From: Amycolatopsis solani
GTDB taxonomy: Bacteria; Actinomycetota; Actinomycetes; Mycobacteriales; Pseudonocardiaceae
Assembly: GCF_033441515.1 (NCBI RefSeq)
Contig: NZ_JAWQJT010000001.1
Span: forward strand, 2,356,001 to 2,420,000
Direction of reading: 5' to 3'
DNA: 64,000 bases
Shown here piece by piece: positions 1-64,000 of the stretch. A program made the position numbers and the translations under genes. The notes below the pieces were generated by a model, which saw only the letters and a list, made by a program, of their open reading frames with translations, made no database searches and was not told the origin of the DNA. Numbering within the stretch: the first letter of the stretch is position 1; each line of letters begins with the position of its first letter.

Positions 1-1
1 G

Positions 2-598
2 GTGTCCGAACGCGACGAGGTCGCCGACTACGCCCAGCGGATCACCGGCGAGACCACCCGGCTCTCCGCGATGGTCGGCGACCTGTTCGAGCTCTCGCGG
101 ATCACGGCGGGCGCCCTCGAGCTCACCATGTCCGCGGTGCCGCTGCGGGACGTCGTCAGCGACGCCGTCGCCGCCCAGTCGCCGGTCGCCGAGCGGAAAC
201 GCGTTCGGGTGCTCGCCAACGCCTCGACCTGGCCCGTCGTGACCGGGAGCGACCCGGAACTGGCGCGGATCGTGCGGAACCTGGTCTCCAACGCGATCCG
301 GCACACCCCTCCCGACGGGACGGTCGCGGTGCAGATCGGCGTCGACGGCGACGAAGCCCTGCTCGCCGTCGACGACTCCTGCGGCGGCATCCCGGACGAC
401 GAGATCACCCGCGTCTTCGACGTCGCTTTCCGGGGGACGCAGGCGCGGACGCCGGAACGCGGCGGGACGACCAGCGGCGGCGGGCTGGGGTTGGCCATCG
501 CCAAGGGGCTGGTGGAGGCGCACCGCGGGAAGATCGGCGTGCACAACCACGGGCCCGGGTGCCGGTTCGAGGTGCGGCTGCCGCTGGCGATGTCCTAG
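2..598 (+). CDS. Sensor histidine kinase, C-terminal part (cut by window edge)
   Basis: This is the end of a membrane two-component sensor kinase; the gene begins upstream of the window, so the first GTG is not claimed as its start. What remains is the segment just after the phospho-acceptor His (the dimerisation helix ending in LFELSRI) followed by a full HATPase_c domain. The N box (NLVSNAIRHTP, near residue 92), G1-type motif (DDSCGGIPDDE) and G2 box (GGGLGLAIAKGLVEAHRG) are intact, so the ATP site should work. The layout is that of the EnvZ/PhoR-like class. The input domain and the partner regulator lie outside the window, so the signal is unknown. Confidence 0.9.
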   Translation: MSERDEVADYAQRITGETTRLSAMVGDLFELSRITAGALELTMSAVPLRDVVSDAVAAQSPVAERKRVRVLANASTWPVVTGSDPELARIVRNLVSNAIRHTPPDGTVAVQIGVDGDEALLAVDDSCGGIPDDEITRVFDVAFRGTQARTPERGGTTSGGGLGLAIAKGLVEAHRGKIGVHNHGPGCRFEVRLPLAMS

Positions 599-747
599 CG
601 GGCGGAGGATGGGTTCACCGCCCGCAGGGTCCAGACCACCGCGGCGCGGCGGCCTTCGGCTCGCTCGAACCCCGGCGGGAAGTCGAGGCGGAACCGGTGG
701 GCGACCCGGCCCGCGCGATCGCACAGCCCGGCGGGCAACGCGGCCAT
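595..747 (-). other. Possible remnant reading frame in the 320-base gap
   Basis: The stretch 599-917 has no convincing full gene. On the minus strand a 50-codon frame from ATG 747 to TAG 595 reads like a protein C-terminus (FPPGFERAEGRRAAVVWTLR). It is open upstream only to a stop at 802-804. It could be the remains of a truncated gene or chance; no family was recognised. No RNA gene, repeat or terminator was seen in the rest of the gap. Confidence 0.2.
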
Positions 748-917
748 GAGCTCAGCAGCCGGAGGCCGGGCAGCTGTGCGGCCGCGGTCGGATCCGCCGC
801 GCTACCGGTTCACCGGGCCGGTAGCGGACACCCCGTGACGACTTGCCGCCGAGCGGGGTACGAGTGCTCGTCGACGGCCCGGATGCTGTGGTGCTAGGCG
901 ACATCCGCCGGGTGAAC

Positions 918-1982
918 TCAGACCGGGTCGCGCAGCTCTGCCGTGGCGAAGTCGGCCATGCCCTTGTCGAAGCCGATTTCGGCCGTGAAGCCCAGTAGTT
1001 CGCGGGCGCGGGCGGGGTCGGCCACCACGTGGCGGACGTCGGCCGCGCGGGCGCCGCCGACCACCTGGGGGGCTGGGCCGCCGCAGGCGCGGGCGAGCTC
1101 GAACGCCAGGTCGCCCACCGTGTGCGGGGTGCCGGAGCAGACGTTCAGCGGGGTGACGTCGCCCGGTGGGCCGGGTGTCCTGAGGGCCAGGACGTTCGCC
1201 CTGGCGACGTCGTGGACGTGGATGAAGTCGCGCTGCTGGCCGCCGTCCTCGAGGACGCGCGGGGCTTCGCCGCGCACCAGCGACGAACGGAACAGCGATG
1301 CCACCCCGGCGTACGGGGTGTTCTGCGGCATCCGCGGGCCGTAGACGTTGTGGTAGCGCATCGCCCAGGCGCTGCCGCCCGTTTGCCGGGCCCACGCGCC
1401 GGCCAGGTGTTCCTGCGCGAGCTTCGTCGCCGCGTACGTGCTGCGGGGGTTCAGCGGTGCGTCCTCGGGCACGAGCCGCCACGCGAGCTCGGCCCCGCAG
1501 GACGGGCACCGCGGCTCGAAGCGGCCGGCGTCCAAATCGGACGCGAGGCGCGGTGACGGTGGCACGACGCCGTGCTCCGGGCAGGCGTACCGGCCTTCGC
1601 CGTAGACGACCATCGACGACGCCAGCACCAGCTTCCGCACGCCCGCCGCGTACATCCCGGCCAGCAGCACCGCCGTGCCGTAGTCGTTGTGCAGGGCGTA
1701 CGAAGGCGCGTCCGACGGGTCGACGCCGTGCCCGACCACCGCTGCCTGGTGGCACACCGCGTCGACGCCGTCCAGCAGTTCCGCGACGATCTCGGCGTCG
1801 GTGACGTCGCCGCGCAGGAACCGGTGCCTGCCGGTGTACGGCGGCGGCGTTCGGGAGCCGTGCGCCGTCGGGAGCAGGTTGTCGAGCACCACGACCTCGT
1901 CGCCGTCGTCGGCGAGCAGGTCGGCGATGTGTGATCCGATGAACCCGGCTCCGCCGGTGACCAGTACGCGCACACCGGCCAC
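918..1982 (-). CDS. NAD-dependent sugar-nucleotide epimerase/dehydratase with Cys-rich insertion
   Basis: An extended short-chain dehydrogenase of about 354 residues. It has the Rossmann NAD motif GGAGFIGSH at the N-terminus and the catalytic YAATK (YxxxK) in the middle. Between the central beta strand and YxxxK lies an insertion with CPEHG and CPSCG, which looks like a four-ligand zinc knuckle. From memory, dTDP-L-rhamnose 4-epimerase-like enzymes carry a similar insertion, so a dTDP-sugar 4-epimerase role is likely but unproven. The start is GTG 1982 or GTG 1973; neither has a clear ribosome site, so a leaderless message is possible. The frame stays open far upstream, but that part overlaps moaB antisense and looks like composition bias. 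Confidence 0.85.
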   Translation of the reverse strand: MAGVRVLVTGGAGFIGSHIADLLADDGDEVVVLDNLLPTAHGSRTPPPYTGRHRFLRGDVTDAEIVAELLDGVDAVCHQAAVVGHGVDPSDAPSYALHNDYGTAVLLAGMYAAGVRKLVLASSMVVYGEGRYACPEHGVVPPSPRLASDLDAGRFEPRCPSCGAELAWRLVPEDAPLNPRSTYAATKLAQEHLAGAWARQTGGSAWAMRYHNVYGPRMPQNTPYAGVASLFRSSLVRGEAPRVLEDGGQQRDFIHVHDVARANVLALRTPGPPGDVTPLNVCSGTPHTVGDLAFELARACGGPAPQVVGGARAADVRHVVADPARARELLGFTAEIGFDKGMADFATAELRDPV

Positions 1983-2096
1983 GCTAGGGGGCCGCACGGT
2001 GCCTTGCCGAGAGCGGCGCGGCCACGTCACCGGATCGTCAGAACTCACCCGGCACCTCCCACCGCCGTACGGCCGAAACCGACTACGGTGGGCGCC

Positions 2097-2597
2097 ATGG
2101 AACGGAGTGCACAACGGCTGGGCCGGGCCCTCGTGGTCATCGTGGACGATCGCGTGGCGCACGGCGAGCACGAGGACACCAGCGGTCCGCTCGTCACGGA
2201 GCTGCTCGAAGAAGCCGGCTTCATCGTCGACGGTGTCGTGGTCGTCGACGCCGAGACCACGGGTATCCGCAACGCGCTCAACACGGCCGTGATCGGCGGC
2301 GCCGACCTGGTGATCACCGTCGGCGGCACCGGGGTGCTGCCGCGCGACCGGACGCCCGACGCCACCGCCGGTGTGCTCGACCGCCCGATCCCGGGGATCA
2401 GCGAGGCGATCCGCGCGTCCGGCCTGGCCGCCGGCGCGGTCGACGCCGGGATTTCGCGGGGGCTCGCCGGGGTTTCCGGGAGCACCCTCGTGGTCAACCT
2501 CGCCGGGTCGCGGTCGGCGGTCCGGGACGGGATGGCGACGTTGACCTCGCTCGTGCCGCACGTGATCGACGAGCTTTCGGGCCTCGAAGAGGTGTGA
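2097..2597 (+). CDS. MoaB/Mog-like molybdopterin-binding protein
   Basis: A 166-residue MoCF_biosynth-fold protein, the usual length for MoaB/Mog. It carries the signature GGTGVLPRDRTPDAT that contacts molybdopterin and a following PGISEAIR segment. Family members adenylylate molybdopterin before metal insertion, but actinobacteria often keep a paralogue here, beside mscL and the galU-moeA block, whose role may not be cofactor synthesis. ATG 2097 is chosen because similarity starts there; the upstream extension of the frame is low-complexity. The next gene starts eight bases downstream on the same strand. Confidence 0.88.
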   Translation: MERSAQRLGRALVVIVDDRVAHGEHEDTSGPLVTELLEEAGFIVDGVVVVDAETTGIRNALNTAVIGGADLVITVGGTGVLPRDRTPDATAGVLDRPIPGISEAIRASGLAAGAVDAGISRGLAGVSGSTLVVNLAGSRSAVRDGMATLTSLVPHVIDELSGLEEV

Positions 2598-2604
2598 TCC
2601 ACCG

Positions 2605-3087
2605 TTGACCGGGCCGGGGATGGGCGAGATCGAGGCCTGGTTCGACGGTGTCCTCGCCGGGCGGATCAGCCGCGACGCGGCTGACCGCTGGGCCATGAAG
2701 TGGCTCAGCGACGACTTCGCCGGTCGGGTCGACCTCGACGAACATCAGCTGTGGGCGCTCGATCTGCTCGGTGGCATCGACCTCACCCACGGGCCGGGAG
2801 CGGACTTCCTGCACAGCCAGGAACAGATCAGCGGATGGCGGGACGAGGTGCGGGCACGCCGCTCGGCGTTCGCTCTGGAGTTATCAAAGAACGAGTCGTG
2901 GGACACTGGGGGTATGCCGGGCGAACAGCGGAACCCCCAGACCAGCAGCGAGCGGCGCCGCCGGGTCGACGAGATCTTCGGGGACGTCCTGCCTGAGACG
3001 ACCTCCGACGAACGCGATCCCGAGCGGCGCACCGGTCTCCCGGACGACTGGTACCGGGAGAACCGGCCACCGCATCACGACCGCTGA
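2605..3087 (+). CDS. Hypothetical protein, two-part
   Basis: Unrecognised, 160 residues. The first ~90 residues are acidic and probably helical (WFDGVLAGRISRDAADRWAMKWL). The last ~57 residues, from Met104, are charged and apparently disordered, ending in DDWYRENRPPHHDR. The tail has its own ATG at 2914 right after a G-run, so it could instead be a separate small protein translated internally. The TTG start at 2605 lies 12 bases after AAGAGG inside the end of moaB, suggesting coupling; ATG 2620 is an alternative start. The genes converge with mscL at 3092. Confidence 0.6.
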   Translation: MTGPGMGEIEAWFDGVLAGRISRDAADRWAMKWLSDDFAGRVDLDEHQLWALDLLGGIDLTHGPGADFLHSQEQISGWRDEVRARRSAFALELSKNESWDTGGMPGEQRNPQTSSERRRRVDEIFGDVLPETTSDERDPERRTGLPDDWYRENRPPHHDR

Positions 3088-3091
3088 GCCG

Positions 3092-3505
3092 TCAGTCGCG
3101 GCCGTTGTCGCGCTGGGCCTGGGCGCGCAGCAGGTCGCGGATCTCGATGAGCAGCTCGACGTCGGTGGGCTCGGACGGGCCCGGCTCCTGGCCGCGCTTG
3201 CGCCGCTCCTGCACGTGCTTCACCGGCAGCACGATCACGAAGTAGACGACCGCCGCGACCAGCACGAAGTTGATCGCCGCGTTGATCACGCCGCCGAAGT
3301 CCAGGAACGTGGCTTCGTTGTTGTCGAAGATCTGGTACCCGAGGCCCTTGGCGGCGTCCGTACCACCGATCGTGCTGATCAGCGGCTTGATGAGGCCGTT
3401 GGTGAACGCCGTGACGATCGCCGTGAACGCCGAGCCGATGACCACCGCGACGGCGAGGTCGACGACGTTGCCGCGCATCAGGAAGTCTTTGAAACCCTTG
3501 AACAC
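3092..3505 (-). CDS. mscL: Large-conductance mechanosensitive channel MscL
   Basis: Homopentameric inner-membrane valve that opens under hypo-osmotic shock. The 137-residue product has the family N-terminus FKGFKDFLMRGNVVDLAVAVVIG (amphipathic helix then TM1), a periplasmic loop, TM2 (INFVLVAAVVYFVIVLP) and a cytoplasmic helix ending LLIEIRDLL, as in the M. tuberculosis protein. The start is GTG 3505, preceded by AGGAGA at proper spacing; an upstream in-frame TTG has no such signal. It forms a minus-strand run with the SAF and FmdB genes. Confidence 0.96.
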   Translation of the reverse strand: MFKGFKDFLMRGNVVDLAVAVVIGSAFTAIVTAFTNGLIKPLISTIGGTDAAKGLGYQIFDNNEATFLDFGGVINAAINFVLVAAVVYFVIVLPVKHVQERRKRGQEPGPSEPTDVELLIEIRDLLRAQAQRDNGRD

Positions 3506-3535
3506 TTGCTCTCCTAGCAACCGGGCTGGTGGGGG

Positions 3536-4162
3536 CTAGCGGAGAGTAACCGTTACCGGACGCTCCAGTGAAATCGCCGCCACCCTCGTCGCGATCGCCT
3601 CCGGCAGCCGGAGCAGGACCAGGGGGCCCTTCGCCGCGGACGGCTCCTGATGGCCGATCGCCACGACCGTGGCCCCACCGGCCAGTACGGAAGCGGGTAC
3701 GCCCGCCTCCGGCGCCGCGACGACGTCCACACGGCTGCCCGGTGTCAGGAGTTCGGCGACGGCCGCGTCGGCCAGCCGGACCGGCACGGTGGCCGTGCCA
3801 GGATCACCCGGGGCGGGGATGGCGGCCAGCCGGACGTCCGTCAGCGGCTCACCGGCGCGGACGGCGCCGGCCAGCGAACGCCCGTCGACGAGGTCCAGGG
3901 AGCTCAGCGCGCCGGACGGACGTGCGTCACCGGGGAGATCGGCCAGCCGGACGTCGGCGGCGCGCAAGGACGCGCCTGCGGGGAGGTCGTGCGCCGCGAC
4001 GACGGTCGGATCCGTCGGCGCACCCCGCGCGGAACCGGGGTGGACGAACAGCAGCGCAGCGGCCAGCACCAGGCAGGCGGCGAGCCAGCGGCGGATCAGC
4101 CGCGTCCGCCGGCCTCGCAGCCGGGACAAGTCGGGTGGGTGGAACCTCGCCAGCACGTCCAC
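3536..4162 (-). CDS. SAF-domain membrane-anchored protein (CpaB/RcpC-like)
   Basis: 208 residues: a basic cytoplasmic N-terminus, one membrane anchor (residues ~26-43, WLAACLVLAAALLFVHPG), then an SAF domain (VAAHDLPAGASLRAADVRLADLPG) and a beta-rich RcpC-like tail. SAF proteins such as CpaB assist assembly of extracytoplasmic structures; in actinobacteria this gene is conserved next to mscL and fmdB and its role is not known. GTG 4162 follows GAGGGGG. No pilus genes are nearby, so a pilus role is not supported. Confidence 0.8.
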   Translation of the reverse strand: MDVLARFHPPDLSRLRGRRTRLIRRWLAACLVLAAALLFVHPGSARGAPTDPTVVAAHDLPAGASLRAADVRLADLPGDARPSGALSSLDLVDGRSLAGAVRAGEPLTDVRLAAIPAPGDPGTATVPVRLADAAVAELLTPGSRVDVVAAPEAGVPASVLAGGATVVAIGHQEPSAAKGPLVLLRLPEAIATRVAAISLERPVTVTLR

Positions 4163-4292
4163 GGTGCCCCCTCGGTCGGATCTCGTGCGACGGCGTGCCG
4201 CACAAGATCGACGTTAGGGAGCCGGACGGGCCGCCGGAAGGGCCTCGTCCGGTACCTGTGGACAACTGGGGTGTTGTGGACAACCCGCCGGC

Positions 4293-4607
4293 TCAGGAGG
4301 CCGCGGCGGTGGTTTTCGTCGTACTCGAGGAGGAGGATGCCGAGCTCGTGTCCGACTTCGACTCCGTCTTGGTCTCGGCCGACTTGGTCTCGGACTTCGG
4401 GGGCGTCGCGGCGGTGCTCGACGTCTTCGAGTCGCGCGAGTCGTTGCGGTAGAACCCGCTGCCCTTGAAGACGACGCCGACCGAGCTGAAGACCTTGCGC
4501 AGGGTGCCGGAGCACTGCGGGCAGACGGTCAGGCTCGGGTCCGAGAACGACTGCACGGCTTCGAACCGGTGGTCGCATTCTTTGCAGGCGTACTGGTACG
4601 TAGGCAC
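4293..4607 (-). CDS. FmdB-family zinc-ribbon protein
   Basis: A 104-residue protein with an N-terminal zinc ribbon: PTYQYACKECDHRFE and CPQCSGTLRKVF supply two CxxC pairs. A Ser/Thr/Lys-rich disordered tail of about 50 residues follows. FmdB proteins are putative regulators with no agreed biochemical function. GTG 4607 is chosen because AAAGGAG lies eight bases before it and the conserved sequence begins there; the in-frame ATG further upstream has no support. Part of the conserved block from mscL to galU. Confidence 0.85.
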   Translation of the reverse strand: MPTYQYACKECDHRFEAVQSFSDPSLTVCPQCSGTLRKVFSSVGVVFKGSGFYRNDSRDSKTSSTAATPPKSETKSAETKTESKSDTSSASSSSSTTKTTAAAS

Positions 4608-4693
4608 TGACGGCTCCTTTGCTGGCACTCATCCGACCAGAGTGCCAACCCGATTGTGCTTGAAAACATTCCCCGAAAGCAATTCCAGGTTGC

Positions 4694-5284
4694 TCACATC
4701 GGCAGCTCGACCACGCCTCGACCCGGGGTCAAGGCGCCGGTCATCCGCACGTCGTGGGGCTCCCCGGGCAGCCGGTCGACCAGTTCTTCGTCCCGGACGA
4801 CCGCCAGCAGCGTCGCGCCGGCCTCGGCGAACACCAGCGAACGATCGTAGTGACCGGCGCCGCGCCCGAGCCTGACGCCCCGGCGGTCCACGGCGAGCGC
4901 GGGCACCAGGACCAGCTCGGCCGCCGCCACGGCCTCGACACCCAGGCGTTTCCCGCCCGGCTCGCGGATCCCGCGGAACCGGCTGGGCACGAGATCGGCT
5001 TCGCCGGTGTACTCGGCCCACTCGAGCGGTCCCGGTTCGGGCTGGATGACCGGCAGCAGCACCCGCGCGCCGCCGGCCGCCAGCGCGTCGGCCAGCGCCG
5101 CCGTGCCCGGTTCGGTGCCGAAGGGGAGGTACGCGCACACCGTGCCCGCTGTGACCTTCGACACCTCGGTGACCAGGGCCGACGCCTCGGCGGCGTGCGA
5201 TTCGGCGGTCTGGTCCGCGCGTGCGCGCTTCAGCCGGTCACGCCACTCCGCCTTGCTCAGGTGCTCATTGCCCAGCGCGTGCAT
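4694..5284 (-). CDS. 5-formyltetrahydrofolate cyclo-ligase
   Basis: Cytoplasmic ATP-dependent enzyme converting 5-formyl-THF to 5,10-methenyl-THF (folate salvage). The 196-residue length is normal. The family signature is present: an N-terminal basic helix (KAEWRDRLKRAR), the folate loop with YLPFGTEPGT, and the C-terminal [18 protein letters not shown] motif that binds phosphate. It is divergent from galU, with only 24 bases between the start codons, so both messages are probably leaderless or nearly so. Confidence 0.92.
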   Translation of the reverse strand: MHALGNEHLSKAEWRDRLKRARADQTAESHAAEASALVTEVSKVTAGTVCAYLPFGTEPGTAALADALAAGGARVLLPVIQPEPGPLEWAEYTGEADLVPSRFRGIREPGGKRLGVEAVAAAELVLVPALAVDRRGVRLGRGAGHYDRSLVFAEAGATLLAVVRDEELVDRLPGEPHDVRMTGALTPGRGVVELPM

Positions 5285-5290
5285 GACCTC

Positions 5291-5300
5291 ACGTTAGGCT
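5291..5300. promoter_or_regulatory. Back-to-back -10 elements between cyclo-ligase and galU
   Basis: TAGGCT at 5295-5300 on the plus strand ends eight bases before the galU ATG. On the minus strand TAACGT (5296-5291) ends six bases before the cyclo-ligase ATG. At these distances transcription would begin at or near each start codon, giving leaderless mRNAs. No -35 boxes were assigned; this is an inference from spacing. Confidence 0.35.
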
Positions 5301-5308
5301 TTGCGCCC

Positions 5309-6214
5309 ATGACGGGCGCCGCAACCTCCCAGACGTTCAGAACAGCCATCGTGCCTGCCGCCGGCCTCGGGACACGGTTCCTTCCGGCGACGAAGGCCGT
5401 GCCCAAGGAACTGCTGCCCGTGGTCGACACGCCGGGCATCGAGCTGGTCGCGGCCGAGGCCGCCGCCGCCGGAGCGGAACGCCTGGTCATCGTCACCTCG
5501 CCGGGCAAGGAAGCCGTCGTCAAGTACTTCGAGACGCAGCCCGAGCTGGAGGAGAACCTCAAGGCCAAGGGCAAGGAAGAGCTGCTCGAGAAGGTCCGCC
5601 GCGGGCCCGCGCTGCTCGCCGTCGAGACCGCCATCCAGGAGCAGGCCCTCGGCCTCGGCCACGCCGTCGCGCAGGCCGAACCGAACCTGACGCCCGAGGA
5701 CGAGGCCGTCGCCGTGCTGCTGCCGGACGACCTCGTGCTGCCCACCGGCGTGCTCGAGCGGATGAGCGCGGTCCGCGCCGAGCACGGCGGCAGCGTGCTC
5801 TGCGCGTTCGACATCCCCAAGGCCGAGATCTCGCCGTACGGCGTGTTCGACGTCAGCGACACCGACGACGAAGACGTCAAGCGCGTGCACGGGATGGTCG
5901 AGAAGCCGAAGCCGGAGGACGCGCCGTCGACCTTCGCCGCGGCCGGGCGCTACCTGCTCGACCGGGCGATCTTCGACGCGCTGAAGCGGATCACGCCGGG
6001 CAGCGGCGGCGAGCTGCAGCTGACCGACGCGGTCGCGCTGCTGATCACCGAAGGGCACCCGGTGCACGTCGTCGTCCACCGCGGCGGACGCCACGACCTG
6101 GGGAATCCGGGTGGTTTCCTGCGCGCCGCGGTCGATTTCGCGCTTGAAACGCCCGAGTACGGTCCATCTTTACGGGCGTGGCTGACGGAACGGATCGGGA
6201 CAGATCGCCCATGA
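5309..6214 (+). CDS. galU: UTP-glucose-1-phosphate uridylyltransferase
   Basis: Makes UDP-glucose from glucose-1-phosphate and UTP for cell-envelope and sugar-nucleotide synthesis. The 301-residue protein has the nucleotide-binding motif PAAGLGTRFLPATKAVPKELLP at the N-terminus, VEKPKPEDAPS in the sugar-binding region and GGELQLTDA near residue 230, all standard for bacterial GalU. ATG 5309 is where similarity begins; the frame is open upstream antisense to the cyclo-ligase, which is ignored. The stop overlaps the start of the next gene (ATGA), so the two are translationally coupled. Confidence 0.96.
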   Translation: MTGAATSQTFRTAIVPAAGLGTRFLPATKAVPKELLPVVDTPGIELVAAEAAAAGAERLVIVTSPGKEAVVKYFETQPELEENLKAKGKEELLEKVRRGPALLAVETAIQEQALGLGHAVAQAEPNLTPEDEAVAVLLPDDLVLPTGVLERMSAVRAEHGGSVLCAFDIPKAEISPYGVFDVSDTDDEDVKRVHGMVEKPKPEDAPSTFAAAGRYLLDRAIFDALKRITPGSGGELQLTDAVALLITEGHPVHVVVHRGGRHDLGNPGGFLRAAVDFALETPEYGPSLRAWLTERIGTDRP

Positions 6215-7488
6215 CGGAATCCCTCGACGCGGCACGGCCCGAAGTGGCCGAGGAGGAGGCCGAGTTCCGCTCGGTCGACGCGCAGATCTCCATGACGCTG
6301 GACGCCGCCGTCCGGCCCCGGCCGGTGCGGGTGGCGATCTCCGAGGCCCAGGGCCTGCTCTGCGCCGAGGAGGTCGTCGCGGAGCACGCGCTGCCCGGGT
6401 TCGACCAGGCCGCGATCGACGGGTACGCGGTGCGCAGCGTCGACGTGCGCACCGCTGGGCAGGAGCCGGTGCAGCTGCCGGTCGTCGGGGAGATCGCGGC
6501 GGGCTCGCGCCAGCCGCGGCGGCTCCAGCCCGGCCAGGCCGTGCGCGTCGACACCGGCGCGCCGCTGCCGACGCTCGCCGACGCCGTCGTCCCGCTCGCC
6601 TACACCGACGGACACCAGGCCAAGGTCACCGTGCACCGCTCGGTGCCCTCCGCGGGGTACGTGCGGCGGGCCGGCGAAGACGTCCAGATCGGCGACGTCG
6701 CCGTGCGCAACGGCGACACGATCGGCTCGGCGCAGGTCGGCCTGCTCGCCGCGGTCGGCCGGGCGAAGGTGCTGGTCTACCCGCGGCCGCGCGTGTCGAT
6801 CGTGTCGGTCGGCGACGAACTGGTCGACATCGACCGGACGCCGTCGGTCGGGCAGGTCTACGACGTCAACTCCTACGCGCTGGCCGCGGCCGCCCGGGAC
6901 GCGGGCGCCGAGGTCAGCCGGGTCGGCATCGTGCCGAGCGACCCGAAGCGGCTGCGGGAGATCGTCGAAGGACGGCTCCTGATGTCGGAGATCGTGGTGG
7001 TCGCCGGCGGCGCCGGCGGCACGACCGGCGACGAGGTCCACGCCGCGCTGTCCGACCTGGGCCGGATCGACCTGACCCGCGTCGCGATGCACCCCGGCTC
7101 GGTGCAGGGGTTCGGCAGGCTCGGCCCCGACTCGGTGCCGACGTTCCTGCTGCCGGGCAACCCGATGAGCGCGCTGGTGGTGTTCGAGGTGCTCGTGCGG
7201 CCGCTGATCCGGGCGGCGCGCGGGACCCGCAACCCGCACCGGCGGATCGTCGGCGCGCGGCTGCTGTCGCCGATCACGTCGACCGAGGGCCGGCGCGGCT
7301 TCCTGCGCGGTCAGCTGCTGCGCGACGAGGCCAACGGCGAGTACCTGGTCCAGCCGCTCGGCCAGTCCGGGGCGCACCTGCTCGCGTCGCTGGCCGAAGC
7401 GAACTGCCTGATCAACGTGCCGGAAGAGCTGACGGAAGTCGCCGCCGGCGAGCAGGTCCAGGTCACGTTCCTGGCGCAACGGGCCTGA
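6211..7488 (+). CDS. glp: MoeA/gephyrin-like protein, probable Glp
   Basis: A 425-residue MoeA-fold protein: N-terminal domains (FDQAAIDGYAV, the MoeA substrate-loop motif), the MoCF domain with GGAGGTTGDEVHAALSDLG, PGNPMSALVVFEVLVRP, and a C-terminal beta-barrel. MoeA inserts molybdate into the cofactor. In Corynebacteriales, however, the copy between galU and rimJ, followed by glpR, is Glp, which binds FtsZ and acts in cell division. The same order here (galU, this gene, acetyltransferase, GlpR/SepX-like gene) favours that role over cofactor synthesis. It overlaps galU by four bases and the next gene by one. GTG 6178 is a less likely start inside galU. Confidence 0.82.
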   Translation: MTESLDAARPEVAEEEAEFRSVDAQISMTLDAAVRPRPVRVAISEAQGLLCAEEVVAEHALPGFDQAAIDGYAVRSVDVRTAGQEPVQLPVVGEIAAGSRQPRRLQPGQAVRVDTGAPLPTLADAVVPLAYTDGHQAKVTVHRSVPSAGYVRRAGEDVQIGDVAVRNGDTIGSAQVGLLAAVGRAKVLVYPRPRVSIVSVGDELVDIDRTPSVGQVYDVNSYALAAAARDAGAEVSRVGIVPSDPKRLREIVEGRLLMSEIVVVAGGAGGTTGDEVHAALSDLGRIDLTRVAMHPGSVQGFGRLGPDSVPTFLLPGNPMSALVVFEVLVRPLIRAARGTRNPHRRIVGARLLSPITSTEGRRGFLRGQLLRDEANGEYLVQPLGQSGAHLLASLAEANCLINVPEELTEVAAGEQVQVTFLAQRA

Positions 7489-8156
7489 TGAACTCCGTGT
7501 CCGGCGTGTCCTACCCGGTCGAGAGCAGGCACCCGGGCTGGCCGGCGCGGCTCGGCCCGCTGCGGGTTCCCGCCGGCGTGGTCGCGATCCGGCCGGTCCG
7601 GCTGCGCGACGCGGGCGAGTGGAGCCGGATCCGGCTCCGGGACCGGGCGCACCTCGAGATGTGGGAGCCGACGGGCGTCGGCCCGTGGCCGGAACGCAAC
7701 GCCTTCTGGTCATGGCCTTCGCAGTGGGCGGCCCTGCGTTCGCTCGCACGGCGTGGTCAGTGCCTGCCGTTCACGATCACCCTGGACGGGCGACTCGCCG
7801 GTCAGATCACTGTGGGTAACGTCATCCGGGCGTCGCTGCGGTCCGCCTGGATCGGCTACTGGGTGTCGTCCGATGTGGTCCGCGGCGGGGTCGCGACGGC
7901 CGCCGTCGCCCTCGTCACCGACCACGCCTTCGGCCCGGCCGGCCTGCACCGGCTGGAGGCCACCGTGCGGCCGGAAAACGTCGCCAGCCTGCGGGTTCTC
8001 ACGAAGGCCGGCTACCGGCAGGAGGGGCTGTTCGAGCGCTACCTCGACGTCGCCGGCGCCTGGCGGGACCACTACTGCTTCGCCGTCACGCGCGAGGAGA
8101 CCGGGCCCGGGCTGGTGTCCCGGCTGGTCGCGGCGGGCCGCGCCGACTACGCCTGA
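7488..8156 (+). CDS. RimJ-type GNAT N-acetyltransferase
   Basis: A 222-residue GNAT enzyme that would transfer acetyl from acetyl-CoA to a protein N-terminus or small amine. The RimJ/RimL pattern is clear: IRPVRLRDAGEWSRIRLRDRAHL near the N-terminus, GYWVSSDVVRGGVATAAVALVTDHAF as the acetyl-CoA loop (degenerate RxxGxA), then LHRLEATVRPENVASLRVLTKAGY. The start overlaps the preceding stop (TGATG), so it is co-translated with the Glp-like gene. Its substrate is unknown; conserved neighbourhood suggests a division or ribosome-linked target, which is inference. Confidence 0.88.
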   Translation: MNSVSGVSYPVESRHPGWPARLGPLRVPAGVVAIRPVRLRDAGEWSRIRLRDRAHLEMWEPTGVGPWPERNAFWSWPSQWAALRSLARRGQCLPFTITLDGRLAGQITVGNVIRASLRSAWIGYWVSSDVVRGGVATAAVALVTDHAFGPAGLHRLEATVRPENVASLRVLTKAGYRQEGLFERYLDVAGAWRDHYCFAVTREETGPGLVSRLVAAGRADYA

Positions 8157-8318
8157 CCGTGATTACCCACCTGGGTCAGTAGCCGCGTTACCACATGCTG
8201 TGAGATTCACCTAATCCGGTGAGGCATTTCCGTGATCGAACCCGGCGAGCCTCCGCCCGATCTGTTACTCCTGTGACTAGCGTGATTTCAGGTGAAGGAT
8301 CGGGGGAGGTGACGGGAG

Positions 8319-9155
8319 ATGCCCAGCTCCGTGATCATCGTCGCGCTCGCCGCGGCATGGCTCGTCGTACTCGTGCCCATGGTCGCGCGCCGGCGGCAGC
8401 AGGTCGCGAGAACGACCGACTCCGCGATGGCGGCCAGGGTCGTGCGCAGTGGTGGTGGACGCAACGAAGACCGGGAGGAATTCGCCATGTCCGATGGTCC
8501 CGAGAAGTCCCGGCCTTCGGTCGAGGACGACCTCGCGGAACTGGAAGCGGACCTCGAGCTCGAGGACGACTTCGAGGATCCGGAGCCCGACCCCGAACCG
8601 CTCCCGCAGCCGAAGCGCGGCTCGCGTGCCTCTCGCGCCGAACGCGACCGGCCGGGCTACCGACCCGGCCGAGGCGGCTTCGACCCCGAAGCGGCCGAGA
8701 TCGCGGCGCGCGCGAAGTACAGCTTCCGGCAGCGGGTCGTCGTCATCCTGCTCGTGATCGCCGTGGCCACGGCCGCGGTCGCCGGCTTCCTCGTCCCGCT
8801 GGCTTGGTGGGGGCACGCCGTCGTCGACGTCGTGCTCGTCGGGTACCTCGTGTACCTGCGCCGCCAGGTGCGCATCGAGGAGGAGATCCGGCAGCGCCGG
8901 CTCGCGCGGTTCAACAGCACGCGGGCGCCTCGGCGCGCTCCGGTGGCCGAGGAGCCTGAGCCGATCGAAGAGGACCACCGCGAGGACGTCGACGTCGTCG
9001 AGCCGGTGCGGCGGGAGGTCGTCGAGCGGCGTCCGTCCCCTACGTCGCGGATCCGCCGCAGCGCGGTCGTGGTGGATCTGGACGACGAGGACCCGGCGTT
9101 CGAGGAGCTGGACGAGCCCGGGACCGGCCCTTATCGGCGTGCGGTTGGCGAGTGA
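8319..9155 (+). CDS. GlpR/SepX-like cell-division membrane protein
   Basis: 278 residues with an N-terminal membrane helix (SSVIIVALAAAWLVVLVPMV), an acidic linker, two closely spaced helices near residues 140-185 (VVVILLVIAVATAAVAGFLV and AVVDVVLVGYLVYL), and a long charged, disordered C-tail rich in Glu/Asp/Arg. This matches GlpR of Corynebacterium (membrane receptor of Glp) and SepX of Streptomyces (septum protein) in length, topology and position two genes after a MoeA-like gene. The strong ribosome site GGGGGAGG precedes ATG 8319. Assignment rests on synteny and topology rather than a catalytic motif. Confidence 0.75.
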   Translation: MPSSVIIVALAAAWLVVLVPMVARRRQQVARTTDSAMAARVVRSGGGRNEDREEFAMSDGPEKSRPSVEDDLAELEADLELEDDFEDPEPDPEPLPQPKRGSRASRAERDRPGYRPGRGGFDPEAAEIAARAKYSFRQRVVVILLVIAVATAAVAGFLVPLAWWGHAVVDVVLVGYLVYLRRQVRIEEEIRQRRLARFNSTRAPRRAPVAEEPEPIEEDHREDVDVVEPVRREVVERRPSPTSRIRRSAVVVDLDDEDPAFEELDEPGTGPYRRAVGE

Positions 9156-9209
9156 CCCCCCTGCACGGGGTGCTCGTGGGGCACTGCTAAGCTCTACGAG
9201 CACAACCAA

Positions 9210-9282
9210 GGGGCTGTAGCGCAGTTGGTAGCGCGTCTCGTTCGCATCGAGAAGGTCAGGGGTTCGATTCCCCTCAGCTCCA
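9210..9282 (+). tRNA. tRNA-Ala (anticodon CGC)
   Basis: A 73-base cloverleaf. The acceptor stem GGGGCTG pairs with CAGCTCC and includes the G3:U70 wobble that identifies alanine tRNA. The anticodon stem TCTCG/CGAGA encloses loop TTCGCAT, giving anticodon CGC. The T arm is AGGGG-TTCGATT-CCCCT. The discriminator is A and the 3' CCA is not encoded. It reads GCG codons. A strong hairpin follows at once. Confidence 0.95.
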
Positions 9283-9290
9283 CTTTCTGA

Positions 9291-9324
9291 AACGGCCGTC
9301 CACCTCAGGGTGGGCGGCCGTTTT
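9291..9324 (+). terminator. Intrinsic terminator after tRNA-Ala
   Basis: A 14-base stem (AACGGCCGTCCACC with GGTGGGCGGCCGTT, one G:U pair) closes a four-base loop and runs into TTTTC. It lies eight bases after the tRNA and also separates it from the converging gene at 9350. Confidence 0.88.
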
Positions 9325-9349
9325 CGTTGTGTCCTGTGTGGACGTTGCC

Positions 9350-10543
9350 TCAGTTGGTGGCGGGCAGGAGGACCGCTTGCTTCTCCTGGGGTTGCGTCGC
9401 CGTGTAGGCGCGGCCCACTCGGACCAGCCACTCGATGTCGTCGTCCAAGTTCGTTGTTTCCAGGCGTTCCAGGCGGCTGGCGCCCGACTCCTCGTTGGCT
9501 GCCCAGCCCGCTGACTTCGCGGCCAGTGCGGCGCGGAGGGAGCACGCCGCAGCCAGTGCCAGGTGGGTTACGTCGGTGTCCGCTCTGGTGTTGTTGTGCG
9601 GTACGTAAGGGCGTAGCGCTCGCCAGGAATCGCGGATTTCGATCACCCGGCGGCCCAGGAGGTAGCGCATTTCCTCGACGCGGAGGTACGCGCGGCGGGG
9701 GACTTTGCCGGTCAGGAGGCTGACCTCGGGGAAGGCCTGGCTGAGGTCGTGCCAGAGGCTGCCGAGTGCCTGGTACGAACGGAGGTCGCGCCACCAGGCC
9801 GCGACGTTCTCGCACTGGGCGGCCAGCGAAGGAATCAGCAGGCCCAGGACGATTCCGATCGTGCCGAGGCGGCTGACGACGCCGAGGGCGACCTCCCAGG
9901 CCATCGGGTCGTAGCCCAGCATCAAGGCGGGGACCGAGATCAAGCGGCCGGCGATCACCAGGAGGTCGGCGCCCGCGCCGATCATCGTCACGAACAAGCC
10001 GCGGCGGAGCCACGTGTCACCGCTCATGCGTGCGTAGGGCCAGCAAAGCCTGAGGAGCACCGTGAGGCCGTGGCCGAAGCCCAGTTCGAAGACCAGCAGG
10101 TACGCGATCACCATCGGGCGGTTCGCGTTCTGGACGAGGTACTCCGTGCCGTCCGGGGTCTTCACCGCCGCCGCGATCCAGAGGGTGATCATCACCGCGC
10201 CGATGGCCGAGCCGCGGGCGATCACCGCCCGGCGCTTGCGCTTGGCGTCCGCCGGGGAGTTGGACCACGTGATCACCGCGACCAGCAGTGCCGGGCTGAG
10301 GACGACCGCGGCCAGGAGTTCCATGACCAGGGTGGACAGGTTCGGCAGGCCCGTGCGGCGTTCGAGGGCCGCGCTGATCCCCGGGGTCGTCACGGTCCAG
10401 GCGATCGCGCCCGACGCGAAGACGGCCAGCAGCGCCATCGTCGCCGGGTCGCGGTGGGCCTTGGACGAAGTCAGGAGTTTGTAGACGAGGGCGATGAAGC
10501 AGAACGCCGCCATCGCGGGTCTGGTGGCTTCCAGCAGATCCAT
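9350..10543 (-). CDS. MAB_1171c-type (DUF6545) membrane protein
   Basis: 397 residues with about seven hydrophobic helices in the N-terminal two-thirds (for example AAFCFIALVYKLL, LLAAVVLSPALLVAVITW, IGIVLGLLIPSL). A soluble C-terminal helical domain follows (RVEEMRYLLGRRVIEIRDSWRALRPYV). The layout fits the actinobacterial family called MAB_1171c putative transporter, whose substrate is unknown. It is the third gene of a minus-strand run after an XRE regulator and an ImmA/IrrE peptidase, a pairing I recall from many Streptomyces genomes. ATG 10543 has GGGGGA upstream; an upstream TTG is less likely. Confidence 0.72.
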   Translation of the reverse strand: MDLLEATRPAMAAFCFIALVYKLLTSSKAHRDPATMALLAVFASGAIAWTVTTPGISAALERRTGLPNLSTLVMELLAAVVLSPALLVAVITWSNSPADAKRKRRAVIARGSAIGAVMITLWIAAAVKTPDGTEYLVQNANRPMVIAYLLVFELGFGHGLTVLLRLCWPYARMSGDTWLRRGLFVTMIGAGADLLVIAGRLISVPALMLGYDPMAWEVALGVVSRLGTIGIVLGLLIPSLAAQCENVAAWWRDLRSYQALGSLWHDLSQAFPEVSLLTGKVPRRAYLRVEEMRYLLGRRVIEIRDSWRALRPYVPHNNTRADTDVTHLALAAACSLRAALAAKSAGWAANEESGASRLERLETTNLDDDIEWLVRVGRAYTATQPQEKQAVLLPATN

Positions 10544-10623
10544 CCCGAGCGTCCCCCAGCTGGTCGTCGAGCGCCGGCCCACCAATTTACGGCGGGGCGC
10601 TCAGTCGTGGTAGCCCTTCGCGT

Positions 10624-11172
10624 TCACGTGAGCGACCGCCGGATGCGGTCGAGGATGCCGTCGGCCGACGCCGGGTCCGGGGCCTCGGGCGCCTCGCGCA
10701 GGCGGTCCTGGATGATCGTGGCCATCATTTCCGCTTCCTGCTCCTGGCGTTCGGTGTACCCGGAACGGCCGAGCAGGTCCTGGACGAGACTCGGGTCCAG
10801 GTCGGGGAACAGCAGCTGGGTCGTGACGCTGCTGGCCGCGGAAACCCCGCGGTGCCCGTAGATCATGTGCCCGAGCTCGTGCGCGATGATGTGGTGCTGG
10901 TGCGGGCGGCTCGCCACCGCCTCGTAGGTGATGAAGTCGGCCTCCGGCGTGGACAGCCACAGCCCGCACGGGTCGGACGGCCGGATCGTCACCGGCAGGA
11001 CGTGCAGGGGGATGCCCCGCTTGGCGCTCAGCGCTTCCGCGAATTCGACGACGTCGCGGCACGGCGGCATGTGCAGGGACTCGAGCTTGCGCTTGGCGGC
11101 CCGTCGCATCGCTGACAGCGACAGGACGTCGAACGGTTGATGGCTGCTTCGGCGGTCCACGTCTGCCCTCAT
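10624..11172 (-). CDS. ImmA/IrrE-family metallopeptidase
   Basis: 182 residues with the zinc-protease motif HHIIAHELGHMIYGH (HExxH-type, two His and Glu) around residues 90-105. ImmA-type enzymes cleave partner XRE repressors to switch on mobile-element or stress genes. Here the XRE gene lies just upstream on the same strand (gap 25 bases) and the membrane protein downstream, so the peptidase probably acts on that regulator. ATG 11172 is used. The C-terminal 80 residues are helical and acidic and may bind the target. Confidence 0.82.
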   Translation of the reverse strand: MRADVDRRSSHQPFDVLSLSAMRRAAKRKLESLHMPPCRDVVEFAEALSAKRGIPLHVLPVTIRPSDPCGLWLSTPEADFITYEAVASRPHQHHIIAHELGHMIYGHRGVSAASSVTTQLLFPDLDPSLVQDLLGRSGYTERQEQEAEMMATIIQDRLREAPEAPDPASADGILDRIRRSLT

Positions 11173-11197
11173 GTCGGGTCCGGTGTTCGACGCACCC

Positions 11198-11602
11198 TCA
11201 GCGTCGCGTCTGCATTCGGCCGATCTCTTCGATCATACGCGACATGAACTCCCGGCCGGAGCTGTCGAGTTCGAGCGCGCGCAGCGTGATGTTGCGGATG
11301 TCGGCGTTGCGCAGTGCGGCGATCAGCGCCAATTGCGAATCCACTCGTTCGGACGTCTCGTCGTCGAAGAAATACGCGGGCGGCACCCGGAAGAACGACG
11401 CCAGCGCCTCGAGGTGGCGCTTCGTCGGGTTGTCCCGCTGCCCGGTCCGCAGCTGCCAGACGTAGGTCTTGGAGAACGTGCCGCCGACCATCTCCGCGCA
11501 GCCCTTGGCCACCTCGTCGTTGCTGTACTCGCGGCCGAGCGGCTGGACCGTCTCGAACAGCTTCTCGATCTTGGCTGCCAGGGAAGGAGCTGGGGTGGTC
11601 AC
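11198..11602 (-). CDS. XRE-family transcriptional regulator
   Basis: 134 residues. An N-terminal helix-turn-helix is visible in SNDEVAKGCAEMVGGTFSKTYVWQLRTGQRDNPTKRHLEALASFFRVPPAYFF (residues ~27-80), typical of long actinobacterial XRE proteins paired with ImmA/IrrE genes. The helical tail ends GREFMSRMIEEIGRMQ. GTG 11602 is selected because AGAGGAG precedes it; the open frame reaches GTG 11659 without such a site. It is divergent from the StrR-like gene, with a 296-base gap that must hold both promoters. Confidence 0.82.
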   Translation of the reverse strand: MTTPAPSLAAKIEKLFETVQPLGREYSNDEVAKGCAEMVGGTFSKTYVWQLRTGQRDNPTKRHLEALASFFRVPPAYFFDDETSERVDSQLALIAALRNADIRNITLRALELDSSGREFMSRMIEEIGRMQTRR

Positions 11603-11821
11603 GGCACTAACGCTCCTCTGGAGGTCGCTGTCATGGACAGAGCATAGCCTGCTGGTCACGCTAGTTGACGCGAATCGAAGCCCGCCGTAGGCTCCAGGTG
11701 TTCGCTGATGTGACCGGCAGGGCAGCGTCGGTCATCTGAGTTTACCCCTAGCCGTCGTCCGGGGAGGATGCGCTTGGCGGGGAGTACCGGTTTTCCACAC
11801 GATAGGTTCGTTCGGTCGCCG

Positions 11822-11864
11822 TGACAACGGAGTCGAGCAGAATCGGCACGTGAAGCGGTTGTCA
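11822..11864. promoter_or_regulatory. Inverted repeat upstream of the StrR-like gene
   Basis: TGACAAC (11822-11828) and GTTGTCA (11858-11864) form a perfect 7-base inverted repeat separated by 29 bases, 35 bases before the regulator's start. It could be an operator for auto-control or for the divergent XRE regulator. The spacing is longer than the known StrR site, so the cognate protein is uncertain. The rest of the 11603-11898 gap shows nothing else firm. Confidence 0.3.
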
Positions 11865-11898
11865 TCGGGCGGAGCGGCTTTCGCATCCGGGGGGATCC

Positions 11899-12864
11899 AT
11901 GACCGTGACTGCAGTTTCGGCGGAGGAAAACACCGCCGACCCGTTGAACCGTGAATCTCGGTTCTATTCGAACGTCGTGAACGTCCCGATCCGGGACCTG
12001 GCACCCTTCGCGGCGGCGCCGCGGACGGTGGAGGACGCCGAGCACGTCCGCCTGCTCGCCGAGTCGGCGATCGCGCCGCCGCCGATCGTCGTCCACCGGG
12101 CGACGACGCAGGTCATCGACGGCCTGCACCGGGTGCGGGCGGCGCAGTCGCGCGGCGAGACGACCATCGCCGCGGTCTTCTTCGACGGCGACGTCAAAGA
12201 GGCGTTCGTGCTGGCCGTCAAGCTGAACGCGATGCACGGCCTGCCGTTGACGCTGGCCGACCGGAAGGCCGCGGCGCGGGAAATCCTCTTCCTCTACCCG
12301 CAGTGGTCGGACCGGCGGATCGCGGGGGTCGCCGGGCTCTCGCCCAAGACGGTCGCCGCGATCCGGCGGCGGTCGGACGGGGAAATTCCCCGTCCGACCG
12401 GCAGGCTCGCGAGCAACGGGGTGCTGTACCGGTCCACCGAGCAGGCGCGGCGGCGGGCCGCCGAGCTCTTCGAGGCCGACCCGGACGCGTCGGCGCGCGA
12501 AGTGGCGCTGGCGGCCGGGGTGTCGGTCACCACGGCCAAGGACGTGCGCAAACGCCTGCGCGGCGGGGAAGAACCGGTGTCCCGCAAGGAGAGCAAGCCG
12601 GCTCGCGCCGCCGCGATCGGCACCGCCGGGCCGGGCGCGGACCCCGCCTACGTGCTGGACCGCATGCGCCGGGACCCCGCGCTGCGGTTCACCGAATCCG
12701 GCCGCGCGGTGCTGCGCTGGCTGGAGGTCCCGTTCGGCGGCGCCGACCTGAAGACGGTCGTGGACAAGATCCCGAGCCACTGCGCGCCGGGCCTCGCCGA
12801 GGTCGCCCGGCAGCGGTCGCGCGACTGGGACCAGCTGGCCGAGCTGCTCGACCACTGCACGTGA
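11899..12864 (+). CDS. StrR-like cluster regulator (ParB-fold N-terminus)
   Basis: A 321-residue transcriptional activator of the StrR/NovG/Bbr type. The ParB-like domain (residues ~25-110) includes PPIVVHRATTQVIDGLHRVRAA. The StrR hallmark GLPLTLADRKAAAREIL...YPQWSDRRIAGVAGLSPKTVAAIRR forms the helix-turn-helix at about residues 114-160. A second helical segment lies at residues ~180-220. Family members are pathway-specific activators in streptomycin, novobiocin and glycopeptide clusters, so this gene probably controls the NRPS locus starting at 16003. Its start follows a GGGGGGA run four bases before ATG, like several genes of the locus. No canonical StrR site was found upstream of the NRPS gene by eye. 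Confidence 0.82.
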   Translation: MTVTAVSAEENTADPLNRESRFYSNVVNVPIRDLAPFAAAPRTVEDAEHVRLLAESAIAPPPIVVHRATTQVIDGLHRVRAAQSRGETTIAAVFFDGDVKEAFVLAVKLNAMHGLPLTLADRKAAAREILFLYPQWSDRRIAGVAGLSPKTVAAIRRRSDGEIPRPTGRLASNGVLYRSTEQARRRAAELFEADPDASAREVALAAGVSVTTAKDVRKRLRGGEEPVSRKESKPARAAAIGTAGPGADPAYVLDRMRRDPALRFTESGRAVLRWLEVPFGGADLKTVVDKIPSHCAPGLAEVARQRSRDWDQLAELLDHCT

Positions 12865-12870
12865 GCGGCG

Positions 12871-13542
12871 TCAGGCGCCGGCCGCGCGGGACCCCGGCGG
12901 GTCGAAGATCCAGTCGAGCCAGCGGCCGAAGACCTCTTCCTGGTTCATCCGCGGGACCTGCTCGTTGACCTGGCGCAAGGTCGGGAACTGCTCGGGGTCC
13001 AGGTCCCGGAAGCGGCCGCGGACGCGGTTCCAGCCGGGGAGGTCCTCGGGGTCGGTCCGGCGCGGGTACATCAGCGCGCTGCCGAGGACGAACCGCTGCA
13101 GGCCGCTGAACACCATGACGGCCGTCTCGATGTCGTAGCCGGCGTCGAGCATGCCCCGGTAGATCCGTTCGCCCATCAGGAGCTGGTGCGGGCTGTCGAG
13201 GGCGTGCTCGAGGGTGATGTTCACCAGCCCGGGGTGGGCGACCAGGGCCCGGAAGTACTGCCGGGCCAGTTCTTTCGCCCCTTCGACGCCGGTTTTCTCC
13301 GGCGGTCCGATCTCCGCGAAGACGTCGTCGACGAACGCCGCGAGCAAGGCGTCCTTGTCCCGGAAATGCCGGTAGAGCGCCATCGGGTCGACCTTGAGCT
13401 CGGTCGCGATGGCGCGCATCGTGACGGCGTCCACGCCCTTCTCCGCGACCGTCGCCGCCACCGCGTCGAGGATCCGGCGGCGGTTGAGGGACCCGCGCGG
13501 CGTCGTCGCCCGTGCGGTGGTCTTCGCGGGTTTTTCGGTCAC
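12871..13542 (-). CDS. TetR-family repressor
   Basis: 223 residues. The N-terminal TetR helix-turn-helix is clear: RRRILDAVAATVAEKGVDAVTMRAIATELKVDPMALYRHFRDKDALLAAF (residues ~21-70). The C-terminal ligand domain resembles TetR_C of the tetracycline-repressor class. It is divergent from the S9 peptidase gene with 79 bases between starts, and a palindrome sits in that gap, so it most likely represses itself and the peptidase. It converges with the StrR-like gene, six bases apart. Confidence 0.87.
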   Translation of the reverse strand: MTEKPAKTTARATTPRGSLNRRRILDAVAATVAEKGVDAVTMRAIATELKVDPMALYRHFRDKDALLAAFVDDVFAEIGPPEKTGVEGAKELARQYFRALVAHPGLVNITLEHALDSPHQLLMGERIYRGMLDAGYDIETAVMVFSGLQRFVLGSALMYPRRTDPEDLPGWNRVRGRFRDLDPEQFPTLRQVNEQVPRMNQEEVFGRWLDWIFDPPGSRAAGA

Positions 13543-13586
13543 GTGACCAGCCTAATCGACCGCGCGGAGGCTCGGAGCGGGTAGTT

Positions 13587-13610
13587 GTCTACGGCGTAGA
13601 CTATGCCGTA
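13587..13610. promoter_or_regulatory. Probable TetR operator
   Basis: GTCTACGGCGTAGAC (13587-13601) is a perfect palindrome with a 3-base centre. Overlapping it, TACGGC (13590-13595) is mirrored by GCCGTA (13605-13610). It lies in the intergenic region shared by the TetR gene and the S9 peptidase gene, ending 12 bases before the peptidase ATG, a position from which a bound repressor would block both promoters. Confidence 0.6.
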
Positions 13611-13621
13611 TCGTCGCGCTC

Positions 13622-15931
13622 ATGGAGCGCACCCTTGCCGCCGAGGACTACCGGCGGGCGGAGCAGATGCTGAGGCCGCGCCGGGCTTCGCTGATCACCG
13701 GCGTGGCCGGCCCGCTGACGTGGTCGTCCCGTCCGGATTCGTTCTGGTACGCGACTTCGAGCGCGGACGGCCCGGAGCACGTGCTGGTCGATCCGGTCGC
13801 GGGCACCCGGCGACCCGCCTTCGACCACGGCCGGATGGCCGCCGCGCTGGCGGCCGCGACCGGGGAACCGGTCGAGCGCGAGGCTCTGCGCTTGTCGCTG
13901 CTCGACGTCGAAAGCGCCGCCGTGGTCGTCGAATCCGGCGGCCGCCGGTGGCGGGTATCGCTCGAGGACTACGCGTGCACGCCCGCGGAAGCGCCGGTTT
14001 CTGCGGCCCTCGGGGAATCCCGCTCGCCGGACGGGCGGTGGACGGTCTTCGTCCGCGACCACAACCTGTGGGTGCGCGACGAAACGGGCGCCGAGTCACC
14101 GCTCACCCACGACGGCTCGGCCGACAACGCGTACGCCACCGAAACGACGTTCTGGCAGCACCGGTCGATCATGCGCAAGGCCGGCGCGGTCGCGCCCCCG
14201 GTGGTGCTGTGGAGCCCCGACGGGACGAAGCTGGTGACGCACCGGATCGACGAGCGCGAGGTCGAGCTGCTGCACCTGGTCGAGTCGGCGCCGGAAGGCG
14301 GCGGCCGCCCGGTTTCGCACGCCTACCGGTACGCCATGGCCGGCGAAGAGAACCAGCCGATGCTGCACCTGGTCGTCGTCGACCTGGAGCGTCGGACGGT
14401 GACGCCGTCGGACGCCGAGCCCTTCCACGCGTCGTTCCGCTCGCCGCTGGCGTGGGACCGGGCGTGGCTGTCGGCCGACGGCGGGACGCTCTACTACCTC
14501 GATCCCGGCCGGTTCTACCTGCGCCTGCGGCTGGTCGCGGTGGACCTCGCGACGGGCGGGTCCCGGGTGGTCGTCGAAGAAAGCGGCCGGACCCGGGTCG
14601 AGCCCAACCAGCAGATCTTCCAACCGCCCCTCGTGCGCACGCTGGCGAACGGGGACGTGCTCTGGTACTCGCAGCGCGACGGCTGGGGGCACCTCTACCG
14701 GTATTCCGCTTCGGGGGTCCTGGTCAACCAGGTGACGAAGGGTGCTTGGGCGGTAAGGGAAATCGTCCACGTCGACGAGGACGCCGGCGTCGTCTTCTTC
14801 ACCGCGGCCGGCCTGGTCGACGCCGACCCGTACGTCCGGCAGCTGTGCCGGGCCGAGCTGGACGGCAGCGGGTTCACCCGGCTGACCGACGACCTCGACG
14901 ACCACGTCGTGCTGGCCGCGCCGTCGGGCCGCTACCTGGTCGACACCGCGTCCCTGTCCGACCGGCCGCCGGTCGCGGTGGTGCGCGACCGGACCGGCCG
15001 GGTGGTGGTGGAGCTGGAGCGGGCCGACGTCTCCGCGCTCGAACGGGCCGGCTGGACACCCCCCGAGCGGTTCACGGTCAAGGCCGCCGACGGCACCACC
15101 GACATCTACGGCCTCCTGTGGCGCCCGTACGGGTTCGACCCGGAGCGGCGGTACCCGGTCCTCGACCGGATCTACCCCGGTCCGCATTCCCAGCACGCGC
15201 CGCCCGGGTTCGACAACACCGGCACCGGCGACTTCGAGGCGTACGCGGCCTTGGGGTTCGCCGTGGTCTCGGTGGACGGCCGCGGCACACCGGGCCGGGA
15301 CAAGGAGTTCCACGACCTGTCCTACGGGCACATCGACGACTTCGGCGGGCTCGACGACCACGTGGCCGCCATCACCGAGCTCGGCAGGCGGTACCCGTGG
15401 CTGGACACCGGGCGCGTCGGGATCACCGGCAATTCCGCCGGCGGGTCCGCCTCCGTGCGCGCCGTGCTCGCGCACCCGGACTTCTACCGGGTCGCGGTCG
15501 GGGTGTCCGGGTGCCACGACCCGAGGCTGCAGCTGCCGTGGTGGGGCGAGGTGTACCAGGGCCCGTACGAACCGGAGCGCTACCGCCGGTGCGTCAACGC
15601 CGAATTCGCCGGGAACCTGCGCGGAAAACTCCTTCTGATCCACGGCGAGCTCGACGACAACGCGCTGCCGTACCAAACGCTGGGATTGGTTGACGCCTTG
15701 ATCGCGGCGAACAAGGACTTCGATTTGCTGATGGTGCCCGGCGCCGGGCACACCATGTTCCACCGCGAGGCTTACGTCACCCGGCGGAAATGGGACTACT
15801 TCGTCCGCCACCTCATGGACGCCGTCCCGCCCGCCGGGTACGAGCTGGCCGAAATCCCGTCGGGATCGCTGGCGTGGGCCCGTTCACTGAGCCCGAAGTT
15901 TGACGATCCGAAGCGGAGCGTGCCAAGGTGA
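13622..15931 (+). CDS. Dipeptidyl-peptidase IV-like S9 serine peptidase
   Basis: 769 residues, no signal peptide, so cytoplasmic. The N-terminal ~480 residues form a DPP-IV-type beta-propeller; the C-terminal alpha/beta-hydrolase domain carries the triad Ser605 (GNSAGGS), Asp678 or Asp679 (HGELDDN) and His710 (GAGHTMF). Family enzymes remove N-terminal dipeptides, often after Pro or Ala. It lies behind a TetR operator and only 71 bases before the first NRPS, so it may trim a peptide product or precursor or give self-protection; that role is inference. There is no sign of damage. Confidence 0.9.
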   Translation: MERTLAAEDYRRAEQMLRPRRASLITGVAGPLTWSSRPDSFWYATSSADGPEHVLVDPVAGTRRPAFDHGRMAAALAAATGEPVEREALRLSLLDVESAAVVVESGGRRWRVSLEDYACTPAEAPVSAALGESRSPDGRWTVFVRDHNLWVRDETGAESPLTHDGSADNAYATETTFWQHRSIMRKAGAVAPPVVLWSPDGTKLVTHRIDEREVELLHLVESAPEGGGRPVSHAYRYAMAGEENQPMLHLVVVDLERRTVTPSDAEPFHASFRSPLAWDRAWLSADGGTLYYLDPGRFYLRLRLVAVDLATGGSRVVVEESGRTRVEPNQQIFQPPLVRTLANGDVLWYSQRDGWGHLYRYSASGVLVNQVTKGAWAVREIVHVDEDAGVVFFTAAGLVDADPYVRQLCRAELDGSGFTRLTDDLDDHVVLAAPSGRYLVDTASLSDRPPVAVVRDRTGRVVVELERADVSALERAGWTPPERFTVKAADGTTDIYGLLWRPYGFDPERRYPVLDRIYPGPHSQHAPPGFDNTGTGDFEAYAALGFAVVSVDGRGTPGRDKEFHDLSYGHIDDFGGLDDHVAAITELGRRYPWLDTGRVGITGNSAGGSASVRAVLAHPDFYRVAVGVSGCHDPRLQLPWWGEVYQGPYEPERYRRCVNAEFAGNLRGKLLLIHGELDDNALPYQTLGLVDALIAANKDFDLLMVPGAGHTMFHREAYVTRRKWDYFVRHLMDAVPPAGYELAEIPSGSLAWARSLSPKFDDPKRSVPR

Positions 15932-16002
15932 TTCCACTCGGAAAGTGCTCGATATAGCCGCCGAATTCTCCGTTCAAACAAATTCCGCATCTGGGGGATG
16001 CT

Positions 16003-19000
16003 GTGCCCGCCACTGAATCGCTCCGATTGTCCGCTGCCCAGCAGTCCATCTGGTTCGCGCAGAAACTGCGGCCGGAGCTCCCCAATCTGACCGCGGTGTA
16101 CTGGGACGTCGACGGCGAGGTGGACCTGCCGGTGCTGCGCGCGGCGTTCCGCGACGTGCTGGCCGAAGCGCGGCCGTTCCTGACGAACTTCGACGAGGAC
16201 GAGCAGGGGCCGTACCAGTTCGTCCGCGACGACGTGCCCGCCGACGCCGTCCTCACCGACGTCAGCGCGGAACCGGACCCGGTCGCGGCGGCGCTGGCGG
16301 CCATCGCCTGGCACCGGCGGGCCCCACTCGACCTCGCGACCGACACCCTGTGCCGGGTCGGCGCGGTGAAGCTCGGGCCGTCCCGGTTCTTCGTGTTCGT
16401 CGCCATGCACCACCTGCTGAGCGACGTGTTCGGCTACACCGTTTTCATGCGCCGGGTGGCGGCGGTCTACTCCGCGAAGCTGGCCGGCACCCCGGCCGGA
16501 CCGACCGAGTTCACCGGCCCCGAAACGCTCGTCGAGGCCGATCACGACTACCAGGGGTCGGCGGCCGCGGACGCCGACCGGGCGTTCTGGCAGGAGCGGC
16601 TGGCCGCCGTCGCGGCCCCGGTTTCGCCGGCGGGCCGGCGCACGCCGGGGCGCGTCGGCCTCGAACACCACGTGCTGCACGTCGAAGCCGCCGAACTCGG
16701 GCGCTGGCGGGCCGGCGCCGACGCGCTCGGGCTCCGGTTCTCCAGCTACTTCATCGCGAGCCTCTCGGTGTTGCTCCAGCGGCTTTCCGGTGCGGACGAC
16801 TTCGCCGTCCGGCTGACGATGGCCAACCGGACCGGTGCGACGAAGACGCAGCCCGGGCTGCGCGCGGGGTTCGTCCCGCTCCGGGTCTCGATCCCGCAGG
16901 CGGCCCCGTTCGCCGAGGTCGCCGGGCGGATCGCCGCCGAGGTGCGCGAATCGGTGCGGCACTCCGGGTGCTCGACGTCCGACGTGATCGCGGCCGCCGG
17001 CTGGTCGGTGAGCGAGCACCTCGGGCCGGTGCTGGGGATCCTGCCGTTCTCCGACGCGCTGGACTTCGGCGGCGCGCCGGGCGCGTTCGCCATCGAGTCG
17101 GCGGGCGTGGTCGACGACCTGGCGGTCACCGCGTACGAGGACAAGCGGACCGGCGGGCTCGTCGTGCGGTTCGACGCGAACGCGGCCCGGTACGCCGCCG
17201 CCGACCTGGCCGCGCTGGCCGGGCGGTTCCAGGCGGTGATGACGCAGATCGCCGCCGACCCGCGGACCGCCGTGGGCCGGCTGACCGCGCTGCTGCCGGG
17301 CGAGTGGGACCGGCTGGCCGAGTGGGGCCGCACGGCCGCGCCCCAGGCGAACCCCGCGACGGCCGGGCGGTTGTTCGCCGAGCGGGCGGTGTCGGGCCCG
17401 GACGAGACGGCCGTGGTGCTCGGCGGGGAAGCGCTTTCGTACGCGGAGCTGGACGAGCGGGCGAACCGGTGGGCGCGCTTCCTGGCCGGGCGCGGGATCG
17501 GGCCGGAGTCGATCGTCGCGGTGGTGCTGCCGCGCTCGCTCGAACTGGTCGCGGTGCTGCTGGGGATCTGGAAGGCCGGCGGGGCCTACCTGCCGATCGA
17601 CGCCGGGTACCCGGCGGAGCGGATCGGCTTCATGCTCGGCGACGCGGGCGCGCGGCTGGTGCTGACCACCGAAGAGCTCGCCGGTGCGGCTTCGGGCTTC
17701 GACGTACCCCTGGTCGCGATCGACGCCGAGGCCGTGCGCGCCGAGGTGGCGGCGTGCCGGGGCGACGCGGTCGCCGACCGGCTGGAGCCGTCGAACGCGG
17801 CGTACGTGATCTACACGTCCGGCTCGACGGGAACGCCCAAGGGCGTCACGGTTTCCCAGGCGGCGGTCGCCGACCTGGCCGCGGCGCCGGTGTACGCGTC
17901 CGGACGGCACCGCCGGGTGCTGGTGCACTCGCCGCTGGTGTTCGACGCCTCGACCTATGAGCTGTGGGTGCCGCTGCTGGGTGGCGGGACGGCGGTGCTG
18001 GCCCCGCCCGGGAGGCTGGACCCCGCGGTCATCGGGGAAGTCCTGGTTTCCCAAGGGGTTTCGGCCTTGTTCATGACGACCCGCCTGTTCGAGCTGCTGG
18101 TCCGCGAGAGCCCCGGCGTCTTCGACGGCGTCGACGAGGTCTGGGTCGGCGGCGAGGAGATTCCCGCCGAAACCCTCTCCCGGGCCATGGAATCCGTCGC
18201 GGCGACGATCACCAACGGCTACGGCCCGACCGAAGCGACGACGTTCGCGGTGACGCGGCCGTTCGCGGACCGGGCGGACGTGCCGGACGGCCCGGTGCCG
18301 ATCGGCAAGCCTCTGCCGGGGATGTCCGCGGTGGTGCTGGACCCCGGGCTGAGCCCGGTACCGCCGGGGGTGACCGGCGAGCTGTACGTCTCGGGTGCCG
18401 GGGTCGCGCGCGGCTACCTGCGCCGCCCGGGCTTGACGGCGGCGCGGTTCGTGGCGAACCCGTTCGACCCCACCGGGTCCCGCCTGTACCGGACCGGGGA
18501 CCTCGTGCGGTGGACCGCCGACGGCGAGCTGGTGTACCTCGGCCGGGTGGACGACCAGGTGAAGATCCGCGGGTTCCGGATCGAACCCGGGGAAGTCGAA
18601 ACGGTACTGGCGGCCCACCCGTCGGTCACCCAGGTGGCGGTCGTGGTGCACGGCCGCGCGGGCGAGCAGGACCGGGCGGACCGGCAGCTCGTGGCGTACG
18701 TGGTGGGCGACGCCGACCCGGCGGAGCTGCGCCGGTTCGCCGGTGCGCGGCTGCCGGAGTACATGGTGCCCGCCGCCGTGGTCGTGCTGGACAGCTTCCC
18801 CTTGACCGCCAACGGGAAGCTCGACCGGCGGGCGCTGCCCGAGCCGGAGTTCGCCCGGGACCGCTACCGCGCGCCGCGGACCGAGCGGGAGAAGCTCCTG
18901 GCCGACGTGTTCGCCGAGGTGCTGGGGCTCGACCAGGTCGGCATCGACGACAACTTCTTCGCCCTCGGCGGGCAGTCGCTGCTCGCGGTCAAGCTGATCA

Positions 19001-22000
19001 CCCGGATTCGCGGGCTGCTGGCCGTCGAGGTGCCGATCCAGGTGGTCTTCGAAACCCCGACCGTGGCCGGCATCTTCGAGAGCCTGGACTACCGGACGGA
19101 GGTCCGGCCCGCGCTGCTCGCCGGGCGCCGCCCCGAGCAGCTGCCGCTGTCGTTCGCGCAGCGCCGCCTGTGGTTCCTGTCGCGCTTCCAAGGACCGTCT
19201 TCGACCTACAACGCGCCCTTGCTCGTGCGTCTCTCGGGCCAGCCGGACGTGCCCGCGCTGCGGGCCGCGTGGGCGGACGTCGTCGCGCGGCACGAGAGCC
19301 TGCGCACGCTGATCGCCGAGGACGACCGGGGCGAGGCGTTCCAGCGCATCCTGCCGGCGCACGAGGCCGACGTGCCGTTCGCCGAGCTCACCGTGTCCGA
19401 CGGCGAGCTCGACGCGGCGATCGACGCGCAGGTGCGGCACAAGTTCGACTTGACGGCCGAGATCCCGCTGCGGGTGGCGCTGATCCGGCACGACGGCGAC
19501 GAGCACGTCCTCCTCGCGCTGCTGCACCACATCGCCGCCGACGGCTGGTCGACCGCGCCGCTGGTGCGCGACCTGTCCGAGGCGTACACGGCCCGGCTGG
19601 CCGGGCACGCGCCGGAGTGGGCGCCGCTGCCGGTGCAGTACGCCGACTACGCCTTGTGGCAGCGGGAACTGCTGGGTTCGCAGGCGGACCCGGAAAGCGT
19701 GCTGGCCCGGCAGTTCGAGTACTGGCGCACCGAGCTGGCGGGGGTGCCGCAGCCGCTGCAGCTGCCCCTCGACCGCCCGCGCCCGCAGAACATCTCCTAC
19801 GACGGCGACTTCGTGCGGTTCGTGGTCGGCACCGCCGAGTTCCGGCTCGTCGAGGAGCTGGCGCGCAAGCACGACGCCACGGTGGCGATGGTGTGGCAGG
19901 CGGTGCTGGCCGTGGTGCTGCACCAGCTCGGCGCCGGCGACGACATCACCATCGGCTCACCCATCGCCGGGCGCACCGACGACGCGCTCGACGACCTCGT
20001 CGGCATGTTCATCAACAACGTCGTGCTGCGGGCCGACCTGTCCGCGCACCCGACCTTCGCCGCCGTGCTGGACCAGGTGCGGGAAAAGGCGCTGGCGGCC
20101 TACGAATACCAGGACACCCCGTTCGAGCTGCTGGTGGAACTGCTCAACCCGGAGCGCTCGACCGCTTACGCGCCGCTGTTCCAGGTGATGCTGTCGTGGC
20201 ACAACACCGCGGCCGCGGAACTCGAGCTGCCCGGGCTGAAGGGCACGGTCCGGTGGATCGGGAACGGGTCGTCGAAGTTCGACCTGACGATCGATCTCAT
20301 CGAGGCGCTCGACGCCGCCGGCGACCGCGTGGTCGAAGGCCGCATCGAGTTCGCCACCGCCTTGTTCGACCGCGAGACCGTCGAACGGCTGGCCGAGCGC
20401 TTCCGCGCGGTCGTCCGCCAGGTGACGGCCGACCCGGCGGTCGTGGTCAGCCAGGTCGACGTGCTGGTGCCCGCGGAACGCGCGCTGACCGCGGCACGGG
20501 CCGCCGCGCCGGTCGAGCTGCCGGCCGCCACGTTGCCGGACCTGTTCGCCGCGCAGGTGGAACGGACGCCGGACGCCCTCGCGGTGGTGTGCGACGGCGT
20601 GGAGCTGACCTACCGCGAGCTGGCGGACCGGGTCGACGGGCTGGCGCGCGTGCTGCGCGGCCGGGGTGTCGGCGTGGAATCGGTCGTCGCGGTTTCGCTG
20701 CCGCGGACGGCGGAGCTGGTGGTGGCGCTGCTGGCCGTTCTCCGGGCCGGTGGTGCGTACCTGCCGCTGGACCCGGGTTATCCGGGGCAGCGCCTGGAGT
20801 TCGTGCTCGGCGACGCCCGGCCGGTCCTGCTGATCACCGACACCGCGACGCGCGAGAAGCTGCCGAGGACCCTGCCGCCCACACTCCTCGTGGACGACGT
20901 CGCCGAGCAGCCCGAAGCCGGTGCGCTCGACGGCGGTGCCGGGCCGCGGAACCTCGCCTACGTGATCTACACGTCGGGGTCGACGGGCAAGCCCAAGGGC
21001 GTCGCCCTCGCGCACGCCAACGTCGTCGCGTTCGTCGCCCAGGTGACCGAGCGGATGGGCGTGGCACCCGGCACGCGGATGCTGGCCAGCACGTCGGTCA
21101 GCTTCGACGTCTCGGTCCTGGAGCTGTTCGGGGCGCTGTGCACCGGCGGCACCCTCGAGGTCGTCCGGGACGCGCTGGTGCTCGCCGAGCGCGGCCGCTG
21201 GTCGGGCGGGGTGATCAGCACGGTGCCGTCGGTCTTCGCCGAGATGGTCGACAGCCTCGAAGGCTCGGTCACCGCCGACACGATCGTCTTCATCGGCGAA
21301 GCACTTCCGACGTCGCTGGTGAAGCGGGTGCAGAAAGCGCTACCCGGCACCACGATCATCAACGGCTACGGCCCGACCGAAACGGCGGTCGCCTCGACCG
21401 AGCACGCCCTCGCCGAGCCGTGGGAATCCCGGCCGTGGACCGCGGCGGACGCCTCGATGCCGATCGGCACCGCACTGGACAACGAGCGCGTCCACGTGCT
21501 CGGGCCGGGGTTGCGGCCGGTGCCGGTGGGGGTCGTCGGCGAGCTGTACATCGCCGGAGCCGGGGTGGCCCGCGGCTACCGCGGGCGGGCCGGCTTGACG
21601 GCTTCGCGGTTCGTCGCGGACCCGCTCGACCCGGCGGGCGGCCGGATGTACCGGACGGGCGACCTCGTCAAGTGGGGCGACGACGGGCTGCTGCGGTACC
21701 TGGGGCGGGTCGACCACCAGGTCAAGGTCCGCGGCTTCCGGATTGAACCGGGCGAGATCGAAGCGGTCCTCCTGGAGCACCCCGCGGTCGCCCAGGCGGT
21801 CGTGGTGGCGCGCGGTGCCGGCGAAGGCACCGGCCTGCTCGTGGCCTACGTCGTCCCCGCCGACGGCGCGTCGATCGGCGAGGTCGCGGAGCTCAGCCGC
21901 GTGGTGGCCGGGGAAGGCGCGGCCGTCCACGACGTCGCCGAGCTGCGCAGCCACGTCGGCGCCCGGCTGCCGGAGTACATGGTGCCGTCGGCCGTGGTGG

Positions 22001-22362
22001 TGCTGGCGCAGCTGCCGCTGACGGCGAACGGGAAGCTGGACCGGCGGGCGCTGCCCGAACCCGAGTTCAGCCAGGCGCGCTACCGCGCCGCCCGCACCCC
22101 CGAGGAGCGGAAGCTGGCCGAAGCGTTCGCCGAAGTGCTGGGCCTCGACCAGATCGGGATCGACGACAACTTCTTCGAGCGAGGTGGCCAGTCGCTGCTG
22201 GCGGCCCGCCTGATCGCCCGGATCCGCTCGATGATGGGCGTCGAGGTGCCGATCCAGCTGATCTTCGAAGCACCCACCGTCGCCCGGTTGGCCCAGCGCT
22301 GGAACGACCTGCGGGCGTCCAACCGGCCTCAGCTCCGCCGCAGGAGTCAGGAAGCGGGTTGA
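16003..22362 (+). CDS. Non-ribosomal peptide synthetase, C-A-T-C-A-T
   Basis: A 2119-residue two-module synthetase. Domain order: EntF-type condensation domain (residues 1-435, active site HHLLSD at 136); adenylation A1 (~455-960, TSGSTG at ~605); carrier T1 (Ser992 in GGQS); condensation C2 (HHIAADG at 1175); adenylation A2 (~1510-2010); carrier T2 (Ser2064). By alignment to GrsA, the A1 pocket reads DAYFWGGTFK, resembling Val/Ile-type codes; A2 reads DVLSVIGVAK, for which I know no match. There is no epimerase or thioesterase. The first C domain resembles those that accept an aryl or acyl group, or a chain from another protein. GTG 16003 follows CTGGGGGA. Confidence 0.95.
17812..18260 (+). 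repeat. Duplicated adenylation-domain core, copy in module 1
   Basis: This segment of A1 (A3 to A5 motifs) is nearly identical at DNA level to 25968-26416 in the second NRPS, including synonymous positions over long runs. The deduced pocket residues are the same in both. It indicates a recent domain copy or ongoing gene conversion. Confidence 0.75.
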
Positions 22363-22412
22363 GAAAGCGGCAACGCCGGATCGGCCCCCGGAAATCGAAG
22401 AAGAAAGATGGC

Positions 22413-23987
22413 ATGAGTACAGCAACGAAATCCGTTCGATCGCCGGCGATGATCCTCGCCGTCCTGTGTGTCTGTGTCGTCGTGATCAACATGGACACCA
22501 TGATCGTCACCGTGGCGCTGCCCGAGCTGGTCGACCAGCTGCACGCCAGTACCGTCGACCTGCAATGGGTTTCCGACGCCTTCAACCTCGTCTTCGCGGC
22601 GCTGGTGATCGCCGCCGGGAGCCTCAGCGACCGGTTCGGCCGCCGGGGCGCGCTGATCTTCGGCCTGGCCGTGTTCACCGTGGCCTCCGGCCTGGGTGCC
22701 TACGCGAGCACGGCGGGCGAGCTGATCGCGGCGCGGGCCGTGATGGGTCTCGGCGCGGCCTTCATCTACCCGACGACCCTGTCCATCCTCACGACGGTCT
22801 TCGTCGAGCGGAAGGCGCGGGCGGCCGCGATCGGGATCTGGGGCGCGTGCTCGGGGATCGGCATGGTCCTCGGCCCGCTCGCCGGCGGTGCACTGCTGCA
22901 GTCGTTCTGGTGGGGCAGCATCTTCCTCGTGATGGCGCCGATCGGCCTGGTCGCGCTGGGGCTCACCGCGGCGTTCGTGCCGACGTCGCGCGATCCGGAA
23001 ACGCCCGCGCTCGACAAGAGCGGTCTCGTCCTGTCGTGTCTGGCGTTCGGCATCCTCGTCTACACCATCATCGAGGCGCCCGCTTCGGGCTGGGGCAGCG
23101 CGCGCGTGATCGCCGGCTTCGTCGCGGCCGTCGTGCTCTTCGGTTCGCTGTACGTGCGTGAGATCAAGGCACGCACCCCGATGCTCGACGTCCGGCTGTT
23201 CCGCGACGCGCGCTTCTCGGCGGCCTGCGGGGCGATGACGATCGCGACGTTCACGTTGATGGGCCTGACCTTCCTCCTCACGCTGTACCTGCAGTTCCTG
23301 AAGCTGTACTCCCCGCTGGAGACCGGCTTGCGGTTCATCCCGGTCGCGGTCGGCATGGTGATCGGGTCGATCCTCGGCGGGAAGCTGGCCGTGCAGTGGG
23401 GTTCCCGGATCGTCATCACCGCCGGGCTCGGCGTGCTGACCCTGCTGTTCGTGTGGTTCACCGGCGAATCCAACGACACGAGCTCCGCGGTCCTTGCCCT
23501 CCAGATGACGCTCATCGGGGTCGGCCTCGGCACGGTCGGCGTGCCCGCGACCGACGCGATCATGCGGGTGGTCCCGGCGGCGAAGGCGAGCGTCGGCTCG
23601 GCGATGAACGACGCCACCCGCCTGCTCGGCGGCACGCTCGGCATCGCGATCGTCGGCAGCCTCTTCCAGTCGCTCTACACCCACCACCTGATCGGCGAAG
23701 CGGTGCCGGGGCTGCCGCCGGAGTCGCTCACCAAGGCCCAGGACTCGATCGGCAACGCGATCACCGAAGCCGCGCGGTACACCGCCGACGGGCAGCCGGC
23801 GCTGGCGGACCGGCTGATCGGTGCCGCGCAGTCGAGCTTCTACGACGGCTTCCACACCGCGGCCTGGACCCTCGCCGGCCTGGCCGCGGCCATGGTCGTC
23901 GTCGCGTGGTTCTGGCTGCCCGCCGAGAAACCCGAGCAGCCGGCGGCCGCGGAACCGGCGGCGGAGCCGTCCGACGCCGAGGCCTGA
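22413..23987 (+). CDS. MFS drug/peptide exporter, DHA2 (EmrB/QacA) type
   Basis: 524 residues with about 14 hydrophobic helices, the DHA2 pattern. Motif A is present as AGSLSDRFGRRGAL after helix 2, motif C-like GPLAGGALL follows helix 5, and the first helix has INMDTMIVTVALPEL, usual for EmrB/QacA proteins. It is a proton-driven inner-membrane exporter, placed 50 bases after the first NRPS and before the second, so it probably exports the peptide and gives self-resistance. ATG 22413 is chosen at the conserved N-terminus; the short upstream extension from TTG is highly basic and unsupported. Confidence 0.92.
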   Translation: MSTATKSVRSPAMILAVLCVCVVVINMDTMIVTVALPELVDQLHASTVDLQWVSDAFNLVFAALVIAAGSLSDRFGRRGALIFGLAVFTVASGLGAYASTAGELIAARAVMGLGAAFIYPTTLSILTTVFVERKARAAAIGIWGACSGIGMVLGPLAGGALLQSFWWGSIFLVMAPIGLVALGLTAAFVPTSRDPETPALDKSGLVLSCLAFGILVYTIIEAPASGWGSARVIAGFVAAVVLFGSLYVREIKARTPMLDVRLFRDARFSAACGAMTIATFTLMGLTFLLTLYLQFLKLYSPLETGLRFIPVAVGMVIGSILGGKLAVQWGSRIVITAGLGVLTLLFVWFTGESNDTSSAVLALQMTLIGVGLGTVGVPATDAIMRVVPAAKASVGSAMNDATRLLGGTLGIAIVGSLFQSLYTHHLIGEAVPGLPPESLTKAQDSIGNAITEAARYTADGQPALADRLIGAAQSSFYDGFHTAAWTLAGLAAAMVVVAWFWLPAEKPEQPAAAEPAAEPSDAEA

Positions 23988-24092
23988 CCGAGGTCGACCC
24001 GCTCCCGGGCACTGCCGCAGCGCGTGCCGGGGAGCGGGTGCCCGAACCCTTCCACCGCGCTGGTGGAGTCCGAGAATTCCTGGGGGAATCCG

Positions 24093-27000
24093 ATGATCCC
24101 GTTGTCGTACGCGCAGCGCAGGCTGTGGTTCCTGCACCAGTTCGAAGGCGCCTCGGCGGCGTACAACATCCCGTTGATCATCCGGCTTTCGGGTGCGCTG
24201 GACGTGCCGGCGCTGCGGAGCGCGGTGGGGGACGTCCTCGAGCGCCACGAGAGCCTGCGGACCGTCGTCGTGCCGGACGAGCGCGGTGAGTCCTTCCAGC
24301 GGGTGAAGCCGCTTTCCGAGCTGCCGCACGAACTCCCGGTGACCGACGTGGCGGCGGACCGGGTGGACGCCGTCGTCGGCGAGCTGGCCCGGTACGAATT
24401 CGACCTGGCCGCGGAGACACCGTTGCGCGTGACGCTGCTGCGGTCGTCGGCGACCGAGCACGTGCTCGCCCTCGTGCTGCACCACATCGCGGGCGACGGG
24501 TGGTCGACGCGGCCGCTGATCCGCGACCTCTCCGAGGCGTACACCGCGCGGTGCGCCGGGCAGCCACCGCGGTGGGAGCCGCTTCCCGTGCAGTACACGG
24601 ATTACACCCTGTGGCAACGGGAACTGCTGGGCGACGAGAACGACCCGGAGAGCGTGACGGCCAGGCAGCTCGAGCGCTGGCGGGCCGAGCTGGCCGGCCT
24701 GCCGCAGCCGATCACGCTGCCGACGGACCGGCCGCGCCCGGCGTCGGCGGGCGGCGACGGCGACACGGTGTGGTTCTCGATCGACGGGGACCTGCTCGAA
24801 GCCGTCGAAGAGCTGGCGCGCAAGGAGGGCGTGACCCGGTCGATGGTCATGCAGACGGCACTGGTGGTGCTGCTGCACCGGCTCGGCGCCGGCGACGACA
24901 TCGCCGTCGGGGCGCCGACCGCCGGCCGGATCGACGAGGCGCTTTCGGAGCTGGTCGGGTTCTTCGTCAACAGCTGGGTGCTGCGCGTGCGGGTGGGCGA
25001 GCAGGACACCTTCGGCGACCTGCTCCAGCAGGTCCGCCGCCGGGCGCTGGCCGCGTACGCCGACCAGGACGCCCCCTTCGAACTGCTGGTGGAGCTGCTC
25101 GACCCGGAGCGCTCGACCGCCTACCACCCGCTGTTCCAGGTGATGTTCGCCTGGCACGACATCGAGCTGCCGGTGCTGGACTTCCCCGGCGTGCGGGGCC
25201 GCATCGAGATGGCCCAGACCGGCACCGCGAAGTTCGACCTCGACTTCAGTCTGAGCGAGGTCGCGCAGCTGCCGGGAACGGGGCAGCGGGGGGTGCAGGC
25301 CAAGATCGAATACGCGACCGCCCTGTTCGACCGCGGCACGGTCGAGGCGATCGGCGCCCGGTTCACCGGCGTGCTGCGGGCGATCGTCGCCGACCCCGGT
25401 GCCGCCGTGCGCCGGGTCGGCGTGCTGCTGCCGGGTGAGCAGGACCGGCTGGCCGGGTGGGGCCGCGTGAGCGGGACGCCGGTGGCCGAGCCGGTGACGG
25501 TGGACCGGCTGTTCGCCGAGCGGGTGGCGGCGGCACCCGGCGCGGTCGCGATCGCCGCCGGCGCGGTGAACGTGACGTACGCGGAGCTGGACGCGGCGTC
25601 CAACCGGTGGGCGCGGTTCCTGGCCGGGTGCGGGATCGGGCCGGAATCGGTGGTGGGCGTGGCGGTTCCGCGTTCGCCCGAACTGGTCGCGCTGCTGCTG
25701 GGCGTGCTGAAGGCGGGCGCTGCCTACCTGCCGATCGACACCGGGTACCCGGCCGAGCGGATCGGCTTCATGCTGCGGGACGCCGGCGCGCGGCTGGCGG
25801 TGGCCACCGACGAGTCCGCCCCGGCGCTGGCGGGCTTCGACGTGCCGGTGGTGTCGGTCGACGACCCCGTCACCGGCGCCGAGCTGGCGGCGTGCGCGGA
25901 CGACGCGCTCACCGCCGCCGACCGGCGGCTGGGCCGTCCCGAGCCGGGGAACGTGGCGTACGTGATCTACACGTCCGGGTCGACGGGGACGCCGAAGGGG
26001 GTCGCGGTGCCGCAGGCCGCGATCGCGGACCTGGCCGCCGAGCCGGTGTACGCGAGCGGGCGGCACCGCCGGGTGCTGGTGCATTCGCCGCTGGTGTTCG
26101 ACGCCTCGACGTACGAGCTGTGGGTGCCGCTGCTGGGCGGGGGGACGGCGGTGCTGGCCCCGCCCGGGCAGCTGGACCCGGCCGTGATCGGGGAAGTCCT
26201 GGTTTCGCAACGGGTTTCGGCGCTGTTCATGACCACTCGCCTGTTCGAGCTGCTGGTCCGGGAGCGTCCCGAAGTCTTCGACGGGGTCGACGAGGTCTGG
26301 GCCGGTGGCGAGGAGATCCCCGGCGAGACGCTGTCCCGGGCGCTGAGCACGGTCGCGGCCACGGTCGCCAACGGCTACGGCCCGACCGAGACGACGACGT
26401 TCGCGGTGACGCGACCGTTCGCGCCCGGTTCGGCGGTGGCGCCCGGTCCGGTGCCCATCGGCGTTCCGCTGGCCGGGATGTCGGCCGTGGTCCTCGACGA
26501 GGGCCTGCGGCCGGTGCCGCAGGGGGTGACCGGTGAGCTGTACCTGTCCGGCGCCGGGGTCGCGCGCGGCTACCTGCGCCGCCCGGCGCTGACGGCGGGG
26601 CGGTTCGTGGCGAACCCGTTCGGGGTCCCGGGATCGCGGCTGTACCGGACCGGGGACCTGGTGCGGTGGAACGCCGCCGGTGAGCTGGTGTACCTGGGCC
26701 GGGCGGACGGCCAGGTGAAGCTCCGGGGGTTCCGGATCGAGCTGGGCGAGGTCGAAGCCGCGCTGGCGGCCCACCCCGCGGTCGCCCAGGTGGCGGTCGT
26801 GGTGCGGGGCCGTGCCGGCGAGCCGGACGGGCCGGACCGCCGGCTGGTCGCCTACGTCGTGCCCGGCGGAGGGACTTCCCCGGCCGCGCCGGACGAACTG
26901 CGCCGGTTCGTCGGCGGGCGGCTGCCCGAGTACATGGTGCCGTCGGCCGTGGTCGAGCTGGACCGGCTGCCGCTGACGGTGAACGGGAAGCTGGACCGCC

Positions 27001-28697
27001 GGGCGCTGCCGGAGCCGGACTTCGCCCCGGAGCGCTACCGCCCGCCGCGGACCGGACAGGAAGAGCTGCTGGCCGGCGTGTTCGCCGAGGTGCTGGGCCT
27101 CGAGCGGGTGGGGATCGACGACAACTTCTTCGAGCTCGGCGGCGACAGCATCGCGTCCATGCAGGTGGTTTCGCGGGTGAAGGCGCTCGGGCTGGCGATC
27201 ACGCCGCGCCAGCTGTTCGAGCACCGCAGCATCGCGAGCCTGTTCGAAGCGCTGCCCGCGGACGCCGGTCGCGGCGACTGGACGGCGCCGGACGAGCCGG
27301 ACGCCCGGGAGCCGATCCCGCTGCTGCCCGCGGCCCGGTCGCTGCTGGAGTCCGGGCCGCACCCGGGGTTCGCGCAGTGGATGACGTTCGAACTGCCCGC
27401 CCGGACCGACGAGAAGGTCTTCCACGACACCGTTTCCGCGCTGGTCGACCGGCACGAGCTGCTTCGTTCCCGGCTGGTCGTCAAGGGCAGCCAGGAGAGG
27501 TGGGGCCTGCTGCCCGTCGGCGCGGACGACCTGCCGCTGACCCGGCTCGTCCACCGCGTGACCGGCTCCGGGCGGTGGGACGCCGAACTCGCGGCCGCGC
27601 TCGGGCGCCTCGACCCGGAAGCCGGCGTCATGGTCCAGTTCGTGTGGTTCACCTCGGTGGACGGCGAACCGGACCGGCTCCTGGTCATCGCCCACCACCT
27701 GCTGATCGACGGCGCCTCCTGGCAGATCCTCGCCGAAGACCTCGGGACCGTGTCGGCCCAGGTGGCGCGCGGGGTGCGGCCGAGTGCCGTCCCTTCGGGG
27801 ACGTCGATGCGCCGGTGGGCCACGGCGCTGGAGGCCGAAGCGCACAGCGCCTCGCGCACCGCCGAGCTGCCGGACTGGGTCGGGATCCTCAGCGGCCCGG
27901 ACCCGCTGTTCGGCGCGCACCGGCCGGACCCGGAGAAGGACCTCTGCGGCGGCGAATCCATGCTGACGGTCGAGGTCCCCGTGCCGGTGACCAAGGCGGT
28001 GGCCAAGGCCTTGCCGAAGGCGCTGGGCGGCGGGCTCACCGACGGCCTGCTGGCGGCACTGGTGCTGGCCGTGGCGCGGTACCGCCGCGCCCGCGGTGAC
28101 CACCCCGGCTCGCTCCTGGTCCAGCTCACCGGGCACGGGCGCGAGGAGGAGCTGGTGCCCGGTGCCGACCTTTCGCAGACGGTGGGCTGGTTCGCCAAGG
28201 CCTACCCGGCGCGCGTGGACATCGCCGGGATCGACCTCGACGAGGCACTGGCCGGCGGGCCCGCGGCGGGCGAGGTCGTCCGCGCGGTCGGGCGCCAGTT
28301 GCGCGCCGTGCCCGGCGGGGGGATCGGCTACGGCCTGCTGCGGTACTTCAACGACGACACCGCGGCGGAGCTGAAGAAGTACGACGGCCCGCAGTTCGGC
28401 TTCAACTACATGGGCCGGTTCTCCGCCGGTGGCCAGTCCGAAAAGGACAGTGGCGGCGCGTGGCGGGCGGTGCCGGGCAGCCTCGGCGCGCAGCGGGACC
28501 CGGACATGCCGGTGCCGCTCGCCGTGGACGTCAACGCGCTGATCGTGCAGTCGGGTGCCGGGCCGGTGCTGAAGGGGCTGTTCACGTTCCACGAAAACAT
28601 CGTCGACCAATCCGTTGTCGAAGAATTGATGCGGATGTGGGTCGAAGAACTGACGATGCTCGCGCAGTTCGCGGCAAAAGTCCCGGCTGTTTCCTGA
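24093..28697 (+). CDS. Non-ribosomal peptide synthetase, C-A-T-E
   Basis: 1534 residues: condensation domain (1-430, HHIAGDG at 130), adenylation (~450-945, TSGSTG at ~628), carrier (Ser1019 in GGDS), and epimerase (~1050-1530) with [10 protein letters not shown] (1201), TGHGREE and FNYMGR, all motifs intact. The carrier has the GGDSI form that goes with epimerases. The pocket code is DAYFWGGTFK, identical to A1 of the other synthetase, so the same residue type is expected, here turned to D. No thioesterase follows; an E-terminal protein usually passes its chain to another synthetase. ATG 24093 follows CTGGGGGA; an in-frame ATG at 24024 lacks a ribosome site. Confidence 0.95.
25968..26416 (+). 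repeat. Duplicated adenylation-domain core, copy in second NRPS
   Basis: Partner of the segment at 17812-18260 (offset 8156 bases). The copy differs at scattered single bases but keeps all substrate-pocket residues; the one visible change near the pocket is Ala for Val in the WxGGEE motif. Confidence 0.75.
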
Positions 28698-28731
28698 ACC
28701 GGCCGCCGCGCGGAAAACCTGGGGGAAAACG

Positions 28732-29967
28732 ATGCCGGTGACGACTTTGTTCCGCAATGCCGCCGTGCTGGACGCCGAGCGCGGCGAACTGGACGGCGAC
28801 CGGTCCGTACTGGTGGTCGGCGACCGGATCGCCGAAGTCGGCGCGGCGAACGAAGTGCGGCCGCCGAGCCCTGACCGCGTCGTCGACCTGCGCGGGCGCA
28901 CGCTGATGCCCGGCCTGGTCGACGCGCACGTGCACGTCTACGTGCAGAGCATGGACCTGTCCCAAGTGGAGTCGTGGCTGCCGTCCTACCTGGTGCCGAA
29001 GGCGGCCAAGGCATTGGGCGAGATGCTGCGGCGCGGGTTCACCACCGTCCGCGACGTCGGGGGCGCGGACTTCGCGCTCGCCCAGTCGATCGAGGAGGGC
29101 CTGGTCGCCGGGCCGCGGCTGATCCACGGCGGCCCGGCGCTGTCGCAGACCGGCGGGCACGGCGACTTCCGGTCACGGGGCGACTTCGGCACCCACGGCT
29201 GCCTGCGCTGCCCGACCATCTTCCGGCTCGCCGACGGCACGGACGAGGTGCGCCGGGTCGTGCGGGACGTGCTGCGCGGCGGGGCGCACCACATCAAGCT
29301 CATGCTGTCCGGCGGAGTGCTTTCGCCGACCGACAGCATCACGTCGGTGCAGTACACCGCCGAGGAGATCGCCGTGGCGGTGCGCGAGGCGGGTGCCGCC
29401 GGGAAGTACGTCACCGGCCACACCTTCCTGGCCGGCGCCATCAACTCCGCGCTGCGCCAGGGTGTCCGGTGCGTCGAGCACGGCAACTTCATCGACGACA
29501 CCTCGGTCGAGCTGTTCATCGAGCACGACGCCTTCCTCGTGCCGACCCTGACCATCGTGCGCGCCATCCAGGAACTCGGGCCGGCCATGGGCCTGTCCGG
29601 CGAGGTCCTCGCCAAGAGCGCCGAAGTCTTCGACGCCGGGATGACGGCCCTGGAGCGCGCGCACCGCGGCGGGGTGAACCTCGTCTACGGCACCGATCTC
29701 CTGGGCGATCTGCAGACGCGTCAGCTGGAAGAGCTGACGCTGCGCGCGGAGGTCCAGCCCCCGGCCGACCTCATCCGCTCGGCCACGACCACCCCCGCGC
29801 GGCTGCTCGGCATGGCGGGCGAAATCGGCGTCGTCGCGCCGGGGGCGTACGCCGACCTCCTCGTCGTCGACGGCGACCCGCTGGCCGGCATCTCCGTCCT
29901 CACCGCACCCGAACGGCATCTGAACCTCGTCATGAAGGCCGGAACCGTCTACTACGACACCATGTGA
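28732..29967 (+). CDS. Metal-dependent amidohydrolase (imidazolonepropionase/Xaa-Pro dipeptidase-like)
   Basis: 411 residues with all amidohydrolase landmarks: DAHVHV (HxH) at ~61, HIKLMLSGG carrying the likely carboxylated Lys at ~185, GHTF and EHGN His ligands, and YGTDLLG with the catalytic Asp near 323. This subfamily contains enzymes that hydrolyse N-acyl or dipeptide bonds. It has no signal peptide. It lies 34 bases after the NRPS and shares the CTGGGGGA ribosome-site motif, so it is in the operon and may release, trim or inactivate the peptide. The substrate cannot be told from sequence. Confidence 0.85.
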   Translation: MPVTTLFRNAAVLDAERGELDGDRSVLVVGDRIAEVGAANEVRPPSPDRVVDLRGRTLMPGLVDAHVHVYVQSMDLSQVESWLPSYLVPKAAKALGEMLRRGFTTVRDVGGADFALAQSIEEGLVAGPRLIHGGPALSQTGGHGDFRSRGDFGTHGCLRCPTIFRLADGTDEVRRVVRDVLRGGAHHIKLMLSGGVLSPTDSITSVQYTAEEIAVAVREAGAAGKYVTGHTFLAGAINSALRQGVRCVEHGNFIDDTSVELFIEHDAFLVPTLTIVRAIQELGPAMGLSGEVLAKSAEVFDAGMTALERAHRGGVNLVYGTDLLGDLQTRQLEELTLRAEVQPPADLIRSATTTPARLLGMAGEIGVVAPGAYADLLVVDGDPLAGISVLTAPERHLNLVMKAGTVYYDTM

Positions 29968-30008
29968 AGGCGCAGCGGCGCCGGGTCGGTGTCTCGAAGG
30001 ATGCAACG

Positions 30009-31238
30009 ATGCCACCAACTGTCCGGAAGACCGTCTTCTTGTTGTTCGCCGCTTACGCCGTCGACCTGATCGACCGGCTCGCGATCGGGAACGCCCTGCC
30101 GCAGATCGGCGCCGACCTCCACCTCGACCACGCGCAGCGCGGGCTGGCGGTGTCGGTGTTCTTCGTGGCCTACGCACTGGTCCAGATTCCCGGCGGGCTG
30201 CTCGCGGACCGGTTCGGCGCGGTCCGGATGTGCGTCTTCGCGATGCTCGCGTGGTCGGTGTGCACCGGGCTGACCGCCGTGGCCTGGTCGTTCGCCGCGT
30301 TGCTCGCGACCAGGGCGGCGTTCGGCGTGATGCAGGGCATGTTCCCCGCGGCGTCGGTGAAAGCGCTCTCCGAGCGCACGCTGCCGGAGCAGCGCAACAC
30401 CGCCAACGGCTGGGTCAACGCGTCGAGCTCGTTCGCGATCCTGGGGGCAGGCCTGCTCGCCGCGGCGATGCTGCCCGCCATCGGCTGGCGCGGGATGTTC
30501 CTCGCCATTTCCGGCCTCGGCGTCCTGGTGGCGCTGGCGTGGAAGTGGTGGCTGCCGCCCGCGTTGCCGGAGCCGGAAACGGCCGGCCTCGGCCCCACGC
30601 CGTCGCGGTGGGCGTTCGTCCGGTCGCCCGCGATCATCGGCTGCGCCACGCTTTCGTTCGGGTTCAACCTGCTGGCCTGGGGCGTCACCACGTGGGTGCC
30701 GAGCTACCTGACCGAGGAGCGCGGGGTGCCGGTCGGAACCGCGGCCCTGCTGATGACCCTGCCGACGGTGCTGGGCGCGGGCACCATCATCCTCGGTGGC
30801 CGGCTGGCCGACCGCCTCGGTGGCCGGCCACGGGTGGTCGTCGTGCCCGCCATGGCCGTCGTCGGCGTGCTCGAGCTCCTGCTGCCGATGGCGGGCTCGG
30901 TGACCTGGTTCATGGTCGTGCTGACGTTGCTGTACTCGACGCTCGGGTTGTGCCTCACGTCGTCGTTCTCGGTTCCCTTGCGCGCCTTGCCGACCCGGTG
31001 GCTCGGGCTCGTGGCGGGCCTGGTGATGTCCGGCAGCCAGCTGGCGGGAATGGTGGCCCCGTACGCGTTCGGCTTCGTCGTCGACCACGCGTCCTACCGC
31101 GCCGGGTTCGCCATGCTGGCGGTCGGCCCGGTGATCGCCATTGTCGCCTCGATTCTGGTGCCGCAGAACGCCGAAGCATTCCGGGCGGCGATCCGCCGTC
31201 GAATTGGGACGACCTTGACTGCCCGCAGCGGGGCGTGA
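30009..31238 (+). CDS. MFS transporter (ACS-like, 12 helices)
   Basis: 409 residues with about 12 membrane helices. Motif A appears as GGLLADRFGAVRM after helix 2 and again as GGRLADRLGGRP in the second half. The opening LLFAAYAVDLIDRLAIGNALPQI and the GWVNASSSFAILGAG segment are typical of the anion:cation symporter group. It could take up a precursor or export the product; direction is not known. AAGGA precedes ATG 30009; the long upstream open frame lies inside the amidohydrolase and is ignored. Confidence 0.88.
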   Translation: MPPTVRKTVFLLFAAYAVDLIDRLAIGNALPQIGADLHLDHAQRGLAVSVFFVAYALVQIPGGLLADRFGAVRMCVFAMLAWSVCTGLTAVAWSFAALLATRAAFGVMQGMFPAASVKALSERTLPEQRNTANGWVNASSSFAILGAGLLAAAMLPAIGWRGMFLAISGLGVLVALAWKWWLPPALPEPETAGLGPTPSRWAFVRSPAIIGCATLSFGFNLLAWGVTTWVPSYLTEERGVPVGTAALLMTLPTVLGAGTIILGGRLADRLGGRPRVVVVPAMAVVGVLELLLPMAGSVTWFMVVLTLLYSTLGLCLTSSFSVPLRALPTRWLGLVAGLVMSGSQLAGMVAPYAFGFVVDHASYRAGFAMLAVGPVIAIVASILVPQNAEAFRAAIRRRIGTTLTARSGA

Positions 31239-31258
31239 CAGGATCGGAGATATCGGGG

Positions 31259-31318
31259 AGCGCAGTTCATTGAATTTCCTTCACTGCGCTACTGGGGTGG
31301 CGAACCATTGGCGTTCGC
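31259..31318. promoter_or_regulatory. Two inverted repeats in the gap before mbtH
   Basis: The 153-base gap 31239-31391 is A/T-richer than the surrounding genes. AGCGCAGT (31259-31266) pairs with ACTGCGCT (31283-31290). GCGAAC (31300-31305) pairs with GTTCGC (31313-31318). The first may attenuate or terminate the upstream transcript, and the second may be an operator for a new promoter driving mbtH and the genes after it. No -10/-35 pair was fixed with confidence. Confidence 0.35.
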
Positions 31319-31391
31319 GAGATTGTTTCGGGGTTCTTCTCGTTCAGCGCGTTGTGTGCGCAGCGATTTCTAATGCGGGAGTTGCATAGTC

Positions 31392-31613
31392 ATGAGTGGC
31401 AATCCGTTCGACGACGAGAACGGCCGGTTCTACGTCCTGACCAACGACGAGGGGCAGCACTCGTTGTGGCCCGCGTTCGTCCCCGTGCCGAGCGGCTGGC
31501 AGGTCGTGTTCGGGGAGAACGGCCACGCGGAGTGCGTGGCGTACGTGGAAGAGAACTGGACGGACATGCGGCCCGAGAGCCTGCGGCTGGCGATGGAGGG
31601 CGGGGTGCGCTGA
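31392..31613 (+). CDS. MbtH-family protein
   Basis: 73 residues, the normal size. It shows the family signature: SGNPFDDENGRFYVLTNDEGQHSLWPAFVPVPSGW and NWTDMRPESL with the conserved Trp residues. MbtH proteins bind adenylation domains in the cytoplasm and are often needed for their folding or activity, so this one should serve the NRPSs at 16003 and 24093. Its stop overlaps the start of the next gene (TGATG). Confidence 0.96.
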   Translation: MSGNPFDDENGRFYVLTNDEGQHSLWPAFVPVPSGWQVVFGENGHAECVAYVEENWTDMRPESLRLAMEGGVR

Positions 31614-32680
31614 TGGAGTTCGGACTGTTCTACTTCGCCAACGCGGACGATCACCGGCAGGGGTACGAATTGCTGCTGGCCGGGGCGCGGTTCGCCGACC
31701 GGAACGGGTTTTCCGCGGTGTGGACCCCGGAGCGGCACTTCCACGAGTTCGGGGGCATCTACCCGAACCCGGCGGTGACCGGGGCGGCGATCGCCGCGGT
31801 CACCGAGCACGTCGCGATCCGGGCCGGCAGCGTGGTCGCGCCGCTGCACAACCCGATCCGGATCGCCGAAGAGTGGTCGGTCGTCGACAACCTGTCCGGC
31901 GGGCGCGCCGGGATCGCGTTCGCTTCCGGCTGGCACGCGGGGGACTTCGTGTTCAGCCCCGGCCGCTACCACGACCGCCGCACGGACAACGTCGCCGCGC
32001 TGGGGCAGGTGCGCCGGTTGTGGCGCGGCGAGTCCGTGACGGTGCCCGACGGGGTCGGCAACCCGGTCGAGATCCGCACCCTGCCGCGGCCGGTGCAGGC
32101 GGAACTGCCGGTCTGGCTGACCACGAGCGGCAGCATCGAGTCGTTCGAGTCCGCCGGCCGGCTCGGCGTGAACGTCCTGACGCACCTGCTGGGCCAGGAG
32201 CTCGCGGACATCGAACAGAAGGTCAAGGCGTACCACGCCGCCTGGCACGACGCCGGGCACGCCGGGCGCGGGCACGTCAGCCTGATGGTCCACACCTACC
32301 TCGGCGCGGACCGGGCCGAGGTGAAGGAAGTCGTGCGCGAGCCGTTCAGCCAGTACCTGCTGAGCTCGTTCGACCTGATCGCGCGCGCGGTCGGGCGCAC
32401 GGGCTCGGCGGGGATGGCGAGCGACATCGCCGCGCTCACCGAAGCGGATCGGCGGTTCCTCATCGACGCCGCGTTCGACCGGTACTTCCTCACCAACGGC
32501 CTCTTCGGCAGCGTCGAAGACGGGGTGGAGATCTGCGGCGACCTGGCGGAAGCGGGCGTCGACGAGCTCGCCTGCCTCATCGACTTCGGCGTCGACAGCG
32601 AACTGGTCCTCAACGGACTCGACCGGCTCGGCGAACTCCGCCGGGCGTGGGCGCGGAAGGTACCCGCGACGGCGAACTGA
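31613..32680 (+). CDS. Luciferase-like flavin monooxygenase, natural-product (MupA) type
   Basis: 355 residues, an LLM-class TIM barrel. The pattern EFGLFYFANADD, VWTPERHFHEFGG, HNPIRIAEEWSVVDNLSGGRAGIAFASGW and YHDRRTDNV is the TIGR04020 (MupA/Atu3671) form found with NRPS and PKS genes. Such enzymes use reduced FMN and O2 to oxidise a free or carrier-bound substrate. A flavin reductase follows 20 bases later, a sensible FMNH2 source. It is coupled to mbtH. Its position suggests tailoring or precursor hydroxylation, for example of an aryl acid; the reaction is not shown by sequence. Confidence 0.87.
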   Translation: MEFGLFYFANADDHRQGYELLLAGARFADRNGFSAVWTPERHFHEFGGIYPNPAVTGAAIAAVTEHVAIRAGSVVAPLHNPIRIAEEWSVVDNLSGGRAGIAFASGWHAGDFVFSPGRYHDRRTDNVAALGQVRRLWRGESVTVPDGVGNPVEIRTLPRPVQAELPVWLTTSGSIESFESAGRLGVNVLTHLLGQELADIEQKVKAYHAAWHDAGHAGRGHVSLMVHTYLGADRAEVKEVVREPFSQYLLSSFDLIARAVGRTGSAGMASDIAALTEADRRFLIDAAFDRYFLTNGLFGSVEDGVEICGDLAEAGVDELACLIDFGVDSELVLNGLDRLGELRRAWARKVPATAN

Positions 32681-32700
32681 ACTGCCTTGGGGGAAAAGTG

Positions 32701-33252
32701 ATGTCAGATCCGGTGGCGGTCGACCCCGTGTCGGCGGCCGAAGACTTCCGCCTGGCCATGCGGTTCCACGCGGCAGGCGTCGCGATCGTCACGGTGGATT
32801 CCGACCGCGGGACCGCGGGTTTCACGGTCAGCTCGCTGGCGTCGCTGTCGCTGCGGCCGCCGGCGGTGTCGTTCAACATCGCGCACCGTTCCTCGAGCAT
32901 GCCGGTGCTGCGGGCGTCGGACACCGCGGTGATCCACCTGCTCTCGACCGGGCAGGAGGAGCTGGCTCGCCGGTTCGCCGGTCCCGCGGACGAGCGCTTC
33001 GCCGACCCGGCGCTCTGGCACCGGCCGTCCGGCCGCGCGCCGGTGCTGCACGACGTCCCGGTCCGCTTCCACGTCAGGCTGGTGGACCGGATCCCGATCG
33101 GTGACCACAGCGTCGTGGTCTGCGCCGTCGAGCAGGTTTTCGCGGATCGCGCGCACCTGACGGCGTCCCGCCCGCTCGTCTACCGCGACGGGTGTTATCA
33201 GGAGGTCTCGCCGCTGGTGCGGCGGAACCCCGGCCCGAACCGAACTTTGTGA
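32701..33252 (+). CDS. Flavin reductase (HpaC-like)
   Basis: 183 residues of the Flavin_Reduct family: FHAAGVAIVTVDSDRGTAGFTVSSLASLSLRPPAVSFNI is the classic FMN-binding segment, and RFHVRLVDRIPIGDHSVVVCAVE the second strand set. It reduces FMN with NAD(P)H and hands it to a monooxygenase. Lying between two luciferase-like monooxygenase genes (31613 and 36216), it is probably their shared partner. ATG 32701 follows TTGGGGGA, the motif shared with the NRPS genes. Confidence 0.9.
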   Translation: MSDPVAVDPVSAAEDFRLAMRFHAAGVAIVTVDSDRGTAGFTVSSLASLSLRPPAVSFNIAHRSSSMPVLRASDTAVIHLLSTGQEELARRFAGPADERFADPALWHRPSGRAPVLHDVPVRFHVRLVDRIPIGDHSVVVCAVEQVFADRAHLTASRPLVYRDGCYQEVSPLVRRNPGPNRTL

Positions 33253-33260
33253 GGAAGTGC

Positions 33261-34949
33261 ATGGACAGCATGGAAAACCGGGTTTCCGCTGGTACGCCCA
33301 CCTGGCCGGACCGGCTCGCGGCGGAGTACGCCGCCGCGGGCCACTGGCGGGGGAAGACGTTCGGAACCCTGATGTGGGAGTGGGCCGACGACCGCGGTGA
33401 CGACACCGCCGTGGTCGACGGCACGGTCACGCTGACCTACCTCGACCTGGCCGTGCAGGCCGACGCCCTCGCCGAGAAGCTGCTCGAGACCGGGCTGGCG
33501 CGGGGCGACAAGATCGTCGTGCAGCTGCCCAACTGCTGGCAGTTCGTGGTGCTGTTCTTCGCCTGCGCGCGGATCGGCGTCGTGCCGATCATGACGCTGA
33601 TGCCGCACCGGGACCACGAGCTGGTGCACATCGCGCGCCACGGGGGGGCGACGGCGCTGGCCACCCCGTCGACCTGGCGTGGGTACGAGCACGAGCAGCT
33701 CGCGCACCGGGTCGGCGAAGCCGTACCCGCGGTGCGCACGCTCCTGGTCGTCCGCGAGGACGGTGCGCCCGGGACGCCCTCGGACGGCTGCCTCGACCTG
33801 ACGGCGATGTGCACCCCGGCGGGGGACGCCGACGTGCGCCGGAAGAAGCTCGATGAAAGCGCTGTCCGCAGCCGGGACGTCGTCACGTTCCTGCTTTCCG
33901 GTGGTACTACGGGATTGCCGAAGCTGATCGGGCGCACGCACGACGACTACGAGTACAACGCGCGGCGCAGCGCGGAGGTCTGCGGGTTCACCGCCAAGAC
34001 CGTGTACCTGGCCACGATGTCGGCGTCGCACAACTTCTCCCTCGCCTGCCCCGGCCTGCTCGGCACCTTCGCCGTGGGCGGGACCGCGGTCCTGATCCCG
34101 ACCCCGAGCCCGCAGAACGCGTTCGCGGCGATCGAACGGGAACGCGTCACCGTGACGGCGCTGGCGCCGTCGGTGGCGAAGCACTGGATGGACACGCTCG
34201 CGGCCGAACCCGGCCGGTTCGACCTGAGCAGCCTGGAGACGCTGCAGATCGGGTCGGCGCGGCTGGCGACGGAACTGGCCAAGCGGGTGCAGCCGATCTT
34301 CGGCTGCCGGCTGCAGCAGGTGTACGGGATGGCCGAAGGCCTGCTCTGCTACACCCGGCTCGACGACCCCGACGAGGTGGTGGACGCCACCCAGGGCCGC
34401 CCGATGAGCCCGGCCGACGAGATCCGCGTCGTCGACTCGAACGGGAACCCGGTACCCCACGGGGAAATGGGGCTGCTGGAGACCCGGGGGCCGTACACGA
34501 TCCGCGGGTACTACGACGCCCGCGAAGTGAACGCGCAGTCGTTCACGCCGGACGGCTGGTTCCGCACCGGCGACATCGTGCGCGTGCACGAGTCGGGCAA
34601 CCTCATGATCGAAGGCCGTTCGCGCGACATCATCAACCGGGCGGGCGAGAAGATCTCGGCGGAAGAGGTGGAAAACCACCTGTACCTGCTGGCCGCCGTC
34701 CAGCACGCGGCGGTGATCGCCGTGCCGGACGAGCGGACCGGCGAACGGATCTGCGCCTGCGTGGTCCTGCACCCCGGGACCGAGCTGGACCTGTCCGACG
34801 TCCGCGCGATCTTCGCCGAGATCGGCGTCGCGCAGTACAAGATCCCGGCCCAGCTGGAAATCCTGGACGCGCTGCCGCTGACGCCGGCCAGGAAGATCGA
34901 CAAGAAGGGTCTCCGCGAGCGCTTTTCCGAGCAGGTGAAGGCAGGATGA
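33261..34949 (+). CDS. Aryl-acid AMP ligase (EntE/DhbE/MbtA type)
   Basis: 562 residues, similar to EntE end to end: LSGGTTGLPKLIGRTHDDYEYN (AMP loop), YGMAEGLLCYTRLDD, TRGPYTIRGYY, GRSRDIINRAGEKISAEEVE and the C-terminal catalytic Lys (LTPARKIDKKGL). Pocket residues: N258 (the DhbE Asn235 equivalent) and F259, Cys263 in place of DhbE Ser240, and Leu362 in place of DhbE Val337. Cys and Leu at these two places mark salicylate-type rather than 2,3-dihydroxybenzoate enzymes, so the substrate is a mono-hydroxy aryl acid such as salicylate or 3-hydroxypicolinate. No salicylate synthase is in the window. It should load an aryl carrier protein, but none was found. Confidence 0.93.
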   Translation: MDSMENRVSAGTPTWPDRLAAEYAAAGHWRGKTFGTLMWEWADDRGDDTAVVDGTVTLTYLDLAVQADALAEKLLETGLARGDKIVVQLPNCWQFVVLFFACARIGVVPIMTLMPHRDHELVHIARHGGATALATPSTWRGYEHEQLAHRVGEAVPAVRTLLVVREDGAPGTPSDGCLDLTAMCTPAGDADVRRKKLDESAVRSRDVVTFLLSGGTTGLPKLIGRTHDDYEYNARRSAEVCGFTAKTVYLATMSASHNFSLACPGLLGTFAVGGTAVLIPTPSPQNAFAAIERERVTVTALAPSVAKHWMDTLAAEPGRFDLSSLETLQIGSARLATELAKRVQPIFGCRLQQVYGMAEGLLCYTRLDDPDEVVDATQGRPMSPADEIRVVDSNGNPVPHGEMGLLETRGPYTIRGYYDAREVNAQSFTPDGWFRTGDIVRVHESGNLMIEGRSRDIINRAGEKISAEEVENHLYLLAAVQHAAVIAVPDERTGERICACVVLHPGTELDLSDVRAIFAEIGVAQYKIPAQLEILDALPLTPARKIDKKGLRERFSEQVKAG

Positions 34950-36184
34950 CGATGTCGCCCTACATCGTGCCCGCGGCACGCAGAGGAAGCATTCTCGGTG
35001 GCGAGGAGCTGACCGCGCTCGCCGAGCTGATCGATTCCGGCGAGATCCTTTCGCAGGGGCGCCACCGGGCGCTGTTCGAGCAGCGCTTCCGCGACCGGAT
35101 CGGCTCGCGGTACGCCTTCTCGGTGACCAGCGGGACGGTCGCGCTCGACCTGGCGATCCACCTGCTCGGCCTGAGCCGCGGCGACGAGGTCATCGTCACC
35201 CCGCAGACGTACCGCGCGATGGCCCAGCCGCTGCTCGACCTCGATGTCAACGTCCGGTTCTGCGACATCGACCCGGACACGCTGAACATGGACCCGGAAG
35301 CCCTGCGGGCGATGATCAGCGAACGCACCCGCGCGGTGATCGTGGTGCACTACGGCGGGGCACCGGCCGCCATGCGCGAGATCGTCCGGATCGCGCACGA
35401 CCACGGCAGCCTCGTGCTCGAAGACTGCGCGCACGCGCTGGGCGCGAGCTACCACGGCGAGCACCCCGGCGCGCTGGCCGACATCGGGTGCTTCAGCTTC
35501 CACTCGCTCAAGAACATCACGACGCTCGGCGAAGGCGGCATGATCACCTTCGCCCGCGACGACTGGGCCGAGCGGCTGAACCAGATCCGGTCCAACCGGG
35601 TCGACGGATCGGTGCGGCCGAGCTGGGAGTACAGCCTGCCCGGCGGTTCGCTGCTGCCGTGGATGCGGGACGCCGACGACGTCTACACGTCGGACTACCT
35701 CCGCATCCTGCGCGCCGGCACGAACGCGACCCTGTCCGAGCCCGCGGCGGTCGTCGGCAGCGTCCAGCTGGACCGGCTCGACGGCCTGCTGGAGCGGCGG
35801 CGCTCGATCGCGGCGGCCCTCGACGAGGTGATCGGCCTCAGCCCGGCGGCCCGGCCCCAGAGCCTTTCGGTGGACACCGAGCACGCGTACCACCTGTACA
35901 CGTTCATGGTGGCGGACGGCGCGGAGGCCCGGGAACGCCTGATCCGCTCGCTCGACCGGCAGGGCGTGCAGATCGAGCTCCGCTACTTCCCGTTGCACCT
36001 GCTGCCCGAGTGGCGGTGGCGCGGGCACGGGCCGGGCGAGTGCCCGGTCGCCGAGCGGTCCTGGTTCGGCGCGCAGGTCAACCTGCCCTGCTACCCCTCG
36101 CTGAGCGACGGGCAGGTCGAGCACATGACCCAGGCGCTGGCCACCGCCTTCGCCGAGACAGCCGGCGCGCTGACGGCCCGCTGA
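34946..36184 (+). CDS. DegT/DnrJ/EryC1-family PLP aminotransferase
   Basis: 412 residues with the fold-I aminotransferase pattern of DegT proteins: SVTSGTVALDLAIHLLGLSRGDEVIVTPQTY, EDCAHALGA (the PLP Asp) and SFHSLKNITTLGEGG with the Schiff-base Lys189. Best-known members make amino sugars or AHBA, but no sugar pathway lies near. From memory, lysine 2-aminotransferases of the nikkomycin and virginiamycin S pathways are in or near this class, which fits the aryl ligase and NikD-like neighbours. The start overlaps the ligase stop (ATGA), so the two are coupled. The amino acceptor is not proven. Confidence 0.88.
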   Translation: MTMSPYIVPAARRGSILGGEELTALAELIDSGEILSQGRHRALFEQRFRDRIGSRYAFSVTSGTVALDLAIHLLGLSRGDEVIVTPQTYRAMAQPLLDLDVNVRFCDIDPDTLNMDPEALRAMISERTRAVIVVHYGGAPAAMREIVRIAHDHGSLVLEDCAHALGASYHGEHPGALADIGCFSFHSLKNITTLGEGGMITFARDDWAERLNQIRSNRVDGSVRPSWEYSLPGGSLLPWMRDADDVYTSDYLRILRAGTNATLSEPAAVVGSVQLDRLDGLLERRRSIAAALDEVIGLSPAARPQSLSVDTEHAYHLYTFMVADGAEARERLIRSLDRQGVQIELRYFPLHLLPEWRWRGHGPGECPVAERSWFGAQVNLPCYPSLSDGQVEHMTQALATAFAETAGALTAR

Positions 36185-36215
36185 CCAAGCTCCGACCGAT
36201 TTTCGAGAGGTTGTC

Positions 36216-37289
36216 GTGGAATTCGGAATCAACTTCTTCCCCGTCGTGGACCCGGAGAGCAAGGGCGCGGCGCAGTACTACGAGGAAAGCCTTCGCCTCG
36301 TCGAAGCGGCCGAGGCCGCCGGGTTCGCCCACGTCCAGACGGTCGAGCACTACTGCTCGCCCTACGGCGGCTACAGCCCGGACCCGGTGCTCTTCCTGAC
36401 CGCCGCGGCCATGCGGACGAGCCGGATCCGCCTGATCACCGGTGCGGTGATCGCGGCCTTCGAGCACCCGGTGAAACTGGCGTCCCGGCTCGCCGTGCTG
36501 GACAACCTGTCCCGCGGGCGCCTGGACGTCGGGTTCGGCCGCGGGTTCCTGCCGCGCGAGTTCGACTTGTTCGGGTTCTCGATGGACGAAAGCCGGGCCC
36601 GGTTCCAGGAAGGCATCGAGGCGTGCCGCCGGCTGTGGAGCGAGACCGACGTGGTGTGGGACGGGAAGTTCCACAGCTTCGGTCCGGTCACGCTGTCGCC
36701 GCGCCCGTATTCGGCGCCGCACCCACGCATCTACGTCGCTTCGGCGTCCACACCGGACTCGTGCGCCGCGGCCGGCCGTGAAGGCTACGGCATCCAGGTC
36801 GTCCCGTCGGTCGTGTCGGTGGACCGGCTGCAGGAGATGGTGCGGCGCTACCGCGACGCGTGGGCCGAGGCCGGGCACGCCGAGCCCGCGCCGCGGGTGC
36901 AGATCAAGTACACCTGCTACGTCGCGGACGACCGCGAGACCGCGATGACGGTGGCGGACACCTGGGAGCGCAACTACATCGCGATGATGGCGCGCGAGGT
37001 CGCCGCGCTGGCGGAGGTCAGGAGCGCCGACTACCCGGGGTACGAGACCTTCGCGGACAAGGTGAAGAAGTACAGCCTCGGCAAGGCGCTGGCGGACAAC
37101 AAGGTGCTCGTCGGCACGCCCGCCGAAGTGACGGCCCAGCTGGAGACGATCGGCGAGTGGTTCGGCCGGGACATCTGCGTCAGCCTGCAGTTCAACCCCG
37201 GTGCGATGCCGGAAGCGCAGTCCCGGCGGTCGTTCGAGCTGTTCGCCGAGGGCGTCATGCCGAAGTTCGCCGAAGCCGCGGGGGAATGA
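36216..37289 (+). CDS. Luciferase-like flavin-dependent oxidoreductase
   Basis: 357 residues, an LLM-class TIM barrel (EFGINFFPVV, VQTVEHYCSPYGGYSPDP, FEHPVKLASRLAVLDNLSRGRLDVGFGRGFLPREFD). It is only distantly like the enzyme at 31613, closer to generic FMN-dependent LLM monooxygenases. GAGAGG precedes GTG 36216. Situated between the aminotransferase and the tautomerase/NikD-like pair, it may hydroxylate the aryl precursor, using FMNH2 from the reductase at 32701. F420 use cannot be excluded. Confidence 0.85.
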   Translation: MEFGINFFPVVDPESKGAAQYYEESLRLVEAAEAAGFAHVQTVEHYCSPYGGYSPDPVLFLTAAAMRTSRIRLITGAVIAAFEHPVKLASRLAVLDNLSRGRLDVGFGRGFLPREFDLFGFSMDESRARFQEGIEACRRLWSETDVVWDGKFHSFGPVTLSPRPYSAPHPRIYVASASTPDSCAAAGREGYGIQVVPSVVSVDRLQEMVRRYRDAWAEAGHAEPAPRVQIKYTCYVADDRETAMTVADTWERNYIAMMAREVAALAEVRSADYPGYETFADKVKKYSLGKALADNKVLVGTPAEVTAQLETIGEWFGRDICVSLQFNPGAMPEAQSRRSFELFAEGVMPKFAEAAGE

Positions 37290-37291
37290 CG

Positions 37292-37477
37292 ATGCCGTAC
37301 ATCAACGTCAAGATCTACGAGCACCGGCTCGACGCCGAAACCGAGCCCGCCCTGATCGAACGCCTCACCGAAGCCGTCGTCGCGGTCTACGGGGAGGAGA
37401 TCCGGCCGACGACGTGGATCACGCTGGACCCCGTGCCGCCGCACCGCTGGGGGATCGGCGGTCGGCAGGGTGGCTGA
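37292..37477 (+). CDS. 4-oxalocrotonate tautomerase-like enzyme
   Basis: 61 residues starting MPYINVKIYE, so Met removal leaves the catalytic Pro1 of the 4-OT superfamily; the family end motif HRWGIGG is also present. Enzymes of this type shift keto/enol or imine/enamine double bonds. ATG 37292 is preferred over ATG 37286 because the latter would add two residues before Pro1; GGGGGA lies eight bases upstream. It overlaps the oxidase gene by eight bases, suggesting it tautomerises that oxidase's substrate or product, an unusual pairing. Confidence 0.9.
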   Translation: MPYINVKIYEHRLDAETEPALIERLTEAVVAVYGEEIRPTTWITLDPVPPHRWGIGGRQGG

Positions 37478-38633
37478 GCACGACCGGACCGCCGAGGTCG
37501 TCGTCGTCGGGCTGGGGGTGGTCGGCGCGGCCACGCTGTGGCGGCTGGCCGCCCGCGGCGTCGACGTCGTCGGCGTGGAACAGTTCACGGTCGGGCACCC
37601 GTGGGGGTCCTCGCACGGCTCGACCCGGATGTTCCGGACGACCTGCCTCGAGCACCCGGGTCTCGTCCCGCTGGCGCGGTTGTCCCGCCGGCTGTGGCGG
37701 GAGCTGGAATCGGAAGCGGGCCGGCCGTTGCTGGACGAGACGGGCGGGCTGCTGATCGGCCCGCCCGGCTGCCACCTGGTCGCCGGCACGCTGGAGGCGG
37801 CGCGGGTCCACGACGTGGCGGTCGAAGTGCTGGCCGCGCCGGCCATCGAGCGCCGCTTCCCGGAGCACGGCGGTGTACCGGCGGACCACATCGCGGTCCT
37901 GGATTCCACCGCCGGGGTGCTCCGCGCCGAGGACGCCGTCCGCGCCGCCGCCGGTGCGGCCGAGCGAGCCGGTGCCGAGGTGCGGACCGGAGCCGCGGTG
38001 ACCGGCATCGAGCTGGTCGACGGGGGTGTGGTCGTCACGACCGGTACCGGGACGATCCGCGCCCGGCAAGCCGTCGTGACGGCCGGACCGTGGCTGCCGC
38101 GGCTCGTCCCGGGGCTGCCGCTGACCGTGGTGCGGACCCCGATGACGTGGTTCCGGCCCGTCGGCGGCGCCGGCCGGTTCGGCGCCCGGGAGTTCCCCAT
38201 CTTCCTGCGTGACCTGGGCGGGGCGGGCATCGTGTACGGCCACGGCACCCGGGACGGCGGCTTGGTCAAGTTCGCGCTCGAGTACGACGACGACGCCGCG
38301 GTGTTCCGGGAAACGTCGGCAAGCGACTGCGACCGGCGGATCGCGGAGCAGGACTGGAAGCGGATCGAAGCCATCGCGCGCTGGGCGGCACCGGGGCTGG
38401 CGCTCGAGCCCGCCGAAACGACCGTGTGCATGTACACGCTGACCCCCGACCGCCAGTTCCTCGTCGGACGGCCGCACGGCGACCCGCGGCTGGTGCTCGG
38501 CGGCGGGGACAGCGGGCACGCGTTCAAGCACGCACCCGGGCTGGGCGAGGTGCTCGCGGACACCGTCCTCGGCCGGCCACCGGCGGTGGCGCTGGACTTC
38601 GCCGACCCCGACCGATTCCACGGAGCGTTCTGA
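37470..38633 (+). CDS. Covalent-FAD amine oxidase (sarcosine oxidase/NikD-like)
   Basis: 387 residues of the MSOX/MTOX family. The dinucleotide motif is GLGVVGAA, followed by SSHGSTRMFR near the flavin. LVKFALEYD carries the Lys at the O2-activating place, Cys320 (VCMYTLTPD) is at the site of covalent FAD attachment (Cys315 in MSOX, Cys321 in NikD), and GHAFKHAPGLGE closes the fold. Members oxidise secondary amines; NikD turns piperideine-2-carboxylate into picolinate. Beside an aryl-AMP ligase and an aminotransferase, a picolinate-type role is the best guess, though general sequence is as close to N-methylamino-acid and pipecolate oxidases. Confidence 0.88.
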   Translation: MAEHDRTAEVVVVGLGVVGAATLWRLAARGVDVVGVEQFTVGHPWGSSHGSTRMFRTTCLEHPGLVPLARLSRRLWRELESEAGRPLLDETGGLLIGPPGCHLVAGTLEAARVHDVAVEVLAAPAIERRFPEHGGVPADHIAVLDSTAGVLRAEDAVRAAAGAAERAGAEVRTGAAVTGIELVDGGVVVTTGTGTIRARQAVVTAGPWLPRLVPGLPLTVVRTPMTWFRPVGGAGRFGAREFPIFLRDLGGAGIVYGHGTRDGGLVKFALEYDDDAAVFRETSASDCDRRIAEQDWKRIEAIARWAAPGLALEPAETTVCMYTLTPDRQFLVGRPHGDPRLVLGGGDSGHAFKHAPGLGEVLADTVLGRPPAVALDFADPDRFHGAF

Positions 38634-38640
38634 GGCGGGC

Positions 38641-40329
38641 ATGACCGACGAAAACCACTGGACCATCGAAGAAACCCTGCCGGTGACCCCCGGGGTCCTC
38701 GCGGAGCTGTACGCCCAGGTCCTCGGGCTCGACGACGTCGGGACCGACGACAGCTTCTTCGACCTCGGCGGGGACGACGTGTCGTCGCTGCAGCTGGTCA
38801 GGCGCGCCCGGGCGGTCGGCGTGCTGATCCAGCCGGACGACGTGGCCTGGCACGAGACCCCGGCCGAGCTGGCGCCGGTCGCCCGCCAGGGCGGGGCCTC
38901 GGCCGACCCGCTCGACGACGTCGGGGTGGGTGCGGTCGCCGTCACCCCGATCATCGAGGCGTTCCACGCCCACGGCGGGCTGGTCGACCGGTTCTTCCAG
39001 GCCATGCTGATCGCCACGCCGGCCGGGCTGGACCTGGCCGGGGTGTCCAGGCTGCTGCAGGCGGTGGTCGACCACCACGACGTGCTCCGCCTGCGCGTGG
39101 CGTCCGGCGGCGACGGCGGCCTGGCGCTGACGGTGCGGCCGGTCGGCTCCGTTCCGGTGGCGCGGTACCTCGAGCACGTCGACTGCCGCGGGCTTTCCGG
39201 CGAACAGGCCGAGGCCACGATCGCGGCCGGATACGAAGCCGCCGGTGACCGGCTCGGGCTCACCGCGGACTCGCTGCTGCAGCCGGTCTGGTTCGACCAC
39301 GGGCCGGACCGGCCGGGAACGCTGCTGGTGCTGATCCACCACGTCGTGGTCGACGGCGTGTCGTGGCGGATCCTGCTGCAGGACCTCGCGGCGGGCTGGG
39401 CCGCGATCAGCGCCGGCGAACCGATCGGCCTGCCGGCCACCGGGACGTCGTTCCGGCGCTGGTCCCTGCTGCTGGCCGCGCAGGCCCACGCCCCGGCGCG
39501 GGCGGCGGAACTGCCGGTGTGGCAAGGGATCCTGGCGCCGGCCGAGCCGCTGGTGTGCGGGGACCTCGACCCGGAGAAGGACATCTACGCCACCGCCGCC
39601 AAGGTCTCGAAGCGCCTGCCGGTGGCGCAGACCGTCCCGCTGCTGGGGACGGTCCCGTCGGCGCTCGGCGCCGGGATCCAGGACGTGCTGCTGGCCGCGT
39701 TCGCGTTCGCGGCGGCGCGGTGGGCGCGTGCGCGCGGGCGGGCGGCCGGACCCCTCGTGGTCGACGTCGAAGGGCACGGGCGCGACGAATCCGTGGCGCC
39801 GGGTGTCGACCTGTCCCGCACGCTGGGCTGGTTCACCAGCATGTACCCGGTCCGCCTCGACCCGGACGCGGTGGCTTGGGACGATCTGCTCGCGGGTGGG
39901 GCCGCGGCCCGCCGGGGCGTCGAGCGGATCAAGGAAAACCTGCGTGCCGTCCCCGGCGGCCTCGGGTTCGGACTGCTGCGCCACCTCAACGCGCGGACGC
40001 GCGCGCGGCTGGAGCCGGCGGTCCGGCCGGACGCCGGGTTCAACTACCTGGGCCGGGTGGCCTCCTCCACCGGCGACAGCCCGTGGACCCCGCGGCCCGG
40101 GCCTGGGGAAGGCGGCGGTTTCCTCGGCGGCGGCCAGGCCGACATGCCGCTGCTGCACGTGCTCGACCTCAACGCGATCACCTACGACACGGCCGACGGC
40201 CCGCAGCTGGTGGCGAACTGGACGTTCGCCGGACGGCACCTGACCGAGCACGAGGTCGGCGAGCTGGCGGACCTGTGGTTCGCCGCGCTGGCCGCGATCG
40301 CCACCGTCGCCGGGCACGGCCGAGGATGA
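38641..40329 (+). CDS. Stand-alone NRPS T-E protein with non-canonical carrier
   Basis: 562 residues: a carrier-like domain (~15-85) and an epimerase domain (~100-555). The epimerase motifs are intact: HHVVVDGVSW (His233), EGHGRDE, LGWFTSMYPV and FNYLGR. The carrier motif reads DLGGDDVSSLQ, so the phosphopantetheine Ser of GGDS is replaced by Asp46 (codon GAC 38776-38778). Unless a neighbouring Ser can be used, this carrier cannot hold a substrate, and the epimerase would have to act in trans on T domains of the other synthetases. It is preceded by seven bases after the oxidase and overlaps the next gene by four. Confidence 0.9.
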   Translation: MTDENHWTIEETLPVTPGVLAELYAQVLGLDDVGTDDSFFDLGGDDVSSLQLVRRARAVGVLIQPDDVAWHETPAELAPVARQGGASADPLDDVGVGAVAVTPIIEAFHAHGGLVDRFFQAMLIATPAGLDLAGVSRLLQAVVDHHDVLRLRVASGGDGGLALTVRPVGSVPVARYLEHVDCRGLSGEQAEATIAAGYEAAGDRLGLTADSLLQPVWFDHGPDRPGTLLVLIHHVVVDGVSWRILLQDLAAGWAAISAGEPIGLPATGTSFRRWSLLLAAQAHAPARAAELPVWQGILAPAEPLVCGDLDPEKDIYATAAKVSKRLPVAQTVPLLGTVPSALGAGIQDVLLAAFAFAAARWARARGRAAGPLVVDVEGHGRDESVAPGVDLSRTLGWFTSMYPVRLDPDAVAWDDLLAGGAAARRGVERIKENLRAVPGGLGFGLLRHLNARTRARLEPAVRPDAGFNYLGRVASSTGDSPWTPRPGPGEGGGFLGGGQADMPLLHVLDLNAITYDTADGPQLVANWTFAGRHLTEHEVGELADLWFAALAAIATVAGHGRG

Positions 40330-41804
40330 GCCCGACGCTCCTGCGCGGCGGCCGGGTGATCGACCCGGCCGGCGGGTTCGACGGCGTCACCGACGTCCTG
40401 CTGACCGGTGACCGGGTCACCGCGGTCGGCCCGCACCCGGCGCCGGAACCGGGGACCACGCTCGTCGACGTCGCCGGGCTGGTGGTCGGGCCGGGGTTCG
40501 TGGACCTGCACAGCCACGCGCAGTCGATCGCCGGGCTGCGGCTGCGGGCGATGGACGGGGTCACGACGGCTTTGGAGCTGGAGGCCGGGCTGATGCCGCT
40601 CGGGCGCGCGTACGCCGAGGCGGCCGCGGCCGGGCGGCCGGTGCACTACGGCTTCTCCGCTTCCTGGGGTGCGGCCCGGGCCCGCGTGCTCGCCGGCGTC
40701 GAGCCCGACGCGCGGGTCCAGACCACCATGGCGGCGCTGGGCGATCCGCGGTGGCAACGGTCTTCGTCCCCGCCGGAGCTGGCCGCCTGGCTGTCCCTTC
40801 TGGACGGCGAGCTGGCCGCCGGGGCACTGGGCATCGGCGTGCTGATGGGATACGCGCCCTACTCCGCGCCGCCGGAGTTCCTCGCCGTCGCGCGGCTCGC
40901 CGCGGCCGCCGGGGTGCCGGTCTATACACACGTGCGCGAGCTGGCCGAGGTCGATGCGGCCATCCCGGTCGACGGGGCGGCGGAGCTCGCGCTGGCCGCG
41001 GCGGAAACGGGCGCCGCGATGCACCACTGCCACGTCAACAGCACGTCCGGGCGGCACCTCGAGCGGGTGCTGCGCACCCTGGACGAGGCACGCCGGGAAG
41101 GCTCGCGGGTAACCGTGGAGGCGTACCCGTACGGCGCGGGCAGCACGGCGGTCGGGGCCGCGTTCCTCGACCCGGAACGATTGCGGCTCAAGGGGCTCGG
41201 CCCGGCCAGCGTGGTCATGCTCGAATCCGGCGAACGCGTCGCGGACGAGGCCCGCCTGCGCGAGCTGCGGCGCGCCGACCCGGGCGCGGCGTGCGTCCTG
41301 GAGTTCCTGGACGAGCGGGTCGCCGCCGACCGGGCGCTGCTGCACGCGTCGCTGGCCTTCCCCGACGCCGTCGTCGCCAGCGACGCCATGCCGGTGACCT
41401 GGCCCGGCGGCGTGCGGGAGAGCACCGACTGGCCGTTGCCACCCGGCGGGTCCACCCACCCCCGCACCGCGGGGACGTTCGCCCGCGCGCTGCGGGTGAT
41501 GGTGCGCGAGACGGGCGCCTGGACGTGGCTGGAGGCCTTCCGCCGGTGTTCCCACCTGCCCGCGCGGATCCTCGACGACGTCGCGCCGGCGGCGCGGGGC
41601 AAGGGCTGGCTCGGTGCCGGCGCGGACGCCGACCTGGTGGTGCTCGACCCCGGCACGATCACCGACACCGCCACCCACGCCGATCCGACCCGGCCGTCGG
41701 CCGGGGTCCGGCACCTGTTCGTCGCCGGGGTCCCGGTGGTCGCGGACGGGGAGTTGCGCGCCGGCGCGCTGCCCGGGCGGGGAGTGCGAGGTGAGCCGCG
41801 ATGA
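40326..41804 (+). CDS. D-aminoacylase-type amidohydrolase
   Basis: 492 residues of the Amidohydro_3/D-aminoacylase group. Visible metal-site elements: VDLHSHAQS (HxH), TTALELEAGLMP (acidic ligand), HCHVNS, and SDAMP with the catalytic Asp. A composite beta domain at both ends includes GADADLVVLDPGTI. Typical members hydrolyse N-acyl-D-amino acids to the D-amino acid and a carboxylate. It is coupled to the T-E gene by ATGA, so it may process an N-acylated D-residue generated by epimerisation, as product maturation, editing or detoxification. It has no signal peptide. Confidence 0.82.
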   Translation: MSPTLLRGGRVIDPAGGFDGVTDVLLTGDRVTAVGPHPAPEPGTTLVDVAGLVVGPGFVDLHSHAQSIAGLRLRAMDGVTTALELEAGLMPLGRAYAEAAAAGRPVHYGFSASWGAARARVLAGVEPDARVQTTMAALGDPRWQRSSSPPELAAWLSLLDGELAAGALGIGVLMGYAPYSAPPEFLAVARLAAAAGVPVYTHVRELAEVDAAIPVDGAAELALAAAETGAAMHHCHVNSTSGRHLERVLRTLDEARREGSRVTVEAYPYGAGSTAVGAAFLDPERLRLKGLGPASVVMLESGERVADEARLRELRRADPGAACVLEFLDERVAADRALLHASLAFPDAVVASDAMPVTWPGGVRESTDWPLPPGGSTHPRTAGTFARALRVMVRETGAWTWLEAFRRCSHLPARILDDVAPAARGKGWLGAGADADLVVLDPGTITDTATHADPTRPSAGVRHLFVAGVPVVADGELRAGALPGRGVRGEPR

Positions 41805-41823
41805 CGGCGGAAAGGACGAGCCG

Positions 41824-42648
41824 ATGGCCGAACTGGTGACGGAGCCCCCGGAAGTGGCGGCGGCGGCCGCGGCCGGGGTGGTGGTCCGCGAACTGGCCGG
41901 CGTACCCGAGCTGACCGCCGTGTGCGCCCTCTTCCGGTCGATCTGGGGCGGCACGCTGGTCACCGCCGAGCTGCTGAAGGCGTTGGCGGCGGCCGGGAAC
42001 TACGTGGCCGGGGCGTTCGACGGGGATCGGCTGCTCGGCGGCTGCCTCGGGTTCTTCGGCCACCCGGCCAAGGGCAGCCTGCACAGCCACATCGCCGGGG
42101 TCGCCCGCGCCGGGTCCGGCCGGGGCGTCGGGTTCGCGCTCAAGCTGCACCAGCGCGCCTGGGCGCTGCGCGAGGGCGCCACCCGCGTCTCCTGGACGTT
42201 CGACCCGCTGGTGCGCCGCAACGCGCACTTCAACCTGGCCAAGCTGGCCGCCCGCCCGGTGCGCTACCTGCCCGACTTCTACGGCCCGATGGGCGACGCC
42301 ATCAACGGCTCCGGTGCCACGGACCGGCTGATGACCGTCTGGGACCTCACCAGCCCGGCGGTCGAAGCGGCGGTGCGCGGCCGGCTGTCCCTTGTGGACG
42401 ACGTGACCGGTGCGCCCGCGCTGTCCGTCGGCACGGACGGTGGCCCGGTGCCGGGCCCGGCCGACGCGCCGGTCGTACTGGTCGCGGTGCCACCCGACAT
42501 CGAGGCGGTGCGGGTGAGCGACCCCGGGCTGGGCCGCGTCTGGCGGATCGCGCTGCGGGAGGTGCTGCACGGCCTGATGACCGGCGGTGCCCGGGTCACC
42601 GGGTTCGACCGGGCCGGCCGGTACGTGGTGGCGAGGGAGTGGCCGTGA
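41824..42648 (+). CDS. COG3375 GNAT-like acyltransferase
   Basis: 274 residues. The pattern IWGGTLVTAELLKALAAAGNYVAGAF, LHSHIAGVARAGSGRGVGFALKLHQRAWAL and VSWTFDPLVRRNAHFNLAKLAARPVRYLPDFYG is that of COG3375 predicted acetyltransferases. In Geobacillus a member beside an N-succinylamino-acid racemase is a succinyl-CoA:D-amino-acid N-succinyltransferase. Here too the next gene is a racemase of that family, but broken, and a D-aminoacylase-type gene lies upstream. ATG 41824 follows AAAGGA; GTG 41791 is an alternative. Confidence 0.85.
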   Translation: MAELVTEPPEVAAAAAAGVVVRELAGVPELTAVCALFRSIWGGTLVTAELLKALAAAGNYVAGAFDGDRLLGGCLGFFGHPAKGSLHSHIAGVARAGSGRGVGFALKLHQRAWALREGATRVSWTFDPLVRRNAHFNLAKLAARPVRYLPDFYGPMGDAINGSGATDRLMTVWDLTSPAVEAAVRGRLSLVDDVTGAPALSVGTDGGPVPGPADAPVVLVAVPPDIEAVRVSDPGLGRVWRIALREVLHGLMTGGARVTGFDRAGRYVVAREWP

Positions 42649-43016
42649 AGCTCACCGGAGTGGAGATCCCGCGCGTGCGGATGCCTTTGGTGGCGCCGTT
42701 CCGGACAGGTCGACGCGAACACCGCGTACTCGCTGCCGGACGCGCCGCGGCTCGACCCGTTCGGCCTGCTGCTGCCGGAAAAGCCGCTGGACGAGGAGGA
42801 TCTGCACGGCCACGCCGAGCTGCCCCGGTATGTGCGCACCCCGATCTGCCCGGCGACACGTCGGCGTCCGGCCACTTCTACCGCACCGACATCACCGAGC
42901 CGTTCGTCCTCGACGACGGGTACCTGCCGGTGCCGCCGGGCCCGGGCCTCGGGGTCACGCCGATCCCCGACCGCCTGGCCGAGGTGACCGGCGCGAGAAC
43001 CTGGCTGGGCGCATGA
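42645..43016 (+). pseudogene. N-acylamino-acid racemase/MenC remnant with two internal deletions
   Basis: Three pieces of one enolase-superfamily gene remain. (i) N-terminus at 42645-~42706, KLTGVEIPRVRMPLVAPFRT, starting GTG in the GNAT stop. (ii) A middle piece at ~42706-42850, readable only in another frame: VDANTAYSLPDAPRLDPFGL and LLPEKPLDEEDLHGHAELPR. (iii) The C-terminus back in the first frame: LPGDTSASGHFYRTDITEPF to the TGA at 43014. A full gene is about 1.1 kb; only 372 bases remain, and the catalytic Lys pair and most metal ligands are missing. The second junction lies in CTGCCCGG, which matches both sides, suggesting short-homology deletion. Confidence 0.85.
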
Positions 43017-43086
43017 CCGCCCGGCCGGGCGGGCCCGTCCGGCGCTCCCGGCGACCTCGGTACCGCGGGGCGGGCACCCGGTGATG

Positions 43087-43126
43087 GCGTGCAGGAGCCG
43101 GACCACCCGAGCCGGCTCCTGCACGC
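43087..43126. terminator. Bidirectional hairpin terminator
   Basis: A perfect 15-base stem (GCGTGCAGGAGCCGG with CCGGCTCCTGCACGC) with a 10-base loop lies between the converging racemase remnant and the hydrolase gene. There is no T-run, as is common in high-GC actinomycetes. It probably marks the right end of the NRPS-locus transcript. Confidence 0.75.
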
Positions 43127-43134
43127 CCGCGAGC

Positions 43135-44109
43135 TCAGAACGACTCGAGCCAGGCGGCCACCACGCCGAAGTACGCCGGGGCGTTCGGGGCGTAGTCGAT
43201 CGCGTGGCCGTAGCCGTCGAGGATGTACGTCTGGAGGGGGCCGCCGAAGAACGGGGCTTCCGATGCGCGCAACGCTTCCGGGGACGAGCAGTCGCTGCCC
43301 AGGGTGCCGCAGAAGTGCGGGTCGTCGCCCACCACCAGCAGGACCGGGACGGTGATCTGCTGGGACGCCGGGGTCACCACCGTGGTCAACGTCAGGCTGT
43401 CCACCGCTTCCGTCGCCGCGAAGACGTCCTTTGTGGACTCGTCGTACGCGATCGCGGCCTCGTCCAGCGGGCCCGGGGTGTGGAAGGCCGTGTAGCGGGT
43501 GCCCGGGCTCGTGGTCAGGTAGCCCGCGTCGCGGCCGGGGACGGCCGGATCGAAGGGCGCCGGGATCATAGTGGCGAGCACCGGGATCACCGTGATCAGG
43601 TTCATCCGGTGGGTCATCCCCGTCACCAGCACGCCGTCGACGTCGTGGTAGCGGCCGGCCTCGATCATGGCCATCGCCGAGCCGATCGAGTGGCCGCCGA
43701 CGATCACCTTCGCGAAGCGGGCACGGACCGACTGGATCACCTGGTGGGCCGCCGTGGCTTGGACCGAGGCGCTCAGCAACGTGCTTAGCGGCTTCGAACT
43801 CGCTCCCGTTCCCAGGCGGTCCAGCGCCAGGGTCGCGACGCCCGCGTTGTTCACGGCCAGGCGGAACGACCGGGTCTGCGGGGTGTAGCCGATGTCCCAA
43901 TAGGACGCGTTGTACGTGCCGCCGGGGATCAGGACCACCACGGTCCGCGCGCCCGCCGGGGCGCACAGGCGGCCGTGCACCGTCTGGGGGAGCAGGGCCA
44001 CCGTGACCGGGACGTTGAGGTCCTCGCACGTCGTCGTGGCCGCCCGTGCGGGGGCCGGTAACAGGGTCAGCAACAGGAAAACCGCAGCACAAACACGTAG
44101 GCGGAGCAC
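43135..44109 (-). CDS. Secreted alpha/beta-hydrolase
   Basis: 324 residues with a Sec signal peptide (VCAAVFLLLTLLPAPARA, cleavage likely after ARA near residue 23). The mature part is an alpha/beta-hydrolase: oxyanion region LIPGGTYNASYWD, nucleophile GHSIGS, acid in VGDDPHFCG and His in GYGHAID. Two Cys pairs (CEDLNV/RLCAP and FCGTLGSDC) suggest extracellular disulphides. The substrate is unknown; lipase or esterase activity is a guess. It shares a strand with the P450 gene 18 bases upstream and may be in its operon. Confidence 0.85.
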   Translation of the reverse strand: MLRLRVCAAVFLLLTLLPAPARAATTTCEDLNVPVTVALLPQTVHGRLCAPAGARTVVVLIPGGTYNASYWDIGYTPQTRSFRLAVNNAGVATLALDRLGTGASSKPLSTLLSASVQATAAHQVIQSVRARFAKVIVGGHSIGSAMAMIEAGRYHDVDGVLVTGMTHRMNLITVIPVLATMIPAPFDPAVPGRDAGYLTTSPGTRYTAFHTPGPLDEAAIAYDESTKDVFAATEAVDSLTLTTVVTPASQQITVPVLLVVGDDPHFCGTLGSDCSSPEALRASEAPFFGGPLQTYILDGYGHAIDYAPNAPAYFGVVAAWLESF

Positions 44110-44127
44110 GGGGGGTACGACCTCCAG

Positions 44128-45429
44128 CTAGCGACGGGGGACAGCCGTCATCGGCAGGCTGTCCGGGTAGGCGGCCGAGGTGAACTTCACGCGTACCGGG
44201 TGGTCCGGGAGCGGGACCAGCCGCCAGCGCGCGGCCACCGTGGCCACCGTGATGACGATTTCGTTCTGGGCGAAGCGGTTTCCGATGCACTGCCGGTTGC
44301 CCGCGCCGAACGGGATGAACGCGCCCTTCGGCAGCTCGGCGGCGCGCTCCGGGGTCCAGCGGCCGGGATCGAACCGGGCCGGGTCGGGGAACGACGCGGG
44401 GTCGTGGTGCAGGGCGTGCGGGCTGACGATCACTTCGGCGCCGGCCGGGAGCCGGACGCCGCCGAGGTCGACTTCCTCGAGGGTGCGGCGCATCAGCATC
44501 CACAGCGGGTACACGCGCAGCACCTCGTCGACCACTTGGCGGACGTAGCCCAGCCGCCCGAGGTTCTCGGCCGTGACCGGGCGGCCGCCGAGCACTTCGT
44601 CGATCTCGGCGTGCACGCGTGCCTCCACTTCGCGGTGCCTGCCGAGCTCGTGGAACGTCCAGGACAGCGCCAGCGCGGTCGTTTCGATGCCCGCGGTGAG
44701 CAGGGTGAGCACCTCGTCCCGCGCCTGCTCGTCGGTCATGCCGGCCAGCAGCAACGTCGAGAGCAGGTCGCCGTGGTCGGTGCCCTCGGCCCGCCATTCG
44801 CGGATCACCGCCAGCACGATCGCCCGCATCCGGGTGATCGCCTCGTCGAACCGCCGGTTACCGGGCACCGGCAGCTTTTCGACGAACTTCGGTGACAACG
44901 CGCGAATCATTCCCTGCTGGATGATCAGGTAAATGGATCTCCGCGCTTCGGCGATCGCCTCTTTTCCCAGTTCCGTGGAGAACAGCGCCTCGCCGACGAT
45001 CGTCACCGCGAGGCGCTGCATGTCCTCGTCGACCGGCCGCACCTCGCCGGCCCGCCAGGAATCGGCCAGCGCGGCCGCCGCGTTCCGCATGATCTCCGCG
45101 TAAGCGATCAAGCGGTCGCGGTGGAACGCCGGTTGCATCAACCGCCGCTGGTGCCGGTGGAAGTCGCCGTTCGAAAGCACCAAGCCGTTTCCGACGAACG
45201 GCCGGAACTTGTCGAACATGGCGCCCTTGCGGAACTTCGGACCCGCGGTGACCAGCACTTCGTGCGCCAGCCGCGGGCTCGTGACGAAGTAGGTGGGTGC
45301 CGGGCCCAGGTACAGCTTCACGATCTCGCCGTGGTCGTGCAATGAACTGGTGAACGCGAAGCGTTGCCTCAGCAGTGCCGGAGTGTGCCCGAGAAAAGGC
45401 CACCGGCCCGGTGCGACCGGGGCGGTCAT
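44128..45429 (-). CDS. Cytochrome P450
   Basis: 433 residues with the proline-rich start PGRWPFLGHTPALL, I-helix LLTAGIETTALALSW (lacking the usual Gly-x-Asp/Glu-Thr only in detail), ExxR in DEVLRVYP, PERF-like DPARFDPGRW, and heme loop FGAGNRQCIGNRF with axial Cys381. It is closest in style to the actinomycete P450s annotated as pentalenene oxygenases, which are relatives of class CYP4/CYP102. No ferredoxin gene is adjacent. ATG 45429 has ACGAGGAG upstream. It lies outside the terminator at 43087, so membership in the NRPS locus is doubtful. Confidence 0.93.
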   Translation of the reverse strand: MTAPVAPGRWPFLGHTPALLRQRFAFTSSLHDHGEIVKLYLGPAPTYFVTSPRLAHEVLVTAGPKFRKGAMFDKFRPFVGNGLVLSNGDFHRHQRRLMQPAFHRDRLIAYAEIMRNAAAALADSWRAGEVRPVDEDMQRLAVTIVGEALFSTELGKEAIAEARRSIYLIIQQGMIRALSPKFVEKLPVPGNRRFDEAITRMRAIVLAVIREWRAEGTDHGDLLSTLLLAGMTDEQARDEVLTLLTAGIETTALALSWTFHELGRHREVEARVHAEIDEVLGGRPVTAENLGRLGYVRQVVDEVLRVYPLWMLMRRTLEEVDLGGVRLPAGAEVIVSPHALHHDPASFPDPARFDPGRWTPERAAELPKGAFIPFGAGNRQCIGNRFAQNEIVITVATVAARWRLVPLPDHPVRVKFTSAAYPDSLPMTAVPRR

Positions 45430-45473
45430 GTGGACTCCTCGTTGCGCCATTGTGTGGAATTCCCAAGGAGACG

Positions 45474-45486
45474 GCCTACGGTAGGC
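45474..45486. promoter_or_regulatory. Palindrome between P450 and methyltransferase genes
   Basis: GCCTACGGTAGGC is a perfect 6-base inverted repeat around a single G. It lies 45 bases upstream of the P450 start in a 178-base divergent gap, and GTGCG-CTCA-CGCAC lies further on. Either could be an operator for the divergent pair; no regulator gene is adjacent. Confidence 0.35.
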
Positions 45487-45607
45487 GCGTCCGGGCGAAC
45501 GGTACAGTGCCCGATCGGGTGGCGTGCGCTCACGCACATGGCGCAGTGGACGAATCCGGAGAAATCGCTAAGCTCTTTCCGTCCGACAGACTGAGAAGGT
45601 GTTCTTC

Positions 45608-46426
45608 GTGACGCGATCACCGGAATGGGTACCGCCGGGAGTCGATATCTCGGTACCGAGTATGGCGCGCACCTACGACTTCATGCTGGGCGGCGGACAC
45701 CACTTCGCCGTCGATCGAGCGGTGGGTGAACAGATCGAACGCGCGATGCCCGGTTTGCGCGACGCAGCGCGCGTGAACCGCGCGTTCCTGGGGCGCGCGG
45801 TGCGGTTCATGACGGGACAGGGGATCCGGCAGTTCCTCGACATCGGCTCGGGGATCCCGACGGTGGCCAACGTGCACGAAGTCGCCCAGTCGCAGCACCC
45901 GGACTGCCGCGTGGTCTACGTCGACCGCGACCCGGTGGCGGTCGCGCACAGCGAATTGATGCTCGCCGGCAACGATCGTGCAGCGATAGTGCACGCCGAT
46001 ATGCGGGATCCGGAGAAGATTTTCGATGCACCACAGGTGCGCGCTTTACTTGATTTCGACAAACCCCTCGGTTTGCTGATGCTCTTGATGCTGCATTGGG
46101 TTCCCGACGAATCCGGCCCGCTCGAACTCGTCGGGCGGTACGGCGCGGCGCTCGCGCCCGGCAGTTTTCTCGCGATCACCCACGTCACCGGTGACCACCA
46201 GGACGAAAATCTCGAAGTGGCGACGGAGGCGATCAAGGAAAGCCGGAGCCCCGACCAAGTGAACCTGCGGACGCACGCCGAGGTGACCGAGCTCTTCGGC
46301 GGATTCGAAATCGTCGAACCGGGATTGGTCGGCTGCGGGGAATGGCGGCCGTCCGGCCCGGCGGACATCTCCGCCGCCGCCGCGATGAACATGCTGGTCT
46401 ACGCCGGCATCGGCCGCAAGAACTGA
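45608..46426 (+). CDS. DUF574-type SAM-dependent methyltransferase
   Basis: 272 residues. The family pattern is plain: PSMARTYDFMLGGGHHFAVDRAVGEQ, RAVRFMTGQGIRQFLDIGSGIPTVANVHEVAQ (SAM-binding GxG-like loop), VYVDRDPVAVAHS (the acidic residue that holds ribose) and LMLHWVPDE. These proteins are abundant in actinomycetes, usually of unknown substrate. GTG 45608 is eight bases after GAGAAGG; GTG 45599 would be too close. It is divergent from the P450 gene. Confidence 0.88.
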   Translation: MTRSPEWVPPGVDISVPSMARTYDFMLGGGHHFAVDRAVGEQIERAMPGLRDAARVNRAFLGRAVRFMTGQGIRQFLDIGSGIPTVANVHEVAQSQHPDCRVVYVDRDPVAVAHSELMLAGNDRAAIVHADMRDPEKIFDAPQVRALLDFDKPLGLLMLLMLHWVPDESGPLELVGRYGAALAPGSFLAITHVTGDHQDENLEVATEAIKESRSPDQVNLRTHAEVTELFGGFEIVEPGLVGCGEWRPSGPADISAAAAMNMLVYAGIGRKN

Positions 46427-46439
46427 TCGGACGCGCCGG

Positions 46440-48563
46440 ATGCCGATGCCCGACCTCCAACCGGACCAGCCCACAGTCCCCGACCCGGATCGCGGGCGGC
46501 ACCTGCTCGCCCGGAAGTGGGCCTACCTGCTCAGCGGCGTGACCGTCGTTTCGCTGGGCCGGGACGAACTCGACACCGAACTGCGCGGCGTGCTCGCCAC
46601 GTTGTGCGCCTGCCTGCGCGGCACGTCCGCGGACACCGCGCCCGCCGAACGGATCGGCGCGCGGCTGGTCGGGCTCGGCTACGTCGGCGAGCCCGGGCTG
46701 CGGTGCACGCTCGACGTCCTCGCGAAGGGCCTGCCCGCGCTGCCGGAACTCCAGGCGGTGGACCGCTTGGCCGAGCGCGTCGCGCTGACGCTGGGCGCGC
46801 TCTCGTGCGGGTTCCTGCGCGCGCACGAACGCAGCGTCCTCGACCAGCAGGAGATCATGCACCTCTCGCTGCTCAAGGCGGTGCGCGACGCCCAGTGGCA
46901 CCTCAAGGAAAGCGAGGCGCGCTTCGAAGAAGTCGTGACGTCGTCGGCGAGCGGCATCGCGCTGGTCTCCCTCGACGGCCGGATCGTGCGGGCGAACGCG
47001 GCACTGGCCGAGATGCTCGGGCACCAGCCCGGCGAGCTGACCGGGTCCGTGCTGTACGACGTCGTCCACTCCGGCACCGTCGGTGTCCTGCGCACGGCGA
47101 TGGAGGCGCTGCGCGAGGGCGGCCGGGAGCGGGTCCGGCAGTCGCAACGGCTGCTGCGCAAGGACGGCGACGTCGCCCGGATCTCGCTCACCGCGTCCCT
47201 GCTGCGCGACGCCGAGGACCGGCCGGGGTACTTCGTCGTCGTGGTCGAGGACGGCACCGAACTGGTTCTGCTGCAAGGGGAACTGAGCCGCCAGGCCCTG
47301 CACGACGTGCTCACCGGGCTGCCGAACCGGCAGTACTTCGGCACCCACCTGGAGACGGCGCTGCGACGCGCCGACCCGGTGTACGGCGTGACGTTGTTCC
47401 ACGTCGACCTCGACGCGTTCGGGATGGTCTGCAACAGCCTCGGCCGCCGGATCGGCGAGCAACTGCTGGTGCACTTCGCGCAGCGGCTGAAGGTGGTGAT
47501 GGCCGGGGAAAAGGCGATGATCGCGCGGTTCCACAGCGACGAGTTCGGCATCCTGGTCGAGAACACCGCGACGACGCCGGACATCGGCACCATCGTGCGC
47601 GCCATCAACGACGAGCTCGCCGAACCGTTCTTCGTCGACGGGCACGGGCTCGCGCTGTCGGCGAGCGCCGGCGTGGTGCACCGGCCGTCGAAGGGCATCG
47701 ACCCGGTGGAACTGCTGCGGGCGGCGGACCAGACGCTGCGGCGCGCCAAGGAACGGCGGCGCGGCCAGTGGAAGATGTTCGACCGGGAGGCCGACGCCGA
47801 CGACCGGCGGACGCAGGCGCTGGCCGTCGGCATGGCCGGGGCCTGGGAGCACGGCGAGATCAGCGTCCGGTACCGGCCGATGGCGCGGCTCGCCGACGGC
47901 GGGGTGGCCGGCGTCGAAGCCCGGCTGCACTGGGACCGGCCGGACGAGCGGGTGCCCGCGCACGAACAGTGCGCGGAGCTCGCCGAGTCGACCGGGCTGG
48001 TGCTGCCGCTCGGTGACTGGCTGCTGCGCGCGGCGGGCCGTCAGGGCGAGTGGTGGCGGCAGCGCGCGGGGTTCGGCCTCCCGATGGTCGCCGGCCTGAC
48101 CGGGCACCAGGTGTCGGACGACGCGCTGGGCACGCGCGTCACGCGGCTGCTGGCCGACACCGGCCTGCCGCCGGACCAGCTGATGCTCGGCGTGCCGGTC
48201 GGCGCGCTGCCGGTGTCCGGGGTGATCGAGAACGTCACCGCGCTGGCCGACCTCGGCGTCCACGTGATGCTCGACGAGTTCGGGCTGGGGCCCGACGACC
48301 TGCGGGCGGTCCAGGACCTGCCGGTCGACATCGTGCGCGTCGACCGGCGGCTCGCCGAATGGCAGTCGTGGTCGGACTCGACGTTCCTCGGCGCGCTCGT
48401 GCCGCTGGTCCGGCAGGTCGGCGCCACCCTCGTCGTCGACGGCATCCACACCGAGGACCAGGCGAGCTGGTGGCGCACGGCGGGCGCCGAGCTGGGCACG
48501 GGCGACTACTTCGGGGTCGCCGAACCGGCCGCCGAGCTCGCCGGGCAGTTCGCCGGCACCTGA
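46440..48563 (+). CDS. PAS-GGDEF-EAL protein with degenerate catalytic motifs
   Basis: 707 residues. An N-terminal helical region (~1-150) is followed by a PAS domain (~155-275, FEEVVTSSASGIALVSLDGRIVRANAALAEMLG), a GGDEF domain (~285-440, LTGLPNRQYF, then RFHSDEFGIL) and an EAL domain (~460-700). The active-site GGDEF reads HSDEF and the EAL signature reads EARLHW, with other metal ligands also changed, so neither cyclic-di-GMP synthesis nor hydrolysis is expected. It may bind the nucleotide or act by protein contact. It starts 13 bases after the methyltransferase stop and its end overlaps the DMT gene by 58 bases. Confidence 0.87.
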   Translation: MPMPDLQPDQPTVPDPDRGRHLLARKWAYLLSGVTVVSLGRDELDTELRGVLATLCACLRGTSADTAPAERIGARLVGLGYVGEPGLRCTLDVLAKGLPALPELQAVDRLAERVALTLGALSCGFLRAHERSVLDQQEIMHLSLLKAVRDAQWHLKESEARFEEVVTSSASGIALVSLDGRIVRANAALAEMLGHQPGELTGSVLYDVVHSGTVGVLRTAMEALREGGRERVRQSQRLLRKDGDVARISLTASLLRDAEDRPGYFVVVVEDGTELVLLQGELSRQALHDVLTGLPNRQYFGTHLETALRRADPVYGVTLFHVDLDAFGMVCNSLGRRIGEQLLVHFAQRLKVVMAGEKAMIARFHSDEFGILVENTATTPDIGTIVRAINDELAEPFFVDGHGLALSASAGVVHRPSKGIDPVELLRAADQTLRRAKERRRGQWKMFDREADADDRRTQALAVGMAGAWEHGEISVRYRPMARLADGGVAGVEARLHWDRPDERVPAHEQCAELAESTGLVLPLGDWLLRAAGRQGEWWRQRAGFGLPMVAGLTGHQVSDDALGTRVTRLLADTGLPPDQLMLGVPVGALPVSGVIENVTALADLGVHVMLDEFGLGPDDLRAVQDLPVDIVRVDRRLAEWQSWSDSTFLGALVPLVRQVGATLVVDGIHTEDQASWWRTAGAELGTGDYFGVAEPAAELAGQFAGT

Positions 48564-49423
48564 GGCTTCAGCCGGGTGAGGGCGACGGCGAACAGGACGA
48601 TCACCATGCCGCCGACCACCCGTGCTGACAGCGGCTCGCCGAGGAAGAGGGTGCCGAGGGCGACCGACACCACCGGGAGCAGGTAGCCGACCGTGGCCGC
48701 GGCGGTGGGGCCTTCGTCGGCGATCACGCGGTAGTTGAGGTAGAACGTGATGCCGGTGCCGAAGACGCCGAGGATCGTCACCGCGACGAGCGCCGTGAGG
48801 TTCACGTGCGGCGCGGTCCCGGCGACCGGCAGGGCGAGCGCCGTCAACGCGGTGGCGGTCGTCAGCTGGGCGGCCGACAGCGCGAGCGGGGCGCCGTTCG
48901 GTGGCAGTTTCCTTGCCATGTAAGCGAACGCGATCGCGTAGCTGAGGCCGGCCGCCAGCAGTGCGAGGGCGCCGGTGCTCAGCAGGCCCTCCTGTTCCCA
49001 CGGCGCGAAGATCACCACGATGCCGGCGAACCCGAGCGCCAGCCCGAGCAGGCGCGCCGGGTTGAGCCGTCGTTCCGTGCCGAGCGCGACGCCGATCAGC
49101 AGCGACCACAACGGGGTCGTGGCGTTCATGACCCCGGCGACGCCGGAGTCCACCGTGCGCTCGCCGATGCCGAACAGCGCGAACGGCAGCGCGTTGCAGA
49201 AGAACGCGGCGACGACCAGCCGCCCCCACGTGCCGCGGTCACGCGGAAGCCGCTGGCGGGCCGCGAAGGCCAGCACCAGCAACGTCAGCGCGCCGAGCGC
49301 GCAGCGGACCAGCGTGAGGTGGACGGGGCTCAGCCCGGTCAACGCCAGCTTGATCCAGAGGAACCCCGAGCCCCACAGCAGAGCCAGTACCGCGATGCGC
49401 ACCCAACCAGTCACGGGCTCCAC
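48506..49423 (-). CDS. EamA/DMT-family transporter
   Basis: 305 residues with ten hydrophobic helices in two EamA repeats (VLALLWGSGFLWIKLAL at the start; LSYAIAFAYMARKL and GEPLSARVVGGMVIVLFAVAL in the second half). Members export metabolites or amino acids; the substrate here is unknown. GTG 49423 starts the conserved N-terminus. The C-terminal tail overlaps the GGDEF-EAL gene in antisense. The opposite side faces the A/T-richer island. Confidence 0.9.
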   Translation of the reverse strand: MEPVTGWVRIAVLALLWGSGFLWIKLALTGLSPVHLTLVRCALGALTLLVLAFAARQRLPRDRGTWGRLVVAAFFCNALPFALFGIGERTVDSGVAGVMNATTPLWSLLIGVALGTERRLNPARLLGLALGFAGIVVIFAPWEQEGLLSTGALALLAAGLSYAIAFAYMARKLPPNGAPLALSAAQLTTATALTALALPVAGTAPHVNLTALVAVTILGVFGTGITFYLNYRVIADEGPTAAATVGYLLPVVSVALGTLFLGEPLSARVVGGMVIVLFAVALTRLKPQVPANCPASSAAGSATPK

Positions 49424-49482
49424 GGTGCCGAAGCGGACCCGTCAGGACAAGTGAAAAGTCCTGCACGGATCTTTAAGGCTTG

Positions 49483-49496
49483 CTACACAAAAGTAG
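49483..49496. promoter_or_regulatory. CTAC-N6-GTAG inverted repeat upstream of the DMT gene
   Basis: CTAC (49483-49486) and GTAG (49493-49496) flank ACAAAA in the short gap between the DMT gene and the island gene. The form resembles operators of HxlR-type regulators, which often sit divergently beside DMT transporters; no such gene is present here now. Low confidence. Confidence 0.25.
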
Positions 49497-49509
49497 GCTG
49501 CTTGCGCGT

Positions 49510-51204
49510 TCAGATGGGTGATTTCAAGCTGGCTTGCTGAACGTACGCGCCGGCCAAAACCAGGGTTGCTACCTCGTCTTCGGCGTCTGTCTCGCTGTAC
49601 TCAGCCACTCGATCGCGTAACTCCGGCCCGCCCCACTTGAAAGCTAGAGTCAAGGCTTGGTCCTCGAACTCTGGCTCATCGGCCAGCAAGTCCGTTGTCA
49701 GTGCTCCGAGATCGTAGGCAAGTTCTCGGATGCCGATCAGTCCGTAGTCTTCGCCCAGCGGATCGTCGGCCACCAGGTCGACCAGTTCTGCGGCGAACGC
49801 CTCGTCCGCCAGGGCCTGCTTCATGACCATGATGCCGTCATACCGTCGCAGCTTCCGAAGCTCCTCTTCGGCGTCAGGAGGGTCTTCGTCGGGATGGGCA
49901 CGAATGTAACGCTCGATCGCGGCATGCCAATCTCGCTCCCCGGCGCGGTCTCTGAAGGTGCCGTCGAGTCGTGGCAGCGGGGCGTTCTCGTCAAGCCAGG
50001 CTTTCTTCCACGCCGGGTGAAGGCCGATCAAATCGAACATCTTCACCCAATCGTCGACGTTGTCTTCGTGTCCGGGGGGTTCGATGGTGTCCGCTCCTGT
50101 CGGAGCCTTATTGCGCAGAACGCTCGCCACGATCGCCGAGCCACCTGGAGACAAGCGGTACGTCCGGCTCGAGCGAGTGTTCACGTGGTCGTGGCCACCC
50201 AGCTCAAAAGCCAGAGGTACGAAATCCGTTCCGGGAGCGCTGTGCCACCGCCGGTCTTCTCGATCGACCTGATGGGTGAACTCCGGGACGACGAAGAGGT
50301 GACTCAGAGCGGTGATGAGAGGCAAATCCTGTGCGGCGCACGCATTGATCGCATCAATGACGATGATCAGGCTTGATTCGTCGGGTAATCCGAGCGCCCA
50401 CGCGTGAGCTCGTTCGGGGATTTCGTCCAACGGTACATCGTTCGAATCCGTGAGAGAGATGTACAGTGCGATCAACAAGAAGGTGCTGTCGGTGTCTGCT
50501 GGTGCGATTATTCGCGATAGCAAAAACAGGCCGTTGCGCAGCAGTTCGGCGCAAGAGCCGTCCTGCGGGAAGCTGGGCTCCAGATTAGCGGCGAACCGCT
50601 CGGCCTGGAGGAGGGACTCGCTGGTTGCCGGTGGTAAGGGCATGTCCGTCCTGAGACCCCGTAGAAACCTGGCGCTCGCCAGAAGGGTGCCGGGGTGTAC
50701 GGCTTTCGGAAGTCTTTTGTGAGCCAGCCCGGCGTTCTCGATCCGTGCGTTGAGGTCGAAGAGGACTTGTGGGTTGTCAACAGGGAGATCGAGTTCACTG
50801 CTGAGATCGACCGCCTCGGACACAAACTTGCCGACAGACGGCCAGTGTGGCGTCTTACGTAGCTCGCGGAGCCACGCTGTCCGAGCGTTGCCGAATTCTT
50901 TGCTGTCAGCGAACTCCTTTGGATAAACTATACCCAGGAGGATCAAGTCGAGGGGATCCAGGCTGTCGTACCACTCCGGGTATTCCCCTTCTTCGACGGC
51001 TTTGTGGACAATTGTGTATCCCCACGCATAGGCTGATGCCAAGCTTTGCTTGGAGCCGCGGTTCTCGCTGAGTAGCCGTAGTAAGGCCGCGGCTTCGCTT
51101 TCGGAGATCACCCGTGGATGCGAATCTGCCTCCGGCACGCGCGAGGAAGACTCGGAGTTGCTGTTGGCGCGGCGTTTTTGCCGTGCATGGCTTGCCTTGC
51201 CCAC
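49510..51204 (-). CDS. Unrecognised 564-residue protein of the island
   Basis: No family recognised. The N-terminus is basic and Ser-rich (about 30 residues); the rest looks helical and acidic, without signal peptide or membrane helix. A segment with TYRLSPGGSAIVASVLRN may be a winged-helix-like element near residue 355, and the last ~120 residues are strongly acidic (DAEEELRKLRRYDGIMV onward). GTG 51204 is chosen because AGGAGG lies ten bases upstream and a -10-like box sits about 55 bases upstream. An ATG at 51309 would overlap the divergent gene's start. Base composition is less G/C-rich than in flanking genes, as in its divergent partner, suggesting transfer. Confidence 0.65.
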   Translation of the reverse strand: MGKASHARQKRRANSNSESSSRVPEADSHPRVISESEAAALLRLLSENRGSKQSLASAYAWGYTIVHKAVEEGEYPEWYDSLDPLDLILLGIVYPKEFADSKEFGNARTAWLRELRKTPHWPSVGKFVSEAVDLSSELDLPVDNPQVLFDLNARIENAGLAHKRLPKAVHPGTLLASARFLRGLRTDMPLPPATSESLLQAERFAANLEPSFPQDGSCAELLRNGLFLLSRIIAPADTDSTFLLIALYISLTDSNDVPLDEIPERAHAWALGLPDESSLIIVIDAINACAAQDLPLITALSHLFVVPEFTHQVDREDRRWHSAPGTDFVPLAFELGGHDHVNTRSSRTYRLSPGGSAIVASVLRNKAPTGADTIEPPGHEDNVDDWVKMFDLIGLHPAWKKAWLDENAPLPRLDGTFRDRAGERDWHAAIERYIRAHPDEDPPDAEEELRKLRRYDGIMVMKQALADEAFAAELVDLVADDPLGEDYGLIGIRELAYDLGALTTDLLADEPEFEDQALTLAFKWGGPELRDRVAEYSETDAEDEVATLVLAGAYVQQASLKSPI

Positions 51205-51255
51205 CGGGACGGTGCCTCCTGCCGGATCCGAGTGTGTCGGTTCGCCTCTCTGAAC

Positions 51256-51264
51256 GCTATAGTA
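51256..51264. promoter_or_regulatory. Shared bidirectional -10 region of the island pair
   Basis: TATAGT (51258-51263) reads as a -10 box for the plus-strand ATPase gene, and TACTAT (51264-51259) as a -10 box for the minus-strand gene, around the palindrome CTATAG. Both place transcription starts a few tens of bases before the chosen start codons. The -35 regions are weak. If right, the two genes cannot fire independently. Confidence 0.4.
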
Positions 51265-51298
51265 GCTCGCGTGTCCTCGTTCGGATCCGCGCTCCGGG

Positions 51299-53704
51299 AT
51301 GTCGGTCATGGTTGAAGCGAAAGATGGCGGTGGGCAGCGTGGGTCTTCTCGGAACGAAGTCGCCGACGGTGTGTTCCACGGTCCTGTCGTGCAGATCGGG
51401 AATTTGTTCGGCCCAGCTCATGTGGGAAGTCAGCGGACCACGCCGTTGCCGTTGCAGGATTCGCAATATTGGCCGGTCGCAGCAGCCTGGGATCCTGTAG
51501 CCGCTGGCGTACACCGGGCGCGGCCGCAGGCCGACGACCAAGGCGTACCACCCTACGTCGAACGTGACATCGACACCGAGCTAAGGCGTCGGCTAGATGC
51601 TGTGGCAGAAGCCGGTGGCCTGGTTCTCCTGCTCGGTCACTCCGCGGCAGGTAAGACGCGAGCGGCTTTCGAAGCGATGCGTGCGGTCATGCCGAACCGC
51701 CGGGTTGCGACTCCGTCGCAGGGTAGTGAACTGCAGGGGGTACTGGCGACGATTATAGAGTCGCCGGAGCAGTGCGTCGTCTGGCTCGATAATCTGGAGC
51801 TGTTCCTCGGCCCAGGTGCTTTGGACGTGGCCATGCTGGCTGCATTCCAAAAGCGGAATGTTCCACTTCTGGCGACCATGCGGATGCGTGAGTACAAGAC
51901 GTTCCATCCGATGTTTCAGGATGTGCTACCCACCGACGCTGACTCTGTTCCCCTTCAGGAGGCTCAGATAGGTGCTCGAGTGCTCGCGTCTGCTGATCCG
52001 TTGGAGGTCCAGCGGATCTGGAGCGACGACGAGATTGCGCGAGCAGCTCGATTTGACGACGACCGGATTTCCGCCGCTGTCGAGCACAGCCGCCACCACG
52101 GGGTCGCCGAGTACCTGGCAGCCGGCCCGGCGATCTGGTCCGCTTGGCGAATGGCAATGGATGTCGACGGTCAACCTCGCGCGGCGGCTCTCATCGCAGC
52201 GGCTGTTGACTTGGCGCGGGCAGGCTTGGCGGGCCCCTACGACGAAGAACTTATCGTCGAACTGCACGAGCACTACCTTGAACGACAGGGGGGTCTTCTT
52301 TTGCGGCCCGAGTCTCTCGTCGAGGCGTGGGCTTGGGCAAGTCAGCAATTTCACGGCGTGACCAGCCCGCTGTTCGAAGTCGCCGGTGGCCAGTGGAGTG
52401 TTTTCGACTACCTGGTAGACCGGCTCGAGCGGATGAGTGCGTCGCAGCCGGTCCTGGACGCGACGTGGCTTGCCGCCAAGAAAAATTCTTCTGGTAAGGA
52501 CCTCTTGGACATCGCACTCAGGGCAGCCGACGCGGGAACTGGTGTCTCGACCGAGGTCGCCGAGTCTATCTGGCGATGGATGCTCGACGCTGATGTTGAA
52601 ACCTCGATGGCGTGCTACAACCTGGGAGTTCTCTGCAACGAGAACGGCCGGATGGAGGAGTCGATCGCTTACTTCTCGCAAGCCGCGAAGGCAGGTGAGC
52701 CAAGAGCGGCATTCAACCTCGCGGTGATTTACGACAGGGAGGGGAAGTCGAAGAAGTCCCGGAAGTGGCGGATGCGTGCCGCTGACGCGAACTACCCGCC
52801 CGCGTTCTTCCTTGTGGGGTTCGACCTCGAAGAGCAGGGAAAGCTGGACGAAGCCGAGCAGTGGTACCGGCGTGGCGCAGAATTGAACGAGCACCGGTCG
52901 GCCACTAACCTGGGCAAACTACTGAGCGAGACCGGACGCGCACAAGAAGCACTTCCGTGGTTTCACAAAGCCGAAGAGGACGGCGATCCTTTTGCGACTT
53001 ACAACATCGGGTTGTTCCACCATGGAGCCGGTCGGCGCGAACAAGCGGAGGAGTGGTACGGCAAGGCGTCTGCTCGTGGGTCGGCTGAAGCAGCACTCAA
53101 CCTGGGAACGCTGCGGCTGGAAGCGGAGGACTACGCCGGCGCGAGAAAATGGTATGAGCGGGCGTTCGAATTGGGACTTTTCTCCGCGGCGGGTAATTTG
53201 GGTAAGCTACTTGACAAATCGAACGATGCGGACGGGGCTGAATCGTGGTTCAGGCGCGGAGCAGAAGTGGGAGACCGGTCCTCGGCCTACGCACTTGGTG
53301 CCATCCTCTATAAGGGTGGACGGCTGGAAGAAGCGCTGGACCTGCTCGGACCCTTAGTGTCCGCAGACGACAACGTGGGTCAGGCGGCTCTCGCTGAAAT
53401 CCTGGACGAACTCGGGCGCACCGAGGAGGCGATCCCCTACTGGCAGACGGCTGCCGAAGCCGGCAATGTGTCGGCAGCGTTCAATCTAGGGGTGATCTTC
53501 GCCAAACGGCGTGATCTGCAGCAAGCGAAACGCTGGTACCAGACGGCGGCCGAAGCCGGCGACGCAGAAGCTGCGATCAATCTGGCTGACGTTCTTTTTA
53601 CCCAAGGGCGGCTCGCGTCCGCCTCCTGGTGGATCGACAAAGCGCGATCCATCCGCGCTGGACTGGCCGCAGGGGTGGCGGAGCCGGAAGCTGTCGGCAC
53701 TTGA
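51299..53704 (+). CDS. P-loop ATPase with Sel1/TPR repeat tail
   Basis: 801 residues. The N-terminus has the phrase GVFHGPVVQIGNLFG seen at the head of many actinobacterial STAND-like proteins, then PPYVERDIDTELRRRL. An ATPase domain follows, with Walker A GHSAAGKT (~114) and Walker B CVVWLDNLE (~157). After a helical region, about nine Sel1/TPR-type repeats (residues ~430-780; for example YNLGVLCNENGRMEESIAYF and AALNLGTLRLEAEDYAGARKWY) form the C-terminal half. No catalytic effector domain was recognised. It is divergent from the unknown gene with a shared promoter region. ATG 51299 or 51308 is the start; neither has a clear ribosome site. Confidence 0.8.
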   Translation: MSVMVEAKDGGGQRGSSRNEVADGVFHGPVVQIGNLFGPAHVGSQRTTPLPLQDSQYWPVAAAWDPVAAGVHRARPQADDQGVPPYVERDIDTELRRRLDAVAEAGGLVLLLGHSAAGKTRAAFEAMRAVMPNRRVATPSQGSELQGVLATIIESPEQCVVWLDNLELFLGPGALDVAMLAAFQKRNVPLLATMRMREYKTFHPMFQDVLPTDADSVPLQEAQIGARVLASADPLEVQRIWSDDEIARAARFDDDRISAAVEHSRHHGVAEYLAAGPAIWSAWRMAMDVDGQPRAAALIAAAVDLARAGLAGPYDEELIVELHEHYLERQGGLLLRPESLVEAWAWASQQFHGVTSPLFEVAGGQWSVFDYLVDRLERMSASQPVLDATWLAAKKNSSGKDLLDIALRAADAGTGVSTEVAESIWRWMLDADVETSMACYNLGVLCNENGRMEESIAYFSQAAKAGEPRAAFNLAVIYDREGKSKKSRKWRMRAADANYPPAFFLVGFDLEEQGKLDEAEQWYRRGAELNEHRSATNLGKLLSETGRAQEALPWFHKAEEDGDPFATYNIGLFHHGAGRREQAEEWYGKASARGSAEAALNLGTLRLEAEDYAGARKWYERAFELGLFSAAGNLGKLLDKSNDADGAESWFRRGAEVGDRSSAYALGAILYKGGRLEEALDLLGPLVSADDNVGQAALAEILDELGRTEEAIPYWQTAAEAGNVSAAFNLGVIFAKRRDLQQAKRWYQTAAEAGDAEAAINLADVLFTQGRLASASWWIDKARSIRAGLAAGVAEPEAVGT

Positions 53705-53714
53705 TCGAATCGAC

Positions 53715-54452
53715 TTACATCGGGTGCTCCAGCCACACGTTCGGCTCGACGTACGTCGCCGTGTCGTGGGCCGTCGACGCGTGGACCGGGGCGATGCCGC
53801 CGGGGATGAAGTTCTCGCCGTCCTGGAGCTTCACGCCCGTCCAGTCGCGCCAGTCGGCCAGGGAGCCGGCCAGGGTCACCGCGAACGGGCACACTTTCAC
53901 CACGCGGGCGCCCAGGCGTTCGTGGGTGCGCAGCCAGCGGTCGGCGAGCAGGCCGTCCGGGCGGCGGCGGGCGGCGTACTCCGCCATCGGGACCGCCGGT
54001 TCGGCCTCCTTGCCGATCGGGCGCACCGACACGATCAGCTTGCGCAGCCCCGTTTCCGCGGCCCGGGCCTTCAACGTTTTCAGCATCGGCGCCGACAGGC
54101 CGGTGCCCCGCAGGTGCGGCGCGATCACGACTTCCAGCGCGCACAACGCGTTCGGCTCGCGGCCGTCCATCACGTCCTGCGCCGCCCACTCGATGGCCTG
54201 GTCCCAGCCGTGGTCCGGCAGCTCGGTGCGGTCCGGCGCCGGGTAGGCGAGCGGGACCGACAGGGCGCGGGCCATCGGCGTGCCGTCGTCGTCCAGCGCG
54301 ATCAGGAAGTACCGCGCCCAGTGGCGCAGGAACCGCTCGCCGGTGATCATCCGGCCGCTGGCACCCTGGTAGATGAACTGGCCGCCGACGTCGCCGAGCG
54401 CCAAGGCGGCGTCGAGCAGGTCGGGGCGTTCGGCAAGATCGACGACGCGCAT
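53715..54452 (-). CDS. GNAT-like N-acetyltransferase
   Basis: 245 residues. ALCALEVVIAPHLRGTGLSAPMLKTLKARA is a GNAT motif A with RGTGLS as the acetyl-CoA loop; the following GLRKLIVSVRP and the ERLGARVVKVCPFAVTLAG tail fit the fold. The substrate is unknown. Its 3' end lies 10 bases from the end of the ATPase gene (converging), marking the right edge of the island where high G/C returns. Confidence 0.75.
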   Translation of the reverse strand: MRVVDLAERPDLLDAALALGDVGGQFIYQGASGRMITGERFLRHWARYFLIALDDDGTPMARALSVPLAYPAPDRTELPDHGWDQAIEWAAQDVMDGREPNALCALEVVIAPHLRGTGLSAPMLKTLKARAAETGLRKLIVSVRPIGKEAEPAVPMAEYAARRRPDGLLADRWLRTHERLGARVVKVCPFAVTLAGSLADWRDWTGVKLQDGENFIPGGIAPVHASTAHDTATYVEPNVWLEHPM

Positions 54453-54505
54453 GCGCCCAGTGAAACGGAAAGATCACCGCCGGGCTAGCGGCATCCGGGC
54501 GAGAG

Positions 54506-55225
54506 TCAGCGCAGGGCCTTCTGGCGGCGGGTCAGCGCGGACGGGTCGAGGTTCGCCTTCGTGCCGGCGTCGTGGCCGTCGAGGTAGCCGCTGCCGGACA
54601 GCCGCCGGGGCGCGGCCGAGCGCAGGTCGCCGTACTCGGAGTCGAACGCGTGCTGCACCAGCTGCGCGCGGTCCCGGACGACCAGCTCCGCCGACCGCTC
54701 GCCGGGCACCGCCGTGCGGACGGCTTCGGCTTCGGCGTGCGAAAGCCGCTCGTGCACCGCGCGCGCGAAGCCGTGCAGCCACGTGCGCCGGTAGGCGGCC
54801 AGCGACTCGCCGGGGAAGAAGCCGTCCGGCCGGACGCGGGTCAGCTGGGTGCTCGCCTGCAGCAGCAGGCTCGTGAACAGCAGCTCGACGCGGCCGAGGT
54901 CGGAGTGGAAGCCGAACACCGTGACGCTCTCGACCTTCTGGCCGTAGCGGTGCAGGAGCGTCCGGCAGCGCAGCGGGTACGCGACCGAGGTGAGCAGGCT
55001 CGCCTTGTCCCGGCTGTACGGGTCGTTCATCGGGATCTTGAGCGTGCCGATCTCGTCGGCGGTCGCACCGGACGCGGCGAGCATCGCCTGGTCGATCCCG
55101 TACCGCGCGACGAGCTCGGCGGCCTTCCGGTTGTAGGCCTCGGCCTCCGCCTCGGTGACCGCCGGGTCCTCGGCCTTGGCCAGCAGCTTGCGGATGCGCT
55201 CGAGCTGCGGGTCTGACTCGGTCAT
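54506..55225 (-). CDS. DUF2786 protein
   Basis: 239 residues. The N-terminal ~40 residues match DUF2786 (LERIRKLLAKAEDPAVTEAEAEAYNRKAAELVARYGI), a short helical hairpin found in many actinobacterial and phage proteins. The remainder is helical and contains SLLLQASTQLTRVRP and YRRTWLHGFARAVHERL. The function is unknown. ATG 55225 has no ribosome site (the bases before it are C-rich), so a leaderless message is likely; a possible -10 lies in GAATAC just upstream. Confidence 0.82.
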   Translation of the reverse strand: MTESDPQLERIRKLLAKAEDPAVTEAEAEAYNRKAAELVARYGIDQAMLAASGATADEIGTLKIPMNDPYSRDKASLLTSVAYPLRCRTLLHRYGQKVESVTVFGFHSDLGRVELLFTSLLLQASTQLTRVRPDGFFPGESLAAYRRTWLHGFARAVHERLSHAEAEAVRTAVPGERSAELVVRDRAQLVQHAFDSEYGDLRSAAPRRLSGSGYLDGHDAGTKANLDPSALTRRQKALR

Positions 55226-55297
55226 GGAGGGAGGGTATTCGATCAGGTGTTCGGTCGCGTGCACCGGGTCACAGCGTGTCGCGGCACACTGGATCGC

Positions 55298-56284
55298 ATG
55301 GTGACGATCGAGCGCTTCGACCCGGCCGGCGCCGACCTCGGCGGCTACCACGCCGTGCTCGTGGCGAGCCAGGCCGCTGACCGGCCCGAGGAACCGCCGC
55401 TCCCGCTCGCGGAAGTGGCCGGACGGCTGGCGAAACCGCTGCCGGGAATGGGCCCGGCCGCGCACTGGGTGGCCCGCCGCGGGGACGACGTCGTCGCGTT
55501 CGCCGGGGTGCACTTCCTCGACGCCGAGAACAGCGGGATCGGGCTGACCGACGTCGTCGTGCACCCGGGAATACGACGCTCGGGGATCGGCACCGCGTTG
55601 CTGCGCGCGGTGCTGCCCGAACTGCGGGCGCGCGGGCGAAAGAGCGTCGAAGGGTGGCAGGTCGTCGCCGGGTCCGACGGCGAGCGGTGGGCCGAGGCCC
55701 GGGGTTTCCGGCGGGTGCGCACGATCGAGCGGCTGGCCCTGGTCGTCGACGAGACCGACCCGGCGTGCTGGGACGTGCCGGTTCCGCCCGGGTACCGGCT
55801 GCGCCGCTGGGCGGGCGCGGCCCCGGAAGACGTGCTCGGTTCCTACGCCGTCGCGCGGGGTGCGATCCACGACGCGCCGCTCGGGGACTCGGGCTTCCGC
55901 TGGCCCGAGTGGACGGCGGAACGCGTGCGCGCCGCCGAAGCCGAAGCGCGGGCACAAGGGCTGGTGCAGCACCTCGTCGTCGCGGTCCACGAGGAGACCG
56001 GGACCGTCGCCGGCCTCACCGAAGTCTGCGTCCACCCGCGCCGGCCGGACTGGGGCTACCAGCGGGACACCGCCGTGGTCGCCGCGCACCGAGGTCGTGG
56101 TCTCGGTCGCTGCGTGAAGGCGGACATGGTGCGGTGGCTGCTCGCCGAGCGGCCCGGGCTGCGGTGGATCAGCACGAACACCGGGGCGGAGAACACGCAC
56201 ATGATCCGGGTCAACCGGGAGGTCGGCTTCGTGACCCAGGCGGCGATGATCGCCGTCCGGCAGGAGCTCAGCCGCCTGGTTTGA
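55298..56284 (+). CDS. Tandem-GNAT acetyltransferase
   Basis: 328 residues with two GNAT domains. The first has DVVVHPGIRRSGIGTALLRAVLPEL (motif A, complete), the second VCVHPRRPDWGYQRDTAVVAAHRGRGLGRCVKADMVRWL with RGRGLG. Two-domain GNATs include MshD-like enzymes, but the motifs here do not specify a substrate. ATG 55298 follows CACACTGGAT closely, which could be a -10 for a leaderless transcript. The 3' end overlaps the response-regulator gene by 17 bases in antisense. Confidence 0.82.
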   Translation: MVTIERFDPAGADLGGYHAVLVASQAADRPEEPPLPLAEVAGRLAKPLPGMGPAAHWVARRGDDVVAFAGVHFLDAENSGIGLTDVVVHPGIRRSGIGTALLRAVLPELRARGRKSVEGWQVVAGSDGERWAEARGFRRVRTIERLALVVDETDPACWDVPVPPGYRLRRWAGAAPEDVLGSYAVARGAIHDAPLGDSGFRWPEWTAERVRAAEAEARAQGLVQHLVVAVHEETGTVAGLTEVCVHPRRPDWGYQRDTAVVAAHRGRGLGRCVKADMVRWLLAERPGLRWISTNTGAENTHMIRVNREVGFVTQAAMIAVRQELSRLV

Positions 56285-56918
56285 CCAGGCCCGTCTCGTA
56301 CGCCACGACCACCGCCTGCGCCCGGCTCGAAATGCCGAGCTTCGCCATCAGCCGGTTGAGGTGGGTCTTCACCGTCGCCTCGCTGACGCCCAGCTCGGCC
56401 GCGATGGCGCCGTTCGGCGCGCCCGTGCCGACGGAGCGCAGCACCTCGCGCTCGCGGTCGGTCAGCCCCGGCAGCTCCGGCGCGGCGGTGGGCTGGGCCG
56501 AGGTGAAGGCCTCGACCAGCCGCCGGGTGATCGTCGGGCCGAACAGCATGTCGCCGCGGGCGGCCGCGTGGATGCCCGCGATCAGCGTCTCCGGCGGGCT
56601 GTCCTTGAGCAGGAAGCCCGACGCGCCCGCGCGCAACGCCGCGTAGACGTACTCGTCGAGGTCGAACACCGTCAGCATGATCACGCTCGGCCGCGGCGCC
56701 GCCGACGCGAGGATCCGCTCGGCCGCCGTGACACCGTCCAGCCCGGGCAGCCGGATGTCCATCAGGACGACGTCGGGACGCAGTGCCGCCGCCTTCGCGA
56801 CCGCCTCGAGCCCGTCACGTGCTTCGCCGGCGACGTCGATTCCCGGCACCGCGCCGAGCAGCGCGGCGAACCCGGCGCGGACGAGGTCCTGGTCGTCGAC
56901 CACCAGCACGCTGGTCAC
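56268..56918 (-). CDS. NarL/LuxR-type response regulator
   Basis: 216 residues. The receiver domain (VLVVDDQDLVRAGFAALL, phospho-acceptor Asp in VVLMDIRLPG near residue 54, and Lys in LLKDSPPETL) is followed by a LuxR helix-turn-helix (LTDREREVLRSVGTGAPNGA then GVSEATVKTHLNRLMAKLGI). GTG 56918 overlaps the kinase stop by four bases (GTGA), so the regulator is translated after its kinase. Targets are unknown. Confidence 0.93.
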   Translation of the reverse strand: MTSVLVVDDQDLVRAGFAALLGAVPGIDVAGEARDGLEAVAKAAALRPDVVLMDIRLPGLDGVTAAERILASAAPRPSVIMLTVFDLDEYVYAALRAGASGFLLKDSPPETLIAGIHAAARGDMLFGPTITRRLVEAFTSAQPTAAPELPGLTDREREVLRSVGTGAPNGAIAAELGVSEATVKTHLNRLMAKLGISSRAQAVVVAYETGLVKPGG

Positions 56919-58042
56919 TCGGGCTCCTGCGGTTCGGGCGACGGGCGGCTCGGGTACGGCAAGGTCAGCACGACGGCGAACCCGGCCGGATCGCGGGGAC
57001 CGATCTCGATCACGCCACCGTACATCCGGGCGCGTTCGCGCATGCCGACCAGCCCGTGCCCGCCCGGGTTCGGCGCCGCCGCGCGGCCACCCGTGTCCGT
57101 CACGCTGAGCACCAGCTGCTCCGGCTCGTAGGCGAGGACCAGCGAAGCCGGGGAACCGGCGTGCTTGAGCACGTTCGTCAGTGCCTCCTGCGCGACGCGG
57201 TACGCGCACAGCTGCTGGCCCGGCGGCAACGTCCGGGGCGTGCCGGTGACGCGCACGTCGACCGGGACCCCGGCTTCGCGGACCCGCGCGGCGAGCGCGT
57301 CCAGGTCGGCGAGCCCGGGCTGCGGCCGGTACTCCGCCGTCGCGTGCCGCGGCGGGCGGAGGACGCTCAGGAGGCGCCGCAGCTCGTCGAGCGCTTCGGT
57401 CGTCGTGCCGGTGATCGTGTCCAGTGCCGTCCGCGCGGTGTCCGGCGCCGACTCGAAGACGTACCGCGCGAGGTTGGCCTGCACCGAAATCACCGAAAGG
57501 TGGTGCGAGACGACGTCGTGCAGCTCGTGCGCGATCCGGACGCGTTCCTCGGCGAGGGCCTCCTCGGCGTCGCGGATGCGGTGGCTGCGCACGTAGGCGG
57601 CGCGCCCGATCGCCGCGATCCCGGCGGCCAGCAGCAGCGCCAGGAGCGAGTCGCCGACCGGGGAAACCGGGCTGCCGAACAGCATCGACGTCTCGTAGGC
57701 GGCCAGGCCGAGCACGGTCACGAGCAGCGCGTCCCGGAACCGGCAGTGCGCCCACACCGTGTACGCGGCCACGACCACGCTGAGCTGGCCGAGCTGCGAC
57801 CGGAAACCGAGGCCGTAGAACAGCCCCATCAGGACGACGCACGCGACCAGCGCGGAGATCGGGAAGCGGCGCCGCAGCGCGAGCGGCAGCGCGCTCACGA
57901 CGGCGAGGACCAGGCCGAGCGGCCGGGCGTGGTCGCCGAAGTGCCCGCCGAGGTCGGTCGCGCCGGCGAGCTGGTAGGCCGCGACGACGACCGCGAGCAC
58001 GGCGTCGGCGAGCCGCGGCCGCGCGCGAAGGAGTCCCGGCAC
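56915..58042 (-). CDS. NarL-type sensor histidine kinase (HisKA_3)
   Basis: 375 residues. Four or five membrane helices fill residues ~12-150, then the HisKA_3 dimerisation segment ERVRIAHELHDVVSHHLSVISVQANLA with the phospho-acceptor His. The HATPase domain follows, with AQEALTNVLKHA and GGHGLVGMRERARMYGG. It phosphorylates the adjacent regulator. No extracytoplasmic sensor domain is seen, so it probably senses membrane stress, as similar DesK-like kinases do. Gene order is kinase then regulator. Confidence 0.93.
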   Translation of the reverse strand: MPGLLRARPRLADAVLAVVVAAYQLAGATDLGGHFGDHARPLGLVLAVVSALPLALRRRFPISALVACVVLMGLFYGLGFRSQLGQLSVVVAAYTVWAHCRFRDALLVTVLGLAAYETSMLFGSPVSPVGDSLLALLLAAGIAAIGRAAYVRSHRIRDAEEALAEERVRIAHELHDVVSHHLSVISVQANLARYVFESAPDTARTALDTITGTTTEALDELRRLLSVLRPPRHATAEYRPQPGLADLDALAARVREAGVPVDVRVTGTPRTLPPGQQLCAYRVAQEALTNVLKHAGSPASLVLAYEPEQLVLSVTDTGGRAAAPNPGGHGLVGMRERARMYGGVIEIGPRDPAGFAVVLTLPYPSRPSPEPQEPE

Positions 58043-58246
58043 GCTGCGAAGCTACCGCGTCGACCCGCCGCGGTAGCCGGAGCCCGCGGCGTACCGCGAA
58101 GGTTTACGGCCACTGCGTCACCGGGTGGTTCCGCCGCGTGGCCGTGCCCCGCTAGCGTCGGCGGCTGGCTCGGTGGAGAGGGTGTCCCAACCCAAGCAGG
58201 GGGAGGGCTTCGGTGCGTCCTCTTCGCCGGGCGTCCAGCCGGGTTC

Positions 58247-58804
58247 CTAGCCGAGGTACGCGTCGAGCGTGACGGCCAGCGCCGCCTCCGGGGACGGCGC
58301 GAAGCTCGCCCCCGCCAGGCCGCCCCACAGCCACAGCTGGGCGAGGCCGTGCAGCGCGGCCCACAGCGACGCCGCGACCAGCCGCAGGTCGGCGCCCGAC
58401 CGCGCGACCGGCGTCGGCACCGCCGCGACCAGCACGGCGAAGGTGTCGAACACCGCGCTCGCCGCCGCCGAGAGCGCCGGGTCGTCCGCGTCGACCAGGT
58501 CGCGGCGGAACATCAGCTCGAACATCGCCGGGTTGGTCAGCGCGAAGTCGAGGTAACTGTGGCAGGCGGCGGTGAGCCGCTCCCGCGGCGAGGTTCCCGG
58601 CAGCGTCTCGCGGCGGGCGAGCAGGTCGGCGTACCCGCGGGTCGCGACGGCGGACAGCAGTTCGGCGCGGCCCGAGAAGTGCCGCAGCGGCGCGCCGTGC
58701 GAAACGCCCGCGGCCTTCGCGATCCCGCGCAGCGTCACCGCCTCGACGCCTTCGTCGGCCAGAAGTTCGGACGCGGTGTCGATCAGGCGTTGCCGGGTGC
58801 CCAC
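58247..58804 (-). CDS. TetR-family repressor
   Basis: 185 residues. The helix-turn-helix is TRQRLIDTASELLADEGVEAVTLRGIAKAAGVSHGAPLRHFSGRAELLSAV; the C-terminal part is of the TetR_C_33/WHG kind (PAMFELMFRRDLVDADDP, LWAALHGLAQLWLWGGL). GTG 58804 lies inside the SGNH gene (22-base overlap), so the two are co-transcribed. The operators at 59611-59648 upstream of the SGNH gene are its likely sites, giving self-repression and control of the divergent flavin reductase gene. The 204-base gap 58043-58246 holds nothing firm. Confidence 0.87.
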   Translation of the reverse strand: MGTRQRLIDTASELLADEGVEAVTLRGIAKAAGVSHGAPLRHFSGRAELLSAVATRGYADLLARRETLPGTSPRERLTAACHSYLDFALTNPAMFELMFRRDLVDADDPALSAAASAVFDTFAVLVAAVPTPVARSGADLRLVAASLWAALHGLAQLWLWGGLAGASFAPSPEAALAVTLDAYLG

Positions 58805-59580
58805 GCTTCGTCCCTCGTCATCGGGAGCAGGTCCGGGCGCTTCGGCAGGAAGCCGTCGCCCGGCTGGCGGCCGATCAGCCGGTTGCGCGTGCGCGTCACG
58901 GCGACCGGGAGCACCTCGCGGAGCAGCCAGTGCAGGTCGGCGCGCCAGCTCCCCGCGGCCGCGACGCCCGGCAGCGGCGCGAGCCAGCCGGGATCGTGGT
59001 CGAGCCCGAGCCGCCCGAGGACGTACGCGGCGAGCCGCCGGTGCCCGAGCTCGGAGAGGTGGAGCCGGTCGGCGCCGAAGTAGCGGGAGTCGGTGACGGC
59101 CTGGTCGGGCCACAGGTCGATGAGCAGCGCCCCGTAGCTGACGGCGGCTTCGCGGATGGCCTCGTTGAGCGCGACGATCCGCGGCCGCATCCGCTGCCCG
59201 AGCGGCATCCGGCTCGACACGTCGCTGAGGGTGAAGGTGACGACGGTGGGCGAGATTTCCGTGCACGCCTTGATGGCGGCGTCGACGCGGCGGGCCACGG
59301 TCCGCGCGTCCCAGCCGCGGCTCATGACGTCGTTGCCGCCCCCGAAGAGCGCGACGAGGTCGGGTTCGAGGCGCGTGGCGGCGGGGATCTGCTCGGGCAC
59401 GATCTGGTCGAGCCGCCGCCCGCGGACGGCGAGGTTGGCGTACCGGAAGCCGGGCGCACCCTCGGCCAGCCGGGCGGCGACGAAGTCGGCCCAGCCCCGG
59501 TAGTGGTCCCGGCCGGGGTACGGGTCGTCGAGGCCCTCGGCGCAGCTGTCGCCGAGGACGACGAAACGGTGGTAGCTCAT
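58783..59580 (-). CDS. SGNH/GDSL hydrolase
   Basis: 265 residues, cytoplasmic. The four SGNH blocks are present: FVVLGDSCAEG (Ser), AVRG (Gly), FGGGNDV (Asn) and the closing DRLHLSELGH with Asp and His. Family members are esterases or lipases acting on small acyl esters. It leads a two-gene operon with the TetR gene, behind two TetR-type palindromes. Confidence 0.9.
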   Translation of the reverse strand: MSYHRFVVLGDSCAEGLDDPYPGRDHYRGWADFVAARLAEGAPGFRYANLAVRGRRLDQIVPEQIPAATRLEPDLVALFGGGNDVMSRGWDARTVARRVDAAIKACTEISPTVVTFTLSDVSSRMPLGQRMRPRIVALNEAIREAAVSYGALLIDLWPDQAVTDSRYFGADRLHLSELGHRRLAAYVLGRLGLDHDPGWLAPLPGVAAAGSWRADLHWLLREVLPVAVTRTRNRLIGRQPGDGFLPKRPDLLPMTRDEAWAPGNA

Positions 59581-59610
59581 CCCGATCTCCGTAACCCGTG
59601 GTTCACCTTG

Positions 59611-59648
59611 TGGACACTGTCTATCAAACTTGTGTAGACGGTGTCTAC
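59611..59648. promoter_or_regulatory. Double TetR-type operator
   Basis: GTAGACGGTGTCTAC (59634-59648) is a perfect palindrome with a 3-base centre; TGGACACTGTCTATC (59611-59625) is a weaker second copy 8 bases away. They sit between the SGNH-TetR operon and the divergent flavin reductase gene. The half-site GTAGAC/GTCTAC also occurs in the operator at 13587. Confidence 0.6.
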
Positions 59649-59719
59649 TTCGGGTTCACCTGACATCCCGACCGCCTGCTTCGTCGTACCTCCGGAAGCC
59701 GAACGAACAGGGGAGAACG

Positions 59720-60697
59720 ATGATCGAGATCGGAATCGTGCTGGGCAGCACCCGTCCCGGCCGCCTCGGGGACCAGGTGGCGCGCTGGGTCCACGAGCGG
59801 GCGAGCCGCCGCGCCGACGCCCGCTTCACGCTGATCGACCTGCGCGACCACCCGCTGCCCCACCTCGAGGAGCCGCCCGGCTTCTCGGGCCGGTACGAAG
59901 ACGACCGCACCCGCGCCTGGGCCGCGACCGTCGCCGCCTGTGACGGGTTCGTGTTCGTCACGCCGGAGTACAACCACTCCGTTCCCGGGGTGCTCAAGAA
60001 CGCGATGGACCACGTGCACGTCGAGTGGACCACCAAGGCCGCCGGGTTCGTCTCCTACGGCGGGGCCGGCGGGGCCCGCTCGGTCGAGCAGCTGCGGCTG
60101 ATCTGCGGGGCTCTCCAGCTGGCGGACGTGGCCCCGCAGGTCACGCTGCCGCTGGCGACGGAGTTCGAGGACCGCGCCGTCTTCGCGCCGGGTGCCTACC
60201 AGCTCCCCGCGCTCGACCTGGTGCTCGACCACGTCGTCGCCTGGAGCACCGCGCTCGCGCCGCTGCGGCGCGGGGACGCCGAAGCCGCGATCCGGGGCCG
60301 GCTCGACGCGATGGTCGAGGGGCTCCGCGTCAAGGACCTCGAGGCGCTGCGGCGCTGTTACGCCCCCGACGTCGTCTCCTTCGACGTCGAGCCGCCGTTG
60401 CAGCACGTGGGGGTCGACGCGAAGCTGGAGAACTGGGCGAAGGTGTTCACGATCTTCGAAAAGGTGGACTACGAGCTGCGCGACCTGACCGTCACGGCGA
60501 GCGGCGGCCTCGCCGTCGGGCACGGCTTCGGCCGGGTCAGCGGGACCCTGAAGAACGGCGTCACCACCGACGGCATGTGGGTCCGGGGCACGTTCGTCTT
60601 CCGGGACACCGGCGACGGCTGGGTGATCGTGCACGACCAGGCGTCCGTGCCGTTCGACGTGGCGACCGGGCGGGGCCTGGCCGACCTGGAACCCTGA
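59720..60697 (+). CDS. NADPH-dependent FMN reductase fused to SnoaL-like domain
   Basis: 325 residues. The N-terminal ~190 residues form a flavodoxin-like NADPH-dependent FMN reductase (IVLGSTRPGRLGDQVARWV, TPEYNHSVPGVLKNAMD, FVSYGGAGGARSVEQLR). From about residue 198 a SnoaL/NTF2-like domain follows (AMVEGLRVKDLEALRRCYAPDVVSFDVEPPL to WVIVHDQASVPFD). Such fusions are uncommon and suggest that the second domain holds the reductase's substrate. AGGGGAG precedes ATG 59720. It is divergent from the SGNH/TetR operon and under the same operator. Confidence 0.85.
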   Translation: MIEIGIVLGSTRPGRLGDQVARWVHERASRRADARFTLIDLRDHPLPHLEEPPGFSGRYEDDRTRAWAATVAACDGFVFVTPEYNHSVPGVLKNAMDHVHVEWTTKAAGFVSYGGAGGARSVEQLRLICGALQLADVAPQVTLPLATEFEDRAVFAPGAYQLPALDLVLDHVVAWSTALAPLRRGDAEAAIRGRLDAMVEGLRVKDLEALRRCYAPDVVSFDVEPPLQHVGVDAKLENWAKVFTIFEKVDYELRDLTVTASGGLAVGHGFGRVSGTLKNGVTTDGMWVRGTFVFRDTGDGWVIVHDQASVPFDVATGRGLADLEP

Positions 60698-60701
60698 CGC
60701 C

Positions 60702-62183
60702 TCAAGCGAGCCGGGCGCGGTGGGCCGTCACGGCGGCCCGCCGCGGGTCGGCCGCGGGGAGCGTCTTCAGCAGCGCGTCGAGCACGGCGAAGTCGTCCAC
60801 GCCGCACGCGGTTTCCCAGAACGACCACAGCACGCCGGGATCGCCGCTGTTGAGCGCCACCTGACGCACCTGCGCCGTCAGCGATTCGCGTTCCTCGCGG
60901 ATCGCCGGCGCTTCCGAGTCCGGCAGCAGCGGGCCGCGGAAGGCACGCAGGACGTCGGCGGCGGAGCCGGTGCGCAACGCCGCGCGGGCGCGGGTGAAGT
61001 CCGCGTCGACGTCCGCCGCCAGCCGGTACGGGCGGGTCTGCACCACCGACGCGCCCAGCTGGGAGCGCAGGCGGTGGATCTCCGCGCGGACCGTAACCGG
61101 GTTGCCCGATTCGCCGTAGAGCTGCAGCGCCAGCCGTTCCGCCGAGAGGCCGTTCGGGTGCAGGCTCAGCAGGGTCAGTATCTCCGCGTGCCGCAACGTG
61201 AGCGGCACTTCCCGACCGTCCACAGTGGTCGAAAAAGCGCCGTCCGCGAGGTACTCCAGCGACAGCCGGGACCGCGGCCCGCCACCGCTCGCCGTGGCCG
61301 ACGACAGCCGCAGCAGGTAGCCCTCGGGCAGTGGCTCCACCGTGGCGATGCGGCCGTCGGGCAGGTTCACCGTGCCGCCGCCGCGCCGGACGTCCACTGT
61401 GGACGGCAGCAGGCACGCCTGCGCGGCGAGTACCCGCCCGCCCGCCGAAAGCAGCGCGCCGGGCCGGCCGCGCAGTGCTTCCAGGTGCGGCATGTTGGCC
61501 CGCCGCAGCTGCTCGTCGCGGACCGCGAGCTGGGCCCGCAGCTGGCCTTCCGCGAGCTGCGCCGTGGCGGTGACGAGCGAAAGCATCGCCGGGTGCACGG
61601 TGCGCAACGGCCCGCTGACGTCGATCGAGCCGAGCAGCACGCCGGTTTCGGGGTCGCGCACCGGCGCCGCCGCGCACGTCCACGCGTGGTAGCGGCGGAC
61701 CAGGTGCTCGGCCGAGTAGATCTGCACCGGGTCGCCGGTCGCCAGCGCGGTGCCCATGGCGTTCGTGCCGATCGCGGCTTCGCTCCAGCGCGTGCCCTCG
61801 GTGAGGCCGACGCGGTCGCCGCGCAGCAGCTGGCCCGCCGCGCCCTCGCGCCACAGGATCAGCCCGTCGGCGTCGGTCACGATCATCACGTGCTCGGCGT
61901 CGTCGGCGATGCTCACCAGCATCTGCCGCAGCACCGGCAGCACCGGCGCCAGCGGGTGGGCTTCGCGGAGGTCGGCGAGGTCGCCGGTGTCGTAGACGAA
62001 CGGCGCTTCGCCCTCGTCCGGGTCGACACGGGCGGCGAGCGAGCGGGTCCAGGAGTCGGAGACGACGGAGCGTGGCAACCGGGGCCCGGGAACGCCCCGG
62101 AGCACCGCTTCGCGGACGTGCTCCAGTAGCCGCGCGTACGACTCGGGGTCGCGCAGCAGCTCCGGTTCGGGCGCCTCTGCCAC
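60702..62183 (-). CDS. GAF-domain transcriptional regulator with winged-helix tail
   Basis: 493 residues. After an AcoR-like N-terminus (RSVVSDSWTRSLAARVDPD) comes a GAF domain (VMIVTDADGLILWREG; TRWSEAAIGTNAMGTALATGDPVQIYSAEH; WTCAAAPVRDPETGVLLGSIDVSGP), then a C-terminal winged-helix and TPR-like region (LTLRHAEILTLLSLHPNGLS). The central AAA+ domain of AcoR is missing. It is divergent from the aldehyde dehydrogenase gene and probably activates it in response to the aldehyde or alcohol. GTG 62183 is used; GTG 62210 and TTG 62231 are in-frame alternatives inside the presumed operator. Confidence 0.82.
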   Translation of the reverse strand: MAEAPEPELLRDPESYARLLEHVREAVLRGVPGPRLPRSVVSDSWTRSLAARVDPDEGEAPFVYDTGDLADLREAHPLAPVLPVLRQMLVSIADDAEHVMIVTDADGLILWREGAAGQLLRGDRVGLTEGTRWSEAAIGTNAMGTALATGDPVQIYSAEHLVRRYHAWTCAAAPVRDPETGVLLGSIDVSGPLRTVHPAMLSLVTATAQLAEGQLRAQLAVRDEQLRRANMPHLEALRGRPGALLSAGGRVLAAQACLLPSTVDVRRGGGTVNLPDGRIATVEPLPEGYLLRLSSATASGGGPRSRLSLEYLADGAFSTTVDGREVPLTLRHAEILTLLSLHPNGLSAERLALQLYGESGNPVTVRAEIHRLRSQLGASVVQTRPYRLAADVDADFTRARAALRTGSAADVLRAFRGPLLPDSEAPAIREERESLTAQVRQVALNSGDPGVLWSFWETACGVDDFAVLDALLKTLPAADPRRAAVTAHRARLA

Positions 62184-62214
62184 GTCCTCCAGCGTAGAGA
62201 GCCAGCTCACAGCG

Positions 62215-62241
62215 GTGCAACGCGCGTGCAACGTTGCCGCA
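62215..62241. promoter_or_regulatory. GTGCAACG repeats between the GAF regulator and ald genes
   Basis: GTGCAACG occurs twice (62215-62222 and 62226-62233), and the second copy runs into TTGCCGCAC, giving an inverted form GTGCAACGTTGC. The cluster lies centrally in the divergent gap, 56 bases before the dehydrogenase ATG, as expected of the activator's binding site. Confidence 0.5.
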
Positions 62242-62296
62242 CCTACCTTCGGCGGCCACCAGGAAAACCGTCACTCCGAGCAACGAGGCAGGGAAG

Positions 62297-63819
<1,523 letters not shown>

Positions 63820-63820
<1 letters not shown>

Positions 63821-64000
63821 TGAGTGAGCGCGTCGATCTGACGCCGGCTGCCGCGGACCTCCTGCGGCAGCTGGTGTCACGCCACGGGCCGGTGATGTTC
63901 CACCAGTCCGGCGGGTGCTGCGACGGCAGCGCCCCGATGTGCTACCCGGCCGGGGAGTTCCGCACCGGTCAGTCCGACGTGCGGCTCGGCTCACTCGAAG
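63820..64000 (+). CDS. DUF779 protein, N-terminal part (cut by window edge)
   Basis: The first 60 residues of a DUF779 protein: PAAADLLRQLVSRHGPVMFH then QSGGCCDGSAPMCYPAGEF with the conserved Cys cluster. DUF779 genes nearly always follow AldB-type dehydrogenases; their biochemical role is not known, but a redox or metal-related helper is likely from the Cys residues. The gene continues beyond the window. Confidence 0.9.

Follow-up and report, generated by a model that had tools for sequence, protein, structure and literature searches.

A gene run of Amycolatopsis solani that probably makes 3-hydroxypicolinate and activates it with a ligase of salicylate lineage

Introduction

Virginiamycin S, pristinamycin I, viridogrisein and pyridomycin all begin with 3-hydroxypicolinate (3-HPA). 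A run of genes beside two NRPS genes of Amycolatopsis solani raises the question of which acid it supplies, and of whether an aryl-AMP ligase with a salicylate-type pocket can serve a pyridine starter. The preliminary description of this locus had read it as a possible new cassette of the 3-HPA type. According to PMC11481915, 3-HPA formation needs a lysine 2-aminotransferase, an FAD dehydrogenase, and an FMN monooxygenase with an FMN reductase. For the window, the whole 64,000-nucleotide stretch of DNA analysed, we computed gene identity, family placement, co-conservation with related loci and the pattern of a serine in the ligase pocket.

Results

Open reading frames and Pfam/TIGR profile matches place all of the genes named earlier between 31613 and 38633, on one strand, tightly coupled and at the positions first given for them. 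The run had been thought to end at 38633; it continues into three further genes, the last of them weakly supported. The features are:

16003..22362, +, NRPS 1 (C1 starter-type, A1, T1, C2 LCL, A2, T2; Pfam)
24024..28697, +, NRPS 2 (C3 LCL, A3, T3, E3; Pfam, motifs, tree)
28732..29967, +, amidohydrolase-family protein (PF01979)
30009..31238, +, MFS transporter (PF07690, 173 bits; start picked by eye)
31392..31613, +, MbtH-like protein (PF03621, 94.6 bits)
31613..32680, +, LLM1, MupA/Atu3671-family FMN monooxygenase (TIGR04020, 476 bits, cut-off 244)
32701..33252, +, flavin reductase (PF01613; RutF/HpaC-type scores under their cut-offs)
33261..34949, +, aryl-AMP ligase of salicylate/DHB-type lineage with Ser332 and Cys363 (tree, alignment)
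34946..36184, +, DegT-class lysine 2-aminotransferase, VisA family (identity, tree)
36216..37289, +, LLM2, luciferase-like monooxygenase (53-65% homologues, tree)
37292..37477, +, 4-OT-like tautomerase with Pro1, Arg11 and Arg37 (sequence, co-conservation, tree)
37470..38633, +, FAD-dependent dehydrogenase/oxidase of 3-HPA type, CMYT motif (PF01266, alignment, tree)
38641..40329, +, T*-E didomain with Asp for the carrier serine and intact epimerase motifs (motifs, relatives)
40326..41804, +, amidohydrolase, N-acyl-D-amino-acid deacylase-like by eye (NF006560, 628 bits, cut-off 340)
41824..42648, +, GNAT-like protein, weakly supported (PF00583, 16.3 bits, under the cut-off of 20.7; 86% homologue in A. 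eburnea)

A 4-bp overlap joins the ligase gene to that of the aminotransferase, and another of the same length joins the T*-E gene to that of the amidohydrolase at 40326-41804; the T*-E gene starts 7 bp 3' of the oxidase gene. No named product of the cluster was found in the open PMC literature. Co-conservation was counted over 71 loci with an aminotransferase identity of at least 45%, drawn from the best 80 of 437 relatives, each read for up to 10 kb on either side of the aminotransferase and for less at contig ends; the locus counts given below refer to this selection.

The aminotransferase is 55-63% identical to the listed actinomycete relatives, one of which is named L-lysine 2-aminotransferase, and 59% identical to a 419-residue protein of S. 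virginiae, VisA itself being 419 residues long. It lies inside a 74-row clade from which nine DegT outgroups stand apart (support 100), and on sequence it belongs with the lysine 2-aminotransferases of the VisA family. In the same tree 3-HPA loci and NikD-type loci are not cleanly set apart (8 and 7 label changes), so the enzyme speaks for lysine and not for 3-HPA as such.

The oxidase carries a CMYT motif that aligns opposite the CMYT of MSOX and whose Cys we take to be the flavin-binding one. It had been called MSOX/NikD-like, but with 221 bits to the sarcosine oxidase 7exs and only 94 to NikD the second half of that label is too specific. The oxidase tree groups it with those of 3-HPA loci (97), with the NikD group apart (100), and on this placement a NikD-type reading was rejected. 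An oxidase of the 3-HPA type is present in 26 of the 71 loci.

LLM2 is found in 31 of the 71 loci; leaving out the window itself, these are 30 of 70, with identities of 53-65%. LLM2 and the PF01613 reductase, its putative partner, provide the two components that the monooxygenase step calls for, and the reductase is a probable candidate for the FMNH2 donor of LLM2 (and of LLM1). Both monooxygenases had been assigned to the cassette, an assignment that did not hold for LLM1: homologues of at least 40% identity occur in only two of the 71 loci from the best 80 relatives, L042 (94%) and L112 (43%), one of which is the same cluster. On this count the reading of LLM1 and LLM2 as a single cassette was rejected; LLM1, outside the usual 3-HPA set, probably tailors the peptide.

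The tautomerase accompanies this set closely, being present in 42 of the 71 loci, directly 3' of the aminotransferase in 41 of those 42, and in 30 of the 31 loci that have LLM2. It is likely to be an additional, conserved enzyme of the 3-HPA pathway, and we propose that it is an imine-enamine tautomerase. It is absent from the four enzymes stated as required for 3-HPA in PMC11481915, and no description of a role for it in this pathway was found in the open PMC literature. If the proposal is right, the tautomerase would supply a step missing from the four-enzyme account and could serve as a marker gene that tells 3-HPA from picolinate cassettes.

These patterns bear on a first alternative, a NikD-type route like that of nikkomycin or caerulomycin-type clusters, whose product would be picolinate without the hydroxyl group. 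It draws on the aminotransferase, whose family is common to the 19 NikD-type loci and does not come cleanly apart from theirs in the tree. We nevertheless regard it as very improbable: the oxidase falls outside the NikD group and inside that of 3-HPA loci, the window has both LLM2 and the tautomerase, neither of which occurs in any of the 19 NikD-type loci among the best 80 relatives (for LLM2 partly by definition of the class), and NikD-type ligases have Gly235 and Gly307 in 17 of 17 cases.

The pocket residues Cys263 and Leu362 of the ligase are as first claimed (motif starts 255 and 352), and alignment places Ser332 at DhbE position 307 and Cys363 at 338. In the tree the ligase groups among salicylate/DHB-type ligases (SH-aLRT 99), outside the 3-HPA ligase clade, and forcing it together with the 3-HPA ligases is rejected (AU p 9e-7, delta lnL 121.6, for a group named after the tree had been seen); it is not orthologous to the other 3-HPA-AMP ligases compared. 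The nearest listed relatives outside the focal set are about 60% identical, and the named ones are annotated as DHB or salicylate ligases. The two PDB references sit outside the salicylate/DHB-type clade that holds it, and no isochorismate synthase homologue was found around five Amycolatopsis ligases of this type (L122-L126, 19 kb each), so that the name of the lineage rests on annotation and pocket.

With the salicylate enzyme 5wm2 the ligase has His234, Asn235, Phe236, Cys240 and Leu337 in common, and His at 234 occurs in 131 of 131 salicylate/DHB-type rows, near neighbours of the window ligase, where 38 of 38 3-HPA-type ligases have Phe. Ser at 307, by contrast, is found in all 11 focal and all 38 3-HPA-type ligases, in none of the 131 salicylate/DHB-type near neighbours and in none of the 17 NikD-type ligases. 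Of the 131 rows, 111 are the best of 7889 listed relatives of the window ligase once the focal set is taken out, 18 are Amycolatopsis ligases and two are PDB chains; the rows are thus near neighbours and not a random sample. Rows were left out for L063 (wrong ORF), L093 (a fragment) and L092, L094 and L099-L101 (below 38% identity), and L050, L084, L098, L102, L103, L110 and L112 gave no ligase match. Judged by its sequence, the ligase seems to be a swapped enzyme of salicylate lineage that has converged on the 3-HPA serine, and we propose it as a 3-HPA-AMP ligase.

The obvious competitor has the ligase supplying the NRPS with an activated benzene acid, be it salicylate, DHB or another, and the lysine genes providing some other unit that is added later. 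The tree, the rejected placement with 3-HPA ligases and the five residues held in common with 5wm2 all favour it, as does an isochorismate synthase in the genome. That enzyme is one of four chorismate-binding enzymes, which score 84-195 bits against a salicylate-synthase cut-off of 325 (two were scanned as the domain only); its best model is DhbC, at 416 bits against a cut-off of 486, and since MenD is also present we read it, by inference, as a menaquinone enzyme. The genome gave no PchB-type match, although no control genome passed the PchB cut-off either, and no DhbA above cut-off. The earlier claim that no salicylate or DHB synthase is present is thus borne out genome-wide for chorismate-binding enzymes, PchB and DhbA, and within that scope a salicylate or DHB supply was rejected. 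The ligase also misses the DHB-AMP ligase model (570.9 bits against 723.6), and the distribution of Ser307 and the 4-bp overlap with the aminotransferase gene likewise argue against a benzene acid, which we consider unlikely. The preliminary description had set a grouping with salicylate/DHB ligases, joined to a matching synthase, against its own reading; the ligase does group so, but the genome searches for chorismate-binding enzymes, PchB and DhbA turned up no synthase to match it, and the pocket has the 3-HPA serine.

The preferred 3-HPA starter would be handed to NRPS 1. The best PDB matches of its C1 are 7c1h, EntF, ObiF1 and CDA synthetase, whose C domains we take to be starter-type, and C1 probably takes up the aryl group. 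No Pfam match to a thioesterase domain was obtained in NRPS 2. When the frames of at least 60 codons in the window were searched (hmmsearch), the only carrier (T) domains found were those of T*-E and of the two NRPS genes; no stand-alone aryl carrier with a phosphopantetheine serine lies in the window, and short carrier genes elsewhere in the genome are possible candidates.

T*-E itself was considered for epimerising residue 1 or 2 in trans, a role that is not supported because C2 and C3 both fall among this genome's LCL domains and not with the four DCL domains (labels set by the presence of a preceding E domain). Its proximity to the oxidase gene and its intact epimerase motifs would fit another product, a partly oxidised, chiral hydroxypiperidine acid held on a carrier, which would explain the adjoining epimerase domain. 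The carrier serine, however, is replaced by Asp in all seven relatives read (of 120 T*-E relatives compared, 12 yielded no carrier motif, two of them, P0246 and P0247, being partial members of the close family), the full 3-HPA pathway set is present and the ligase belongs to an aryl family, and we give this product scarcely any credence.

Discussion

We think it likely that the run converts L-lysine into 3-HPA and that the acid, once activated, opens a short nonribosomal peptide. The aminotransferase would take the 2-amino group off lysine, and the keto acid would cyclise to piperideine-2-carboxylate; the tautomerase would provide the enamine form, in which C3 is nucleophilic; LLM2, our proposed C3 hydroxylase, would hydroxylate that carbon with flavin supplied by the reductase; and the FAD enzyme would strip hydrogen to leave an aromatic ring. 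The 3-HPA-AMP would then be formed by the ligase, a salicylate/DHB-type enzyme that would have replaced the ortholog of the other 3-HPA clusters compared and independently acquired the Ser at DhbE 307, perhaps to meet the ring nitrogen; NRPS 1 would accept the aryl group via C1. We infer each of these reactions, together with the order of hydroxylation and dehydrogenation, the substrate of the tautomerase and the idea that Ser332 touches the ring. Of the earlier proposal, the part in which lysine becomes a mono-hydroxylated pyridine acid that serves the NRPS has good support in the lysine aminotransferase and its 3-HPA partners LLM2, tautomerase and oxidase; its "new", in the sense of a new type of pathway, is not supported, because the set is already known from 3-HPA clusters.

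It is tempting to go further and suggest two things together, an extended proposal to which we give a little under an even chance. The first is that the 3-HPA ligase was displaced by one of salicylate lineage that converged on a single serine by which it discriminates pyridine from benzene; the second is that the 4-OT-like tautomerase is a general 3-HPA enzyme, handing the luciferase-like hydroxylase the enamine of piperideine-2-carboxylate, in which case its absence from NikD cassettes would follow. Were this true, a Ser-to-Gly change at the 307 site should shift the preference from 3-HPA to salicylate. A naturally converged ligase offers a clean test of how the two acids are discriminated, and would be useful for predicting starters from sequence.

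Among the closest known systems are a locus (L052) of Dactylosporangium fulvum, named as a pyridomycin producer, which holds oxidase, LLM2, free carrier, ligase, aminotransferase and tautomerase, and two loci (L064, L067) of Streptomyces griseoviridis with ligase, LLM2, aminotransferase and tautomerase; from their species these would be the pyridomycin and viridogrisein clusters, respectively. All three have the lysine 2-aminotransferase, LLM2, tautomerase and aryl-AMP ligase in common with the window, but their ligases form another clade and their tautomerase lies directly 3' of the aminotransferase, where the window has LLM2 in between. The oxidase of L052 is of the same group as that of the window, whereas L064 and L067 (the latter cut by a contig end) have no oxidase match in the stretch read, and the T*-E of the window, with its Asp, contrasts with the free carrier protein of L052. 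Cassettes with NikD, for nikkomycin and picolinate, use the same aminotransferase family but an oxidase of another clade, 25-30% identical. The salicylate/DHB-AMP ligases 5wm2 and DhbE (1md9) are of the same ligase family, and 5wm2 has most pocket residues in common with the window ligase, yet both have Gly at 307 where the latter has Ser. From the same genus come the siderochelin genes sidHIJ of Amycolatopsis WAC04611, also 3-HPA genes; as described in PMC11481915, they feed a PKS and no FMN reductase was recognised, in contrast to the NRPS of the window and the flavin reductase within its run.

The cassette and its setting

The genes that the preliminary description placed in a proposed 3-hydroxypicolinic acid (3-HPA) starter cassette (31613-38633) were all recovered at their positions by ORF and profile matches. 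Three of the proteins discussed here are:

31613-32680, LLM1, a MupA/TIGR04020-family monooxygenase beside MbtH
36216-37289, LLM2, a luciferase-like monooxygenase
38641-40329, T*-E, a carrier-epimerase didomain protein

Gene coupling across the run is tight, with overlaps of 1 bp (MbtH/LLM1), 4 bp (ligase/aminotransferase), 8 bp (tautomerase/oxidase) and 4 bp (T*-E/amidohydrolase) and gaps of 2 bp (LLM2-tautomerase) and 7 bp (oxidase-T*-E), values that depend on the gene starts we chose. The 64 kb window belongs to a genome of 10.28 Mb, and the same cluster is present in Amycolatopsis eburnea (92-98% for eleven proteins compared), with single-protein close relatives also in A. lexingtonensis, Amycolatopsis sp. 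V23-08 and JGI contigs. A search of 80 genomes of the genus, G000 included, gave one other close ligase match (97%, in G017), and 26 further genomes gave matches of just 45-54% at E 1e-150 or better.

Aminotransferase loci and the tautomerase

Beyond the cluster's own relatives, the best listed aminotransferase matches are DegT proteins (55-63%); the listed matches include one named L-lysine 2-aminotransferase and a 419-aa S. virginiae protein (59%), which by length and species may be VisA, the 419-aa proposed maker of the 3-HPA precursor (PMC9854754). Solved DegT sugar aminotransferases reach at best 164 bits, versus 488-562 bits for the listed relatives. In the aminotransferase tree, nine DegT outgroups separate with full support. 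The window groups with the A. eburnea copy, three 3-HPA-type loci, L084 and L097 as a set of seven rows (support 87), but over the whole tree the 3-HPA and NikD-type loci are not resolved into separate groups (8 and 7 label changes).

Genomes were scanned with the aminotransferase alignment, and 71 loci among the best 80 of 437 relatives reached the 45% identity cut. Within them, homologues of LLM2 (at least 50%) occur in 31, the tautomerase (at least 40%) in 42, a 3-HPA-type oxidase (at least 40%) in 26 and a NikD-type oxidase (25-30%) in 19. The two locus classes were defined by the LLM2 and oxidase thresholds, so the contrast between LLM2 and NikD is partly circular; the tautomerase was used for neither class. 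Among these same 71 loci it accompanies LLM2 in 30 of 31 (the exception being L050) and the 3-HPA-type oxidase in 23 of 26, and is found in none of the 19 NikD-type loci. In 41 of 42 loci its gene comes immediately 3' of the aminotransferase gene, in the same orientation; only the window's own cluster as found in A. eburnea differs, with LLM2 between the two. Pro1 and Arg11 are kept in 43/43 tautomerase sequences and Arg37 in 41/43, the window included, residues that we take to be catalytic as in 4-oxalocrotonate tautomerase. Twelve loci, including those closest to the S. virginiae protein, carry the tautomerase with neither LLM2 nor oxidase within reach. The case for the tautomerase as a general member of the 3-HPA pathway is strong, and it is presumably one without an assigned role: no mention of it in this pathway was found in the open PMC literature, which is weak evidence of absence as most subscription journals fall outside that scope. 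In a pyridomycin paper (PMC12862043) the tautomer wording applies to another unit, and other papers matching the term deal, by title and opening of the abstract, with copper complexes and coumarin degradation. The siderochelin paper (PMC11481915) nowhere uses the word tautomerase in its main text.

Several loci depart from this layout. L084 (Micromonospora, cut by a contig end) and L097 (Actinopolymorpha, whose ligase has Gly307) combine the aminotransferase with a 3-HPA-type oxidase, with no LLM2 or tautomerase within reach, and possibly represent a third variant of lysine-derived acid. At four Pseudonocardia loci (L074, L075, L081, L111) ligase, aminotransferase and tautomerase are consecutive, beside large carrier-domain proteins that would be NRPS, and no LLM2 or oxidase match was found within 10 kb. 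LLM1 has a homologue of at least 40% in just 2 of the 71 loci.

Oxidase and ligase

The NikD-like assignment first given to the oxidase did not hold. In a tree of 47 rows it lies within the 3-HPA-type group, separated from two sarcosine oxidases (support 97), and the NikD-type group forms a single clade apart (support 100). By sequence it is not a NikD, nor simply a sarcosine oxidase, although the sarcosine oxidases are nearer.

In a ligase tree of 91 rows, the four focal rows (the window ligase and its closest relatives) and 29 salicylate/DHB-type ligases together make up a set of 33 (SH-aLRT 99), and the 38 3-HPA-type ligases lie in a separate 41-row set (support 100), their support as a group by themselves being just 64. 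Constraining focal and 3-HPA-type ligases to one group lowers the log-likelihood by 121.6 units (AU p 9e-7); the p value is nominal, the grouping having been picked after the tree was seen, and the branch leading to the focal rows is long. Against the 'salicylate/DHB-type' label, both solved reference enzymes (5wm2 and DhbE 1md9) fall inside the 41-row set, so the label derives from annotation and from pocket residues identical to those of 5wm2.

At DhbE position 307 (window Ser332), serine is found in 11/11 focal and 38/38 3-HPA-type ligases. All 131 salicylate/DHB-type ligases have Gly (124) or Ala (7) there, and all 17 NikD-type ligases have Gly. Focal and salicylate/DHB-type rows share His at position 234, without exception, where every 3-HPA-type row has Phe; Cys338 of the focal ligases also occurs in 9/38 3-HPA-type, 10/17 NikD-type and 9/131 salicylate/DHB-type ligases. 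Because of these counts we describe the predicted focal pocket as salicylate-like, combined with the 3-HPA serine. This serine would contact the ring nitrogen and, if the tree is right, would have been gained separately in the focal ligase.

As to a benzene acid as the ligase substrate, the four chorismate-binding enzymes of the genome are two anthranilate-synthase-like proteins (scanned by domain only), one PabB and one isochorismate synthase; across the whole genome, none is a salicylate synthase by score (84-195 bits against a cut-off of 325). For the isochorismate synthase DhbC is the best-fitting model, below its cut-off, and MenD is present. Nothing in the genome passed the cut-off for DhbA, or for PchB, which no control passed either. 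In a search of the genome the window's own ligase scores 1283 bits, and the next-best one 180 bits (31%). The preliminary description had held that a ligase grouping with, and activating only, salicylate or DHB, with a matching synthase elsewhere in the genome, would refute the proposal; the tree gives the grouping, whereas the synthase was not found in the genome and Ser307 is that of the 3-HPA-type. Our verdict is that the cassette ligase was probably displaced and converged.

NRPS domains and neighbouring genes

EntF and ObiF1 are among the best solved relatives of the first C domain of NRPS 1, C2 and C3 are LCL by tree, and profile scans of the cluster genes gave no match to a thioesterase domain. 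In T*-E, Asp replaces the carrier serine in 7/7 sequences (the window, A. eburnea and P0241-P0245), and the serine is kept in 103/103 of the remaining listed relatives whose motif could be read; the epimerase motifs HH and FNYLG are present in 8/8 sequences checked and EGHGR(D/E) in 7/8. T*-E is by these motifs a conserved, putatively carrier-dead stand-alone epimerase protein. On the 3' side of the cassette (40326-43016) lie genes for a deacylase-like amidohydrolase, a weakly GNAT-like protein and an MR/MLE-fold protein, which would resemble an N-succinyl-amino-acid racemase set; the MR/MLE gene is much shortened in the window (42645-43016, 123 aa), and A. eburnea has a longer open copy.

Comparison with known 3-HPA producers

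We consider it probable, from the gene content, that this NRPS cluster of Amycolatopsis, for which no named product was found, contains a 3-HPA starter cassette of an already known type. According to PMC11481915, citing Yun 2019, four enzymes are required for 3-HPA: lysine 2-aminotransferase, FAD dehydrogenase, FMN monooxygenase and the FMN reductase that serves it. S. griseoviridis, a viridogrisein producer by the title of a reference within the same paper, has ligase, aminotransferase, LLM2 and tautomerase at both its loci, with no oxidase match found in the stretches read. Dactylosporangium fulvum is named as a pyridomycin producer (PMC12862043). In its strain NRRL B-16292 one locus (L052), which would be the pyridomycin cluster, encodes a carrier protein that stands free, together with oxidase, LLM2, ligase, aminotransferase and tautomerase.
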